Below are positions 1 to 64,000 of a stretch of DNA of 64,000 nucleotides, one piece after another (the first letter of the stretch is position 1; every line of letters begins with the position of its first letter). Both the position numbers and the translations under genes were made by a program. Origin of the DNA: Limnanthes douglasii subsp. nivea (taxonomy: Eukaryota; Streptophyta; Magnoliopsida; Brassicales; Limnanthaceae). The notes beneath the pieces were generated by a model. The model was not told where the DNA came from. It did no database searches and was given only the letters and a program-made list of their open reading frames with translations. The stretch lies in the NCBI GenBank assembly GCA_036936605.1, contig JAUPFV010000003.1:146972997-147036996 (forward strand), given 5' to 3'.

Positions 1-1707
1 AGTTTGGTTGGGAGAGTGAGAGAATTAGTCTGTTGATTTCGTCCAGATGACTCCGACTACGAGCTCGAGCCGATCTCAAGTTGACAGGTCAGTTCCATTC
101 ACCATTGCTAATGATATCAGCCACCTTAAGGCTGTTTCCCAGTCGAGAGTCAGAAATAATGTCAGTGCCATAGTGGATTGCAATCGACGAGGAGAGGAGC
201 CATGGGTCGTGCCAGAGGGAGGTGTTCAGACCATTTCCAATTGCAACCCTGTATAAATTACAAGCCAAAGGTCGAAGACAGAGAATTTTCCTCCAGATCC
301 AAGAGGGGGAGGATCCGAAGGAAACGTCCCAATTTTTTTTATTTTTTCTGTTTTGATCCAATCGCACCAGATAGATTGGGTCTTATTACTTACTATGGAC
401 CAAAGGTGCTTAAGGACGGCTGCCTGATTCCAGCTTTTTAAATCTAGGATCCCAAGGCCGCCCTCTTTATAGGGAGTGGTAATGGTAGACCAGGCTACCT
501 TGGCCCCAAAGATCTTCATAGCAGATCCAGACCAAAGGAACCGACGAAGATACTGGGTTAATTCTTTAATTATTCTAAAAAGAAGAATAAAAATTGAAGA
601 CCAATATACCTGACCAGCAAATAAAACCAATTTAATCAATTGAAGCCTACCCGCATAAGATAGGTGTTTTGTGGTCCAAGATTCAATTCTAGAGGTAATC
701 TTGTACAGGAGGGGGAGGCAATCCGAGTGAGTTAGCCTACTAGTGAGGAGAGGGACTCCTAGGTCTTTCACCGGGAGGGTACCTTCTGGGAAATTCAAAA
801 TAGGTAGCAGATCCAATCGAAGTTGATCGTCAATGCTAGATAAAAATATATGACTTTTAAAGGGATTGACTTTAAGGTCAGGAAGAAGATAGAAGTCGTC
901 CAGAGCCTCTTTAATGAGATTAAGGGAATGAGTATCACCGTGACAAAAAATCATCAGGTCATCTGCAAAGCAGAGGTTAATGATTTTCTTCTTATGACAT
1001 TTCCAATGAAAATGGAAATTCTCATTATGATTTTTCTCTTTAAGGATGTCGGAAAACACTTCCATCACAAGCACAAAAAGAAGAGGGGATAGAGGATCAC
1101 CTTGTCTCAGACCTTTTTTGCCTTTGAAATTTCCATGAGTGTCTCCATTAATAATAATGGAGTAAGAGGGGGAGGATATGCATTTGACAATCCATGAGAT
1201 TATTTTCTCAGGAAAATGCATCGCAACAAGAACATCGAAAATGAGATGCCAACGAAAGTTATCGAAGGCTTTCATAACATCGATTTTAAGGGAAATTCTT
1301 TTGCATCTTCCATTGGAATGATATCCTTTTAGAAGTGGAAGAGTCGATAAGATAAGGGAAGCATACTTTGATTCTGTTGGCCAGAATTTTGGAGATGATT
1401 CTGGGCCCGAAGATTTATCGCTATCAATACTATGAAGAGCAGATTTGATTTCAGCGCATGAAATATCACAGGTCATAAATTCCTTATCAGCGGAATTAAC
1501 TTTGGAACAGATAAGAGAAGAAACTTTTTCCAGACCAGGGTGGACCACAGAGTGTTTGGTACCAAGAGTTTTCTCAAAAAAATTAACAAAAACTTTTGAC
1601 ACTTTCGCAGGGGAGGAAACGATGACATCTTGATCATTTGAAATCGAGATAATTTTATTGCGAAAAAGCCGGGCTTTGATAATTTTGTGGAAAAATTTGG
1701 TATTCAT
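1..1707 (-). pseudogene. LINE-A reverse transcriptase with partial zinc-binding domain (broken)
   Basis: RT part of LINE ORF2. Visible motifs include KIDVMKAFDN, GLRQGDPLSPLLFV and the catalytic FADDL block, followed by the thumb region (LSYAGRLQLIK, YLRRFLWSG) and the pre-zinc-finger block with YRVAIGNG and WHDPW. Compared with LINE-B (34735-36000), residues are missing between the SDKSSGP block and the block equivalent to ILANRIK, a deletion of several dozen residues with frame disturbance near 1330-1420. A second frameshift lies near 300-367, where the continuation into the IGNG/WHDPW region changes frame, and a stop follows at 89. The real element would have copied its RNA at the nicked target in the nucleus. 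This copy cannot make a full enzyme. Confidence 0.87.
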
Positions 1708-1764
1708 ATCGCCCAGCTGAATCTAATTTTCTCTAGATTTCTGCTTCAAGAAAGATTCTTCAGC

Positions 1765-2785
1765 TCAGTTTAGAAAAATGAATGAAGCAGAGGCTTCTAA
1801 TTCGATTGTTAATAACCGAGGATTGAGAGGGTCGGAGGCTAATTTAGACTGAGCCTCAAATAGATCCTTTTGAGATTTATCGGCTCGGGAGGAAATGCCA
1901 CTAAACTCCTTACGATTTAACAAAGCTAACGCGGTTTGCAAGAAATTTAGTTTGTCAGAGACAATTCTCATTCCCGAGGAAATAGGGGAGTTCCAGCAGT
2001 TGGAAACTATGTCCTTGAAGTGGGGATGAGTTTGCCACATGTTGAAATAACGAAAAGGCTTTTTCTGTCTTGGGCGCGGAAGCCCGAGATTAAGAGTAAC
2101 AATGGTGTGATCAGGGGTGCGAAAGTGGCCTATGAGGACATAGGACATGGGAAATAGGTCGTCCCAATCAGGATTGACAAGGACTCGAACAATTTTGGAA
2201 AGGATAGGGTGAGCAGGTTGTTTGTTAATCCAAGTGAAAGGAAAGCCAGATGATCGAAGATCACTAAGCTCGCAATGATAACAGCAATTGTTGAATTCAT
2301 CAATTGCTGAAGACCAAGAATCAGAGGAGCTAAGACGCTCATCCGGATGACGGATAGCATTAAAATCCCTAGGGAGACCCAGGGGATGAGATTATCCTGA
2401 TTGGAGATGTTTTTAGGTCATTCCAAAGCGAAATGCGATCATGAGCTTCGTTAAAAGCATAGATTGCAGTGAGCTTGAAAGTGGATTTAAAGTTATGACA
2501 GTTGGCCATACAATGAATGAATTGAGGCGATTGGGAAATCCTAGTAATCGTAATAACACTAGGGTTCCAAGTGATCCAAATTCTACCTAAGGGGTGGGAA
2601 GCGTGATTGGTGATCACATGCCAAAACGGAACCATACGTCTGATTATCGGATCGACATTCAGACTTTGGACTTTAGTTTCTACTAGGACTATCATAGAGA
2701 TATGATTGGAAATAATAAAGACGGTGACATTGTTTTGCCTAATCGGGTCATTAAGACCGCGAACATTCCAAGAAGCTAAATTCAT
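1765..2785 (-). pseudogene. LINE-A AP-like endonuclease domain (frameshifted)
   Basis: N-terminal endonuclease of LINE ORF2, starting with MNLASWNVRGLNDPIRQ at 2785, the typical opening of plant L1 endonucleases. VETKV follows, where the family has its catalytic Glu. The domain is spread over three frames: 2785-2369, 2360-2130 (FDHLAFLSLG) and 2148-1765 (GHFRTPDHTIVTLNLG, equivalent to the family SDH-P block, then a linker with FRYFNMWQTHP). Near 2130-2160 it reads RTPDH where SDH is expected. In an active element this enzyme nicks the target DNA to prime reverse transcription. The frame changes near 2365 and 2140 make it inactive. Confidence 0.83.
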
Positions 2786-2806
2786 TAATAGAAGACTTAC
2801 AGTGTA

Positions 2807-3771
2807 TCAGTTGATGGTCCTGTCAGAGGACAATACCTTCTTACCTTTGTCTTTAGCTACATCCGTGCACATCCTTTTAGGGGGCGAATCCACATATTCG
2901 CCAATCTCCACTTCCTTATCCTCAGAGATAGATGAAAGTCTAGAATCCACCTCAGGATCTATCTCAGAAGGATCTTCCTCGGATGATGATGTCTCAGTAG
3001 GAAAAGTTAGTGTACCAGCAAGGTTCGAAAACAGCGGGTCAGACGATGGTCCTGTCGGAGGATAAATCCTTTTTACCATAGGTTGCGCCACCATCCAATT
3101 TTTTTGCAAATTCAACCTCTTTAACTCCATCCAAACGGACAGATAAAAAGAACCAGCAGGATTAGAGCGATCACAATAACCAAAAGACAAGTTAAAATTA
3201 GACTCATTTAAAATATTAAAAGAATTAAACCCATTTAAAATACTATTTTTTTCTCGTTTGAAAGTACTAAATAAATTAAATTCATTTAAAATACTAAAAT
3301 AATTAAATCTATTTAATATAATAAATAAATTAAAATCATTTAACATACTAAAGTCATTAACTTCATTTAAAGTATTTAAATAATAAACTCATTTGAAAAA
3401 TTAAATACATTAAAATCATTTAACATACTATTGAAACTAAACTGTTTTAAGATACTAATAGCATTAAGAGTATTATTTGGGCCTCTGACTTTAATTAAGA
3501 TTAAAGGCAGAAAAAGAATGAGAGGCCCAAACAGATTAGGGTTAACTCCCCAAAACCATTCACGAAACAGGGTAGCGGTCGCTTTTACATCAGCAACCAT
3601 TTGCTTCGCCGTCAAAGCGCTAAATTCCTCCGGACCGATTACGCTTATTCTGAAGTTCGTACTACGCACGGACGCCAAAATGCACAGAAACCCACCTGAC
3701 CCAAAGAAACCCACCGACAAGCCACCTTCTTTCATCTCGGTACCCTGCTCCTCCATGAACGTAAGCGACAA
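2807..3771 (-). pseudogene. LINE-A ORF1 relic with repeat-expanded middle
   Basis: Two open stretches in the ORF1 position directly upstream of the endonuclease. The upstream one (3771-3376) begins MSLTFMEEQGTEMKEGG and holds a hydrophobic stretch (LFGPLILFLPLILIKV). The downstream one (3346-2807) starts inside an Asn/Phe/Leu-rich repeat tract made of 27-bp units and ends with an acidic, Ser-rich tail (TSSSEEDPSEIDPEVDS) followed by a basic patch (PPKRM, KGKK). I do not recognise a named domain. The assignment to ORF1 rests on position only. Its N-terminal part is probably in the fragment at 14294-15015, cut off by the Tat-1 insertion. Confidence 0.55.
3188..3460 (-). repeat. 27-bp AT-rich tandem repeat in LINE-A ORF1
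   Basis: About six good copies (best between 3269 and 3430) and several decayed flanking copies of a 27-bp unit whose plus-strand core reads ATTCATTTAAAATACT. As 27 is a multiple of three, the minus strand keeps one frame and encodes a nine-residue repeat similar to FSILNEFNL. One unit is 26 bp, which breaks the frame near 3370. Confidence 0.85.
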
Positions 3772-3832
3772 ATCACTGAGAGAGACTTATGAATGTAAGC
3801 GACAAATCACTGAGAGAGAGATTTTGATATAC
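3747..3832. repeat. Short direct duplication, ~37-bp unit
   Basis: Two adjacent copies of a segment containing GTAAGCGACAAATCACTGAG, starting near 3759 and 3795, within the LINE-A ORF1 leader. It is probably a local slippage duplication. Confidence 0.8.
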
Positions 3833-3851
3833 CAGAGTACCTTACGAGGTA

Positions 3852-3856
3852 GATTT
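3852..3856. other. Tat-1 left target-site duplication (GATTT)
   Basis: GATTT directly before the left LTR, repeated at 14294-14298 directly after the right LTR. Five bases is the normal Ty3/Gypsy length. Confidence 0.95.
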
Positions 3857-4305
3857 TGATGAGTCCAAATTCAGCATGCTCCCCGGACAAGGACATATCG
3901 GTCCAAAGCCGGATAGATCGGACATATCACATGGACCGGACAGATCACTTCGAACACTATGACCATAGGACTGTTCGAACTATGACAAAAGTACTAAAAA
4001 ACCTAAACACTCCTTGACTAAGCTACTTGCTCTCCTACTTAGAGCTCATGGGTCTTTGAACATGACCCGGGTTCTTTAAACATGACCTGAAAGCCCATAA
4101 GGGCCCAAACATCACACTATAAATACCAACCACCTGCATTAACTATGGGTAATGAGAATTAACTGCTACCAAGCTGCTTAATTATCTCTCTACTCCCTAC
4201 TCTAAACCATTCAACACCCCCGCACCACCGTTCAACACCCACACACCACCTTAACACACAAATTGAAATTACCAGCCTACCTCCAGGCGATTATTATCCA
4301 CACCA
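3857..4305 (+). repeat. Tat-1 5' LTR
   Basis: 449-bp LTR starting TGATGAGTCC and ending TCCACACCA, matched by 13857-14293. It contains iterated CGGACAGATC-like motifs in U3 and a TATA box TATAAATA at 4118-4125. It differs from the 3' LTR by about ten substitutions and three short indels: it lost a TCCGGACCGG segment and gained a CACCACCGTTCAACAC-like duplication. Confidence 0.95.
4118..4125 (+). promoter_or_regulatory. TATA box in Tat-1 5' LTR
   Basis: TATAAATA, conserved at 14126-14133 and on the minus strand in both Tat-2 LTRs (43253-43260, 50245-50252). It would drive the genomic gag-pol RNA. Confidence 0.7.
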
Positions 4306-4308
4306 AAT

Positions 4309-4325
4309 TGGCGACCACAGTGGGA
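4309..4325 (+). other. Tat-1 primer-binding site (candidate)
   Basis: TGGCGACCACAGTGGGA, three bases after the LTR end, in the position and with the TGG start expected for complementarity to a tRNA 3' CCA end. Tat-2 has the same site with one change. I do not assign the tRNA. Confidence 0.75.
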
Positions 4326-4377
4326 GGAAAGGGTACCTGAATCAAGCATTCAAAACCTGCCAAGAAACTCTGTTCGT

Positions 4378-6720
4378 ATGAATCCGGACAATCCAGAGCT
4401 TCCACCGGCTTTGCTTGAAGTGGTGGAAGAGAACGATGAATACACTGTCGAAGAGCGTGACAAGTTAAAGTGTGAAATAGAAGCTTTGAGGGCTGAGAAG
4501 GCCAAGATGGGCGTGAAAGAAAAATCCAAAGCATCAGTTGCTCATCATACCGATAACCCCAGAGAGCATCAGGCTTCCAAAACTCATGTGAGCACCAAAA
4601 AGACTCATGCTAGTTCCAAAAAGTCTCACCGGTCCAAGCCTGTGGAGAGTTCTGACTCGAGCTCAGAATCTTCAGGTAGCTCTTCGGACAGTGAGGGAAA
4701 TGAAAAATCCTTGTCCTCTAGCAGCGATGAGGGTCGAACCAGGAAAAAGCAAAAGCAGGTTAAGAAGTATTCAAGAAAAAGAGACAGACATAGAAGAATG
4801 AAAAGGCATATTGGCAAGGAATCATCCCACCACCGGAGGTATACGGACAAGATGCTGATGGATCCCTTTGCTTTCCACGATGAGCCAGGTATCTTTGCAA
4901 CTCCTAATGAGGATGCTGTGTTCAGTCGTGGAAGGAATTGGAGGCAGTCTCCGCTGTCTTCTAAAATTCTGTCCGGAAACCTCCCCAAGAGGTTTGACAG
5001 CACTAAAATAGAGAAGTACGATGGCAGTACTGATCCAGACAATCATCTGGAGCAATTCAAGAACTTCATGATGAACTTTGATGACGATGATAAAATACTT
5101 TGTAGGGCATTCTCCCAATCATTTACGGGGAGTGCTCTGAAATGGTACAACAGCCTGCCTCGGGGTTGTATTAAAGATTTCGATACGTTTTGGGTGGCCT
5201 TTCGAAGGCAGTTCGTATGGAGTAAATAGCTGAAGGGCAATGGAGACACCATAATCCATTGTGCCCAGGAGCCAAATGAGTCCTTGAAAGAATACATAAG
5301 CCGTTTTGTGAACACAAAAAATGGGTTAGCTGATTGCTTCGAACAGGTAGCAATAGCATCCCTGAGATAGGGTTTGAACCCGAGCAATCTAGCTGATTCG
5401 GTGACCAGAAAGAAGGCAATGACATGGGGAGGGTTGCTGAATCAGGTTGGCAAACAAATAAACGTCGATGAAACAAAGAAAACCAGGGTGCACAGGCAGG
5501 TGAGATCCAACCCAGTGGCACCAACTCCAAATCAGAATCAGTCCGGGAACAAAGCGAGAGAAACCGGACAGGGGCATGGTAGGGCAAAAGCTCAGTCTCA
5601 GCCAGCTGCTCCTGCTCAAAGTCAACAATCCAGAAACAAGAGAGGGCCATGGGTCCAACCGGAGTGGTTCGCTGAGTTAAAAGAAAGCGTGGCCACTATC
5701 TTTGATAAAACAAAAGGTGAGATGCATTACCGGAGACCGGCAAAACTGCAGTCTCCCAGAGAGCATCACAACAACTCTTTTTTCCAATATCACAATGATA
5801 TTGGTCATACCACCGATGATTGCATAGCATTGAAACAAGAAGTTCAAAACTTGATTGAAAGGGGGAAGTTGGGAGCTTACGTTAAAAGAAGAGGAGGCAA
5901 TAGGCCTGACAACACTCACCGGGTTGGTCCTAATAATGCCGCTCCGGAGGGAGCCATGGTAATAGTTGAAAGATTTGATGTGGAATCTGAGTACTTGGAT
6001 CCCGATCCAACTCGGAACAAAGTGGGTGCTATAGAGGAATGTTCTAGGTCGGTCTCCGGGCTCATCAAGTTTTTCGAGTCGCTTACAATTTTCGGAGGGG
6101 ACACTATGACAGCTCCTACTGCTTCTTCGAGGAAGAGGCATGTTCATACTTTGGCCTCCCAGCTAGAAGGAGGCATGACATCTTATCAGTCACCTAACTC
6201 ATTTCCCTTCATTGTGTTTGATGAAGATGATTTAAGAAACATTGCTGGGCCCCATGAGGATGTTGTTGTCATAGGAGCATCTATAGGGGGCAATGACATA
6301 AGACGAATCTTGGTGGATACTGGAAGCTCACCCAATATCCTTTTCCTAACCACTTACAAGAAAATGAAAAACCCCGCTGTAATTCAGAACTCGGACAGGT
6401 CAATCGTGGGCTTCACAGGCAGCTCAGCAGATGTGATCGGAGAGTTCGAAGAGGAGGTGTTATTGGGCAAGGGCCCTTTCAAGAAAATGGTCAGAATACT
6501 CTTTATTGTGGTGGATTGTCCCACTTGCTATAATGCTATTCTAGGGAGGTCTTGGCTCTCTAGGATGCATGCAGTGACTTCGACAGTCCACCAATGCTTG
6601 AAGTATGTTGTTCAGGGGCAGGTTGGAGTCGTCCGGAGCAGCCAAAAGATTGCAAGAGAATGTTATGCCACTACCTTGGCTCCTCGAACATTGGGGGCAG
6701 TCCGCATCGATGAACAATAG
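4378..6720 (+). pseudogene. Tat-1 Gag and aspartic protease (two nonsense mutations)
   Basis: Gag begins at the ATG at 4378 (MNPDNPELPPALLEVVEEN). A charged N-terminus is followed by a long Ser/Lys-rich disordered region (SSDSSSESSGSSSDSEGNE) and the retrotransposon Gag core near residues 210-330 (LEQFKNFMMNFDDDD, LKWYNSLPRG, FWVAFRRQFV). Stops interrupt it at 5227-5229 and 5368-5370, where Tat-2 has sense codons. The C-terminal part holds a basic Gln-rich stretch, then a protease domain with the active-site motif ILVDTGSSPN near 6310-6339. The frame ends with TAG at 6718-6720, which separates protease from RT in one continuous frame. In an active element these proteins form the particle and process the polyprotein. 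Confidence 0.92.
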
Positions 6721-8775
6721 CAGTTTGAAGGCCTTTCTGGGGGTGAGGGTGAAATTGATGACCCCAGAGAGACCCCCGGAGTATTGATACCAATCGAAGA
6801 AGTTGAAACACACTGTTTGGAAGATGGTAAGAGTGTTAAGATAGGGTCCAAGATGCCATCAATGTTGAAAAAGGAAATGTTAAAGTTTTTGAAAGACCAT
6901 CAGCACGTTTTTGCTTGGTGCACTGCTGATGTTACTGAAGTTCCATCAGAGGTGATATCCCATCACCTATCTGTCCGGAGAGATGTAGCACTAGTGGTTC
7001 AAAAAAGAAGAGCTTTTTCCAAGGAAAAGGCTGATGTCATTGTGCAAGAGGTTGACAGACCCACAAAGATGGGGCACATTAAGGAATCTCAATTCCCTTT
7101 GTGGACTGCCAATCCTGTCCTGGTGAAAAAGAAGAATGGCAAGTGGCGCATGTGCATTGACTTCACAGATCTCAATAGAGCTTGCCCAAAAGACTTGTAT
7201 CCGGTCCCCCAGATCGATCAGTTAGTAGACTCCACCTCTGGAAACAAGCTGCTTTCCTTTGTGGATGCTTTCTCCGGATACAATCAGATTCAAGTGGATC
7301 TTAAGGATCAAGAGCATACCACATTTGTAACTGACAGAGGGCTTCATTGCTACAAAGTGATGCTATTTGGTTTGAAAAATGCTGGGGCTACTTATCAAAG
7401 ATTAGTCAACAAGGCATTTGCTGATCAAATTGGAAGAAATATGGAGGTTTACATTGACGATATGATGGTGAAAAGTGTGGATGAGCAGTTACACTTGTCC
7501 GATCTCCAAGAAACTTTTGCCAACTTGGTGAAAGTGAATTTAAAGTTAAATCCTGAAAAGTGTGTCTTCGGAGTGCAGTCCGGGAAGTTTCTAGGCTATA
7601 TCATAAGTGAGCATGGAATACAGCCCGATCCGGACCAGCTGAATGCTCTTTTCCAGATGGAACCTCCTCGAAACGTCAAAGAAGTACAGCGGTTAACGGG
7701 GAGATTAGCAGCCTTAAACAGATTTATCTCCAGGTCTTCAGACAGGTGTGATCCTTTCTTTCAAACTTTAAAAGGTGCAAAGGGGTTCGAGTGGACCCCA
7801 CAGTGTGATGAGGCTTTCAATGAAATCAAGAAACACATGTCCTCCCCCAAAACTTTGTTCAAACCAGTTGATGGGGAGACTCTCTTCGTATATTTGGTAG
7901 TTTCAAGTTGTGCCATCAGTGCTGTGCTGGTAAGAGAGGTCGATAGACATCCCCACCCAGTGTACTACATCAGCAAGAGCTTAATAGATGCTGAGAGACG
8001 TTACTTGAAACTTGAAAAATTAGCACTAGCCCTAGTAATAGCTGCAAGGAAGATGAGACCTTATTTCCAGGCTCATCCTATCATCGTTCGGACCTCTTTT
8101 CCCTTAAAGAATGTCCTTCAAAAAGCAGAAATTTCGAGCAGAATGACTAAGTGGTCAGTGGAGTTGGGGGACTTTGATATAGACTTTGCTCCCCGGACAG
8201 CAGTGAAAGCCCAAGCTATGGCTGATTTTCTGGTTGAATTCCACTCCGATAGGGATTCAAAGCAAGCTACTGATACAAAAGATAAGAAAATGTGGGTCGT
8301 CCGAACAGATGGTGGATCTAGCACTATGGGATATGGTGCAGGAATATGTTTAACTTCCCCATACGGAGACAATATGTACCAGGCTATTTGTTTTGCTTTC
8401 AGGGCATCTAATAACGAGTCCGAATATGAAGCAGCTATAGTTGGGTTAAAGTTAGCCTACATTTGTGGGGCTAAGAGGGTCAAGCTGCTAAGTGACTCCC
8501 AATTTCTTATCCACCATGCCTTAGGCCAATCTGAGGCTAGAAAGGAACAGCTTGTGAAGTATTTACTCCTCCTCAAGAATGAAGCACTAAAATTTAAAGC
8601 TGTTGTCTATGAGCACATTCCCCGGGCAGAAAATGAGCTAGCAGACTCATTGGAAACCATAGTATATACGGAGTCGTACCCATGGATCCATGTGCTTGAA
8701 AGCCCTTCTATTCAACTTAGTAAGGGTGTAGAAGAGGAAATTTTTGAAATACAAGTGAAACGACCTCAAGACTGA
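6721..8775 (+). CDS. Tat-1 reverse transcriptase with two RNase H domains
   Basis: Open from 6721 in the frame of the protease up to TGA at 8773-8775. RT spans roughly the first 350 residues, with KKKNGKWRMCIDFTDLNRA, LSFVDAFSGYNQI, the LFGLKNAGATYQR block and the catalytic YIDDMMVKS. A degenerate Gypsy RNase H follows (VYYISKSLIDAERRY). The last part is a second, archaeal-type RNase H (RTDGGSSTMGYGAG, SNNESEYEAAIVGLKLA, LSDSQFLIHHALG), the hallmark of the Tat lineage. The terminal stop replaces what is probably a Trp codon, because the same frame continues directly into integrase. It would copy element RNA to DNA in the particle. The catalytic residues look intact, but no autonomous start is visible after the TAG at 6718. 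Confidence 0.92.
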   Translation, partial: QFEGLSGGEGEIDDPRETPGVLIPIEEVETHCLEDGKSVKIGSKMPSMLKKEMLKFLKDHQHVFAWCTADVTEVPSEVISHHLSVRRDVALVVQKRRAFSKEKADVIVQEVDRPTKMGHIKESQFPLWTANPVLVKKKNGKWRMCIDFTDLNRACPKDLYPVPQIDQLVDSTSGNKLLSFVDAFSGYNQIQVDLKDQEHTTFVTDRGLHCYKVMLFGLKNAGATYQRLVNKAFADQIGRNMEVYIDDMMVKSVDEQLHLSDLQETFANLVKVNLKLNPEKCVFGVQSGKFLGYIISEHGIQPDPDQLNALFQMEPPRNVKEVQRLTGRLAALNRFISRSSDRCDPFFQTLKGAKGFEWTPQCDEAFNEIKKHMSSPKTLFKPVDGETLFVYLVVSSCAISAVLVREVDRHPHPVYYISKSLIDAERRYLKLEKLALALVIAARKMRPYFQAHPIIVRTSFPLKNVLQKAEISSRMTKWSVELGDFDIDFAPRTAVKAQAMADFLVEFHSDRDSKQATDTKDKKMWVVRTDGGSSTMGYGAGICLTSPYGDNMYQAICFAFRASNNESEYEAAIVGLKLAYICGAKRVKLLSDSQFLIHHALGQSEARKEQLVKYLLLLKNEALKFKAVVYEHIPRAENELADSLETIVYTESYPWIHVLESPSIQLSKGVEEEIFEIQVKRPQD

Positions 8776-10007
8776 AGATCTCCTCTCATACAATATCTGT
8801 CCGATGGTATTGTGCCTTCAGATAAGTCACAAGCCAAAACATTGAAACACAAGGCTCGTGGTTTCGTTATATTGAGAGAAGTGTTGTACAAAAAATCCTA
8901 TAGTAAACCTCTCATGCGTTGTTTGGGGGATGATGAGTCACAAGTGGTCCTCTCCGAATTACATGATGGTGATGAATCAGTCCATTGTGGATTTAGAGCT
9001 CTAACAAGAAGAGTACTACTCTCCGGATACTATTGGCCATCAATCATGAAAGATGCTAAGGAGTTGGTAAGGAGGTGTGACCCATACCAGAGGTACAACA
9101 ATGAAATTCATGTATCAGCCATTCCTCTAGAATCCATTTCTGAGCCCATTCCCTTCGCTCGATGGGGGTTGGATTTAGTAGGGCCTCTCCCCGTGGCGTC
9201 CGGAGGGCGCAAAACTATAATTGTGGCCATAGACTACTTCTCGAAGTGGATAGAAGCAGCCCCCCCTGGCAGGGACAACGTCAAAAGCTGTCATAAAATT
9301 CATTTTGTCCAACATATGTTGCAGATTTGGTGTCCCACAGAAAATAACAACAGACAACGGGCCACAGTTCGACAATAGAGAAATGGAGAGCTTCTGTGCC
9401 TCAAGGGGTATACAGCATTGTTTTTCTTCACCTTTCCACCCACAAGCAAATGGGCAAGTGGAAGTGGCTAATAGAACTATACTCTACGGGTTAAAAAAGA
9501 ATTTGGAAGGGGCTGCTGGGAAATGGCCTAGTTATTTGCAAGAAGTCTTGTGGGCCTACCGGACAACACTTGGGACTGCAACACAAGAGTCACCCTTTGC
9601 CTTGGTCTATGGGATGGATGCAGTAGCCCCCATAGAGAAGACACTCCCTTCCTTTCGTGTTCACTACTTCTCCGAACACGCTAATGAGATGGCAATCAAA
9701 AATCAACTTGATTTGATAGAAGAAAGACGGGTTAAGGCTCACCTTAGAGTTGCACACTATCAGGGCTTGATGAGGAGCAGGTTTGCTTCCAAAGTTAAAA
9801 GAAGAGATTTCCAACGAGGGGATAAAGTATTAAGGAAGGTCTTCTTACACACTAAAGAAAAGCTCTTCGGAAAGCTGGCCCCAACCTGGGAGGGTCCGTA
9901 TATAGTGGTTGAAAGAATCAAGCCTGGAACTTATTGGTTGGAAGACAAGGATGGCAGAGTTCTAAACTCATCCTTGGAACATTGAGCATCTCCGGATGTA
10001 CCTGGAA
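8776..10007 (+). pseudogene. Tat-1 integrase (frameshifted)
   Basis: Continues the RT frame after TGA 8773-8775 (RSPLIQYLSDGIVPSD). The N-terminal HHCC zinc finger is damaged: the second Cys of CDPCQ in Tat-2 is Tyr here (CDPYQ). The catalytic core has RWGLDLVGPLP and VAIDYFSKW (first Asp), then a one-base insertion in a C-run at about 9259-9265 shifts the frame. The core continues from ~9300 with ITTDNGPQFD (second Asp) and FHPQANGQVEVANR (Glu). The C-terminal part lacks a chromodomain and ends with WEGPYIVVERIKPGTYWLED. A further one-base insertion near 9966 replaces the last residues seen in Tat-2 (WNIEHLRMYLE). Confidence 0.92.
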
Positions 10008-10501
10008 TAACACTTGTGTAAATATTTACTTGTTTAAACATCCATGTAAATATTTGGGGGCATACTCTTTCCTCCCCGGTGGCGCGGAGAGGTTTTAATG
10101 AGGTGTCCGGGTTGTTAAATAAAATTCGATGCCTTCTTCAAAATTTTCTAAGTGTTTTTAAAATCCAATCCCTTATCATACTATCCGGACTGAAATATCT
10201 AAAGGCTATTTAAATTCTAGCCGGAGAATTTAAACACTATCACAATGCAATATCTAAAAGCTACTTAAACTCTGGCTATCAAAATTAAAATGAACAATGA
10301 AAGAAGGTGATGGTTACACAAAACAGAGATATTCATTAAATGAAACAACTTAAAATTACCTTGGCCTTCCAAGGACTTTCAATAGTCAAGGTACTACACA
10401 AAAAACCTGTCCGGTCAAGCACCGGACACCATTACAAAAAGAGTGTCTTGGCCTTCCAAGGACTTTAGATTGAGTAAAAAATAAACAGAGTAAATTTTGG
10501 G
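10008..10501. other. Tat-1 convergent spacer
   Basis: About 0.5 kb between the 3' end of gag-pol (plus) and the 3' end of the extra gene (minus). It contains two copies of CTTGGCCTTCCAAGGACTTT (near 10360 and 10447). The same motif occurs twice, inverted, in the Tat-2 spacer. Termination signals of both transcripts should lie here, but no certain poly-A site can be read. Confidence 0.6.
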
Positions 10502-13423
10502 TTAAGGTTGAGCCTTTGAAGATGGCTCACCCTCATCTGCCTTCTTACCCTTAGGGTCATCTTTCCCTTCTACTACTTTCTTGCCTTTGGGATCATCTTC
10601 CTCCCTGTCTGGGCTCTCTCCGCTCCTCTCTTCGTCATCAGATGAGGACGCACTGGAGACTCCATCCTCTTCGCCCATTGTGTAATATGGAAGGTCATCA
10701 TCATCTACATAGCTCCACAAGTCCCCTAGGTTTCTCTTCGGAAATTTTTCATGAAAGAGTAGAACCGTGTCAGACCTCACTCTCTCAAGCAATAACTCTT
10801 CACTTTTAATCATCTGGCTGGCATAGGCATTGATCTTGGCATTGATTGTAGCCTCTTGATCCCTTAACAAAGCGTTTCTCTCCTCGCCAGCCTTGGACAC
10901 TACGTTCTCAAGAGTAATCTTGTCAGTAGTCAAGTTGGTGATAGTCTTGTCCTTTGCCTTGATCTCTTCTTTCGAGGCGGTAAGATCTTTCTCCACACCG
11001 GACAGCTTCTCCTGGAGGTCTTTAATGGTTTCCTCTAGAGTGGAAACCTTTGTGGTGCTTTCCTCTTGATTCTTTTTCAGCTTCTCATTTGCCTCCTTTA
11101 GCATGTCAGCATTGGCAGTAGCAGTGCGGAGGTCTTCGGACATCTTTTCTTTCTCAGAATTGAGGTCTTTGATGGTGTCCGCTTGACCCCGGACTTGTCT
11201 TTCCAGTGTAAGTACTGGTTGCACATTGCTGAGCAAAGAATGGGCTATGGTGTCCTTTTCACTAGAAATAATAAAAGTCTTACCATTGAAGTTGACCGTA
11301 TTGGAGCTGCTTGGAGGAATGTAAGGCCCCACGAATTCATCTCTGGGAAGGCTAAGGAAGTATTCACCAAGTCCACCTAGACCGGTGATGTCCACTTCAT
11401 CCAGATTGAGATCTCCCCCTTCCACCTCATCAGTATGAAAGTCCCTTGGGATCTCTTCGGCCAGCGTTGGGTCGGAAGGGTCAGTTGGGAATGAAGGCTC
11501 CGGATCCCGAAGAGCGAGCTCATCTCCCTGCAAAGCCTTTTTCTTTTTGGCTTCCCGGTCAGCGCCTTCACCTTCTTGTTTGCGAGTCCTCTTAGGAGCC
11601 CTTGGAGGTCTTGGAGGGTCTGTTTCCTGCCTTTCGATCTCTTGCTCCACCACTTGCAAGAGATCAGCATCAATTTGGCTCTTTTCCACCTTTTTGCCTC
11701 TTTTCCTACCTTTCATTTTGCTTGGGGCTTTGGCCCGGCCCGGTAGGAAGAGCGTCCCGTCTGGTTCATGGGATCTTTTGAGCACAGTGTCCCCAGAAGG
11801 TTGGGTGGTAAGCTCCTCCCAAGTCAGGTCTCTCCGACCTGTGGTGTTCCACAGGTGAGACCTTGCCAAGTTCCCACTGGTGAAGACACTGTGGAATCGG
11901 TTCCCTTAGTTCTCTGCGGCCCAGGCATTGATTTTGCCACAAGTGACCTGTCCGGCCTTCAAGTAGTCCCCGAACTCCTTAGGAAGTTCTGTTAAAGCAA
12001 AAAAAAGACCAGTTAATTTATACCAACTTAAAAAAAAAAGAAATGGACAAAGATTCGAAGTGTGAAACTTACGGTCACTCCTCCATCTGCTTCTGAGGAG
12101 GCTTGGGTTCTCTCCGGCCTTGATCTTCTTGCCGTTTTCCCAGGCGCCACTGACAAACAAAAACTGGCTCCTCCACTTGCTCTCCGACTCCAACAGATCA
12201 TTGACAGCCTTGAAGTTGTCCCCCATATTAAAGTGATAAAAGGGGAACTGGTGATGTTTGCAAAGGTTGGCCACTGTTGCGAACTCTTCCATAGGGAGAG
12301 GGATCCCGGACAGCCTAGATGCCATGATACATGACATCAGAGTATACCAGCCGTTGGGGCTCAGCTGGCTCGGGCAGAGCTTAACCAGGTGGAAGTATCT
12401 AACGATCTCCGGGTCCAATGGGAACCTGAGTCACCAATTAAATAGCTCTGTAAAAAAGACTATTTCGTTCCGCTTACAATACATAGGGGTCTCCGGATCT
12501 ATGGGAATCCTTATCTTTACGTTTTCTGGGATCCCCCATTTTGTGCGCATTCGACCCAGTTCAGCAGTATGGATGAATGCATACTTGGTCTTCTGTAAGG
12601 CCAAGAGGTATTTGAGCTCAACTCTGTGAAAACACGGCCCCACCTTCTCTTCAAGGCACTCCGGCAGGTCTGGATGCCTCAAGAACAATTTTTCCTTGCC
12701 TTTTTTGGCAGCAGCATTATTAGTCTGGCCGGAGGACTCAGACTCAAAAGGGACTTCTTCAGCAGAGTCCTCCATTCTTTCCTCCATAATTGTCGGGGGG
12801 ATATCCGTGGTAGTTGTCCGGGGAGGATTAAAGCTTGGCTCAGCCTGGCTTCCGGACTGCTGGCCTTCTGTGTTTCTTAGACTTCTAGTCTCAGGCTGGG
12901 GCTCTGAGGCAGAAGTCTCTCTTGGAAGTACCGGGCTGCTGGCCTCCGGATCAGATGGCCTTTCCCGGGGAGCTCTGATGGGCACTCCAGACCCAGAGCT
13001 ACTGTTTTTTGCCCCCGATTTGGAGGGAGTATTCTTGGAGGCTAGCCCTTTAACTAGCCAGCTTATCCTCTTAACTATCAGCTTCTCCGGAGAGTGCTCT
13101 GTGTCAGACCCCATAGCGATAAAAGGAGAAGGTTTCCTAACACTTGTGACTGTAACTCCTGGCTCAACAGCAGGTACTGACTCCTGAACTGAGGAACCAG
13201 AGACTATAGGCGAGAGGGTGGATTGAAATAGTTTTTTGGGTTTAGTACCTTTAGAGGAGGACGATCCTCGATCTGACTCTGTAACGGAGGCGACTGGTCT
13301 GTCAACGGGTGATGAAGGTAGCCCTGCTGCTATTCGTTTCTCCTTCTCAACTTGTTGTGCTCTCTCCAACTCTGAAAGATTGAGCCAGCCGCCTTTGATC
13401 AATGCTGTCCTTGCTGTAAACAT
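10502..13423 (-). pseudogene. Tat-1 antisense extra gene, spliced (two nonsense mutations)
   Basis: Two-exon gene opposite to gag-pol: exon 1 13423-12073, GT-AG intron 12072-11989 (84 bp), exon 2 11988-10502. Joined length is 946 codons including the stop. It starts MFTARTALIKGGWLNLSELE. A Ser/Pro-rich region follows, then a globular domain (RTKWGIPENVKIRIPIDPE, FFTELFNW, DPEIVRYFHLVKLCPSQLSPNG, MSCIMASRLSGIPLPMEE) resembling the plant 'putative gypsy type transposon' family. After the splice come LPKEFGDYLKAGQ, a basic linker, a coiled coil (~11190-10780) and an acidic tail. Stops occur at ~12431 (TGG-TGA, where Tat-2 has TGG-GGA) and ~11909 (TAA for Trp). Function is unknown. The splice sites match Tat-2. 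Confidence 0.87.
11989..12072 (-). other. Intron of Tat-1 antisense gene
   Basis: 84 bp, donor GTAAGT, acceptor AACAG after a T-rich stretch. It lies in phase 1 between codons for RWRSD and LPKEFGDYL, exactly as in Tat-2 (45340-45420), while the intron sequences themselves have diverged. Confidence 0.85.
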
Positions 13424-13842
13424 AAACTACCAAGGAAACCTTTGCTTTAGAGAGAGAAAGCTCTGAGTAAATTTGCAGAGTAAATGTGAAAGAGATAGTA
13501 AAACAGTAGAAAGTGATTTGAATTTATAGTAGATCTGAAAAGAGGAGTTGATTCCTAGGAGAATTCGAAAAGTTTGGCAATGATTAAAAGACTGCGCTGA
13601 TGTCACCATTTGTAATTAAAGAGGTTGCTTTTCGAAGAAGGTGGTGCGAAATTCAAGATGAAAAAACGACTGGAGTTACCAATCAGAGAGCAACACGTGT
13701 CCCACGAACTCTGGCAAAAACCATTTTGTATTCATGAAGCTTTATCTGTCCGGGTAAACCCATAAACCTGTCCGGATTGAAAACTACTTCTAGCATCAGA
13801 CTGTTTTTCAGGTCTCTGACAAGAATACTTGTTCAAACACCT
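13424..13842 (-). promoter_or_regulatory. Upstream region of Tat-1 antisense gene
   Basis: About 420 bp between the antisense start codon (13423) and the polypurine tract. It is partly conserved with 43545-43982 of Tat-2 (for example CACGTGTCCCA near 13695). It must contain the antisense promoter unless transcription starts in the LTR. I cannot pick one TATA box with confidence. Confidence 0.45.
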
Positions 13843-13852
13843 AAAAAATGGG
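13843..13852 (+). other. Tat-1 polypurine tract
   Basis: AAAAAATGGG four bases before the 3' LTR, where plus-strand DNA synthesis should start. Tat-2 has AAAAAAGGGG in the equivalent place. Confidence 0.75.
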
Positions 13853-13856
13853 CTCC

Positions 13857-14293
13857 TGATGAGTCCGAATTCAGCATGCTCCCCGGACAAGGACAGATCG
13901 GTCCAAAGCCTCCGGACCGGACAGATCGGACAGATCACATGGACCGGACAGATCACTTCGAACACTATGACCATAGGACTGTTCGAACTATGACAAAAGT
14001 ACTAAAAAACCTAAACAATCCTTGACTAAGCTACTTGCTCTCCTACTTAGAGCTCATGGGTCTTTGAACATGACCCGGGTTCTTTAAACATGACCCGAAA
14101 GCCCATAAGGGCCCAAACATCACACTATAAATACCCAACCACCTGCATTAACTATGGGTAATGAGAATTAACTGCTACCAAGCTGCTTAATTATCTCTCT
14201 ACTCCCTACTCTAAACCATTCAACACCCACACACCACCTTAAAACACCAATTGAAATTACCAGCCTACCCCCAGGCGATTATTATCCACACCA
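13857..14293 (+). repeat. Tat-1 3' LTR
   Basis: 437-bp LTR matching 3857-4305, with TATA box TATAAATA at 14126-14133 and intact repeated CGGACAGAT motifs at about 13890-13950. It also shares blocks with the Tat-2 LTRs (for example GACCCGGGT and CTATAAATACCC), so the two elements are one family. Confidence 0.95.
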
Positions 14294-14298
14294 GATTT
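14294..14298. other. Tat-1 right target-site duplication (GATTT)
   Basis: Matches 3852-3856. Beyond it the interrupted LINE-A sequence continues. Confidence 0.95.
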
Positions 14299-15015
14299 CC
14301 TGCCCATAACCCTGTTATGCCGAACTGTTAGATCTCGATCATACCTTAGTCGTGGAAGAATACAACACGAAATCACTGGTTGAGAGCCAGTAGCCAAAAA
14401 CGGTTGAGTTTCTGCCGTAAGACGAGATACTTGTTGGACTGTGGAGTGACATCGTGAAGTGCGACTTGAGACAAGAGGTTCTGATGAGAACCGTCGCGAC
14501 GCACGTCAAAACATTGAATAAACTAAACGGAGAATGGACAGTAAGCATAGATCTGTCATGACAAGCTCTCCGATGACGGCCATGGAACACAGCATGAAGA
14601 GTAGTCGGAGAAGAAGCTCCAAATAGTGAAAGGGTCGAGAATAAACAGGAGGCAAGATTAATAATAATCCAAACCATTGTCGAAGATTTCGGTTTCAGGC
14701 CAGACGGGCCTCTGTTAGTTAAACGAAGAGATAAACAGAGAGACAGACAGCTACGACACCACAAACCGGCGGACTCAAATCTCTTCAGAGTATCGTATTG
14801 TGAGCATGATTCAGAGTCTAAAGAAAAGGTCTCAAAGACCACAACAAGGCACCGAGAAATTCCGGTCATTGAAAATTCATCGGAAACAATTGCGAGAAAA
14901 GATCTGCAGGCCATACGGTCTGCAGATCCGAATAGAACCCGCAAAAACAAACTTAAAAATATGAACTAGAAAAAAGTTACCGTTATTCTAGTGAGAGAAG
15001 AGAGTTTCTCTCACC
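14294..15015 (-). mobile_element. LINE-A 5' portion
   Basis: Sequence on the far side of Tat-1 that continues LINE-A upstream on the minus strand. It has one open stretch (14950-14339, MFLRVLFGSADRMACRSFLAIV), of which I recognise no domain. The CT-rich, less AT-rich composition ends abruptly near 15015 after CTCTCACCCCTAGG, a plausible LINE 5' end. Assignment rests on continuity across the Tat-1 target duplication. Confidence 0.6.
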
Positions 15016-15329
15016 CCTAGGTTTTTTTTATGATTTACATTATTTGGTTTTATTTAAGTGATTAAAAACCTAGTTCATAGGCTGACTTTAGATCACCATG
15101 TAGTATTATTTTTTAAAGATATTAGCACAATCAAGTTTAGATATTATGAAGATGATATGATCCACCATGTTTTTTATTGAATTTTTTTGGTCATTAAACT
15201 TTTATTTGTTTCTAGCTCACCATATAACCCAACAAATGTTTGGGAGAAGTATAATTCTAATGTGGATAAGTTTGTTTATACATCATAGCTAACATCTAAT
15301 TAGATGTTGAACATATATATGACTGCTTA
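15016..15329. other. AT-rich intergenic DNA
   Basis: About 310 bp in which I see no gene or repeat. Confidence 0.6.
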
Positions 15330-15700
15330 TTAGCATTCCAAAAAGACATGCGAAGTATTTCCAAACATTTTAGGAAATATTGCGAGATGATAATTGACAG
15401 ATTCTATACCATTACAAAGCTGGCATTTAAAGACAATACAAAAGCTCTTTTTTGAAAAATTGTATCCACAAAAATGAAACCTTTTAGTATCCTCCAAAGA
15501 GTGAATGAACACTTCTTAAGAGTAGTATCATTCCAGATAATTTTGAATAGATTAAAAGATAGTCCTTTATCTCTAATGTTATTCCATGTAGCTTTAGTAT
15601 TGAAGCAACCATTAGTAGATATATTACATTTGATTGAATCATCTTTGTCTTCATAAAAAGTTATTTTCCCGATCCTCTGTATCAGAGGGAAGAACAACTT
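15330..15700 (-). pseudogene. LINE zinc-binding RT domain (zf-RVT) relic
   Basis: Minus-strand fragments in two frames: one with FKIIWNDTTLKKCSFTLWR and LKGFIFVDTIFQKRA, the other with FKCQLCNGIESVNYHL. They fit the plant zf-RVT pattern (W..P....F.LW, L.T.D.., C.LC....E...HL). A frameshift lies near 15440. It is an isolated fragment, older than LINE-A, and not joined to it. Confidence 0.6.
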
Positions 15701-16650
15701 TCTTTAGTTAACTAAATTTCAGTTACCATTATGTCAATACTTGTTTACTTTGTCTTCCTTGTACGAATCATTGTGTGAATTATCAGATATTAAGATGTAA
15801 AGATATGTATGATTCTATTTCTCAAACCAAAAATTGATTTCACCATTGCCAATTGTTTAGAATATAAAACTTCTGGGTGTTCCTCACGTAGCAAGCTTTT
15901 CTAAATTTTTGAGCCTTTGATATTAAATTATGTTTGAAGTGCAGTTATTGAAACCATGTATTTGACCATAATGTTTTGTGTTTTATAAATTTATACCAAA
16001 GCTTGCATGACAAAGTGTTTAGTAAATTCTTAAGTTTTCTTAAGTTCAATCCTCATTCTTGAATTAATTTACACAAAGTAGACCATTTGGACCATATCAT
16101 AGTTCGATTGTATTCTATAATTTTCCAGAAAAAACATTTGCTTAGCAATCTTCTAATTCTCTTAATAACCGATATAGAATTGTTTACAAGTAAAAGGACA
16201 AATATTGATATTCACAAAGAAAAAAAAACTATAACGTGACAAGAAACTTGAAAACGAAAAAAAACATACCTATGAAAAGTGAATATAAAACGGTATAAAA
16301 GGTCTTACGAATACAATATTTATAAAAATTACAAAATATATGTGAAAAATAATAAAAAGTTATTTATCTATTAACTAAAAGTAATGATGTCAAAAGTGAA
16401 AATAGATAGGGTATAAAAAGTCTTTTGAACAAAATATTTAGTAAATTGCATTATATGTAAAAAGTAATAAAAAAGTATTTTTCTTTCCATTAACTAAAAA
16501 TCTTGACTCTTGACTGCATATAGGAACGTTGACTAAATATATTTTTTATATTAACAAAATCTGTTAACTATTGATCATTTGTTTTGATTATTGTTTACTA
16601 GTTACACAATTACATAATTTTAAAACCAAACCAAATAAGCTAGCAATTAA
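15701..16650. other. AT-rich DNA downstream of the xylanase gene
   Basis: Nearly 1 kb of AT-rich sequence with no credible coding region. The xylanase 3' UTR and poly-A site should lie just below 16751 but cannot be fixed. Confidence 0.6.
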
Positions 16651-16750
16651 ATTATATTATATCTTTTTTGATAACCAGAACACTGCATGAGTTATATGAT
16701 GAACGTTATTATGTTTAGTTATTGTGTACAGAACAAATGGATCAAGGGGT

Positions 16751-19267
16751 CTAAACATGAAGAAGCAATGTTGTTTCTTGAGAAGCAACGTCATCCAAGC
16801 TGAAGGTGTGAGACATGGAAGAATTAGAGTGAGTAATGATCTTGACCTTGTAATCTCCATGAAAAAGAGAGGCGTTAAAGAAACCGTTAGAGTCGGTTGT
16901 GCCTGTTGAAGAGGAGGCCTCAAAAGCACCACCCCACTCTCGCAACAGCTTGTCCACAACATCTCCTGTAGCCAAGTTGTTGAAGTTGCTATCGGTCAAA
17001 CACATGATATAGCAATTTGTTGCGCTTGTAGCCGGCCACATTAGCATGCCCTTTACTTGTGGATGCGCATGTCCCTCTCTCAAAATCTGTTCCAAATATG
17101 TTGCCTGAAGCCAAGGGTTGTTGTTATCGACATCTATTTCAGTGAGCCAAATCGGTACTCCGGTAGCACCTAGAGTGTCGATGACTGATCTCATGTAAGG
17201 AATGTTTGGAGTTTTAAAATGAGACTCCAGTCCAATTCCCATACGCCATTTGTTAACATTAGGAGATCGTAGAATCGATTTTAGCCTTGCAATATACTTA
17301 GCTGGGGTGACTGTAGTATCTCTAGGCTCCTCAATGGTGTTATATTCGTTCAAAAACGTTAATACTGTTTGATCTGCCATCTGAGCGAGGCTGTAATATT
17401 TGCCAGAAGCATCATTTCCAAGCTTGCTTTCCAAGAAACTAAAATGGAGATTCTCATTCACAACATCCCAATGAATAAGCTTCCCTTTGTATCTTCCCAT
17501 TACGCTATACAACCTTTTTAAAGCAGCAGCTTGAAGAGCAACTGGATCGAGATACTTAACCCACTCGGGTTGGTACTTAGGATCGTCCCAGAAGACATTG
17601 TGTCCACGGACTGCAATACCTTTCTCTGCTGCGAAATTAAGCATGGCGTCTGGAACGGAGTAGTCCTCGTATCCTTGGGTTGATTCAGTGCTGTACCATT
17701 TCATCTCGTTTGAGAATGTTGTCACTGTGAATCTCGATGCGAACCAGTTTTGATAAGCGGTATTGGTTATAATGTTTTTGTCTATAGCTGCACCGAAGGG
17801 GAAGCCGAGTTTCTTTTGCTCAATAATTATCTTTGCATTTGCCAAAGGGTTCCCTTGTTTGTCCACTGCTTTTATTTTCACATTTTTCTTTCGATGCTGC
17901 AAGTGCAAATACAGTTACATTATATATGTAAAACAAAACTATTTCTAATGAATGTAGAGTTCAAAATAAATGGTCTCGGTAGGGAATTTTGGTTATAATA
18001 AAGTCAGAAATTTTTCTTAATAATATAAGAGAATTCAAATGAATTGTTGCGTGATCTCCCTCAAAACCAGAACCATGGTTATCTATTTCGAACTAACTTT
18101 CTGTCAACCCTTTTGTACGTCCAAACGCTTAAATTTGAAAATGCAAATTCAAACGAATTTTCAAAACAGCTCGACTCTAGCCAGTCACACTATATTCTAA
18201 CAAGCGTGAACTCCGCACTCACCAATTTACTCGATAATATACTATGACTCCGTTGGTTGGTCGACTAGTCAACCCTGTTACACTAAAACATCTTACAGTG
18301 TATATTTATTTTACCTTCTTAATGCTTTCATTGTGGTGAGATTTCCACTCTTCTGGTGTAAATGGCTGCAGAGAAATGCTGTCAACCCATATTTCGGCTG
18401 ATTTGTCTTGGCTCTAAACAAGCAAAATACATATACATGGGGTAAAAAAGATTTATATCCATAATAAGAAGAATGATAGTTGTCTTCATATTGAGTACTT
18501 AAATTTAGTACCTCGAAATAAAGGTGGGCAGGTCCTGAGGCATCAACAGTGAGACCACCTTTGAGCATAGACCAACAGTTGGATTGAGCAACAACAGCCC
18601 CAGCAAAGCTATAGGCATCAGTTTCATTTCTATCTCTATCTGTTTTGAAAATTGCCGATACGGTGCTACTTCCTTCACTAACTTGAATCCAAGCGGAGAA
18701 CGTGTACATGGTGTTGTTTTTCAGAAACAGCTTCTGGGACACACTGTCGAATGTCTTGTTTCGCGTATGAGCGACAGCGAACCTGTTTCCATTTGATTCT
18801 CTATGCTCTATCTTGGCATCTCCAAAGGCCGACCACCCTTTCAATCCATCGTTCAATTCCGGATTTTCAATTACGCCACCGCCGTACTGTGGCTTTAGAG
18901 GTTTCACTAAACACTGAAAAATATTCGGATTTATCTTTAACACGACAAAATAAAAATAAAGTTACAGTTTTATTTTTGAAAATAACAAATTACAAAGACA
19001 TATGTACCTCAATGCTAGCGGAGTAATCATATGATAAAGCGCTAGCTCTGGATCCTGAATAACAGAAACAATAAAATAACATATCATATCAGATTTATGA
19101 TCTATATCCTCCATGTTACTTCATACCCAAGCTAAGGCATAAATATACAAGTAAAAAATCTCTTATACAATGTTGAGGTCTTAGGCTACTATACAAGTAT
19201 AGTACACACCTGATAAAATCAAGAAAAAAATCAATAGCAAGTTTTTCTTAGTGTCTTCAACCTTCAT
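16751..19267 (-). CDS. Endo-1,4-beta-xylanase, GH10 with N-terminal CBM22-like module
   Basis: Five exons, all GT-AG: 19267-19210, 19054-19008, 18913-18512, 18413-18315, 17896-16751. They join in frame to 583 residues, normal for single-module plant GH10 xylanases. Residues 1-20 form a signal peptide (KNLLLIFFLILS), so the enzyme should be secreted to cell wall or apoplast. Residues ~41-190 are the carbohydrate-binding module (YGGGVIENPELNDGLKGWSA). GH10 begins at ~203, with RGHNVFWDD, the acid/base Glu ~350 in WDVVNEN and the nucleophile Glu ~455 in WLTEIDVD. A beta-rich C-terminal segment ends LLLHV. It would cleave internal beta-1,4-xylosyl bonds of xylan. No stop or shift is seen. A dead second copy lies at 25441-37010. 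Confidence 0.94.
18035..18297 (-). repeat. Copia LTR relic in intron 4 of the xylanase gene
   Basis: Minus-strand sequence starting TGTAAGATGTTTTAGTGTAA and containing TTGACTAGTCGACCA matches the LTR at 33608 going down (TGTTAGATATTTTAGTGTAA) and the inverted copy at 29769. Similarity is clear for the first ~110 bp and patchy after that. It makes this intron 418 bp, against 96-156 bp for the others. No internal retrotransposon sequence is present, so it is a solo or truncated LTR. Confidence 0.72.
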
Positions 19268-19449
19268 TGTCAGCCTGAGATGTAGAAAATCGGCTTTGTT
19301 AATGTTAAAAAATGAATAAAAATGAAGTTGGTATATTATAATATCTAAACAAAACCGGACTGTGTATCAGAATTCATACAGATGAAATGGTGATAAGAAC
19401 AAAAGATTTAAGAAGTGAGTTTTGAATTGACAAGAGTCAAGGCCACAAC

Positions 19450-19522
19450 CATATTTATACTGAGAGAGAGGAGAGGATAAGAATGTTATTTATACTGAGA
19501 GAGGAGAGGATAAGAATGTATT
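19450..19522. repeat. Tandem duplication covering the xylanase TATA box
   Basis: Two adjacent copies (unit ~36 bp) of ATTTATACTGAGAGAG followed by GGAGAGGATAAGAATG, at ~19453 and ~19489. The unit includes the TATA box and a CT-rich stretch on the sense strand. Confidence 0.85.
19451..19459 (-). promoter_or_regulatory. TATA box of the xylanase gene
   Basis: TATAAATAT on the minus strand about 185 bp upstream of the start codon, giving a 5' UTR of roughly 150 bases. A second TATAAATA lies in the upstream copy of a duplicated segment (near 19490-19497). Confidence 0.65.
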
Positions 19523-19529
19523 AGTGATA

Positions 19530-21286
19530 ATTATTATGATTTAGTATATTAAGAAATAAAATTGTAAACTATTGAATTGTAAAAGATTTTACATTGGAAA
19601 TTTTAAAGTATGGAAGTGTTTGCAATATAAATCTCCTAAATTTAGAACTTCTATTAAAAGCCTTTAAATTTAGTGAGGGATGGAGAAATTGAATTTTTTA
19701 TTCTATGAAAAAAGCAATTAAATGTTAAATAAAAACCTTATGGACTAATATATTAAAAATCCATCGATTTGTTTTATAAATTTATAAAGTAATAAATTAA
19801 TAAATTAATAAATTAATAAATAAATAAATTATAATTAAATTACTAAATAATTTATAATAAAAATATTTAATTTATACATGCATTCAAAATTTCAACTTAA
19901 TTATGAAAAAAAATCAAAAAAATCAGATAACCGCCTATATGAAATAAATGATTTAACTGGTAACAACTCATATAAAAATTTCAGTTTTTCATTTTCTTAT
20001 ACATTGTTCAATGTTTTATTTTTTTGGACGTTAAAAAGAATATTTATAATATTTTTTTAATCAAAATTAATTATTACAAACAAATTACACATTTTTATTT
20101 TAAAGAACATCTAACGATGATTTGAAATACATTAACAAACACAATAAAACTAAAAGATGATCCAAATTTCATACATTATTAAAAATATTTTTTTTAATAA
20201 TTATGGTTTGGAATTGAATTAAAAAAAATATGTATTAACTATAATTTAATAATTTTTAAATTTTTTTTATCTCTTAAAAGAGATAATATTAACAACACAA
20301 ACCAAACAAATTATTTATTTAAAAGATTTTTTTTAAAAATATACTATTCAAAATGAAATAAAAAAAACATGTGAATATGATATTTGAACTTCTGAGACCA
20401 AAATCCAAAAATTATAGGGGTTATAACTCAGGTAAATTCTCAACTTTATTTGTTGGTTTGGAACCTTCAAAATGACGTGTGAAATTAAAAATCTCTGATT
20501 ATTCCAAGATAGTAGATGAGTTAAAATTAATGGCATGAAAGAAAAGTTTAAAAACATAAAAGATAAGAGATAAAATAGATTGAATTGAAATGAATGTCAT
20601 TTTTAATATGTATGTGGCCGACCCGTCTATAATAAAATATATGTTAATTTATATAGTTAATTTTGAAATATTATGTATTTCTAAGGAAAAATTTAATTTA
20701 AAATCTGAAATCATTATTTTTAATGAAAATTTTAATTTAAAAATATGAAATAATTGTTATTTTAAGGAAAATTCTAAATTAAAATCTTATTAGCGGTTTT
20801 ATGGCAAAGTTTAAGTAAAAATATTTATTAATTAGAAGATTTTACATATTTTTATTTTTTTATTCAAAATATTTTTTGGTGTTTGGATTTTATTTGGTTT
20901 AATCTTCCTCTCCCAAATTTGATTTTTTTATCTTTGTTTTCTTTTATTGTCTATATTACTGATTTGATTTAAAAATTAATGGATCATTGTTTGTCAATGG
21001 GAGATTGTAATTAAATAAATTAAAAAGGAGCTATAAATTGAAGAACATGAAAGAAGATGAGATTGTAATTAGATAAATTTAAAGAAGATGAAGATTTAGT
21101 TAAATAAATTAAACAAGATGGAGAAAAGGAAGAAGGTGAAAATTTTATTAAATTAATTATAGAATGTGGAGATTTTAATTAAATAATTTAAATCATATAG
21201 AGAAAGGAAGAACAAGATTTTTAAGAATTAAATAACATTGATAACCAAAATTCAAAGTTAGAAAACTTACATGTGAGTGAGTACAT
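19530..21286. other. AT-rich intergenic DNA upstream of the xylanase gene
   Basis: Very AT-rich, with a short TAAATTAA-type simple repeat near 19790-19850. I see no coding region. Confidence 0.65.
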
Positions 21287-21295
21287 TAACTTATT
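21287..21295. other. Left 9-bp target duplication of Mutator-like element
   Basis: TAACTTATT, repeated exactly at 22393-22401. Confidence 0.92.
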
Positions 21296-21759
21296 GGCCA
21301 AAGCTATTTCCTCCATGTTATTTTTTATTTCCTCCATCTTTCAAACTTAAAAAAACACTAGTGACTTGCTTTTACCAAATTACCCTTATTTTTATTTCAA
21401 ATTTATCACTAGATGCCATTTATCTAGTAGATAGTCTTATATGAAAAAACACAGCATTAACCTAACTTTAATCCAAGATATATGATTCTATCTCTAAAAT
21501 TAACCTTAAAACAAAGAACTTCAATTTTATTGAAGATTAATCATGGAAAATGAAGAAAGCCAAACAAAACCGGAGAACAACACTCAATCGACAAACAAGG
21601 TAATTTAAACTTGTTTTTACGTTTTACAACTTCATAGCTTGAAAATATCTATTTCGAAACTTATTTTTTTAGCTAAACCCGATTTTTACAGTTCTGAAAA
21701 AAAAAACAACTATTTCCGAGCCGGGAATTAGGAATCAGGTGTAATTTTTTTAAAAAAAA

Positions 21760-21800
21760 TTGCAACTGATTCCGAGAGGGCCACTCGGAATCAGTTGCAA
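21760..21800. repeat. Perfect hairpin 1 in Mutator-like element
   Basis: 17-bp arms (left arm TTGCAACTGATTCCGAG at 21760-21776) around the seven-base loop AGGGCCA. Confidence 0.9.
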
Positions 21801-21849
21801 ACCCTCTGTCTCGTTATTTAATGTGATAGTCTTGTTCACTGGGACATTG

Positions 21850-21884
21850 CACTTGATTCCGAGTGGCCCTCTCGGAATCAAGTG
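21850..21884. repeat. Perfect hairpin 2 in Mutator-like element
   Basis: 14-bp arms (CACTTGATTCCGAG) around the loop TGGCCCT, which is the exact reverse complement of the loop of hairpin 1. The two hairpins share the GATTCCGAG core and could pair with each other. Confidence 0.9.
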
Positions 21885-22119
21885 TAAAACACCAGTGTAT
21901 ATTAAAATTTGATTGTTTCTTAACCTCTAAACACTTAAACAAGGCTAAACAACAAGGATAAACAAAAAACATCATCTGATACATCCGATAAACATCATTA
22001 TCATCCGATAAACAAAAAATTACATACGATAAGGTCATTATCATCCGATAAACAAAAAATTACATAGAAAACCTAGAATTTCTTCTCCAAGCTTTCTCTA
22101 TCTTCGAATCAGCTGTTAT

Positions 22120-22240
22120 AAGGTAGTGATAATGGTGAAAAATGGGTTTTCTTCTTTGTAAGGTAGTTCTCTAGGGTGAAAAATGGGTTTTCTTCTTTGT
22201 AAGGTAGTGATAATGGTGAAGAATGGGTTTTGTTGTACTG
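22120..22240. repeat. 40-41-bp tandem repeat, three copies
   Basis: Units start AAGGTAGT and contain GTGAAAAATGGGTTTT. The third is slightly diverged. It lies inside the Mutator-like element. Confidence 0.85.
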
Positions 22241-22392
22241 AATAGAACGCGTATGTTAGGGTAATGGTTTTGTGAAGAAAAAATGGGTAAAAGGGCAATT
22301 TTGTAACTTCCTTTATGGAGGAAATAACATCATGGAGGATTTTTCAAAAGATGGAGGAAATAAAAAATAACAGGGAGGAAATAGCTTTGGCC

Positions 22393-22401
22393 TAACTTAT
22401 T
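22393..22401. other. Right 9-bp target duplication of Mutator-like element
   Basis: TAACTTATT, identical to 21287-21295. Confidence 0.92.
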
Positions 22402-24719
22402 TTGTAGTTATCAAATTTGTATTTACTTCCATCGTTTCTTTTAAAATATTTTATAAAATATATTTTAAATAACAATTCTCATTTTATTATTTTATATTTA
22501 TGAAAATATATTATGATTTGTATTTATAAAATAATTAATTTTGTTTTTTAATATGGTTAAACACACACTTTTTCTAAAAAATTCAATAAAATAATTTATT
22601 TATATTATAAATTATGTTTAATACAAATTTGATTTTATTTCCATGTATTTTTTATATAAAAATGATATTATTTCCATATATATTTAATAAATATCTTTTA
22701 GTAAAGAATTTGATTTTATTTCATCTATTTTAGAAAATATACTTTATAATAAATTTGATTTTGTTATATATTATATTTTAAATATCTTTTAAAATAATAT
22801 ATTAAGAAATATTAAGATTTATAGATAAATATTATTTTTTATATGTAATAAATAATATATTAAGATATATTGGAAATAACTTAAAGTAGTTGTATACAAT
22901 GAGAGAAACTTGTTTTTTAAATGATAATTTAAAATTGATAATGAAACCATTATACGACGAAAGAATTGTGTAAAATGAATTTTATAAAAAAAATAGCCCC
23001 CATAGTTTGATTCCTGGATCCACCATTGTGCAACATGTTTGTTTTTTATATTTAAATATCTAAAAAAACTGTATTATAGCGATGCAATTATTTACAAGTT
23101 TAAATTATAAACAAATATGTTTTTTAGACTTCAACCAACTCATTCTCTTGAAATAATGCAAGAGAAAGACTAACTGTTGTTATTTACCGTAATGAGGTCG
23201 ATTAAAAAAGCTATATATAGATTATTGGGATATATGTTAAATCAAGATGATTCAAGAATATAAACTCGAATTTGAACTGTGGGTACCGTGTTTAAGAAAA
23301 ACTTAGATAACTTGGGTGTTATTTGGAGAATATATTCGCCGACTTGATAAAAATCATTGACGAAAAGTTTTCTTGTTTGTGGATAATTATCTTGCACATA
23401 CAAAAATTAATGAAAGATTGCAAACTATTGATTATTTTTTTGCCACTAAAGACAACTTAAAAAATTCAACCCTGTGACGTAGGGATTATATGAGTTTTTA
23501 AGATGCATTATCGACGTCGATTTTAAAAGGTCTTTTGAAGGGTTTGTAAAGATATCCTAAATTGGAATACCTCATATATATAGATTTAAGGTATCCAAAC
23601 AGTTGTAGTTATAATTCCAAATAATTAAATATACTAAAAATATAAGTTTATTAGACGTATGGGTAACAAACTGTCCATCAATTTAATACTATACATATTG
23701 CGCCGTACAAGTCTAATATGGTTTTGGTCCGTATCATATACGAGATCATCAAATAAAAGTATAAATTTGATTATAGTTTAAAATATTATGGTATGAATTC
23801 TACTTAGAATATATAGTTGAATGCATTATTAAGTCCAACTAGATTAATAAGCACATAATTATAAATAAGGATATAAAAGAAACGAAAATTATCATACCTT
23901 TTTCCATTATCATGCTTGTTTTTTAGAAAATCTTTCTCTAAACTAAACCCGGGAACACAAATACATTAGTTGTTTATTACCAAGATCTATATAGTTATCA
24001 TAACCTATATTCTTTCAAGTGACCATATAGTAACTCAACTCGTATTAACAGTTACACTACCAATACATATATACACAAACATGTTGATAATATGTTAGTT
24101 TTTGGTTCATCTTAGTGTTGTTCAAACATTTGTATCAACACGTTATGTACGTATGCATGATTAATTAAGTACGATTGGTATAAAATCCTTTTTATTGAGA
24201 TGAATAATTTTAAAATGACTACAATATTTCTCCATACAAAATTTAATTATTGATTTGGGTTTTTGAAGAAAAAACCATTAATTGTATATATTGATGCTAA
24301 AAAACTCGTAGTTCGTTGTCCTTGTTGTAGTGCATGTGTATTTGTTGGTCGAACCCCTCTTCAGACCTGTAACATAACATTTAGGTTTAGTATGTTAGTT
24401 TTTATTAAATCAACATGTATATCATTACATGTTTACGTATAATGCAATGTATGTTTGTGGTGATAAGTGTTTAGGGGATGTACCTTTACTTTGCTTCATT
24501 GCATGCACATTAAGTAAGAACATTGTGTTGTGAATTTATGAGTTTCAAGATACTGAAGTGGTGATCCATAATCTTTGAGTACTTGGCTCTAGGATGTATG
24601 AGGTGATGTTTTGCATTTCCATGGATAATTTGTTTTTTTTTAGCTTGAAGTTTGAATGGTTATAATATCAAAGATACGTTTCAAATTTTCATACTACAAT
24701 CAAATGGTGCGCTAAGGGT
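22402..24719. other. AT-rich intergenic DNA
   Basis: 2.3 kb of strongly AT-rich sequence with no ORF I can support and no clear repeat boundary. Confidence 0.6.
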
Positions 24720-25440
24720 TTAGGTATGAAGAATAAAATTTAATATTATTTGATAATTTGACACTTTATTAGTTCATTATGTGAAAATTTATGACAACCC
24801 AAAAGAAGTTAATGCCTTGTAATGGCTTGGAATTTGTGAATGAATCATTCACTAGCTATTGTTCTAAACTTTTCATTGATAATTAGAACTTCAAAAGAAC
24901 TCCTCAACATAATGCATTGTTGAGAGGATGAACCATATCGTCCTAAAAAGATAGTAAGGTGTGTGTTTTTTACAACTTGTATGTATATAAATTTTGGGGA
25001 ATAAGTTGTCAAGAAAACTGTACACATCACCAACATGATCATTTATTCGATATTAGAGTTCACATATTCTCAAGAGATATGGAATAAAAGGAAACACTTT
25101 ATGAAATATTCGATAATGTTTGGATGTGTTGCTTATGCACATGTGAAGCAATATATGCTTCAATATAGAATATTAAAGTATATCTTTCTTGGTTTATCCG
25201 GATGACGTAAAATGGTATAGGTTGTTGTTATTAGAACCTATATGTAAAAAAAGATTAATTAGGAAAAATATGGTATCCAATGAAGATGTAAGACCGTTAT
25301 TCAAGAATATAAAGACTACATTTAGTACTAACGTTAAAGATAGTTAAAGTTGAAGTTAAGTTTGAACAAGAGAGTGAAACTGATGATGCATCTGATGGAA
25401 CTAGTTTTAGACATAATATAGGTTCAACGAATAATTAATA
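24720..25440 (+). pseudogene. Copia integrase relic
   Basis: Plus-strand Ty1/Copia integrase in several frames. The family pattern can be followed in order: NGLEFVNESFTSYCSK, RTPQHNALL near 24895, KFWG near 24990, then FGCVAYAHVKQ near 25120-25150, YIFLGLSG near 25190 and KNMVSNEDVRPLFKN near 25270-25305. There are many stops and no LTR. It ends where the xylanase pseudogene begins. Confidence 0.8.
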
Positions 25441-26139
25441 TTTTATATTGTATGTACACTACAAGTGGATCAAAGAACTAAACATATAAAAACAAATGTT
25501 ATCTCATGAGTAGCAACCTCATCCAAGCTGAATATATGAGACGTAGAAGAATTACAGTCGGTCACGATTTTGACCTCGTAATCTTCGTGAAAAAAGTAGT
25601 GTTAAAGAAACCGTTAGAGTCGGCTGGCCCTGTCAAAAAAGAAGTATCAAAAGCATCATCCCATGCTCGTAAGAGCTTGCCAAAAACGTCTCATGTCGCC
25701 AAGTTTCTGAAGTTGTTACCGGTCAAACACATGCGATAACATCCAATTAGCTTCCATTCTGACCACATTTTCACGCCTTTTACTTGTGGTTTTTCATGTC
25801 CCTCTCTCAATATATGTTCATCAGGGTTGTTATCAACATTTATTTCAGTGAGCCAAATCGGTACTCTGGTAGACCTAGCGTATCGATGGTGATCTCATGT
25901 AAGGAATGTTTAGAGTTTTAAAGTGAGACTCCAACCCGATTCCCATACGCCATTTATTAACACTAGAAGATTTTAGAATAGAGTTTAGCCTTGCAATAAT
26001 ATACTTGTATAGGGTAACTTGAAGATCTCTATTATTATCGATGGTGTTACATTCGTTTGAAAAGGTTACTACTGTTTGATATATCTCCTGAGCGAGGCTG
26101 TAATATTTGTCGGAAGCATCATTCCGAGCTTGCTTTCAG
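25441..26139 (-). pseudogene. Xylanase pseudogene, 3' fragment
   Basis: Diverged copy of about 16735-17420 of the intact gene (3' part of exon 5). The stretch equivalent to the catalytic PIWLTE block is still readable near 25842-25860, as are the regions matching LESHFKTPN and MGIGLES. It has frameshifts (for example near 25870-25895), internal deletions (near 25805-25825) and stops. The match ends abruptly at ~26139, in the sequence equivalent to ASGKYYSL...LGNDA, where the Copia LTR at 26143 begins. The upstream remainder reappears only from 33612. Confidence 0.9.
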
Positions 26140-26453
26140 TTATGTTTTGGAGAGAAGAGAGTAGAAACAAAAATTTGTTTTACGTATAATTTTTTTATTT
26201 AAGTCTATTACATCAATTCACACTTATATACAAATGTGATTATTGTTATACTAGTAAAACAACCTCTTGTTACACAGTTAAAGTCTACTTAATTCTATTA
26301 ACAAGTTTCAAACCCAAGAGGAAATATTTAGACCTGAATAAATTCGGCCCATCGCTCCAACGAGACTAGCTCCATAGTCGACCTGGTCCATATGTACAAC
26401 CCGATATATATAAGACTAAATCTTTACTTTTCCACCAAACACTAGCTTTACTC

Positions 26454-27960
26454 TTATCTCGACTCAGCACCTCTACCTTCACCAAGACCAAACTCTTCTT
26501 TGCCGTCAACACTGCCTCCACCTGAATCAGCATTGCCACTGCCTGAATATAAAACCTGGTAACCACATTTCTTCACTTTCCCCCTCAAACAAAGCAGAGG
26601 GTCACTAAGGCCGAGTTTGTCACGGAGAAATAAAAATCGAGAGTGCGTTAAGGGTTTGGTGAGTAAGTCAGCCACTTGATCGTGTGAAGGAACGTACCTA
26701 AAGTACAACAATGGTTGAGCTACTTGATCCCTCAAAAAGTAAAGATCGATCTCAATATGCTTGGTTCGGGCATGAAAAACCGGATTAAAAGCAAATGAGC
26801 TGGATTCAAGGTTATCACACCAGATAACTAGAGCCCATGGAAGAGAGAAACCCAGCTCTTGAAGAACCAATTTGAGCCACATCATTTCAGAGAAAAGATT
26901 GACTAGAGACCTGTACTCAGATTCAGTCCTGGAACGGGAGGCAATATTTTGCTTCTTCAAGGACCAGGAAACAATGGAGTCTCCAATAAACATGCATTAG
27001 CCACCAACAGACCGTCGATCGTCTAGGGAAGCTGCCCAATCAACATCAATGAACCCAGTAAGCTGATGAACATTACCGGATTTAATATGGAGTCTCAGAG
27101 AAGAAGTTCCAGATAAATATCGCATAATTCTCTTCACATATTGTAGATGCACATTCGTAGGACACTGCTGGTACTGACTCAATTTATTGATGACAAATGC
27201 AATGTCAAGATATGTCTGGAGCAAGTATTGCAGTGATCCTAATATAAAACTGTATTTTGTAGGACACAAAAGATTGTCACCATCTGTCTGGGATACTGAA
27301 GGACTTACACCCATAGGAGTAGTGTAAGGATTAGCAGAAGACAGAACCTCTCTACCAAGTAAGTCGCGAATATACTTTTTCTGAGTTAGGTACCTTCCTG
27401 ACTCATCTCTGTAGGCTTTAATGCCTAAGAACAATTTAAGGAAACCCATGTCTTTAAAATAAATTTTAGAGTTGAGTCTATGGATAAGCTTGTTTAAGGA
27501 CGTAAACCAGGAGTATAATAAATACATCTTAAGTCATTAGGAAGAACATAGAGCAATATGGACTTGATTTTTAAAACCCCCATAATAGTAGAGTATCCTT
27601 GAGCTTGGAGTACTAGACACGAGGAGCCGACTTGAGACCATACAATACCTTATATAGGTGACACACATGAGAAGGATTTTTAGGATGCACAAATCCCTCA
27701 GGTTGCACCATGAAAACCTGTTCTTGAAGAACACTATTTAAAAAAGCATTAAAAATTTCTAGAGGACTTATATCCTAGTCTTTAGATACAACTAAGGTTA
27801 AGACAAGTCTTATAGTTGAGGCATTGATTACTGGACTAAATTTCTCAGTAAAGTCAATACCAGGCTTTCGATGGAAACATTTAGCAACCAACTTGGCTTT
27901 ACAGTGTTGAACAGACCCATCAAAGTTGTATCTCAACTTTTACAGCCCACCAAACTCATG
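26454..27960 (-). pseudogene. Copia-2 reverse transcriptase and RNase H (broken)
   Basis: RNase H is open at 26993-26454 (SWSLKKQNIASRSRTESEYR, VIWCDNLESSSFAFNP, HARTKHIEIDLYFLRDQV, ADLLTKPL). Upstream, 27527-26997 holds the RT C-terminal part (FLGIKAYRDESGRYLTQKKY, YLLQTYLDIAFVINKLSQYQ, GFIDVDWAASLDDRRSVGG). The two frames meet at ~26995 through a stop. Further upstream (27734-27537 and to ~27960) are pieces of the RT core with several stops. The YVDD catalytic block is not intact. Confidence 0.85.
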
Positions 27961-28048
27961 TTCCAAGTATATGGAACCAAGGACTAGATGTGATTTGCTA
28001 TTAGATCATCATATTCTATTTTAATCGTCTAAGCCCACATGGAAACCC

Positions 28049-28720
28049 TTATAGCTTCTGAGAACTTAGTAGGCTCATTTCAGGAGCAGTAGACACAATA
28101 GTAACACCCGAGTATAAATTCTTAGGTTTAGTAATTCCTACTTTGGCTCTAGTGGTCATATGATGATTGTTAAACAATGGTTGTGGTTGGAAATAATTAG
28201 TAAAAGTCTCAAGAAGAAAATCAACATCCAATTGATGATCTGACATGTTTTATGTAATATGACATTGTGGCATTGGACTAGCTCTTAGGGATGAATATAG
28301 AAGAGTTTGTGGATTTGGATGCAAGAAACTGAGAGTAACATGTAATATTTGATATGGTAAAGAATTTAGAATTGTTGTGATGGGCTGATGATATTTGGTT
28401 TGAAATATGGTGTTGTTAGAGTTACTAGGATACTTAGTTAGAGAGTCTGATAATGGTCCATGCATAATAGAAGAATCATATGTTGAGTTAGGACCAGGAA
28501 ACTTAGGTAACTGAAGGGATTGAGATTGAGTGACCAAGCCTTTTGACCCTAGGAAACCAGAGAAACATGGAAATTATTCTTCATTGAAAATGATATCCCT
28601 AGAGATATAGACTTTAACATTAGCAGTAAAACACTTATAACCCTTATGCATACTACTATAGCCCAAAAAGATGCACTTGATGGAGTATAACAGAAATTTA
28701 TTTATCTGATATGGCCTTAA
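28049..28720 (-). pseudogene. Copia-2 integrase C-terminal region and linker
   Basis: CIFLGYSSMHKGYKCF, VYISRDIIFNEE (family motif after the integrase core) near 28690-28570, then a Ser/Pro/Asn-rich linker (28537-28250) and 28246-28049 (PLFNNHHMTTRAKVGITKP), the usual junction to RT in Copia polyproteins. Separate frames and stops show decay. Confidence 0.75.
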
Positions 28721-29249
28721 ATAAGGGAAATTTTATCTCTTGACCCTTTAACTAAATTTATTTAGTTATCTGATATGGAGTGAAATTTATTTATCTGATA
28801 TGGACAAAAAGATGCAATTGCGTAATTCATGATCAACTAAACAAAATCACAACAAATAGCAAATTTTTATATAAATGAAATATCGTAACGATTGAATTTC
28901 ACATTAGTATACGACACATTCCAAATATTCGAACATCAAGGTATCACTAAGGATTGAACATTTATAATTCATAATGAATACATGAAGAAATTGTACACAT
29001 AAACTTACATTCTCACATGTTTTTACTTGACACTATCTTTTACTAGCCTTATGTCCTTATCCTTCTCAAGCATATGAAAGAAAAGTCCTAGCTTATTGAA
29101 GCGGCTAAAATTCATGCTCAAATAGGTAACTCTTTTCTTCTTGCACCTGCATATGAAATTTTTCAAAAAAACTATTAAGAAGATAATCTTCAACCTCCAC
29201 AACTTACAGGTCTGAACACATACCGTGGGATGATACTGCACATTTGTTC
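28721..29249. other. Spacer between two Copia elements
   Basis: AT-rich. A minus-strand open stretch at 29241-29023 has no recognised domain and could be 3' sequence of Copia-3. No LTR is identified here. Confidence 0.5.
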
Positions 29250-29335
29250 CAATCTTTAGATGTTAAGCTTTCCACATTGAATTCAACACCTAATGTCATA
29301 TTAGATGGGAATTGGGTATCTAAACATGAGAGATT

Positions 29336-29760
29336 TCAGATGGACTTTAATTCCATATGAATAGCCAATTTGTGCACAAGATCTATATTTAACCCTTTGG
29401 TTAAATGATCGGCTAAATTATATTGATTTATCACAAACTCAACTGAAATAACATCATGCGTGATGCGCTCATGAATCATACTGTTTCTAAAACCTAAGTG
29501 TCTAGACCCGCCTTTGTAAACTTGTTTATAGACGTTGGCCAAGGCAGCTTCACTATCACATCTGATTGATATAAGTGATATAGGTTTGGGCTACAATGGA
29601 ATTTCATACATTAAATTTCTTAGTCATTCCGCTTCTTTACTAGCTGGTGCTAATGCCACAAACTCTGATTTCATTTTTGAATCAGTAATACAAGTTTGTT
29701 TCTTTGATTCCCAAGATATAACACCTCCCCAAGTAGAAATCCCATCCACTTGAGGAAGAG
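29336..29760 (-). pseudogene. Copia-3 RNase H domain
   Basis: Reads VDGISTWGGVISWESKKQTC, DSKMKSEFVALAPASKEAE, then RCDSEAALANVYKQ, SRHLGFRNSMIHERI, ADHLTKGLNIDLV. There are two stops around 29620-29580. It is cut off from RT by the inverted LTR segment. Confidence 0.8.
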
Positions 29761-29768
29761 TGGTCTTT

Positions 29769-30095
29769 GTTAGATATTTTAGTGTGATTGGATCGACTAG
29801 TCAACCAATTTAATCATGATACATTATCAAACAAGTCGTAGAGTGTGGAAAGCATGCTTGGTAGATTATATCATGATTAACATGATCAAGGGGTGGAGCC
29901 CCTTGCGGGGTCCAAGACACATCATTCTTGATTAAATCGGTTATTGTTGTAAGTCAACAGATTTTCAAATTTTCAAATTTGAACGTTTTATTCAAATTTC
30001 AAATATTCAATCGTTTCAATGCAATTCCTGTTAAAGACCTTAACTACCCTAACTGCCTAACTGATTTTGTTGGTCGAATCGAATTTTAAATATAT
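29769..30095 (+). repeat. Inverted Copia-3 LTR segment
   Basis: Plus-strand TGTTAGATATTTTAGTGTGA and GATCGACTAGTCAACCA match the LTR that reads on the minus strand from 33608. The match runs through GTCAACAGATTTTCAAATTT and GATTTTGTTGGTCGAA. It lies in opposite orientation to the surrounding element, between its RT and RNase H. Confidence 0.82.
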
Positions 30096-30109
30096 ACACA
30101 CTTGTCCGC

Positions 30110-30650
30110 TTGATTAAGAATGAAGCCATTAGAAAATATCACATTATCAATTTTTCGATGTCAATATTTTGGTGCTTGTTTCAAGCCATACAAATATTTT
30201 TTCAACTTGCATACCTTGTTTTCACAACCTGGCATGACAAACCCTTTAGGTTGTTTCATATAAATTTCCTCATCCAAATCACCATTCAAGAATGTAGTTT
30301 TCACATCTATTTGATGAATTACAAGATTGTATACGGATGCAAGTGCAATCACCAATCTAATAGTGGAGATCATAGTAACCGGAGCATAAGTATCAAAGAA
30401 GTCAATTCATTTTATTTGTTTAAAACCCTCGATAACCAAACCAGTCTTATACCTTTCAATAGTACCATCTACTTTCATTTTTCATTTTAAAATCCACCTA
30501 TTTTCCAATGATTTGCAACCAAGAGGTAAATTAGCCAACTCTCATGTATTATTATGCATGATATACTCTATCTCATCTTGGATTGCTTCTTTCTAGAATT
30601 CAGCATCCCTTGATGCCATATCATTATTAAAAGTCCTTGGATTATCTTTA
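30110..30650 (-). pseudogene. Copia-3 reverse transcriptase, N-terminal part
   Basis: Contains HQIDVKTTFLNGDLDEEIYM, QPKGFV and YLYGLKQAPKY, followed after a stop by NGFILNQADKCVY at the break with the inverted LTR. The YVDD block and the rest of RT are missing. Confidence 0.82.
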
Positions 30651-30702
30651 ATAACAAAAAAATATTGATATTGACAGTTTATCTTATCTCTTAACCCTTC
30701 AA

Positions 30703-31685
30703 CTAAATAAATTTGAAATCATATCCAAACGACTTAGCTTTTCTAGCTCTAATACTTCTCCTTGGTTCATAAGGTTCAGGTACACAAATAGTACCATTTG
30801 ATATATTTTCAGTTTGACTTGAGTTCCTATTCAAAGAGTTTTGAATCACATCTCTAGGTCTAGGTATAGAGGTAAGTCGCTCTTCATCAAATATTGCATC
30901 TCTTGACTCGATAACCGTGTTCACCGACACATAGTCATTAGATTCTAACACATAGAACCTACATGCAACGGAATGCTCAGCATATCCAATGAAGACACAA
31001 TATATACCTCTTTCCCCCATATGTTTCCTTTTGGGTTCAGTGAGCCTTACAACTGCTCTACAACCCCAGACTTTCAGATAATTTAATGTTGGAGGCTTCT
31101 TAAATGAAAGCTCATACGGGGTCATCTTATTCCTTTTAGTAGGAATACGATTCAATAAATAACAGGCTGTTAACATAGCCTCACCCCAGAATCCTTCACT
31201 CAAACCCGAATAGGAAAATATAGAATTAACCATTTATTTCAAAGTCATATTCTTCCTCTCAGTTATACCATTATTTTGTGGTGTATAAGGAGCCGTGGTT
31301 TGATGAATTATACTAGTAGACTGAAAATATATAGGATTATAATATTCACTTTTTCTATGCGTACCTAAATTTTTAATCAAATCATTCTTATGTAGCTCTA
31401 CTTCTTCTTTATATATATTTTAAACTTATGAAGAGATTCATTTTTAGCATGCAACAAATAAATGTAACAATATTTAGATGAATCATCAATAAATATAATA
31501 ATATACTTTTTATTTCCTAACGAATGTGTAGCATGAAAATCACATAAATCACTATGTACTAGTTCTAATATTTTGGAAACTCGCTTAATGTTATTGAAAG
31601 GTTTTCTAGTTATCTTAGTTAACATGCCAGTCTTATATTTTTCATTGTTTGCATCAACAAGAGGAATAAGGCTCGTTTTCGACAT
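30703..31685 (-). pseudogene. Copia-3 integrase
   Basis: The first part (31685-31398) has ELVHSDLCDF and IIIFIDDSSKYCYIYLL (catalytic Asp region). The second (31233-30703) has GLSEGFWGEAMLTACYLLNR, TPYELSFKKPPTLNYLKVWG and VIESRDAIFDEE. Between them (31397-31234) the frame is broken. The HHCC finger lies upstream in decayed sequence. Confidence 0.86.
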
Positions 31686-31727
31686 GTTTTTTATTCTTCC
31701 ATAATGAACATGTCCTAATCTAGCATG

Positions 31728-32054
31728 TCATAATTCTGTTTTATTCAAATTTCTACACATACTAGTATAAGTCATGCAAACAGAATCATTTTGGAACGAA
31801 ACATTAATATTTAACATAAACATACCATTACACAAATATCTGAATCCCATAAATACACCATGTTTTGAAAATACATATTTGTTACTTTCATTCACTTCTT
31901 TGAAACCAAAATTGTTTAAAACAACACCAGACAAAAGATTCTTTTGAAACCGAGAAACATACAATACATTGTTTAATAATATGTATTTTCCAGAAGTAAA
32001 TAATAATTTAACATTTCCTAGTCCTTTAATTGGTTCGGTTGCAACATTTCCCAT
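31728..32054 (-). pseudogene. Copia-3 protease region
   Basis: MGNVATEPIKGLGNVKLLF, then LNNVLYVSRFQKNLLSGVVL, the segment following the active site in Copia proteases. The matching piece at 62994-62716 belongs to Copia-6. Confidence 0.75.
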
Positions 32055-32162
32055 CTTAAGTGAAGATCCATCTTCAATCGATTGAAAATTACTGAACCAT
32101 CGAAGATCCTTACATACATGACTTGTTGCTCGCGAATCAATCCACCAAGCAACATCATTATC

Positions 32163-33066
32163 CTACACATAAAATGCCTCAGAGATTAAAGATATATAAT
32201 TCTTACCATAATTAAAATTCTGAATTAAAATCTGACCTTGTTGCTTTTCAGGATCCTTAGATCCACTTGAACCAGCAATGTTCCCACTTGGACCATCATT
32301 ATTTTTGCCTTTTCCAACTCGAAATCCCTCATAAAGTGACCAGGTTTTCCACATTTCCAGCATGTCATTTTAAGATTTTTGTTAGAAAAATTGTTAGTTT
32401 TGTTGTTGCCTTTTTTAAACTTTCGTTTATTCCCCTTATCCGTATTTGCATTCTTAAGGAACCTACTGTTTTCAACAATATTTACAGATAAGTTTTCCAC
32501 TTGTTTTTTACCTTTAGGATTACTTATTTCATCTTGAGCCCTTAGAGACTATTCAATCTTAAAATGACTACCAAGTTCGACTAAAGTCATTTCTTCTTTG
32601 TTATGTTTCAGAGTGTGTTTAAAATCCTTCCATAAATGAGGCAATTTGTCAATAACAGAAGACACTGAAATACATTCGTCCATTTTTATATTGTGTTGAA
32701 CGAATTGACCTAGAATTCTTGGTAGTTTATTATACTATTCCATCACAGGTTTAGAGTCAACAATTTTGTAATTTATGAAATTACTAACCATGAAATTCCC
32801 ACTAGAAGCGTCTTCTGCCACGTATTTCGATTCAATGGAATCTCATAACTCTTTTGCAGATTTGATATTTTGATATACATCAAACAAAGTATCAGACAAA
32901 CTGTTTAAGATATAGTCGCAAAAAATGTAATTATTATTTTCCCACTTGCAGCATCTCCTTGTTTCTTCCAGTGTTCGAAATCATGCCCTTTAAACTTATC
33001 CGGTTTAGCGAACTTGCTTGTCATCTGCTTCATTGATTCTCCTTCGTTCTTCATCTCTATCTTCAT
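32163..33066 (-). pseudogene. Copia-3 Gag with CCHC zinc knuckle
   Basis: The zinc knuckle CWKCGKPGHFMRD lies near 32370-32330, preceded by a basic Asn/Lys-rich stretch (KRKFKKGNNKTNN). The N-terminal part reads MTSKFAKPDKFKGHDFEHWK near 33030 and breaks into several frames by ~32940. Confidence 0.8.
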
Positions 33067-33239
33067 AAACAAGAACAAATAAATTCAATCTTTTGTAGGG
33101 AATATAGTTTAGATTTACGGATAAATATCTGAAGTCTTGTTTATCAATTTCAGATTGAATTTATTTTTGGGGTTCTCCAAAATATTCAAATGGATAAAAT
33201 TAGAGAAAAATTATATCGAACAGTGGGTATAGATAATGT

Positions 33240-33608
33240 TGTGTTTTTTTATTCAACAGAACCCTGAATATCTTATATTTCGACCAACAAAATCGGTTAA
33301 TTAGCTAAACAAAACGAGTTAGTTAGTTATGGTCCAAAAATAAACAAGATTTTATTTTGAATGAAAGAAAACATTTGAATTTGAGATTTGAATAAAACGG
33401 TGAAATTTTCAAATTCAAAATTCTGTTGACTTGCAACAATAGTCTATTCATCCAATTTTGTCGACCCAGCGAGAGGTTCTGCCCCTTAACCCCGCTAATC
33501 ACGATACATAACATAACAAGCGTGCACTCTGCACTCTACAACTTGTTGATAATGTATCATCATTACATTGGTCGACTAGTCGATCTAATTACACTAAAAT
33601 ATCTAACA
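33240..33608 (-). repeat. Copia-3 5' LTR
   Basis: Minus-strand start TGTTAGATATTTTAG at 33608. The same sequence occurs inverted at 29769 and as a relic at 18297. The inner end is approximate and no standard primer-binding site is visible. Confidence 0.65.
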
Positions 33609-33611
33609 CAT

Positions 33612-33839
33612 TATTCTCATAATTAAACTTATTAAAATTATAGGTTTTCCCATAATACATATCTGAAAAAATAACAAAAAGAATCCATATTAACTTTTTT
33701 TAGTGTGTTCGAGTTTCATTAGTCTGCAATAAAAGCACTGTTGTGTTAAGTTTTGAATAAAAAACCAGCATACTTAAATATTTATTATATAAAAACAAAC
33801 AAATACTATATATATAAGAATTTATACAGATAAAGTTAC
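33612..33839 (-). pseudogene. Xylanase pseudogene, 5' fragment (signal-peptide exon)
   Basis: Matches ~19190-19390 of the intact gene. ATG at 33719-33717 starts MKLEHTKKS, then a stop, then YGFFLLFFQ, against MKVEDTKKNLLLIFFLILS. The exon-end CAG and 5' UTR blocks (GAATTTATACAGAT) are recognisable. It is bounded by the Copia-3 LTR and LINE-B. The sequence corresponding to exons 2-4 is absent. Confidence 0.82.
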
Positions 33840-33929
33840 ATGAGCAGAATCCTCAATGATAATAGAAAAAAGATGATTCGATCAGGAACCCCCATGAAAG
33901 AACTAATGTCGACCCGCATTGGAACAACG

Positions 33930-34700
33930 CTATTGACTCTTTTAATGATTGTTGTCGGAGCTGTTGCCTTGACGATTTTAGAGCATCACACTTCCAATTC
34001 TCATGGTTTAACCGCCAAGAGGAAAACCCCATATCCTTTAAAATTGATAGATCTCTTGTGAATGCTTTATGGGATGACGTCTTCCCTAACTCTTTTGCCC
34101 ATTTCGATCTCCCCAGAACCTCCGATCATACCCCCATTATCATTCATCTCACAGCTCCCTTTATTCCCCCCTAGACCTTTCAAATTTTTTAATATGTGGA
34201 AATCCCATCCAAATTTCCAAAACCTTGTTTCTGATGACTGGTCTCTCCCCTGCCCCCTGAACCCCATGAAAGCGGTCGTTTTCAAGTTGGCTAGACTCAC
34301 TCCTGTGCTCTCCTTCTTAAACAAGTCGGAGTTTAGTGATATCAGCCAGAGAGTCGAGGATGCTAGATCTTCCTTTTCTCTCGCCCAAGAGAATATCTTC
34401 TCTGACCCCTCGAATAGGACGCTAATCTCCGCGAAGAAAGAGGCGTCAAATTCGTACATTCTTTTATAGCCGTGCGGAAGAATCCTTCCTCAAGCGAAAA
34501 TTCAGGGAAACCCGGCTTAAGCTCGGGGACAGAAATTCCAAATTCTTTCATAATAGCATAAGAGCCCGTAGGGCTCGTAATAAAATCCTTTCGATCACCA
34601 CCCCCGGGGGGTCTTCTTGCTCTAACCCCTTCACCATCTCTTCTACCTTCCAAAACCTTTCCTCAAGCAGCTTGGCTCCCCTAGTAAGCCCAACTAAGCA
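33930..34700 (+). pseudogene. LINE-B endonuclease C-terminus and linker (frameshifted)
   Basis: Reads ENPISFKIDRSLVNALWDD and FPNSFAHFDLPRTSDHTPII (end of the endonuclease with the catalytic SDH), then in another frame FKFFNMWKSHPNFQ and the linker to RT (34062-34469). Frameshifts lie near 34170 and 34470. Confidence 0.84.
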
Positions 34701-34734
34701 GGCCCGGACATAATAAAGGCCTTAATAAAAACTA

Positions 34735-36000
34735 TTGTCCCCCCCTGATCTAAGTGCCGAGATGATAAAGCCCATCTCTGACGTGGAAATTAAGAGGGCT
34801 CTTTTTTACATCGACAACGATAAAGCTCCGGGTCCCAATGGCTTTAGCGCTGGATTCTTTAAATCCAGTTGGCCCCTCATTAACAAAGATATCTGTGACG
34901 GGGTCAAGCACTTCTTTGAAAAGGGTCATGTGAACCCGGACTGGAACACGGCCCTAATCGCCCTCATCTTTAAAATTGACTCCCCCTCTCTTCCTTCGGA
35001 CTTTAGACCGATTGCTTGCTGCAATGTTATTTATAAAATCATCTCCATAATCATTGCTTCACGAATCAAACCGGCGCTGCCGGTTCTTATTGACCCCTCC
35101 CAGTCCGCCTTTGTTTCGGGCCGTTCTATCATGGACAATATCCTACTCACCCAAAACCTTTTGCATGGCTACCAAACGAACCGTAAAGGTCCTAAATGTG
35201 CCCTCAAGATCGACCTTATGAAGGCCTTCGACAATATTAGGTGGGAATTTATTCTGGATATCCTCTTAGCTATGAACTTTCCTATGCCCGTGATAAATTG
35301 GATTATCCAATGCATCACCTCCACCTCCTACTCGGTTTGCATTAATGGTAAACCGATGAGCTTCTTGCCTGGTAGAAGCACTATTTTTTTCTCGGGCACC
35401 TCCCCCAACGCCAAGCTCAGCATCTTTAAGTGTATAAACTTCAAGGAAGGCTCCCTCCCGGTCAGATATCTCGGTGTGCCTCTCATTTCGTCTCGCCTCA
35501 CTTATAACGACTGTCGACCCCTTTTCCAAAAAGTCACCAACAAAATCAACTTTTGGACCTCCAAACATCATTCTTATGCCGGTCGGCTCCAACTCATAAA
35601 TTCAGTTAAATTTTCCAGCCATGTCTATTGGTCGTCATTATTTATCCTCCCTGCGCGCGTCCTCAAAGAGCTCTCTCAATTGCTCCGTCGATTTCTTTGG
35701 TCAGGACGTGAAATTAAAATTTCTGGTGCTAAGATTTCTTTGAAAAAGCTCACCGTGTCCAAAGAGGAGGGCGACCTTGGGATCCCAGACCTAAAAATAT
35801 GTAATCAGGAGGCCGCCCTTAAGCTTCTCTGGTCCATTCTTACCAAAAACAAGAACTCGCTATGGACTCTAATTGAAAAGATTAAATCTAACTGTTTTTG
35901 GACCCTCCCCTCGCCCTCTTCTGCAAGCTGGAGTTGGAAGAAGATCCTGAACCTCCGGAGTAAAGCCTCAAATCTCTATCGAGTCATTATTGGAAATTGA
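34735..36000 (+). pseudogene. LINE-B reverse transcriptase lacking its catalytic centre
   Basis: Long open frame with DNDKAPGPNGFSAGFFK, DFRPIACCNVIYKIIS, IDPSQSAFVSGRSIMDN and KIDLMKAFDNIRWEF, then the thumb region (YAGRLQLINSVKFSS, LLRRFLWSGREIKIS). Near 35365-35385 the sequence jumps from the INGKPMSF block to a block equivalent to KSHIFLSS of LINE-A, so the GLRQGDPLSP and FADD motifs (roughly 110 residues) are missing without loss of frame. The frame ends with TGA at 35998-36000 in the IGNG motif. It cannot be an active RT. Confidence 0.88.
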
Positions 36001-36600
36001 GCCCACACTTCTATTTGGCATGACGCATGGCTGTTCTCTACATCCCTTGTCAACCGCTATGGCCCTTCAATCCAGAACCTCTCTAGACTCCGCAACTTAA
36101 AAAATGTTGAAGACATTTGCAAAAATGGTTCATGGGCCTGGCCCTCCCATGCCAGAGCCCCCAATCGCGACCTCCGAGAACACCTGAGGGAAACCACTGC
36201 GGCCCTCAGAGATCTACCCCCTTCTTCCTCCCAACCTGATATTTTCATCTGGATCCCGAACAACTCCAAACCTTCGTTTTCTATCAGCAGCACTTACTCT
36301 GCCCTTAAGCACTCAAATGCAAAGGTCAGCTGGGCAAACCTAACCTAGCATAAATTATCCATCCCCCGACACTCCTTCATTACGTGGCTTGCTATTCACA
36401 TCAAGATCTCCACCAAAGATAAGCTTATATCTTGGGGCCTTGACTGCCCGGCCTCCTGTGTCCTCTGTAACAATGCTCCCGAAACTCTTGATTATCTTCT
36501 AATCCTCTACCCTTACTCTTTCGCCATTTGGGAGCTCTTAACCCAAAAGCTCCTCCTCTCTTCCCCTCCCTTCCCCTCTGCTATCGTGGCATCAATGGTA
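36001..36600 (+). pseudogene. LINE-B zf-RVT domain
   Basis: TSIWHDAWLFSTSLVNRYGP, WIPNNSKPSFSISSTYSAL, a stop at ~36347, then HSFITWLAIHIKISTKDKL, WGLDCPASCVLCNNAPETLDYL: the cysteine pattern of the zinc-binding domain. It continues degenerate to ~36720 (YIWKERNNIIFNKS). Confidence 0.85.
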
Positions 36601-36944
36601 TGATGCAGCAAGTTCATGGGCAACCTCTGATAAAAGACGACGATTGCTATGGAACACAGCTTTCTGTGCTACAGTATACTATATCTGGAAAGAAAGGAAC
36701 AACATAATATTCAATAAAAGCAATCCCGCTACTCGAGCATCTTCCACATGGTCCTCTCCGACCTTCGCTACAGATTTAAAGGAACAAAATATCCATTCAC
36801 TGAATAATGTCTTTATGTATCTCTTTTTACTGTTGCTTATATGTATCCATTTTGGGTTCTTGAAATAATGTAAAGGGGGTCCACCTTATGAACTCATGTA
36901 CATTTATTTAATTTCAGTTTACAAACTTTTATAAAAAAAAAAAA

Positions 36945-37010
36945 GAAGTGACTTTGGAACTGACAAGACCACGCGAACCCAAAGTGAGAAATGACAAGAA
37001 TGCATATCGA
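36945..37010 (-). pseudogene. Xylanase pseudogene, promoter fragment
   Basis: GAAGTGACTTTGGAACTGAC followed by AAGACCACG matches GAAGTGAGTTTTGAATTGAC and AAGAGTCAAGG at 19414-19440 just below the TATA box of the intact gene. The TATA segment itself is lost. Confidence 0.65.
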
Positions 37011-37581
37011 AATTAAAAAATTTAATACTTTTTTATTATTTTATACTATATTTGTTTGTCTTTATCTTATATGTTATATTTAAACCAATATAAATATATT
37101 GTTTTATTTTGATTAATTTTCATTTATAAAACAATAAAAAAAATGGATATTTCTCGCTTTACAAATTATATTTAATTAAAGTTATTTTTTTTGCAAACGA
37201 AAGGTTCCTCCTTACTAGGTTGATTGTCCTTCGTCGAATCCGTTCTTCAATTTTTTGTTATTTTAGTAAAAAAGTACTTAACCAGTACTAAATCAAAAAC
37301 AAAATTATGCTTTTAGTATCTTCAAAGTATGTTTCTACTTTAATTGGCATAAGAAGTAATTTTTTTAGAGAATACATTTTTATTTATAGGTAGGTTCAAA
37401 ATAAGTTCAAGTCCAACCTAGTTAGTTACGTATATAATTAATCAAATAACTATAATATAAGTTTAGTTTAGTTAGAATAATATTTTTTTTAAATAAAGTT
37501 AAGTTCGAAATAGTTTACAAAATAACTCGTTTGATAAATAATATTTGTGGAAGAAACACTTTGGAAACTCATTTTTGAAAT
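37011..37581. other. AT-rich intergenic DNA
   Basis: No gene or repeat boundary recognised. Confidence 0.55.
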
Positions 37582-38281
37582 AACAAATAATATTAAATTT
37601 TTATAAAAATTAAACCGTAAACAACGTTAACTAAGTCCAACCGCTATTCAACCGAAATCCGTTTGCTAGTAGAGTAGATGATGCAACAAGAAACAAAGAG
37701 CTATATAATTTCGTCTCGTGCTCAAAACTTTGGCTATGAACCCAAAACAACAAATAAAGTGAATAAAAACAAGTATGTTAAACTAAACACATATAAGTAG
37801 GATTTAACGTGGTTCAGATCGTGAAAAAAATCCTATATTCATAAACAATGAACACATATTTTAGATATAGGAGGTTAGAAGAAAACTCTCTCAAACACTA
37901 ACACTCAACCATTCATCTTTTATTACAAAATTTTCAGTGCTTACAAAAAGAATTATGAATCTCAGAGTATTCAAAGTGTTTATCTTCTACCTTCCAATAT
38001 CCAAAATCTTTTAGATTACTCTCTTAATAAATTTTTAGCTTATAATTTCGGCAATGACTTCATACCCCTCTCTCACTATTTATAGATGACCAAAAATTTG
38101 TGTATTGTTTTCTATGCTCACACTAGAATATGAACATTTATTTCCTCAACTGTCAAAGCAAACAAATACAAAGGACAAACACGACTCGTAACAACACCTC
38201 TGGAATACTCTTCCACAAATAATCATGCTAAGATAAATAATTCTTTGATCAAATGCTGAGATTGCACATCATTTCAGATTA
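37582..38281 (-). repeat. Copia-type LTR, tandem copy 1
   Basis: About 700 bp, closely similar to 38282-38994 and directly adjacent in the same orientation. The minus strand starts TGCAATCTCAGCATTTGATC and holds a TATA box CTATAAATAG near 38090-38080. It contains ACGTGGTTCAGATCGTGA on the plus strand. Confidence 0.78.
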
Positions 38282-38994
38282 ATAAATAATATTAAATTTT
38301 CACCAAAATTAAACCGAAAAAAACGTCAACTAAGTTCAACCGCTATTCAACCAAAATTCGTTTGTTAGTAGAGTAGATGATGCAACAAGAAATACGGAGG
38401 TATACAATTTCATCTAATGCTCAAAACTTCAGTTATGAACCCACTACAGCAAATCAAATGAATAAGAACAAGAATACTAAACTAAACACACATAAGCCAA
38501 ATTTAACTTGGTTCAGATCGTGAAGAAATCCTACATCCATAGAAAATGAACACATATTTTATATATAGGAGGTTAGAAGAAAACTCTTTCAAATACTAAT
38601 GCTCAACAATTCACCTTTTGTTACAAAGCACTCACTTCTTACAAAAACAATTATGAATCTTAGAATATTCAAAGTGTTTATCTTCTACCTCCCAATATCT
38701 AAAATATTTCAGGTTACTCTCTCAAGCAATCTTAGCTTATAATTTCGGCAATGACTTCATACCACTTTCTCACTATTTATAGATGACCAAATATATGTGT
38801 ATTATTCTCCATGCTCACACTAGCATATGCCAACTCATTTTCTTAATTGTCCAAACACACTAATGCAAAGGACAATCAGTAGTTCTGACATTCGTACGAC
38901 TGGTAGCGACACCTCTTTGGACTACCCTTCCAAAAGATAAGCATGCTAAGGTCAACAATTCTTTGATCAAATGCTGAGATTACACATTAATTCA
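38282..38994 (-). repeat. Copia-type LTR, tandem copy 2
   Basis: Second copy of the 0.7-kb repeat, with start TGTAATCTCAGCATTTGATC near 38985 and TATA near 38780-38770. It adjoins the Copia-4 body, so it may be the 3' LTR of that element. Confidence 0.78.
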
Positions 38995-39427
38995 AATCCT
39001 CAAGTGACTCAGTTTATTCTATAAACAAATAGGTATCAAGTCTTTCAGTAAACGTGTTTTGAAAATTTGGGTCAATACGTCATCAACTTGCACTATTGGC
39101 TCTAACAAAAATATCATTCTTGCCTTAGACATAGCTTAACCTTAAGTTTTAGCAAACGTCTTTACACCTAAGTTTTGGTCCAGCTCATACTATCAGAGTG
39201 ATTCAAGAGTTCTTTCTCTTGAATGTCTTTAGATGTCCCTCTCCAGCCTATTAAAGTCTTTGTAAATACATCTGTTTTAATTAATTTTAACATACACCTA
39301 ACAATTCTTCACTTACGGCTATAATAACTCCCATAATTTGTTTCTCCCAATGTTCAACTACTATTTAGAGACCAATTCACATAAAACTATAATTTCACTA
39401 TATGAAGTTCGTAAACTTTGAAATCGG

Positions 39428-40211
39428 TTATACCTTTGTCAGATCACCTGAATGGTTTTCGTTACTGACAATATTTACTACCTTCAGTTGCTCTCTTTTC
39501 ACCATATATTGGATGATGTGAAAATTTATATTTATATGTTTAGTTCTGTTATCGAACTTCAGATTCTTCATTAAATAAATAGCACTAGTATTATTGCAAA
39601 ACACAATCACATTGTATTATATATTAGGGATCTCACTCAATAATTCTTCAGCGATATGGCTTATATAATTTCTTATATAACAAACATATATTTAACTTCT
39701 GTAAATGAAAATGAAATAAACCGGTTGTATATAATACTTCAAATTAATCACTCCACCAAACACAGTAAAGATATAATCCAAAGTTTACTTTATTGTGTCA
39801 AGGTAGCCAACATAATCAGAGTCAACATACTAGCTCAGTATTTCACCAATCGTATTCTTCTGATTTACACAACCCAATATTAGTCTAACCCATAAAGTAT
39901 CTCATGAGCCACTTAAGGGCATCCTGATGAGGTTTCCTCATATTTGATATAAATCTGCTCAAAATACTAATTAAATAGACAAGATCATGTCTCATGTATA
40001 TCATAGCATACATTATGCTTCCAATGACATTTGTATAAGGTATCTCTTGCATGAAATTCTTATCCATTTTTTTTGTTGATGTTTGAGTGACACTAAGTTT
40101 GAATTTGAAACCAATGTGAGTGCTAACCTTTTTGGATTCAGACATTTTGATCTTCCTAAGGACCTTATGTATGTATTCTTGTTTAGATAAGAATAAATAC
40201 CTATTCAACAT
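39428..40211 (-). pseudogene. Copia-4 RT C-terminus and RNase H
   Basis: 40211-39885: LFLSKQEYIHKVLRKIKMSE, IPYTNVIGSIMYAMIYMRHD, ALKWLMRYFMG. After a broken stretch, 39610-39428: MIVFCNNTSAIYLMKNLKFD, RTKHININFHIIQYMV. These are the usual order and motifs of Copia polyproteins. Confidence 0.82.
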
Positions 40212-43060
40212 GTTCCTCTTTATCTTAATACCAAATATCCTTCTATTCTATCCCATATTATTCATCTCAAACTCACTCTACAGTTGAGTCTTTACTGTTT
40301 CAATCATCTTACTGTCATTTCTACTTATTTGGATATCAACAACATATAAATAGTAACATAATATATCTCTCCATGTGTGTTTCTTAATTCCAATATTTAC
40401 ATTTGTCATAACAGTTTCTTACATACTTAATAGACCTCATACAAGAATAAAATCTTTTATTACATTATCTCGATGACTGTTTCAGCCCGTACATAATTCT
40501 TTTCAACAAACATGTATCTCATTCCTTCATTTTTTAAACCTTGTTAGCTGACACATGTAGATTGTATCTTCCAATTCTCCATGTAGTAAGGCAATAGTAA
40601 CACCCATTTAATTTATGTTAAGATAAAATCTAATAATAATTGACAGTAGAACCCTTATTAAGGTTTGTTTCATAAATATTGAGAAACGTTTATCAAAATG
40701 AATACCCTCATTTTACGTGAAGCCCTTCGCCACCAACCTAGCTTTATATCTGGATAAATCAACTCCATGATATAATTATTCTTTTAAATATACATTTCCT
40801 CCCAAATAAGCTTGTGATATTTCAGTTGCTTCATAAAAATCCAAATTCTCATATTATTCAGAGATATCAGCTCTTCCCTCATAGCCTTCAACTACTTCTT
40901 TTTAATACTGATCTTCATAGCATTGTGATAGATCAAGGGTTCAAGAAAATCTTATTGTATTTCAATCGATAAAGCATAAACAATAACATCAACAAAACCA
41001 TACATTTGTGAAAGTTTGTTATGTCTATAATGTCAAAACCATGTTACTATCTTTTGATCATCCGAAGGCTCTGGAACATCAGACTATCAACCATCTCTGG
41101 ACTAATGCAATTATTGGACTTTCTATGCATTAACCAAAGATGGACCAGATCTAAAATCATATTTGGTAGAAGCATTATCGGATCCACTCTCTTGATCAGA
41201 CTCATCATCAACTTTACATCTCTTTTTAGCAGTACTAGGTTTGGCCTCCACCATTTTCTTCAATAGCATATCCTTCTCACTTAAAATCACATCTTTGAAA
41301 TTATACTTTTTTACACCTTTCGGATATCCAAGTTTTACATATTTTAATGATCAAGACTGAAGTTTGTCTTGCTTCATATGTACGTAAGAAGCACATTAAA
41401 CACTCTCAAATGTTCCAATGAAGGTTCGGTTTACAGTTCAAGTCTCTTAAGATGATTCATGTTGATGATATACGCAGCCATTGTCACACTTTCTCCCAAT
41501 AATCTTCGGTCTATTCTAGCTATTTGAAGCATACATCTAATATTTTCAACAAGGTTCATTTCATTCTTTCAGCATGCCCATTATGTTTGAGAGTTTCTCT
41601 CAGGGTTCAATGTCTAGCAATTCCAAGTTTCAAACAGTAGCTTGTGAATATTTAATTCACATATTCTAAGCCATTGTCGGTCCAAAAATTCTTTAGCATC
41701 TTTCTAGTACGATTCTTTATCAACTTCTTCCATCTCTTAAAAGCATCAAATGATTTATAATTGGTCTTTAAAATTATAACTCATACATTTCTAAAATAGT
41801 CATCAATCATGAATATGAAGTACGTTGCACAAACCATAGCAGTTTGTCATGTCATGCCTCAAAGATCTGAATAAACATACTCAAACACATCATTCGTTGT
41901 ATGGTCACTAGGCAGAAACTTAACCCTCTTTATTTTACCTAGCAGAACTTTCACAAAATCTCAACTTCTGAATTGTTGTACCATCAAACAAGTTTTATGT
42001 ACTAAGCTCAACAAGGTTCTTCTCACTTACATGTCCATTCCTTAGATGGCACAACTTGGTTGAATTTTTCTCTACACTAGACATACCCTCTACCATTACA
42101 TACCCTTCAAGAACTAACAAAATATTAGTCTCATAGGTCTTCATAATAATAAGTGAGCCTGATAAGACCCTAAGGCTGCCGTCTTCATCCTTATAAGCAA
42201 ACATTTATTTATATAATATTTTAATCAAAATAAAGTTTTGTTTAATTTTAGGCACGTAAATAAAAAACTTGAGCCGAACAGCTCACATCCATTTAACAAC
42301 ACAAAATTCATCAGTCCCGAGGACAACCTTTTCACCATAAAAAATACTATTTTTAAACCAATGTTTGTTATAAATTGTGTGGAATAAAGCTCTTATATCC
42401 AACACTCATTTGTCATTGTATCTGCAAGTAGAAGTTATTAAACCATTAATATACTCATAATAATCTAAAACCATTGCAATATCTCTGATTTTGGCCTTCA
42501 TATAATGACCTCTCATGTATTTCTACGTGCACTTCCTACTTATATGGGCCTTCTTCTTACATTACTAACATATAACTTTAGAACCACTTATAAAACCATT
42601 AGACTTGAACGAATAGTTTTTTATTTTTATTGATTAAATGTCTCTCACACTCAATTTAAGACCTTTTCAGTCACCCTTCATAATTAATTTCATATGAGGA
42701 TAATTGGAGTTCAATGCAATCTTAACTTTATCCATCGTAAGAGACTTTTTGTTGTAGAGAATAATGTCAACACAGTGTACATACACCTTCAAAAAAGAAC
42801 TCAAGAATTATGTGGCTCAATCCTTGTCTTCTACCTTGACCCTAACTACATTCAAATCAATAGTAATTAATTGTAAGCATCCAAGTGGCTTCATATCTTA
42901 TTGCTAAAATCTATTAAATGATATACCTTCCTAATAACTAAAAACAAAGGTATTTTCTGGATTTGTACAAACTTGAGCACACGTTAGACTCCCAACTATC
43001 AAGAAATATCAAATCTTTTGCATTTCCACATTCTTAAAGTTTGTATTAGGACATTGAATT

Positions 43061-43065
43061 AAAAT
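43061..43065. other. Tat-2 left target-site duplication (AAAAT)
   Basis: AAAAT immediately before TGGTGTGG, repeated at 50538-50542. Confidence 0.93.
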
Positions 43066-43544
43066 TGGTGTGGATAAAAATGGCCTGGGGGTAGGCAAGT
43101 AATTTCAAGTGGAGTTTTAAGGCGGTGTAAGGGTGTTTCGAGGTGTTTCAAGGTGGTGTGAGGGTGTTTCGAGGTGTTTCAAGGTGGAGAGAGAATTAAG
43201 CAGCTTGGCAGCAGTTAATTTTTGTTACCCATAGTTAATGCTGGTGGTTGGGTATTTATAGTATGATACTTGGGCCCTTATGGGCTTTCGGGTCATGTTT
43301 AATGGACCCGGGTCATGTTTAAAGACCCATGAATTTTAAGCAGATGGGCAGGTAGCTTAGTCAGAAAGTGTTTAGGTTTTTTAGTAATTTAGTCATAGTT
43401 CGAACAGCCTTAAGCTCACAGTGTTCGAGTCATCTGTCCGGTTCAAAAGTCCCGTCCGATTTAAGTTCTTAGTGTCTGTCCGGTTTACGGAGAGATTTAC
43501 ATTGGTTTGCCCATCCGGGGAGCATTCCGAATTCGGACTCATCA
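43066..43544 (-). repeat. Tat-2 3' LTR
   Basis: 479 bp; the minus strand starts TGATGAGTCCGAATTCGG and ends CCACACCA. It contains a ~37-bp tandem duplication (plus-strand GGGTGTTTCGAGGTGTTTCA twice near 43131 and 43161) and TATAAATA on the minus strand at 43260-43253. Confidence 0.95.
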
Positions 43545-43982
43545 GGAGCCCCTTTTTTAGGTGTTTGAACAAGCGTCCTTGTCAAAGAACTGAAAAACAG
43601 TCCGATTTAGGAAGTGGTTTTCAATTCGAAGAGAGTTGGGGACAAACCCGGACAGACCGAACGTTACGAATTCCAAACGGTTCTTACCAGAGTTAATGGG
43701 ACACGTGTCACTCTCTGATTGGTCACTTTAGCCGTTTTTTCACTTTGAACTTCGCACCACTTTCTCGAACAAGTTACCTCTTTTAAATGCCATTAATGAC
43801 ATCAGTGTCGTCTTTTAATCATTGCCCAACTTTTCGGATTCTCCTAGGAATCAACTCCTTTTTTCACATTTACTGTAAATTCTAATTCACTTTTCACTGT
43901 CTCATTATCTCTTTCAAATTTCACTCTGTAATTTTACTCAGAGCTTTATCTCTCTAGAACTTCAAAACTTCCTTGGTTGTTC

Positions 43983-46967
43983 ATGTTTACAGCAAGAACA
44001 GCACTGATCAAGGACGGCTGGCTTAACCTCTCGGAATTGGAGAAAGCTCAAAGAGTTGAGAAGGAAAAACGACTTGCTGCAGGGCTACCATCGTCGCGTA
44101 TTGAGAAACCAGCCTCTTCTGTCGCAGAATCTGATAGAGGTTCATCTTCTTCCAAAGGTACAAAACCTAAAAAACTCTTTCAATCAACGCTCTCCCCCAT
44201 AGTATCTGGCTCCTTAGTTCAGGAGTCGATCCCTGCTGTTGAATAGGGAGTTACTGTCACAAGTGTTAGGAAAAAATCTTCTTTCATTGCTATGGGGTCT
44301 GACTCTGACCATTCCCCGGATAAGTTAATCATGAAAAGGCCAAGTCGGTTGGTCAAAGGGCTTTCTTCTAAAAACACACCCTCGAAATCGGGGGCGAAAG
44401 ATAGTGAATCAGGGTCTGGGGCAACTATAAGGGCTCCCCGGGAGAGGCTGTCAGGACTAGAGGCCAGCAGCCCACTACCCCCCAAGGAATCTTCTGCCTC
44501 AGAAACTCAAATTGAGGTGAGAAGTCGAGTAAATACGGACAGCCAACGGTTCGGAGGATCAGCTATGCCAAGCCTCAATCCTCCCCGGACTACTTCTACA
44601 GAAGCTCCCCCAACAATTATGGAGGAGAGGATGGAGGATTCCACTGAGGAGGTTAGATTTGAGTCCGAGTCTTCCGGACAGGCTGATATTGCTACTGTTG
44701 TTGCCAAGAAGGGCAAAGAGGACTTATATCTGAGGCACCCGGACCTGCCGGAGAGCCTTGAAGGGAGAGTAGGGCCATGCTTTCATAAAGTCGAGCTCAA
44801 GTATCTTTCAGCTTTGCTAAGGACCAAGTATGCGTTCATCCATACTTCAGATCTGGGTCGATTGCGCACTAAGTGGGGGATTCCTGAGAATGTAAAGATA
44901 CGAATTCCCATCGATCCGGAGACCCCGATGGACTGCAAAAGGAATGAGATAGTCTTCTTCACAGAGCTATTCAATTGGGGACTCAGGTTCCCACTGGACC
45001 CGGAGATAGTGCGCTATTTTCACTTGGTCAAGCTCTGCCCGACACAGCTAAGCCCCAACGGTTGGTTCACCTTGATGTCATGTATTTTGGCGTCTAGGTT
45101 ATCTGGAATCCCTCTTCCTATGGAAGAGTTTGCAGCTGTGGCCAGCTTGTGTAAACATCATCAGTTCCCCTTCTATCATTTCAACATGGGGAATGACCTT
45201 AAAGCTGTTGATGATCTCCTGGAATTGGAGAGTAAATGGAGGAGCCAATTCTTGTTTGTCAGTAGCTCATGGGAAAATGGAAAGAAAATCAAGGCCGGGG
45301 AGAATCCAAGCCTTCTTCGGAGTAGATGGAGGAGCGATCGTAAGTTTTTACTTTAAGCTTATGTTCGAATCTCTCTTTTCTTTAAGTTTATGCTAATTAG
45401 TTTCTCTTTTGTTTTATCAGAGCTGCCAAAGGAGTTCGGGGACTACCTGAAGGCCGGACAGGTCACTTGTGGCAAAATCAACGCTTGGGCCGCAGAGAAC
45501 TGGGAGAACCGGTTCCATAAAGCCTTCACTCCTGGGAACTTAGCAAGGTCTCACCTGTGGAACACCACAGGTCGAAGAGACCTAAATTGGGAGGAGTTCT
45601 CCACCCAACCTGATGAAGACATCGTGCTGAGAAGGTCTCATGAACTGGATGGGACTCTCTTCCTGCCTGCCCGGGCCAAAGCCCCAAGTAAAATGAAGGG
45701 CAAGAAGAAGAAAGGCAAGAGGGTGGCAGGTGACAATGAGAAGGAGGCCCCAACAGACACAGAAGGACTGGCACAGGTTCAAATTGATGCAGCCCTTTTA
45801 CAAGTGGTGGAACAGGAGAGCGAGAAGCAGGAAGTGAACCTCCCTAAGCCCTCAAGGGCTTCTAAGAGGACTCGCAAGCAAACAAGTGAGAGTGCTGATA
45901 GGGAGGCCAAGAAGAAGAAGACTTCCCAAGGAGATGAGGTTGCTCTCCGGGACCCGGAGCCTTCTTTTCCTACTGACCCAACATTGGGTGAAGAGATCCC
46001 AAGGGACTTGCAAGAAGAGATCCCAAGGGAGTTCCATACAGATGAAGTTGAGGGGGGAGAGCTTAACTTAGATGAAATGGACATCACCGGTCTGGGTGGA
46101 CTTGGTGAATATTTTCTTGGGCTGCCCAGAGATGAGTTCGCAGGGCCCTATGTCCCTCCAAGCAGCTCCAACACAGTTAATTTCAACGGTAAGACTTTTA
46201 TGGTTTCCAGTGAGAGGGATGTTATAGCCCATTCTATCCTTAGCAACGTGCAACCAATACTTACTTTGGAAAGGCAAGTCCGAAGTCAGGCAGACACCAT
46301 CAAAGACCTCAAGTCGGAGAAGGAAAAACTGTCCGAGGACCTCCGGACTGCTGCCAATAAGGTTGATTTTCTCAAGGAGGCAAATGATCAGCTAAAGAAG
46401 AATCAAGATGAAAACAACACAAAAGTTGTTTCCTTGGAAGAGACCGTAAAAGATCTCCGGGCTAAGCTGTCCGGACTGGAGAAGGACCTGACAATCTCAA
46501 GGGGAGAAACTGCAGCAAAGGAGAAGCTCGTCACCAACTTGACCACTGACAAAATTGCTTTAGAGAATGCAGTGACTCAGGCTGCTGAAGAGAAAGCTGC
46601 TTTGGTGAGGGATCAAGAGGCCATGATTAAGGCCAGGATCAACGCCTATGTCAGGGAGATGATCCAAAGCGAGGAGCTAATGATCCAAAAGGTGAAGTCT
46701 GATATGGTCCTCCTGTTTCACGAGAAATTCCCGAAGAGGAGACTAGGGGAATTATGGCGCTATGTGGATGATGATGATCTCCCATACTGGACCATGGTTG
46801 ATGAGGGGTACTCCGGTGAGTCTTCGTCCGGTGATGAAGAGGAAACCGGAGAGAGCCCAGGTGAGGAAGAGATTGACCCCAAGGGTAAGAAGATAGTCGA
46901 AGAGAAAAGCGACATCAAGGGCAAGAAAGCAAATGAGGGTGAGCCATCTTCAAAGGCTCAACCTTAA
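43983..46967 (+). pseudogene. Tat-2 antisense extra gene, spliced (one nonsense codon)
   Basis: Exon 1 43983-45339, intron 45340-45420 (81 bp, GTAAGT...ATCAG), exon 2 45421-46967: 968 codons including the stop. The start ATG 43983 gives MFTARTALIKDGWLNLSELE as in Tat-1. An in-frame TAG at 44244-44246 (codon 88) is the only break. If read through or bypassed, or started at the Met at 44292, the rest is open. Regions: Ser/Pro-rich ~90-230, globular domain ~240-450 (WGIPENVKIRIPIDPE, LFNWGLRFPLDPEIVRYFHL, LCPTQLSPNGW), basic linker with KMKGKKKKGKR, possible nuclear signal, coiled coil ~750-880, acidic tail. It resembles the plant 'putative gypsy type transposon' family. Biochemical role unknown. 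Confidence 0.88.
45340..45420 (+). other. Intron of Tat-2 antisense gene
   Basis: 81 bp, donor GTAAGT, T-rich 3' part, acceptor TTTATCAG. Phase 1, same position as in Tat-1. The exon junction gives RSDQLPKEFGDYL in both. Confidence 0.87.
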
Positions 46968-47420
46968 CTTATAATTTATTTTGTTTATCTTTTATTCGAA
47001 CTAAAGTCCTTGGAAGGCCAAGGCACTCTTTTTGTGATGTTGTCCGTATTATTCGGACAGATTTTTGTACTGTGCCCAAACTTGCTCAAAAAGTCCTTGG
47101 AAGGCCAAGGCAGTTTTAAATTGTTGAATGAATATCTTATTTTGCTCAACCATCCTCTTCTTTCATTGTTTGTTTAAATAGCTAGAGTTTAAGTAGTTTT
47201 ATTGTATTGTGAGAGTATTAAGACTCTCCGGCTAGAATTTAAATAGCCCTTAGATCTTTTAACCCTGGTAGTATGATAAGAGACAAAATTTTGAAAATAC
47301 TTAGAGAATTTTGAAGAAGGCACCAAGTTTTATTGAAAGCTCTCCGTACCACCGAAGAGGGAAAGGTATGCCCCCAAATATTTACATGGATGTTTAAACA
47401 AGTAAATATTTACACAAGTG
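46968..47420. other. Tat-2 convergent spacer
   Basis: 453 bp between the stop of the antisense gene and the stop of the Gag-integrase gene. It contains two copies of AAGTCCTTGGAAGGCCAAGG (near 47005 and 47090), an imperfect palindrome also found in the Tat-1 spacer. Confidence 0.7.
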
Positions 47421-49985
47421 TTATTCTAAGTACATTCGAAGGTGTTCAATATTCCAAGGGTGAGTTAAAACCCTGCCATCTTTGTCTTCCAACCAGTATG
47501 TCCCAGGCTTGATTCTTTCAACCACAGTATACGGACCCTCCCAAGTTGGGGCCAGTTTTCCGAAGAGCTTTTCCTTAGTATGCAAGAAAACTTTCCTTAA
47601 TACTTTATCTCCTGGTTGAAAATCTCTTCTTTTAACTTTAGAAGCAAACCTGCTTCTCATCAAGCCCTGATAGTGTGCCATTCTAAGATGAGCTTTCACC
47701 CGTCTTTCTTCGATCAAATCAAGCTGATTTCTAATTACCATCTCATTAGCATGTCCGGAGAAGTTATGAACACGAAAGGAGGGGAGTGTCTTCTCTATGG
47801 GAGCTACTGCATCCATTCCATAGACCAAGGAAAAAGGGGATTCTTGTGTTTCAGCCCCAGGTGTTGTCCGGTAGGCCCACAAGACTTCTTGTAGATAACT
47901 AGGCCATTTTCCAGCAGCCCCTTCCAAATTTTTCTTTAAACCGGACAGTATTGTTCTATTAGCCACTTCAACTTGCCCATTGGCTTGTGGGTGGAAAGGT
48001 GAAGAAAAGCAGTGCTGAATACCTCTTGAGGTACAGAAGCTTTCCATCTCTCTATTGTCAAACTGTGGCCCATTGTCTGTTGTTATTTTCTGGGGGACAC
48101 CAAATCTGCAACATATGTTGGATAGAATGAATTTTATGACAGCTTTTGAGGTTGTCCCTGCCAAGGGGGCTGCTTCTATCCACTTCGAGAAGTAGTCAAT
48201 GGCTACAATTATGGTTTTACGCCCTCTGGACGCCACAGGGAGAGGCCCAACTAAGTCCAATCCCCATCGAGCAAAAGGGATGGGCTCAGAAATTGATTCC
48301 AAAGGAATGGCTGGTACATGAATTTCATTGTTGTACCTCTGGCATGGGTCACACCTTCTTACCAGCTCCTTAGCATCTTTCATAATTGATGGCCAATAGT
48401 ATCCGGAGAGTAGCATTTTTCTTGTTAAAGCTCTAAATCCACAATGGGCTGATCCCTCACCATCATGCAATTCGGAGAGAACTGTCTGTGATTCATGATC
48501 CCCTAAACAACGTAGGAGAGGTTTGCTATAGGATTTTTTGTACAACACTTCTCTTAACATCAGGAAACCACGAGCCATGTGTTTCAACGTTCTGGCTTGT
48601 GATTTATCCAAGGGCACGATGCCATCGGACCGGTAGTGTACCTCATCTTTTGTTTTATCGAAAATGGTTGCCACACTTTCTTTGAGTTCCGCAAACCACT
48701 CCGGTTGGACCCATGGTCCTCTTTTGTTTCTAGACTGTTGACTTTGAGCAGGAGCAGCTGGTTGAGACTGAGCTTTTCCCCTACCATGCCCCTGTCCGGT
48801 TTCTCTAGCTTTATTCCCGGATTGGTTTTGATTTGGAGTTGGTGCCACCGGGGTGGATCTCACCTGTCTGTGCACCCTGGTCTTTTTTGTTTCATCAACA
48901 TTTATTTGCTTGCCAACTTGGTTTAGCAATCCTCCCCAGGTCATGGCTTTCTTCCTGGTCACCGAATCAGCCAGGTTGCCTGGGTTCAAACCTTGTCTTA
49001 GGGATGCTATTGCCACCTGTTCGAAGCAATCAGCCAACCCATTTTTTGTGTTCACAAAACGACTTATGTACTCCTTTAACAACTCATTTGGCTCTTGGGC
49101 ACAATGGATTATGGTATCTCCATTACCCTTCAGCTCCTTACTCCCCACAAACTGCCTTCGAAAGGCCACCCAAAAAGTATCAAAGTCTCTGATACAACCC
49201 TGAGGCAGGCTGTTGTACCACTTCAGAGCACTCCCCGTGAAGGATTGGGAGAATGCCCTACAGAGTAGTTTATCATCATCATCAAAGTTTATCATGAAGT
49301 TCTTGAATTGCTCCAGATGATTTTCCGGATCAGTACTGCCATCGTACTTCTCCATCTTGGTGCTGTCAAACCTCTTGGGGAGGTTCCCGGATAGAATTTT
49401 AGAAGACAATGGAGATTGCCTCCAATTCCTTCCACGACTGAACACAGTATCCTCATTAGGAGTTGCAAAGATACCTGGCTCATCATGGAAGGCAAAAGGA
49501 TCCATCAGCATCCGATCTACATGCCTCCGGTTGTGAGATGATCCTTTTCCAATATGCCTTTTCATTCTTCCATGGTGATCTCTTTTTCTGGAATATTTCT
49601 TAACTTGCTTTTGTTTCTTCTTGGTTCGACCCTCATCACTGCTGGAGGACAAGGATTTTTCATTTCCCTCACTGTCCGAAGAGCTGTCCGAAGACTCTGA
49701 ACTCGATTCAGAACTCTCCACAGGCTTGGACCGGTGAGACTTTTTAGAGCTGGCATGTGTCTTCTTTGTGCTCACATGAGTTTTCGAAGCCTCAGGCTCT
49801 CGAGGGTTGTCAGTGTGATGAGCAGCGGACCCTTTGGATTTCTCTTTCATGCCCATCTTGGCCTTTTCAGCCCTCAGAGCTTCTATCTCAAGCTTTAACC
49901 TGTCGCGCTCTTGGACAGTATACTCATCATTCTCCTCCACCACTTCGAGCAAGGCTGGTGGAAGCTCTGGATTATCCGGATTCAT
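47421..49985 (-). CDS. Tat-2 Gag-integrase fusion protein (854 residues)
   Basis: Start taken at ATG 49985 (MNPDNPELPP), as in Tat-1. Upstream in-frame sequence runs into the LTR. Residues 1-451 are Gag: charged N-terminus, Ser/Lys-rich region (SESSSESSDSSSDSEGNE), Gag core (ALKWYNSLPQGCIRDFDTF), Gln/Pro-rich tail. At residue ~452 it passes straight into integrase: intact zinc finger (RRCDPCQRYNNE), core with AIDYFSKW, TTDNGPQFD and HPQANGQVEVANR, and the C-terminal WEGPYTVVERIKPGTYWLED, ending IEHLRMYLE. There is no chromodomain. No stop or frameshift in 2565 bases. Protease, RT and both RNase H domains are absent, so this element would need enzymes from a relative. Confidence 0.9.
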   Translation of the reverse strand: MNPDNPELPPALLEVVEENDEYTVQERDRLKLEIEALRAEKAKMGMKEKSKGSAAHHTDNPREPEASKTHVSTKKTHASSKKSHRSKPVESSESSSESSDSSSDSEGNEKSLSSSSDEGRTKKKQKQVKKYSRKRDHHGRMKRHIGKGSSHNRRHVDRMLMDPFAFHDEPGIFATPNEDTVFSRGRNWRQSPLSSKILSGNLPKRFDSTKMEKYDGSTDPENHLEQFKNFMINFDDDDKLLCRAFSQSFTGSALKWYNSLPQGCIRDFDTFWVAFRRQFVGSKELKGNGDTIIHCAQEPNELLKEYISRFVNTKNGLADCFEQVAIASLRQGLNPGNLADSVTRKKAMTWGGLLNQVGKQINVDETKKTRVHRQVRSTPVAPTPNQNQSGNKARETGQGHGRGKAQSQPAAPAQSQQSRNKRGPWVQPEWFAELKESVATIFDKTKDEVHYRSDGIVPLDKSQARTLKHMARGFLMLREVLYKKSYSKPLLRCLGDHESQTVLSELHDGEGSAHCGFRALTRKMLLSGYYWPSIMKDAKELVRRCDPCQRYNNEIHVPAIPLESISEPIPFARWGLDLVGPLPVASRGRKTIIVAIDYFSKWIEAAPLAGTTSKAVIKFILSNICCRFGVPQKITTDNGPQFDNREMESFCTSRGIQHCFSSPFHPQANGQVEVANRTILSGLKKNLEGAAGKWPSYLQEVLWAYRTTPGAETQESPFSLVYGMDAVAPIEKTLPSFRVHNFSGHANEMVIRNQLDLIEERRVKAHLRMAHYQGLMRSRFASKVKRRDFQPGDKVLRKVFLHTKEKLFGKLAPTWEGPYTVVERIKPGTYWLEDKDGRVLTHPWNIEHLRMYLE

Positions 49986-50039
49986 TCGGATAGAAATTCT
50001 TTGCTTGGTTTCGAATACTTGATTCAGGCACCGTCGCCT

Positions 50040-50056
50040 CCCATTGTGGTCGCCAA
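50040..50056 (-). other. Tat-2 primer-binding site (candidate)
   Basis: Minus strand TGGCGACCACAATGGGA, directly after the 5' LTR, one base different from Tat-1. Confidence 0.75.
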
Positions 50057-50058
50057 TT

Positions 50059-50537
50059 TGGTGTGGATAAAAATGGCCTGGGGGTAGGCAAGTAATTTCA
50101 AGTGGAGTTTTAAGGCGGTGTAAGGGTGTTTCGAGGTGTTTCAAGTGGTGTGAGGGTGTTTCGAGGTGTTTCAAGGTGGAGAGAGAATTAAGCAGCTTGG
50201 CAGCAGTTAATTTTTGTTACCCATAGTTAATGCTGGTGGTTGGGTATTTATAGTATGATACTTGGGCCCTTATGGGCTTTCGGGTCATGTTTAATGGACC
50301 CGGGTCATGTTTAAAGACCCATGAGTTTTAAGCAGATGGGCAGGTAGCTTAGTCAGAAAGTGTTTAGGTTTTTTAGTACTTTAGTCATAGTTCGAACAGC
50401 CTTAAGCTCACAGTGTTCGAAGTCATCTATCCGGTTCAAAAGTCATGTCCGATTTAAGTTCTTAGTGTCTGTCCGGTTTACGAAGAGATTTACATTGGTC
50501 TGCCCTTCCGGGGAGCATTCCGAATTCGGACTCATCA
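50059..50537 (-). repeat. Tat-2 5' LTR
   Basis: 479 bp, about eight substitutions and two single-base indels from the 3' LTR. TATAAATA at 50252-50245. It contains the same tandem duplication. Confidence 0.95.
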
Positions 50538-50542
50538 AAAAT
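50538..50542. other. Tat-2 right target-site duplication (AAAAT)
   Basis: Matches 43061-43065. Confidence 0.93.
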
Positions 50543-52040
50543 CAAATTGTATTTTTTGCTAGAAGAGAATTCAAGGGCTTTCTATTTTACATTATATAAC
50601 ATTGTAACATAATTACTGTATATGTTTCATGGGATAATTCTATGAATCCACGGGAGAAACCCGATGAATCTCAATTCATAATATAAAAAATTTGCATCAC
50701 CAAGATCTTTCAAAATCAAATTTATCAAACATAAATAACTTTGTTGTATGTAACAATTCTTATCGTTTGTGGCCAGTTTCATGTCATACACATACAATAG
50801 TAAAAATATAAACTTATTCTCACTAAAATTTTGATACACATAGTCCTGAACAAAGTTCATCTCAAAATGAAAAGAGATTATTAACTCAATGAACTTATGG
50901 TATCACTGTCGAGACATTGTTTGAGCCCATAAATGGAATTCTTAAGTTTTCATTCCATTAACTTTGAATCACCAATTTATATGTCGTTTTCTCAATATTA
51001 TCTTTTAGAAAAATAATCTAACTTCTATTTGATGAAGCCTTATGTCAAAGTGTGCAACTAGTATCATGATTGTTCTAAAAAGGCCCTTTATGAAACTAGA
51101 GAGAAGATCTCTTTAAATTCAATCCCATCAGACTGAGAATAACCTATTGTAAAAATTCATACTTTTTCTCTTCATATTACCCTTGGAATTCATTTGGAGT
51201 TGTAAATTCACTTACAACCAATCAATTTATTTTCTTCATGTTATAGGACAAGCTTCAGTTCCGCATTATCTTGTATTTAGTTATAATCTTTATTAATCAA
51301 GTTGATCCATAATTGAAAATCATAACTCTTTATGAATTCAAGGAAATATAACAAGTCATTTACCGTTATACAACATGAATCTTCATGTTCTCGAAGATAC
51401 ACTATATGATCTAATTATATAATGTTCTTCTTATATTTAGTGGAAATTCTTAAGGGTGTTATTTCTCAGTTTGTATGTCTTGAGGAGGTAAGCTTTTATC
51501 TTATTGAACAATTTTATTTTGTTTCCTACATGGAAGAAAATATCATCTTACGTATTTTCATGTTTCGAAGAGACGGAAATGATTGGCATTGAAACTAAAT
51601 TATATGATACATGAATATTAATTCACATATATGGATCATTTTGGTCATATGTTGGCTTCATAACCTACTTATCTTTGTAAGAACCTTCAGGAATCTCTAT
51701 GGATTCTTCCTCAAAATGAAGATTTGTTCATAACTCTCCCCCCAACTCAACATTCTCAGAAAACCTTGATGTTCATGACTTAAACATACTTATAATGGAA
51801 GAATCATAAAACTTAAAGCCCTTTAAAGTTTTGAATATCCAATAAAATAAAAACTAACCTTCTTAGTGTATTTTTTTGGCCTATAAGGCTTTACTTCAGA
51901 TGGACATACCAAACACGCATATGATTTACATTAGGCTTGCGCCTAGTCCAAAGTTCATTTTGGTTCGTAATAGTTACTTTTGTGGGATCTATATTGAGAA
52001 TGTATGCATCATACTTGATGGAATCTCTCTAAGATAATAG
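50543..52040 (-). pseudogene. Copia-5 RT and integrase relic
   Basis: Minus-strand Copia sequence: RT palm 50860-50627 (NFVQDYVYQNFSENKFIFLL, YVYDMKLATND), with KNSIYGLKQCLDS just upstream (near 50950). Further upstream come fragments of the RT start (~51130-51000, GIEFKEIFSLVS) and integrase tail (near 51900-51860, KPYRPKKYTKKV). Every domain is interrupted by stops. Tat-2 inserted next to it. Confidence 0.72.
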
Positions 52041-52049
52041 TGATAGAGT

Positions 52050-52270
52050 TCTATTAGGGTGACGACCAAAGTCTCACATCCCACATCAGTTAAACATGGG
52101 AAGGATCAGTATTATATAAGTAAGAACATATCTTAACTAAAATGAGGCCTTTTGGTCGTGGACTAAATGCAAAGCCGTGAGGGCCTTCAGGTGCCAAAGC
52201 GGATAATAGCATACTAGTGTTGAGATCGTGTTGTTCTTACTTATATACAGAAGCGGAATATGCGGACCTC
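52050..52270 (+). repeat. Dispersed repeat with snRNA-promoter-like boxes, copy 1
   Basis: Begins ATTAGGGTGACGACCAAAGT, then GTCTCACATCCCACATCAGT, a TATATAAG stretch near 52116, then GCAAAGCCGTGAGGGCC and GAAGCGGAATATGCGGAC. The box GTCTCACATC...CACATC resembles the upstream sequence element (RTCCCACATCG) of plant snRNA genes, with a TATA motif downstream. No snRNA is recognised after it. Confidence 0.65.
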
Positions 52271-52527
52271 TTGGAGGTCGAACATGATGAACCAGTAGTC
52301 ATGCTCAAGGTGATCTGCTCTAGAGATCCTAGTTCGGAGTGTCTATGGCTCATCAAGCAGTGTGGTTTAATTGGAGTGGCACTAAAGAACATGACATAGT
52401 GGTCTAATAGGAGGTAAGCAGTAACATCCGTAGTGCCTCTATGGTCAGGTAATCTTCCAACCTGATTAGAGTGAGCAGATGAAATTCAATTGAGAGGAGG
52501 CTAAGGTGGTACTTTGTTCGAGAGGAG

Positions 52528-52750
52528 GATTTGTTAGTTTGGCAACCAAAGTCCCACATCCCACATCGGTTAAAAATGGGAAGGATCAGTAGTATACAAG
52601 TAAGAACATATCTCAAATAGTATGAGGTCTTTTGGTAGTGGACCAAATGCAAAGCCGTGAGGGCTTTCGGGGTGCCAAAGCAGACAATATCCTATTATTA
52701 AGATCGTGTTGTCTGTACTTATATACGGAGGCGGAATATGCAGACCGGGC
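52528..52750 (+). repeat. Dispersed repeat with snRNA-promoter-like boxes, copy 2
   Basis: Direct repeat of 52050-52270 (GTCCCACATCCCACATCGGT, GCAAAGCCGTGAGGG, GCGGAATATGCAGAC), separated by ~260 bp. The two could be the terminal repeats of a small element, but I find no primer-binding site or target duplication. Confidence 0.65.
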
Positions 52751-55129
52751 CCCTATATTCACAACACCCATATTCCCAACAAGTTCAATTACGAACCATA
52801 TTTCTCACCATATCCTTAAGCATACGATTTTGTCTACAATATAATCTTTTTATTTTAGGAAAACCCAACGTTGTATTATTGATGAACTATATCGCACTTC
52901 TCTAGGTACTTTAAAAATTATCTATGATATTTTTCACCGAGACTATCATATCTTCCAATAGTATTCACCACCATGGCCAGATTTGATGTATTTAATGCTC
53001 TTACCAAGCTATTTAACTTTGGTCTTAAAATATATGAACTTATCTTAAATATTTTTATATCTCATGAATAAGGTATAAATACTTATACCGAGAGAAGCCG
53101 TTCATAATTTTTATGAAACACTAGTGCATGTTTTATGATGTCTTTGGGAATGGTCCACAATGTTTGTTATGTATAAAATCTAAGACTTCACTCGCTCTGT
53201 ATGCATCTAAACTTTTAATTGTTGTTTATTTTCCCTTGACAGATTTGATTCGAGAATCATATACTGAATAATTAAGAGAAACGAATGAAATTTTAAACAA
53301 TAAATATATCCATTTTGTTCTTATATATAAGACTTAAGTGCTTCAAAGATTTCCCAAAATTATTTTAGTTTTATAATTTAGTTTATTGGACACATGTATG
53401 TTCATCACTTCTTTGTAATACTTAATAGTATATAATATATACAAATTATTATTCAATGTTAAATATCCAGTTTATATCATATTATCATATGAAGAAAGAG
53501 TTATTTGATTATTCAAAAAATTACTTGAAAATCCAAAGATGTCTATCACTAAAAAGCGACAAGTAAAAATCACAAAAGATATAAAGTAAGCTTGAACTGT
53601 ATGTACTTGGTAGATGAATCTTTCACCATCATTGAGGTATCATCTCCTTATCGTACCTTACACAGAAATACCAACATGGGTGATCGCAACCATATCAAAC
53701 AACCACGTACTTCCTGAAACTTATACTAAATTGTTTATGAATAAACCATAGTTTTGAGATTATCGTTACCTTTCGTATAAGGATGGTACTTTTCACATTA
53801 AATTTTAAGATGTAATATCCTCTTGTATAAAAATTATTAACCTGTAACATTGATTTTTTTAGATTTTTTTTCTTATGAATCAGAAGCCTTATCAAATGTT
53901 TTGTCGCACTTTCTATTATTTACTTTTTCTTTTTGAGAAATCACCATATCCACCTACTAAAACTTTCTCCAAAAGGTCAATCTTAAGTTTTTTAACTTTA
54001 AGGCGATAATTAACATCCCAAGAATATGTTATTTTATTTTTATTTTACTATAAACCTTCGTAATGGAGAGTTGTGCCAACATCATCTTAATCTTTACCTT
54101 ATTACACGTGGTGAAATTTTTCTCAACTTCTTTGAAAGACTCAATTGCATGAGTAATTTTAGTCAAAACAGTCTCATAGAAGACCAAAGGTAATCATTGT
54201 TTCATGATTTCCAAGAACAAAATATTTAACTTTTGTCATGCCTCAAATTATTTATTCTCCTCAGGGTAACTATATTTAGTGAAGGGTGTTGGTTTCTTAT
54301 TATTTAATATCAGAGCCAGTTCATGGTGATTCAAATGCAATTTCATGTACTTTTTTAATTGGAAAAAACTAACTCATCTAAAGTGAGAGGTCTATTGTCT
54401 AATGATTTAAAGGTATTTGTATTCATTACAACATCATATAACAAATATCGCATAAGTTACTTATTTATTGACATACAAACATAGAAACAATGTTTAAATA
54501 CAGATACAACATGTGAAGTATACATTACGTTGCTAATAAGATAATTTTGGTATATGTATACTAACATGCACTTATATGAAATTGAGAAAATTCATTATTG
54601 ATCCAACTTTAATCGACTTGAATTGAGAGAACCCTCATTTGCGATGATTTTTCTATTTGCACTAAACTCAACAATCAATTGAAATTTGAAAGTTTATTAT
54701 TCACTATTAATTAAGCAAAACATAACCTTTTTTAGGTTGGTAATGCTTACAACAATATTAATCATGAACCCGTTGAGATGCACATATTGTGCCAAGTTAT
54801 TGTGAGGAAGTTTTATTACAACAGTCACGATGACAGGTCAATGTCAAGTTTATGTTGTTGTAATTCTTCGTTTACAGTGGAAACTTGATCTTAAATTGAG
54901 TAAAAAAGGTAAAATTTATATGAATTCAATCTTAATCGATAAACACATAATTATAACATACTTTATCCATAAGAAATTAAAGAATCCTAAAATTTCAAGC
55001 CATATATCCACGCATTCACCAACTCAAATATGGATCATTTATTAAAACTAAAATCAAATTATTTTTATTTGATTCAAGTACAAAATCTATCGTTAAATTT
55101 CAAATTGGAATTCTTTGATACCAATTTAT
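52751..55129. other. AT-rich DNA, possible old Copia remnants
   Basis: No intact gene. TATCAGAGCCAGTT at ~54307-54320 resembles a Copia primer-binding site on the plus strand. Minus-strand sequence around 54200-53850 has weak Gag-like composition. I cannot support a firm element call. Confidence 0.4.
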
Positions 55130-55330
55130 TAGAGTAAACTCGATCCCCTACTTGATTCTTTATCTCACATCACTTAGATTAAAAATAATATATAATATAT
55201 AGACTATGAAAATATCTCAACTAGTGTGAGGCCTTTTAAAATTTTACCAAAAACAAAGGCATGTGGTCGATGTGTTTAATTTCTAGTGATATTTATATCG
55301 TTGTATCTAGGTGATGCCTAATTGATATTG
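55130..55330 (+). repeat. Diverged third copy of the dispersed repeat
   Basis: ATATCTCAACTAGTGTGAGG followed by CCTTTTAAAATTTTACCAAA corresponds to ATATCTCAAATAGTATGAGG at 52609. A TCTCACATCACTTAG box precedes it near 55164. Strongly decayed. Confidence 0.5.
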
Positions 55331-55779
55331 TTGATTCATACTTATATATTATTAACACAATTGATATAGATCATATCCACTTACATGATAATGAAGACGA
55401 CGTCTTTCTCTTTTTTTGTTCTTGATCTTACGTTTGATTCTTGATTCTTGATTCTTTGTTTATTTTGATCCTCATTCAATGTATCTTATTTTCGTAATTG
55501 AAGATTTCAATGAAATAATTCTCTTTTCTTTTTAGACTATGATTTTTAAATAATTAACAACAGAAGAATCTGTATATAAGTAACATGAATGAAGTTTCAC
55601 TTATCTTCCTCTTTATATAAGATTTGCAATTACGGTTTAAATTATATATATTACAATCATATCTCTCGGTTTTGTATTGTGTTCATGGATCATGATCTGA
55701 CTAGTTTTTCATTTATTAATTATAGCCATTAAACTATATATTTTGAATTAAGTACCAATATTTGAGTTCAATCCTTCAC
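55331..55779. other. AT-rich intergenic DNA
   Basis: Contains a short TTGATTCTTGATTC tandem near 55435-55460. Nothing else recognised. Confidence 0.5.
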
Positions 55780-56011
55780 AACACCCGAATTTGACCGGGT
55801 ATTTACACACTTATCTCCATAAATTTGTTTTGAGCTCGCGTACTTTTGTCTAGCCCTTATGGAGTCTGAAATATTTCAGATGATGAGGTCACTTCTGGAC
55901 ACATGTCGCATCCCTACCAGAATCTGCCAGCACGTTGTTTGAAGTGGTTTGTGACAGGGGAAACGTGTAAAAAATTCTTTAACCTTTCAAATTATGCCCC
56001 TTTCATTATAA

Positions 56012-56062
56012 ATACTCACTTCCACCTCTGTAGCATACTCACTTCCACCTCTGGTTACATGT
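56012..56062. repeat. 24-bp tandem duplication
   Basis: ACTCACTTCCACCTCTG occurs twice in a row, upstream of the Tat-3 antisense gene. Confidence 0.8.
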
Positions 56063-57438
56063 TTACACCCTTTGATCATTGTTTAACCTTGAGTCGAGAA
56101 CGTATCTTTTAAAGAGAGAAAATTTCAACCCGAAATTCTCTATTTGCTCTTTCATGCCTGAAGAGTTTATCAATCTTAAACGGTATACGCTTTGGAGGTG
56201 GTTTAATATCTAAAATAAAATTGCTGCTCGCAGACCTTCTGATGGATATCTAGAAATCAATCTTTCGCAACAAATGGTCCCCTATCCAAAAACGTTCTTT
56301 CCCTGGTACTCAACCCTCCGTTTGAGCTTGTTTTAGTGATAACAAGGTTGACCCTTATACGTCTGATCTTTCTTCCAACACTTATCCCTTCTTAAAGGGA
56401 AAGCCGACTAAAATAGATGCAAGGGAACACATTAAAAGGAAAAGGTCCCCAGATACACCTGCAAAATCTATCAGAGTGAAAATCTCATCTTCTGCTGCAA
56501 CCCCTCAAGTGACTCCGCAGGGGTCACTGCAAACGACTTCAAAAGTAAGTCCCAGGAAGTATTCAAGAAGGGATGTTCGGTTAGAGCAGGTTTTGATATC
56601 CATCTCTGAAATCCAAGAGAGAAATTTAGTTGATGAGCCGGACAGCGATCAGGAACAACTTGATGTGGTAGTGATTGAGGCACAGCCCTTAAGAGCCGTT
56701 CCTGCTGTGATTCCTACCCCCAGACCATCTGCGCCAAGTCAAGAGGCCTCTTATCCTCCCCTAGAAACTACCACTGATCCACCTTCTTGGAGTGAAAAAG
56801 CTTACTTGGTGAAGAAAGACAAGAAGAAAAGGAGACGCACTACAGATCTGCCCTCAAACATATAAGATGTTTTAGGTGACAACCTTTACGATATTGAGTC
56901 GAAGCATCTTCTTGCCTTTTATAAAGTGAAGTACAAATACTTTCATCCGATCGAGGAAGCAAAACTGAGAGATCGGTGGAGGATACCCGAGAACATCACA
57001 ATTCGGTTTCCCACCGTCGGACAGACTCCGTTGTCTGTTCGCAATCATGAGCTGATCCTTTATACCGAGCTCATGAATTGGGGCCTACATCTACCCATTG
57101 ATCTGATCTGGTGGAATACTTCCACCTTATCGAACTTTGCCCCTCTCAAGCTGGCGCCAACATACGGTACACACTCATGGCCTGCATCATGGCCTCCATG
57201 CTTTCTGAAATAGCATTTTCCATGAAGCAGCTTATCTCCATCTCAGGCGTGGCTAAGAACTCTCATTACCCTTTTTACTCTCTTGGTTTTGCAAGGCAGT
57301 TTAAGGTGATCAGAGATTTCTTAGAGGCTGATAAAAAGTATAAGCAACAGTTTGTCTTTATTTTCAGGCTATGGGAAACACACTTTAAAAGCTCTGACGA
57401 CCTTCCCCATCGGTTAACTTTAAAGTGGTCTGAGCAGG

Positions 57439-57518
57439 GTACGTATTCTTACACAGTCTTATGTTTTGTTAGTTAAGGTTGGATAGTCCTAACATATTTC
57501 TTTCTAACATTTTTGAAG
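57439..57518 (+). other. Probable intron of Tat-3 antisense gene
   Basis: GT donor (GTACGT) after WSEQ codons in phase 1 and acceptor TTTTTGAAG, 80 bp. Position, phase and length agree with the introns at 12072-11989 and 45340-45420. Confidence 0.6.
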
Positions 57519-58176
57519 GGAATTGTCAAGCCCTTTTAAAAGTCACGCTAAAGGTCCAAGGGCATATTTGTGAAGCCTAACGCCTGAGCAGGTGAGCATT
57601 GGGATCATAAATTTCATCAAAATTTTCTACCAATGAACTTTATAAAAAGAAACGTTTGGAAGTATGACCTTGGAGAGAAAAGGTCAATGTCTGATCTTAT
57701 GGTGCCTCCTCCAAATGATGTCATCCTTAAACGCCTGGAATGCCTAGAAAATGCAGTATACCTTCTTACTGCGAGCTTGGGCTCCGAGTTACCAAGATGC
57801 GGAAAAACCCGAGGAAGGTGGTGAGGGAACTGAGGAAGATGCAAATTCAGAGAGTGATGCCCCCGAGGAGAAAGGAGTTGGAGCCCAAGGCGATCACCAG
57901 GATGAGACTCATGAGGATATGCCATCAGAAATTCAGCAAGTGCACCCAATGGCTCCCCAAACAAGTCCTCTAACCAACGCTTAGGGAGAAGAATTGAAGG
58001 GTGCTGATAATTTTGTTGAAGTGAGACCAGCTGAGAGAGCTGGGGCTATAAAACCAAAAGTACTTACTGCAGAAGAAAAGCAAAAGAGAGTGGTTGATAG
58101 TGAAGGAGAGAGTGACAACACAACATGTCCGGGCTTGCCTCCGATAACGAAGGTTATTTTAGTCGACTCGGACTCC

Positions 58177-58194
58177 GGGGGGGGGGGGGGGGGG
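58177..58194 (+). repeat. Poly-G run (18 G)
   Basis: Uninterrupted run of 18 G inside the coding part of the Tat-3 antisense gene, in a segment that encodes Gly after SDSG. Confidence 0.95.
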
Positions 58195-59261
58195 AGAATT
58201 TTCCTTTCATTAAAAAAAACCACAGGTCAAGAAGAAAACTTTGAGGAAGATCATACCTCTCCCATGCCTCAGCTTACTTTGATGTTTACGAAAACGACTT
58301 TGATGCCAATGAGCTAAACAAATTGCTCCGTGCTGCTGTTCTCCTCGAACGAAATTTCAACCACAAGGATCATTATAAGAGTGAAGTCCTTCAAAGAAGA
58401 TCTGAAGTAAAGACGCTGACCTCCGAGGCAACATAACTGAAGCAAAATGTGAAGGACTTGGCCGATAACCTTGCCAAGAAAATAGAAGTATCCTCCCAAC
58501 TGAAAAAGGTTGAAGACGAACTTTCCAAGGAGAAGAAAACTTCTACTGATCGTTTGGCCACAATTACTTCCTCGGAGGCTGAACTTTCCGACAAAAGGAA
58601 AACGTTCGAGGAGGAATGAGAACTGTTTATTACCAGAGATACCGAACGGAAAACTCTGGTTGATGGCTTCAACGAGTCTTGTGTGAAGACTAAGGTATAC
58701 TTTAAAAATGTTGTCGAAGATATTGAGAAGCTGTGGGAGGAGAATGAATCTCTGAGAAGAACTTTGAAACTGAGCAGAAGAAATGTCTTGATGCATATGT
58801 GGCCGATATTTTCTCTCGCCTCGAAGAAAGAGATGTTAACACGAGGTCCGCTATAGTGCTAGAGATGTATGAGAAGTTTCTAGATCTACATCTAGGAAGC
58901 CTTTGGCTATGAGTTATTGAAAGGAATCCTCCCGCTGGCATTCCCTTGGAAGATTTGGAGACCAATAATGACTCAGAAAGATCATTCTCGAAATCTGGTT
59001 CCCCGGAAGGAAGCAAGGAAAACTCTGTATCTAACTAGAAAATGTTAAATGTTTTTACCCTCATTCTGTGTAAAATTAACCTCATTCTGTGAGGATTTAT
59101 GATGTTGTGTTTAACCTAAACACCTATTATCGGAGTTAGGATTTTTATCTTGAAAACCTTTCAAAAATTCCTTACCTAACTTATGTTGTTTCTGACCTAA
59201 GAAATTCTTTATGTGAAAACATTTTACTTTAATAACTTATATTTTATTAACTAATGATTTA

Positions 59262-59476
59262 AGAATATAAATTCTTGTCCAAATTTCTTTGGAGTGTGTT
59301 TTGAGTTTAAAAATATGAACTTTCTTGTCCAAACTTCTTTGGAATACCTTTTGAGTTCAAAAAGATGAACATTCTGGTCCAAAATATTTTGGAGTGCCTT
59401 TTCAGTTCAAAAAGATGAACATTCTAGTCCAAACTTTTTTAGAGTGCCTTTTGATTTTAAAAAGATGAACATTCTG
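59262..59476. repeat. 50-bp tandem repeat in Tat-3 spacer
   Basis: About 4.3 copies of a 50-bp unit with AAAAAGATGAACATTCTGGT and CCAAAATATTTTGGAGTGCC. It lies between the convergent gene ends. Confidence 0.88.
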
Positions 59477-59625
59477 CAAATTATTTTAAGAAGGCAATGG
59501 AATTTTATATATAAGTCGGCTATTAGGACACCTCATTAAAACCTTCATGCGCCACCAGGGTATGAAAGAGTATGCCACCGATACTTACATAAACTAGTAA
59601 CAAAAATATTTACATATTTACACGT

Positions 59626-60600
59626 TTACTCTAAGTAAACTTTGAGGTTCTCAATGTCCCAAGGGTGGGGAAGATCTTTTCCTTCTTTATCTTTAAATCT
59701 GCACGTCCCCGGCTTTATCTTCTTGGTTACCATGCACGGACCTTCCCAATTAGGTGCTAACTTTCCCAGCCTATTTTCTTTTGTATGAAGGAATAATTTT
59801 CTTAAAACTTTATCCTTAAATTTGAACTCTATTCTTCTGACTTTTGATGCGCACCGGCTACTCATTAAAGTCTGGTAGTGTAAATAGTTTAATTGTGCCC
59901 TTCTGCTATTTTCTTCTATTAGGTCCAGCTCGGTACGCTTCCCTCTATTATTTGCTTCCTCGGAGTATTCACTTAACCTGTACGATGGGAACATTGTTTC
60001 TGATAGTACTACCGCATCCCTTTCATAACTAGTGCAAAGGGTAACTCGTGCGTTGCAGTTTGAGGAGTTGTCATGTACGCCCATAGAACTTATTATAGGT
60101 AATCCGACCATTTCCAGCCTTACCCTCGAGATCCTTCCTCAGCCCACCTAAGATTTTCCGATTAGTTACTTCGACCTGGCCATTTGATTGAGGGTGGAAA
60201 GGTGATGAGAAGCATTGTTGTATTCGTTCGGATGCACAAAAAGCTTTCATCTCATAGTTATCGAATTACGGTCCATTACCTATTTTAATTTTCCTTGGTA
60301 CACCAAAACAACAACAGATGTTGGAAACGATAAACCTGATCACATTATTCGCTCTTGTTCCTGCTAACAGCTCAGCTTCCACCCACTTCGAGAAGTAATC
60401 TACTGCAATAATGATTGTTTGACGACCTTCTAAAGCCATCGGGAGCGGTCCGACTAGATCAATACCCCATCGGTCGAATAACAAAAACTCTGATGTGGAT
60501 TAGAGGGGCACACCAGGTGCATGGATCGAGTTAGCGAATCTTTGGCAAGTATCGCATTTTTTCTCTAACTATTTTGCATCTTAGGAGATGTTCGGCCAAT
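59626..60600 (-). pseudogene. Tat-3 integrase (broken)
   Basis: Core fragments RWGIDLVGPLPMA and VDYFSKWVEAELLAG (60484-60266). The second Asp region reads KIGNGP instead of TDNGP, so the catalytic Asp is lost. HPQSNGQVEVTN (Glu) is in another frame near 60200-60160. The C-terminal part 60111-59626 ends WEGPCMVTKKIKPGTCRFKD and DIENLKVYLE. Stops and frameshifts throughout. Confidence 0.85.
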
Positions 60601-60839
60601 AATAACCAACCAAGAGAATTTTCGTATCAATGTTTTGTAACCGTAGTGTGCTGACCCTTCCCAGTCATGCAGCTCCGAAAGTATAAATTATAACTCATCA
60701 TTCCCTAAGCAACGAAGTAAAATTCGGCTAAAACATTTCTTATACAAACGTCTCCGAGAACCACGTACCCATATTCCTTGAATCGTATTCTTCTAGCAAT
60801 TACTTTATCAATTGGTAATATATCATGGACTAAGAACTC

Positions 60840-62712
60840 TTATATCTCACTCCTCCAATTTGGAATTTGGAAGGCCTCGACACCTCCTTCAACCGATTCA
60901 GATCCCTTAACGATTGAGGGATTTTCTTGGATGACTATCCATGGGTACTTCTCTAAGTAAGATGATTTTGCTAAATAATCAACCACTAAATTCCCAGCCC
61001 TATGAACATGTTCGAATTTGAAATCTTCGAAACTCAAGGTTAAGGCCTTCAAGACCCCCAGATACTTTACTAAATGATCTTTTCTTGCATCTAATCGTCC
61101 GAAAGCATGGTTCACTAGAAGTTGTGAATCACTTATCAACCTGACTCTTTTGGCTCCATAAATTTTTGCAAGTCTTAAGCCAGCAAAAGCTGCTTCGTAC
61201 ACTGCTTCATTGTTTGATACTTTAAACCCGAGTCGGATAGCTTGATGCATAGCAATTCCATCCGGAGAAGTCAATTGTACTCCTGCACGACAACGAGATA
61301 AGCTTGATCCCGGGTCAGTTCGAACTACCCACTCTGAGCCAGATTCTTATTTATGAATACCCATTTCATTCCAATTGGAGGGAAATTCAACTAAGAAGTC
61401 AGCTAACGTTTGTGCTTTGATAGTAGTTCGTGGTTCAAATTAAATATCAAAATCTCCAAGCTCAACCGACCACTTTGTCATCCTTCCCGATACATCAGGA
61501 CTTTGTAGCATGTTCTTCAACGGAAAATATATTCGTACCACAATTGAATGAGCCTGAAAGTAAGGCCTCATTTTCTGCGCAGATGTTACCAATGAAGTGC
61601 CAATTTTTTCTAATTTAAGGTATCACTTATGTGCATCCTGAAGACTCTTACTTATATAATAAACTCACTTCGGGACGTTTGACTCTACTCGGATCAAGAC
61701 CCGCGAAATCTGACATTGCCAAATAAATGAACAACTTCTCCCCCTGATTTAGCTTGGTCAGGATTTCTGGGGAGGAAAGGTATTCTTTAATCTGGTTACA
61801 CGTATCCGAACATTCTTGTGTCCAATCGAAGCATTTTTCTTTTTCAGTACCTGAAAGAAAGGTGCACATTTATCTGAGGACCTCGATATAAATCTGCTTA
61901 GCGCTGCCAATCTTACAGTCATGATCGGTACTTCTTTGATTGTTCTTGGTGGGGCCATAGTACATAGAGCATATAGATGTAACGGGTCGACTTCAATACC
62001 CTGTTCACTGACTATGTAACCTAAAACAATTCTGGATCTTACCCCGAACATGCACTTCTCTGGGTTCAATTTTAAATTTATCTTGGCCAAATTGGAAAAA
62101 GTTTCTTCTAACTCAGCGAAATGATTCTCATTTTTGAGGCTCTTAACTAGCATGTCAACGATGTAGACCTCAACATTTCTGCTAATCTGACTCCCAAAAT
62201 CTTTGTTCACTAAGCGTTGATATGTTGCCCCAACGTTCTTTAATCTGAATGACATCACCTTGTAACAGTGCAAACCCCTCTAGTAATAAAAGTTGTGCTC
62301 TCTTGGTCCCTTGGGTTCATCTGGATTTGATTGTACCCAGCATAGGCATCTGTAAAAGATAACAAACAATTTTTCGGACGTCGAGTCGACTAACTGATCC
62401 ATTCTAGGAACAAGGAAAGGATCTTTGGGACAAGCTCTGTTCAAATTGATAAATTCCACACACATTCGCCACTTGTTGTTTTTATTCTTTACTAAGACTG
62501 GGTTAACAATCCACAAAGAATACTGTGACTCACGTATGTGGACCATTTTTGTTAAACGGTCCACCTCTAGCATTATTACTTCTGCTTTTTCTTGAGAAAA
62601 TTTATTCTCTTCTGTATGATCGGACGAACATTGTTTCGTATTGCTAGCCTATAAAAAATGACATCTGCCGGCACCCATGTAACATTTTTTGTACACAAAG
62701 CAAACAAGTCTA
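60840..62712 (-). pseudogene. Tat-3 RT and dual RNase H (broken)
   Basis: RT: LEVDRLTKMVHIRESQYSLW and KWRMCVEFINLNRACPKDPF (62573-62280), RLKNVGATYQRLVNKDFGSQ, then YIVDMLVKS in place of YIDDM, so a catalytic Asp is changed (62273-61758). RNase H relic near 61869-61648 (FIYLAMSDF). The archaeal-type second RNase H is open at 61274-60840 (SNNEAVYEAAFAGLRLAKI, LISDSQLLVNHAFGRLDARK). The junction with Copia-6 is close to 62720. Confidence 0.87.
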
Positions 62713-62719
62713 ATTTCAT

Positions 62720-64000
62720 AGAAAGAAATTAGACAAAAGATTATTTCGAATCCCAAGAACATACAATATATTGTTTAATAATATGTATTTTTCATAAGTA
62801 AAAAATAATTTAAAATTTCTGAGTCCTTTAATTGGTTCAGTTGCAACATTTCCCATCTTAAGTGAAGATCCATATTCAATTGGTTGAAAATTACTGAACC
62901 ATCGAAGCAATATCATCATCCTACACATAATATGCCTCAGATAGTAAAGATATATAATTCTGACTAGAATTAAAATTCTGAAATAAAGTCTCACCTTGTT
63001 GCTTTACAGGATCCTTAGATCCACTTGAACCACCGATGTTCCCACTTCGACCAGTATTATTTTGTCTTTTCTAACTCGACAATCCCTCATAAAGTGACTA
63101 GGTTTACAACGTTTCTAGCATGTCATTTTAGGATTTTTGTTCGAGAAATTGTTGTTTTTGTTGCTGCCTTTAAACTTTCATTTATTCCTCTTATCCGTAT
63201 TTGCATTCTTAAAGAATCCGCTGCTTTCAGCCATATTTCCAGACAAGTTTCCCACTTGGTTTTTACCCTTAGGATTACTTATTTCATCTTGAGCCCTTAG
63301 AGACTCTTCAATCTTAGAATAACTACCAAGTTTGACTAAATTCATTTCTTCTTCGTTATGGTTCATAGTGTGTTTAAAATCCTTCCATGAAGGAGAGAAT
63401 TTTTAAAAAATAGAAGACACTGAAATACATTCGTCTATTTTCATATTGTGTTGAACGAATTGACCCCAGAATTCTTATTAGTTTATTATTCAGTTCCATC
63501 ACAGGTCAGGTCTCGTGTCAACTATTTTGTATTTTATGAAATGACTAACCATGAACTTCCTACTAGAAGCATCTTCTGCCATGTATTTCAATTCAATAGA
63601 ATCTCATAACTCTTTTGCAGATTCGATATTTTGGTATACATCAAACAAAGTATCCGACATATTGTTTAATATGTGGTCGCGAAAAATGTAGTCATCATTC
63701 TCCGACATGCTGCTTCTCCTTGTTTGTTCCAGTGTCGTAAATCATGCCCTTCAAACTTATCCAGTTTATCGAACTTGCTTGTCATCTCCTTCGTTGATTC
63801 TCCTTCGTTCGTCATCTCTATCTTCATAAAAAAGAACAAACAAATTCAATATTCTGTATGGAATATAGTTTAAATTTCGAGATAAATCTCTGAAGTCTTG
63901 TTTATCAATTTCAGATTGACTTTATTTCTCCAAAATATTCAATTGGATAAAATTAGAGAAAAATTCTATCGAATAGTGAGTATCGATAATGTTGTGTTTT
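62720..64000 (-). mobile_element. Copia-6: second copy of the Copia-3 family (runs off window)
   Basis: Minus-strand Gag and protease start closely similar to Copia-3: MGNVATEPIKGLRNFKLFF (62870-62716) and Gag with FFKNANTDKRNK near 63200. The zinc knuckle CWKCGKPGHFMRD of Copia-3 is damaged here, and 45 bp near 62907 are deleted. The leader at 63840-64000 matches 33100-33240. It is cut at ~62720 against Tat-3. Confidence 0.83.

What the first reader, a model, noticed from the sequence alone, without database searches (positions are those of the whole stretch)
43983..46967. Spliced antisense gene conserved in three Tat-lineage elements
Tat-1 (10502-13423), Tat-2 (43983-46967) and Tat-3 (56156-59038) each carry, opposite to gag-pol, a long two-exon gene with an 80-84-bp phase-1 intron in the same place and the same domain order: disordered N-terminus, globular domain resembling the plant 'putative gypsy type transposon' family, coiled coil, acidic tail. 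Tat-3 is clearly diverged, so the gene has been kept over time. Antisense extra ORFs are known in Tat/Retand-type elements, but their function and a conserved intron are not well established. The coiled coil and acidic tail are compatible with a chromatin or particle partner; that part is inference.
Basis: partly seen in the sequence, partly recalled or inferred. Interest (0 to 1): 0.78.

Follow-up and report, generated by a model that had tools for sequence, protein, structure and literature searches.

The report
Spliced antisense gene in plant retrotransposons
Plant jumping genes of the Tat/Retand type carry an extra protein gene on the strand opposite to their usual genes; here it looks like a selected two-exon gene whose short intron sits at the same place in several families of one genome, which turns a known but unexplained reading frame into a testable spliced gene.

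Summary
Tat-2 (43983-46967) and Tat-1 do carry an antisense gene of about 950 codons with one phase-1 GT-AG intron (81 and 84 bp). The gene is real: Tat-1/Tat-2 dN/dS is 0.105 over 945 aligned codons. In 40 fetched copies the intron is always present, with AG 40/40, GT 38/40 and a CTAAY motif 39/40; 14 spliced frames are open, 4 of them with introns not a multiple of three long. The same position and phase recur in three further groups of this genome. Genome-wide, 918 matches span the exon 1-intron border and 0 the spliced junction. The antisense TRP28 (PF04195) ORF is already known from Retand elements (PMC11963269); my searches listed no report of its intron. Best reading: a nuclear accessory protein of the element, loosely comparable to HTLV-1 HBZ; that function is inferred. 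No transcript evidence and no usable structure was obtained.

The parts
43983..45339 (+). Tat-2 antisense gene, exon 1 (ATG; disordered N-terminus, then globular TRP28-type domain)
44244..44246 (+). in-frame nonsense codon (codon 88) that disables this copy
44952..45122 (+). PF04195 (Transposase_28) match, profile positions 1-58 of 69, 18.7 bits, below the gathering score 26.2
45340..45420 (+). phase-1 GT-AG intron, 81 bp, with CTAAT branch-like motif and an in-frame stop at 45354-45356
45421..46967 (+). Tat-2 antisense gene, exon 2 (end of globular domain, basic segments, coil, acidic tail, TAA)
45690..45722 (+). basic segment aa 543-553 (NLS-like; recognised by eye)
45864..45920 (+). basic, bipartite NLS-like segment aa 601-619 (recognised by eye)
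46164..46583 (+). coiled coil, aa 701-840, heptad periodicity p<=0.003
46764..46913 (+). acidic tail, aa 901-950, net charge -15
43066..43544 (-). Tat-2 3' LTR (479 bp; target duplication AAAAT at 43061-43065; purine tract at 43548-43557)
50059..50537 (-). Tat-2 5' LTR (target duplication AAAAT at 50538-50542); LTR pair 97.7% identical
47421..50216 (-). Tat-2 fused gag-integrase ORF, 931 aa, no RT or RNase H match
12073..13423 (-). Tat-1 antisense gene, exon 1 (one nonsense codon, codon 331)
11989..12072 (-). Tat-1 phase-1 GT-AG intron, 84 bp
10502..11988 (-). Tat-1 antisense gene, exon 2 (one nonsense codon, codon 478)
56848..57438 (+). Tat-3 decayed exon 1, part that still matches the Tat-2 protein
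57439..57510 (+). Tat-3 intron by homology, 72 bp; donor GTACGT kept, acceptor reads AT instead of AG
57511..57764 (+). Tat-3 decayed start of exon 2

Best explanation
A genuine accessory gene of Tat/Retand-type Ty3-gypsy elements, lying antisense between integrase and the 3' LTR, with two exons joined by one short spliceosomal intron. Shown here: the anatomy, the position and phase of the intron in several groups of this genome, frame-specific purifying selection, and no intron-free copy found. From established knowledge of the retrotransposon cycle: the genomic RNA is the other strand, in which this intron cannot be read by the spliceosome, so it survives each round of reverse transcription; only an antisense transcript made in the nucleus can be spliced. 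Inferred: a promoter between the 3' LTR and the ATG makes this mRNA; the protein oligomerises through its coil, enters the nucleus by its basic segments, and uses the TRP28 domain to act on the element's own DNA or integration complex, regulating sense transcription or integration, in the manner of the spliced antisense protein HBZ of HTLV-1. Odds: gene and intron about 0.9; a nuclear regulatory role about 0.4.
For: dN/dS 0.105 (95% 0.083-0.134), dS 1.17, over 945 aligned codons of Tat-1 and Tat-2; shifted frames 1.6 and 1.7; gag and integrase of the same pair 0.11 and 0.08; median 0.135 among 21 colinear copies. Intron in 40 of 40 fetched copies, GT 38, AG 40, in-frame stop 40, CTAAY 39; 4 of 14 open spliced frames have introns of 82 or 83 bp; donor less variable (0.024) than intron body (0.113). 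918 border matches against 0 spliced-junction matches. Same position and phase in 6 of 7 fetched long-frame PF04195 places and, with both GT and AG intact, in 7 of 11 Tat-3 relatives; conserved residues continue across the junction. Literature: antisense TRP28 ORFs in 97% of Retand clusters and predicted DNA binding (PMC11963269); nuclear, own-promoter product reported for Grande (PMC7264820); HBZ spliced, nuclear, bZIP (PMC5744428 passages).
Against: No transcript data, so splicing is not directly shown, and no intron-free retrocopy was found that would have shown it. No window copy is intact. Some introns are in frame and stop-free (Tat-1; L083), so readthrough forms are possible. Structure predictions failed, and the PF04195 score of Tat-2 is below the cut-off. 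The function is an analogy, not a result.
Confidence: 0.6

Rival explanations
1. The antisense RNA rather than a protein matters: it pairs with the sense genomic RNA and controls the element through double-stranded RNA and small RNAs. The reading frame is secondary.
For: Proposed for antisense transcripts of LTR elements in PMC7264820; antisense transcription has been reported for Grande and Retand there.
Against: Selection is frame-specific and strong: dN/dS 0.105, third-position changes 395 against 133 and 108; 4 of 14 open copies need splicing to keep the frame. Both roles could coexist.
Confidence: 0.12
2. The protein is a partner of the virus-like particle (binding Gag, RNA or integrase in the cytoplasm) and not a nuclear regulator.
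For: Coil and acidic tail; selection as strong as on gag and integrase.
Against: Two basic NLS-like segments kept in Tat-1, Tat-2 and copies; the Grande product is reported as nuclear (PMC7264820).
Confidence: 0.25
3. There is no functional intron: the gap is a short lineage-specific insertion, and each exon is a separate antisense ORF, as open reading frame surveys would list them.
For: No RNA evidence; in Tat-1 the 84-bp gap has no stop in frame and in L083 the 147-bp gap is open and in frame.
Against: Conserved GT, CTAAY and AG with free lengths (77-218 bp) at one position and phase; a stop in 40 of 40 Tat-2-group introns; one domain continues across the junction.
Confidence: 0.07
4. Apparent conservation is only recency or a by-product of coding on the other strand.
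For: Tat-2 LTRs are 97.7% identical and copies are 93-98% identical.
Against: Tat-1 and Tat-2 differ at dS 1.17; no ORF of 150 aa or more lies opposite the Tat-2 gene (one of 185 aa lies opposite Tat-1's); two of three antisense frames give 1.5 and 2.0, and the third (0.21) is the one that shares the gene's third positions.
Confidence: 0.02

Closest known systems
Antisense TRP28 (PF04195) ORF of Retand-lineage elements (Vicient 2025, PMC11963269)
   Same: [quoted passage not shown] reported there in 57 of 104 antisense ORFs and in all clusters except two when short ORFs are counted.
   Different: That survey used an ORF finder and its main text has no mention of an intron. Here the gene has two exons, and the domain runs across the junction. 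The separate antisense ORFs with Smc, Mis12 or similar labels there may be exon 2 of such genes; that is inference, their sequences were not compared.
[quoted passage not shown] 2013; seen only as described in PMC7264820, the paper itself is not held)
   Same: Antisense accessory gene between pol and 3' LTR; product reported nuclear, with its own promoter.
   Different: Homology to the gene here was not tested; whether gene23 is spliced is not known to me.
HBZ of HTLV-1 (PMC5744428 passages)
   Same: Antisense gene near the 3' LTR of a retroelement, spliced message, nuclear protein with basic segments and a zipper-type coil.
   Different: No sequence relation claimed; HBZ has a bZIP domain and no TRP28 domain, its promoter lies in the 3' LTR, and splicing changes only its N-terminus.
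Sense intron of Ogre elements (PMC6317226 passage)
   Same: Tat-clade LTR elements with a conserved intron.
   Different: The Ogre intron lies in the sense RNA between gag-protease and RT and is spliced from only part of the transcripts; this one is antisense, so genomic RNA cannot lose it by splicing.

Membership tests
Retand lineage (Tat clade, Ty3-gypsy) | RT groups with Retand reference RTs | not tested
   Tat-1 has an RT ORF (6721-8775) but no reference set was held; Tat-2 has no RT match.
Retand lineage (Tat clade, Ty3-gypsy) | long pol-3' LTR region (2,933-6,566 bp in PMC11963269) | tested here: met
   About 3.9 kb in Tat-1 (9985 to 13857) and in Tat-2 (47421 to 43544).
Retand lineage (Tat clade, Ty3-gypsy) | antisense ORF with PF04195 domain | tested here: inconclusive
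   Antisense gene present; the PF04195 match of Tat-2 and of 3 copies tested is 18.7-19.3 bits, under the 26.2 cut-off. 138 of 150 scored places in the genome pass the cut-off, among them L083-L089, which share the intron position in 6 of 7.
Retand lineage (Tat clade, Ty3-gypsy) | LTR 315-1,194 bp, internal region 7.4-12.9 kb | tested here: met
   LTR 479 bp in Tat-2, 453/441 bp in Tat-1; internal region about 9.5 kb in Tat-1; Tat-2's 6.5 kb is below the range because of its deletion.
Spliceosomal intron | GT-AG ends, branch-like motif, T-rich body, indels not bound to the reading frame | tested here: met
Spliceosomal intron | removal from a transcript | not testable with these tools
   No RNA data held; 0 spliced-junction matches in the genome.
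HBZ-like antisense regulator (works like, no membership claimed) | antisense, interrupted by an intron, coil-forming protein | tested here: met
HBZ-like antisense regulator (works like, no membership claimed) | nuclear localisation and control of sense transcription | not testable with these tools
   Only NLS-like basic segments seen by eye.

The most novel reading that the evidence does not exclude
The intron is ancestral to the TRP28 antisense gene of Tat/Retand elements in general: a host gene with an intron was caught in antisense as unspliced sequence, and its orientation has shielded the intron from removal ever since. The antisense 'TRP28' and 'Smc-like' ORFs of published surveys are then two exons of one nuclear protein, and the intron restricts its production to transcription of an integrated copy in the nucleus.
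Probability: 0.35. Interest if true: 0.68.

Novelty: new variant of a known kind. Interest (0 to 1): 0.52.

Why it matters
Introns are rare in retroelements because splicing of the genomic RNA removes them. An antisense intron at one position and phase in several families of one genome, in a gene with dN/dS like that of gag and integrase, implies that an antisense message is made, spliced and translated for the element's benefit. It gives a better gene model for a widespread accessory gene of unknown function, a clean marker (the exon junction) for asking when it is expressed, and a clue to its origin, since a captured spliced message would carry no intron.

Tried and rejected
Structure: two AlphaFold jobs on window-only alignments (5 rows each) gave mean pLDDT 34.2 and 38.8; no fold search was run on them. 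Protein database: none of 3,387 candidates scored E<=0.001 for residues 120-480 of the 879-aa query; whether plant proteins are held there I do not know; not repeated. PDB sequences: none at E<=1. IMG/VR: one pattern match, no relative by tblastn. Intron-free retrocopies as proof of splicing: none found. TATA-driven promoter: no TATA motif matched in 560 bp upstream in Tat-2; a CACGTG G-box, an inverted CCAAT box and a CT-rich leader are there (recognised by eye). An amplified gag-integrase family: rejected, the deletion-junction pattern occurs once in the genome. A first dN/dS count on 22 colinear copies included L015, which has two frameshifts; it was dropped and the count redone on 21. One search read some loci on the wrong strand and was replaced.

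Not resolved: of the 12 PF04195 loci L071-L082, mostly decayed, six (L071, L077, L079-L082) could not be read for an intron; in the other six (L072-L076, L078) a T-rich stretch ends in AG before CTA, with a branch-like motif in five, but no clear donor. I count these as a hint only.

Full report
1. What is in the window. Tat-2 lies on the minus strand, with LTRs at 43066-43544 and 50059-50537 (97.7% identity over a 484-column blastn alignment that also holds a few flanking bases), the 5-bp target duplication AAAAT on both sides and a purine tract next to the 3' LTR. Between the end of its integrase (47421) and the 3' LTR, on the plus strand, is the gene of the finding: ATG at 43983, exon 1 to 45339, intron 45340-45420 (81 bp), exon 2 45421-46967 ending in TAA. 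Tat-1 has the same arrangement on the other strand, with intron 12072-11989, 84 bp. Both introns begin after the first base of a codon. The spliced Tat-2 frame has 968 codons including the stop, with one nonsense codon (88); that of Tat-1 has 946, with two (331, 478).

2. Tat-3. Its match to the Tat-2 protein covers 56848-57764 at 28-34% identity, with a frame change and stops. A search with its globular piece scored 150 places of 58,251 candidates; 12 loci were returned, one being Tat-3 itself. Of the other 11, nine have an AG acceptor two bases before ATGAA or ATAAA, nine have a GT donor and seven have both; ten introns could be measured (six of 70, one of 71, three of 72 bp) and one locus (L065) has no recognisable acceptor.

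3. Is it coding? Between Tat-1 and Tat-2, 945 codons align (941 counted after leaving out stops); differences by codon position are 133, 108 and 395; dN 0.123, dS 1.17, dN/dS 0.105 (bootstrap 95% 0.083-0.134). The globular part of exon 1 has 0.03, the other parts 0.115-0.16. In the two shifted frames the ratio is 1.6 and 1.7; in the antisense frames 1.5, 0.21 and 2.0, the 0.21 frame being the one whose third positions fall on the gene's third positions. Gag and integrase of the same pair give 0.11 (518 codons) and 0.08 (403 codons). Among 21 colinear genome copies the median pairwise value is 0.135, and 0.145 among the 11 of them that are open.

4. Is the gap an intron? The window lies in a 1.78-Gb assembly (G000). 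A search with exon 1 scored 111 places of 85,324 candidates, at 93-98% identity for the 110 other than Tat-2 itself. I fetched the antisense gene of 40 of these 110. All 40 have the intron: GT in 38 (one AT, one GC), AG in 40, a stop in the exon 1 frame in 40, and ATG at the start in 37; CTAAC or CTAAT in 39. Lengths are 81 (27 copies), 83 (7), 82 (2), 80 (2) and 78 (2). Fourteen of 40 spliced frames are open from ATG to stop; four of these 14 have introns of 82 or 83 bp, so their exons are in frame only after splicing. The donor hexamer is much less variable (0.024) than the intron body (0.113); third codon positions beside it show 0.157 and 0.144; the last 11 intron bases are the most variable (0.172) although AG itself is kept. 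Tat-1's own intron is in frame without a stop, so there a readthrough form is possible.

5. Genome-wide test for intron loss. A 34-base pattern across the exon 1-intron border matches 918 places with up to 3 mismatches; a 34-base pattern across the spliced junction matches none; the reversed controls are 0 for both. A 180-base joined query gave only split matches among the 40 candidates scored of 3,891, except one place that spans the junction with 53 extra bases at 71% identity. Both patterns are of the Tat-2 type, so more diverged families are not covered. The intron has thus not been seen to be lost; this fits replication from the sense RNA, in which it is unreadable, but does not by itself show splicing.

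6. Depth. A PF04195 search scored 150 places of 20,529 candidates; 138 matched, all marked over the cut-off; the control genomes rang in one (E. coli, under the cut-off). I fetched 7 places with long frames. Five (L083-L086, L088) form another family, two (L087, L089) are nearer to Tat-1 and Tat-2. Six of seven show the intron at the same position and phase, with lengths 147, 150, 218, 82, 80 and 77 bp, four of them not a multiple of three; L086 has lost the end of exon 1. L083's intron is in frame and stop-free, and L087's exon 2 is open for only 22 codons. After splicing the domain reads on across the junction in the 10 sequences aligned (Tat-1, Tat-2, L089, L083-L085, L088 and three of the 11 Tat-3 relatives), with shared residues on both sides, for example W-x-[NH]-[RK]-F and LW in exon 2. 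The conserved unit is thus about 200 residues, of which PF04195 describes 69.

7. How it may work. The protein has a long serine- and proline-rich start, the TRP28-type domain, two basic segments, a coil (heptad periodicity, p<=0.003 in Tat-2) and an acidic end. Vicient 2025 (PMC11963269; parts 1-3 of 5 read) reports antisense TRP28 ORFs in 97% of Retand clusters and predicts DNA binding; Vicient and Casacuberta 2020 (PMC7264820; parts 1-2 of 3 read) report a nuclear, own-promoter product for Grande and ask for a look at antisense and spliced transcripts. Passages on HBZ (PMC5744428) give the retroviral analogy. I rate gene and intron at about 0.9 and a nuclear regulatory role at about 0.4. 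The promoter is unknown: upstream of the ATG there is a G-box, an inverted CCAAT box and a CT-rich leader, but no TATA motif matched in Tat-2.

8. What is known and what is new. The antisense TRP28 gene is known. The word intron does not occur in the main text of PMC11963269, and my searches listed no paper on an intron in this gene. The Grande paper, and a DOI I recalled for a survey of extra ORFs in Ty3-gypsy elements, are not held, so priority cannot be claimed for certain. If the model holds, surveys with an ORF finder would split this gene into a TRP28 ORF and a coiled-coil ORF; weak coil matches of exon 2 to unrelated Pfam families show how such labels can arise, but their sequences were not compared.

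9. Limits. One genome only; no transcripts; no reference RT tree, so 'Retand' rests on anatomy; species not identified; no structure; the copies were sampled from the best-scoring places, not at random.

Noticed in passing
window 47421-50216 (-), junction near 48630-48640: Tat-2's 931-aa gag-integrase ORF results from loss of about 3.06 kb (protease/RT/RNase H part) relative to Tat-1, with about 11 nt shared at the junction. The junction pattern occurs once in the genome, so it is private to this copy.
   Followed up: yes
Tat-1 3914-9265 and 10502-13423 against Tat-2: Synonymous divergence between Tat-1 and Tat-2 is about 2.3 times higher in the antisense gene (1.17) than in gag or integrase (0.52, 0.46), which suggests exchange of the 3' module between families.
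   Followed up: partly
L011-L014, L022, L027, L030 (codons about 400-560), L016: Copies are mosaics: a tract around the intron has 89-93% identity to Tat-2 while neighbouring tracts mostly have 95-99%; in L016 exon 1 is Tat-2-like but intron and exon 2 are of another type.
   Followed up: partly
G000 C334:7.31-7.67 Mb; C223:155.26-155.35 Mb; C441:277.10-277.30 Mb: Local clusters of near-equal PF04195 matches (nine, four and three places), probably segmental or tandem duplications; several with frames of 459 aa.
   Followed up: no
window 59271-59475: Tandem array of a 50-bp unit, 4.1 copies, beside the Tat-3 antisense region; [quoted passage not shown]
   Followed up: no
window 31910-33045 and 62712-63806: Direct repeat in several blocks, 87-88% identical, about 30.8 kb apart, outside the three Tat antisense genes.
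   Followed up: no
window 37581-38733: Two direct-repeat blocks of 249 and 211 nt at about 699-nt spacing, 85% identical.
   Followed up: no
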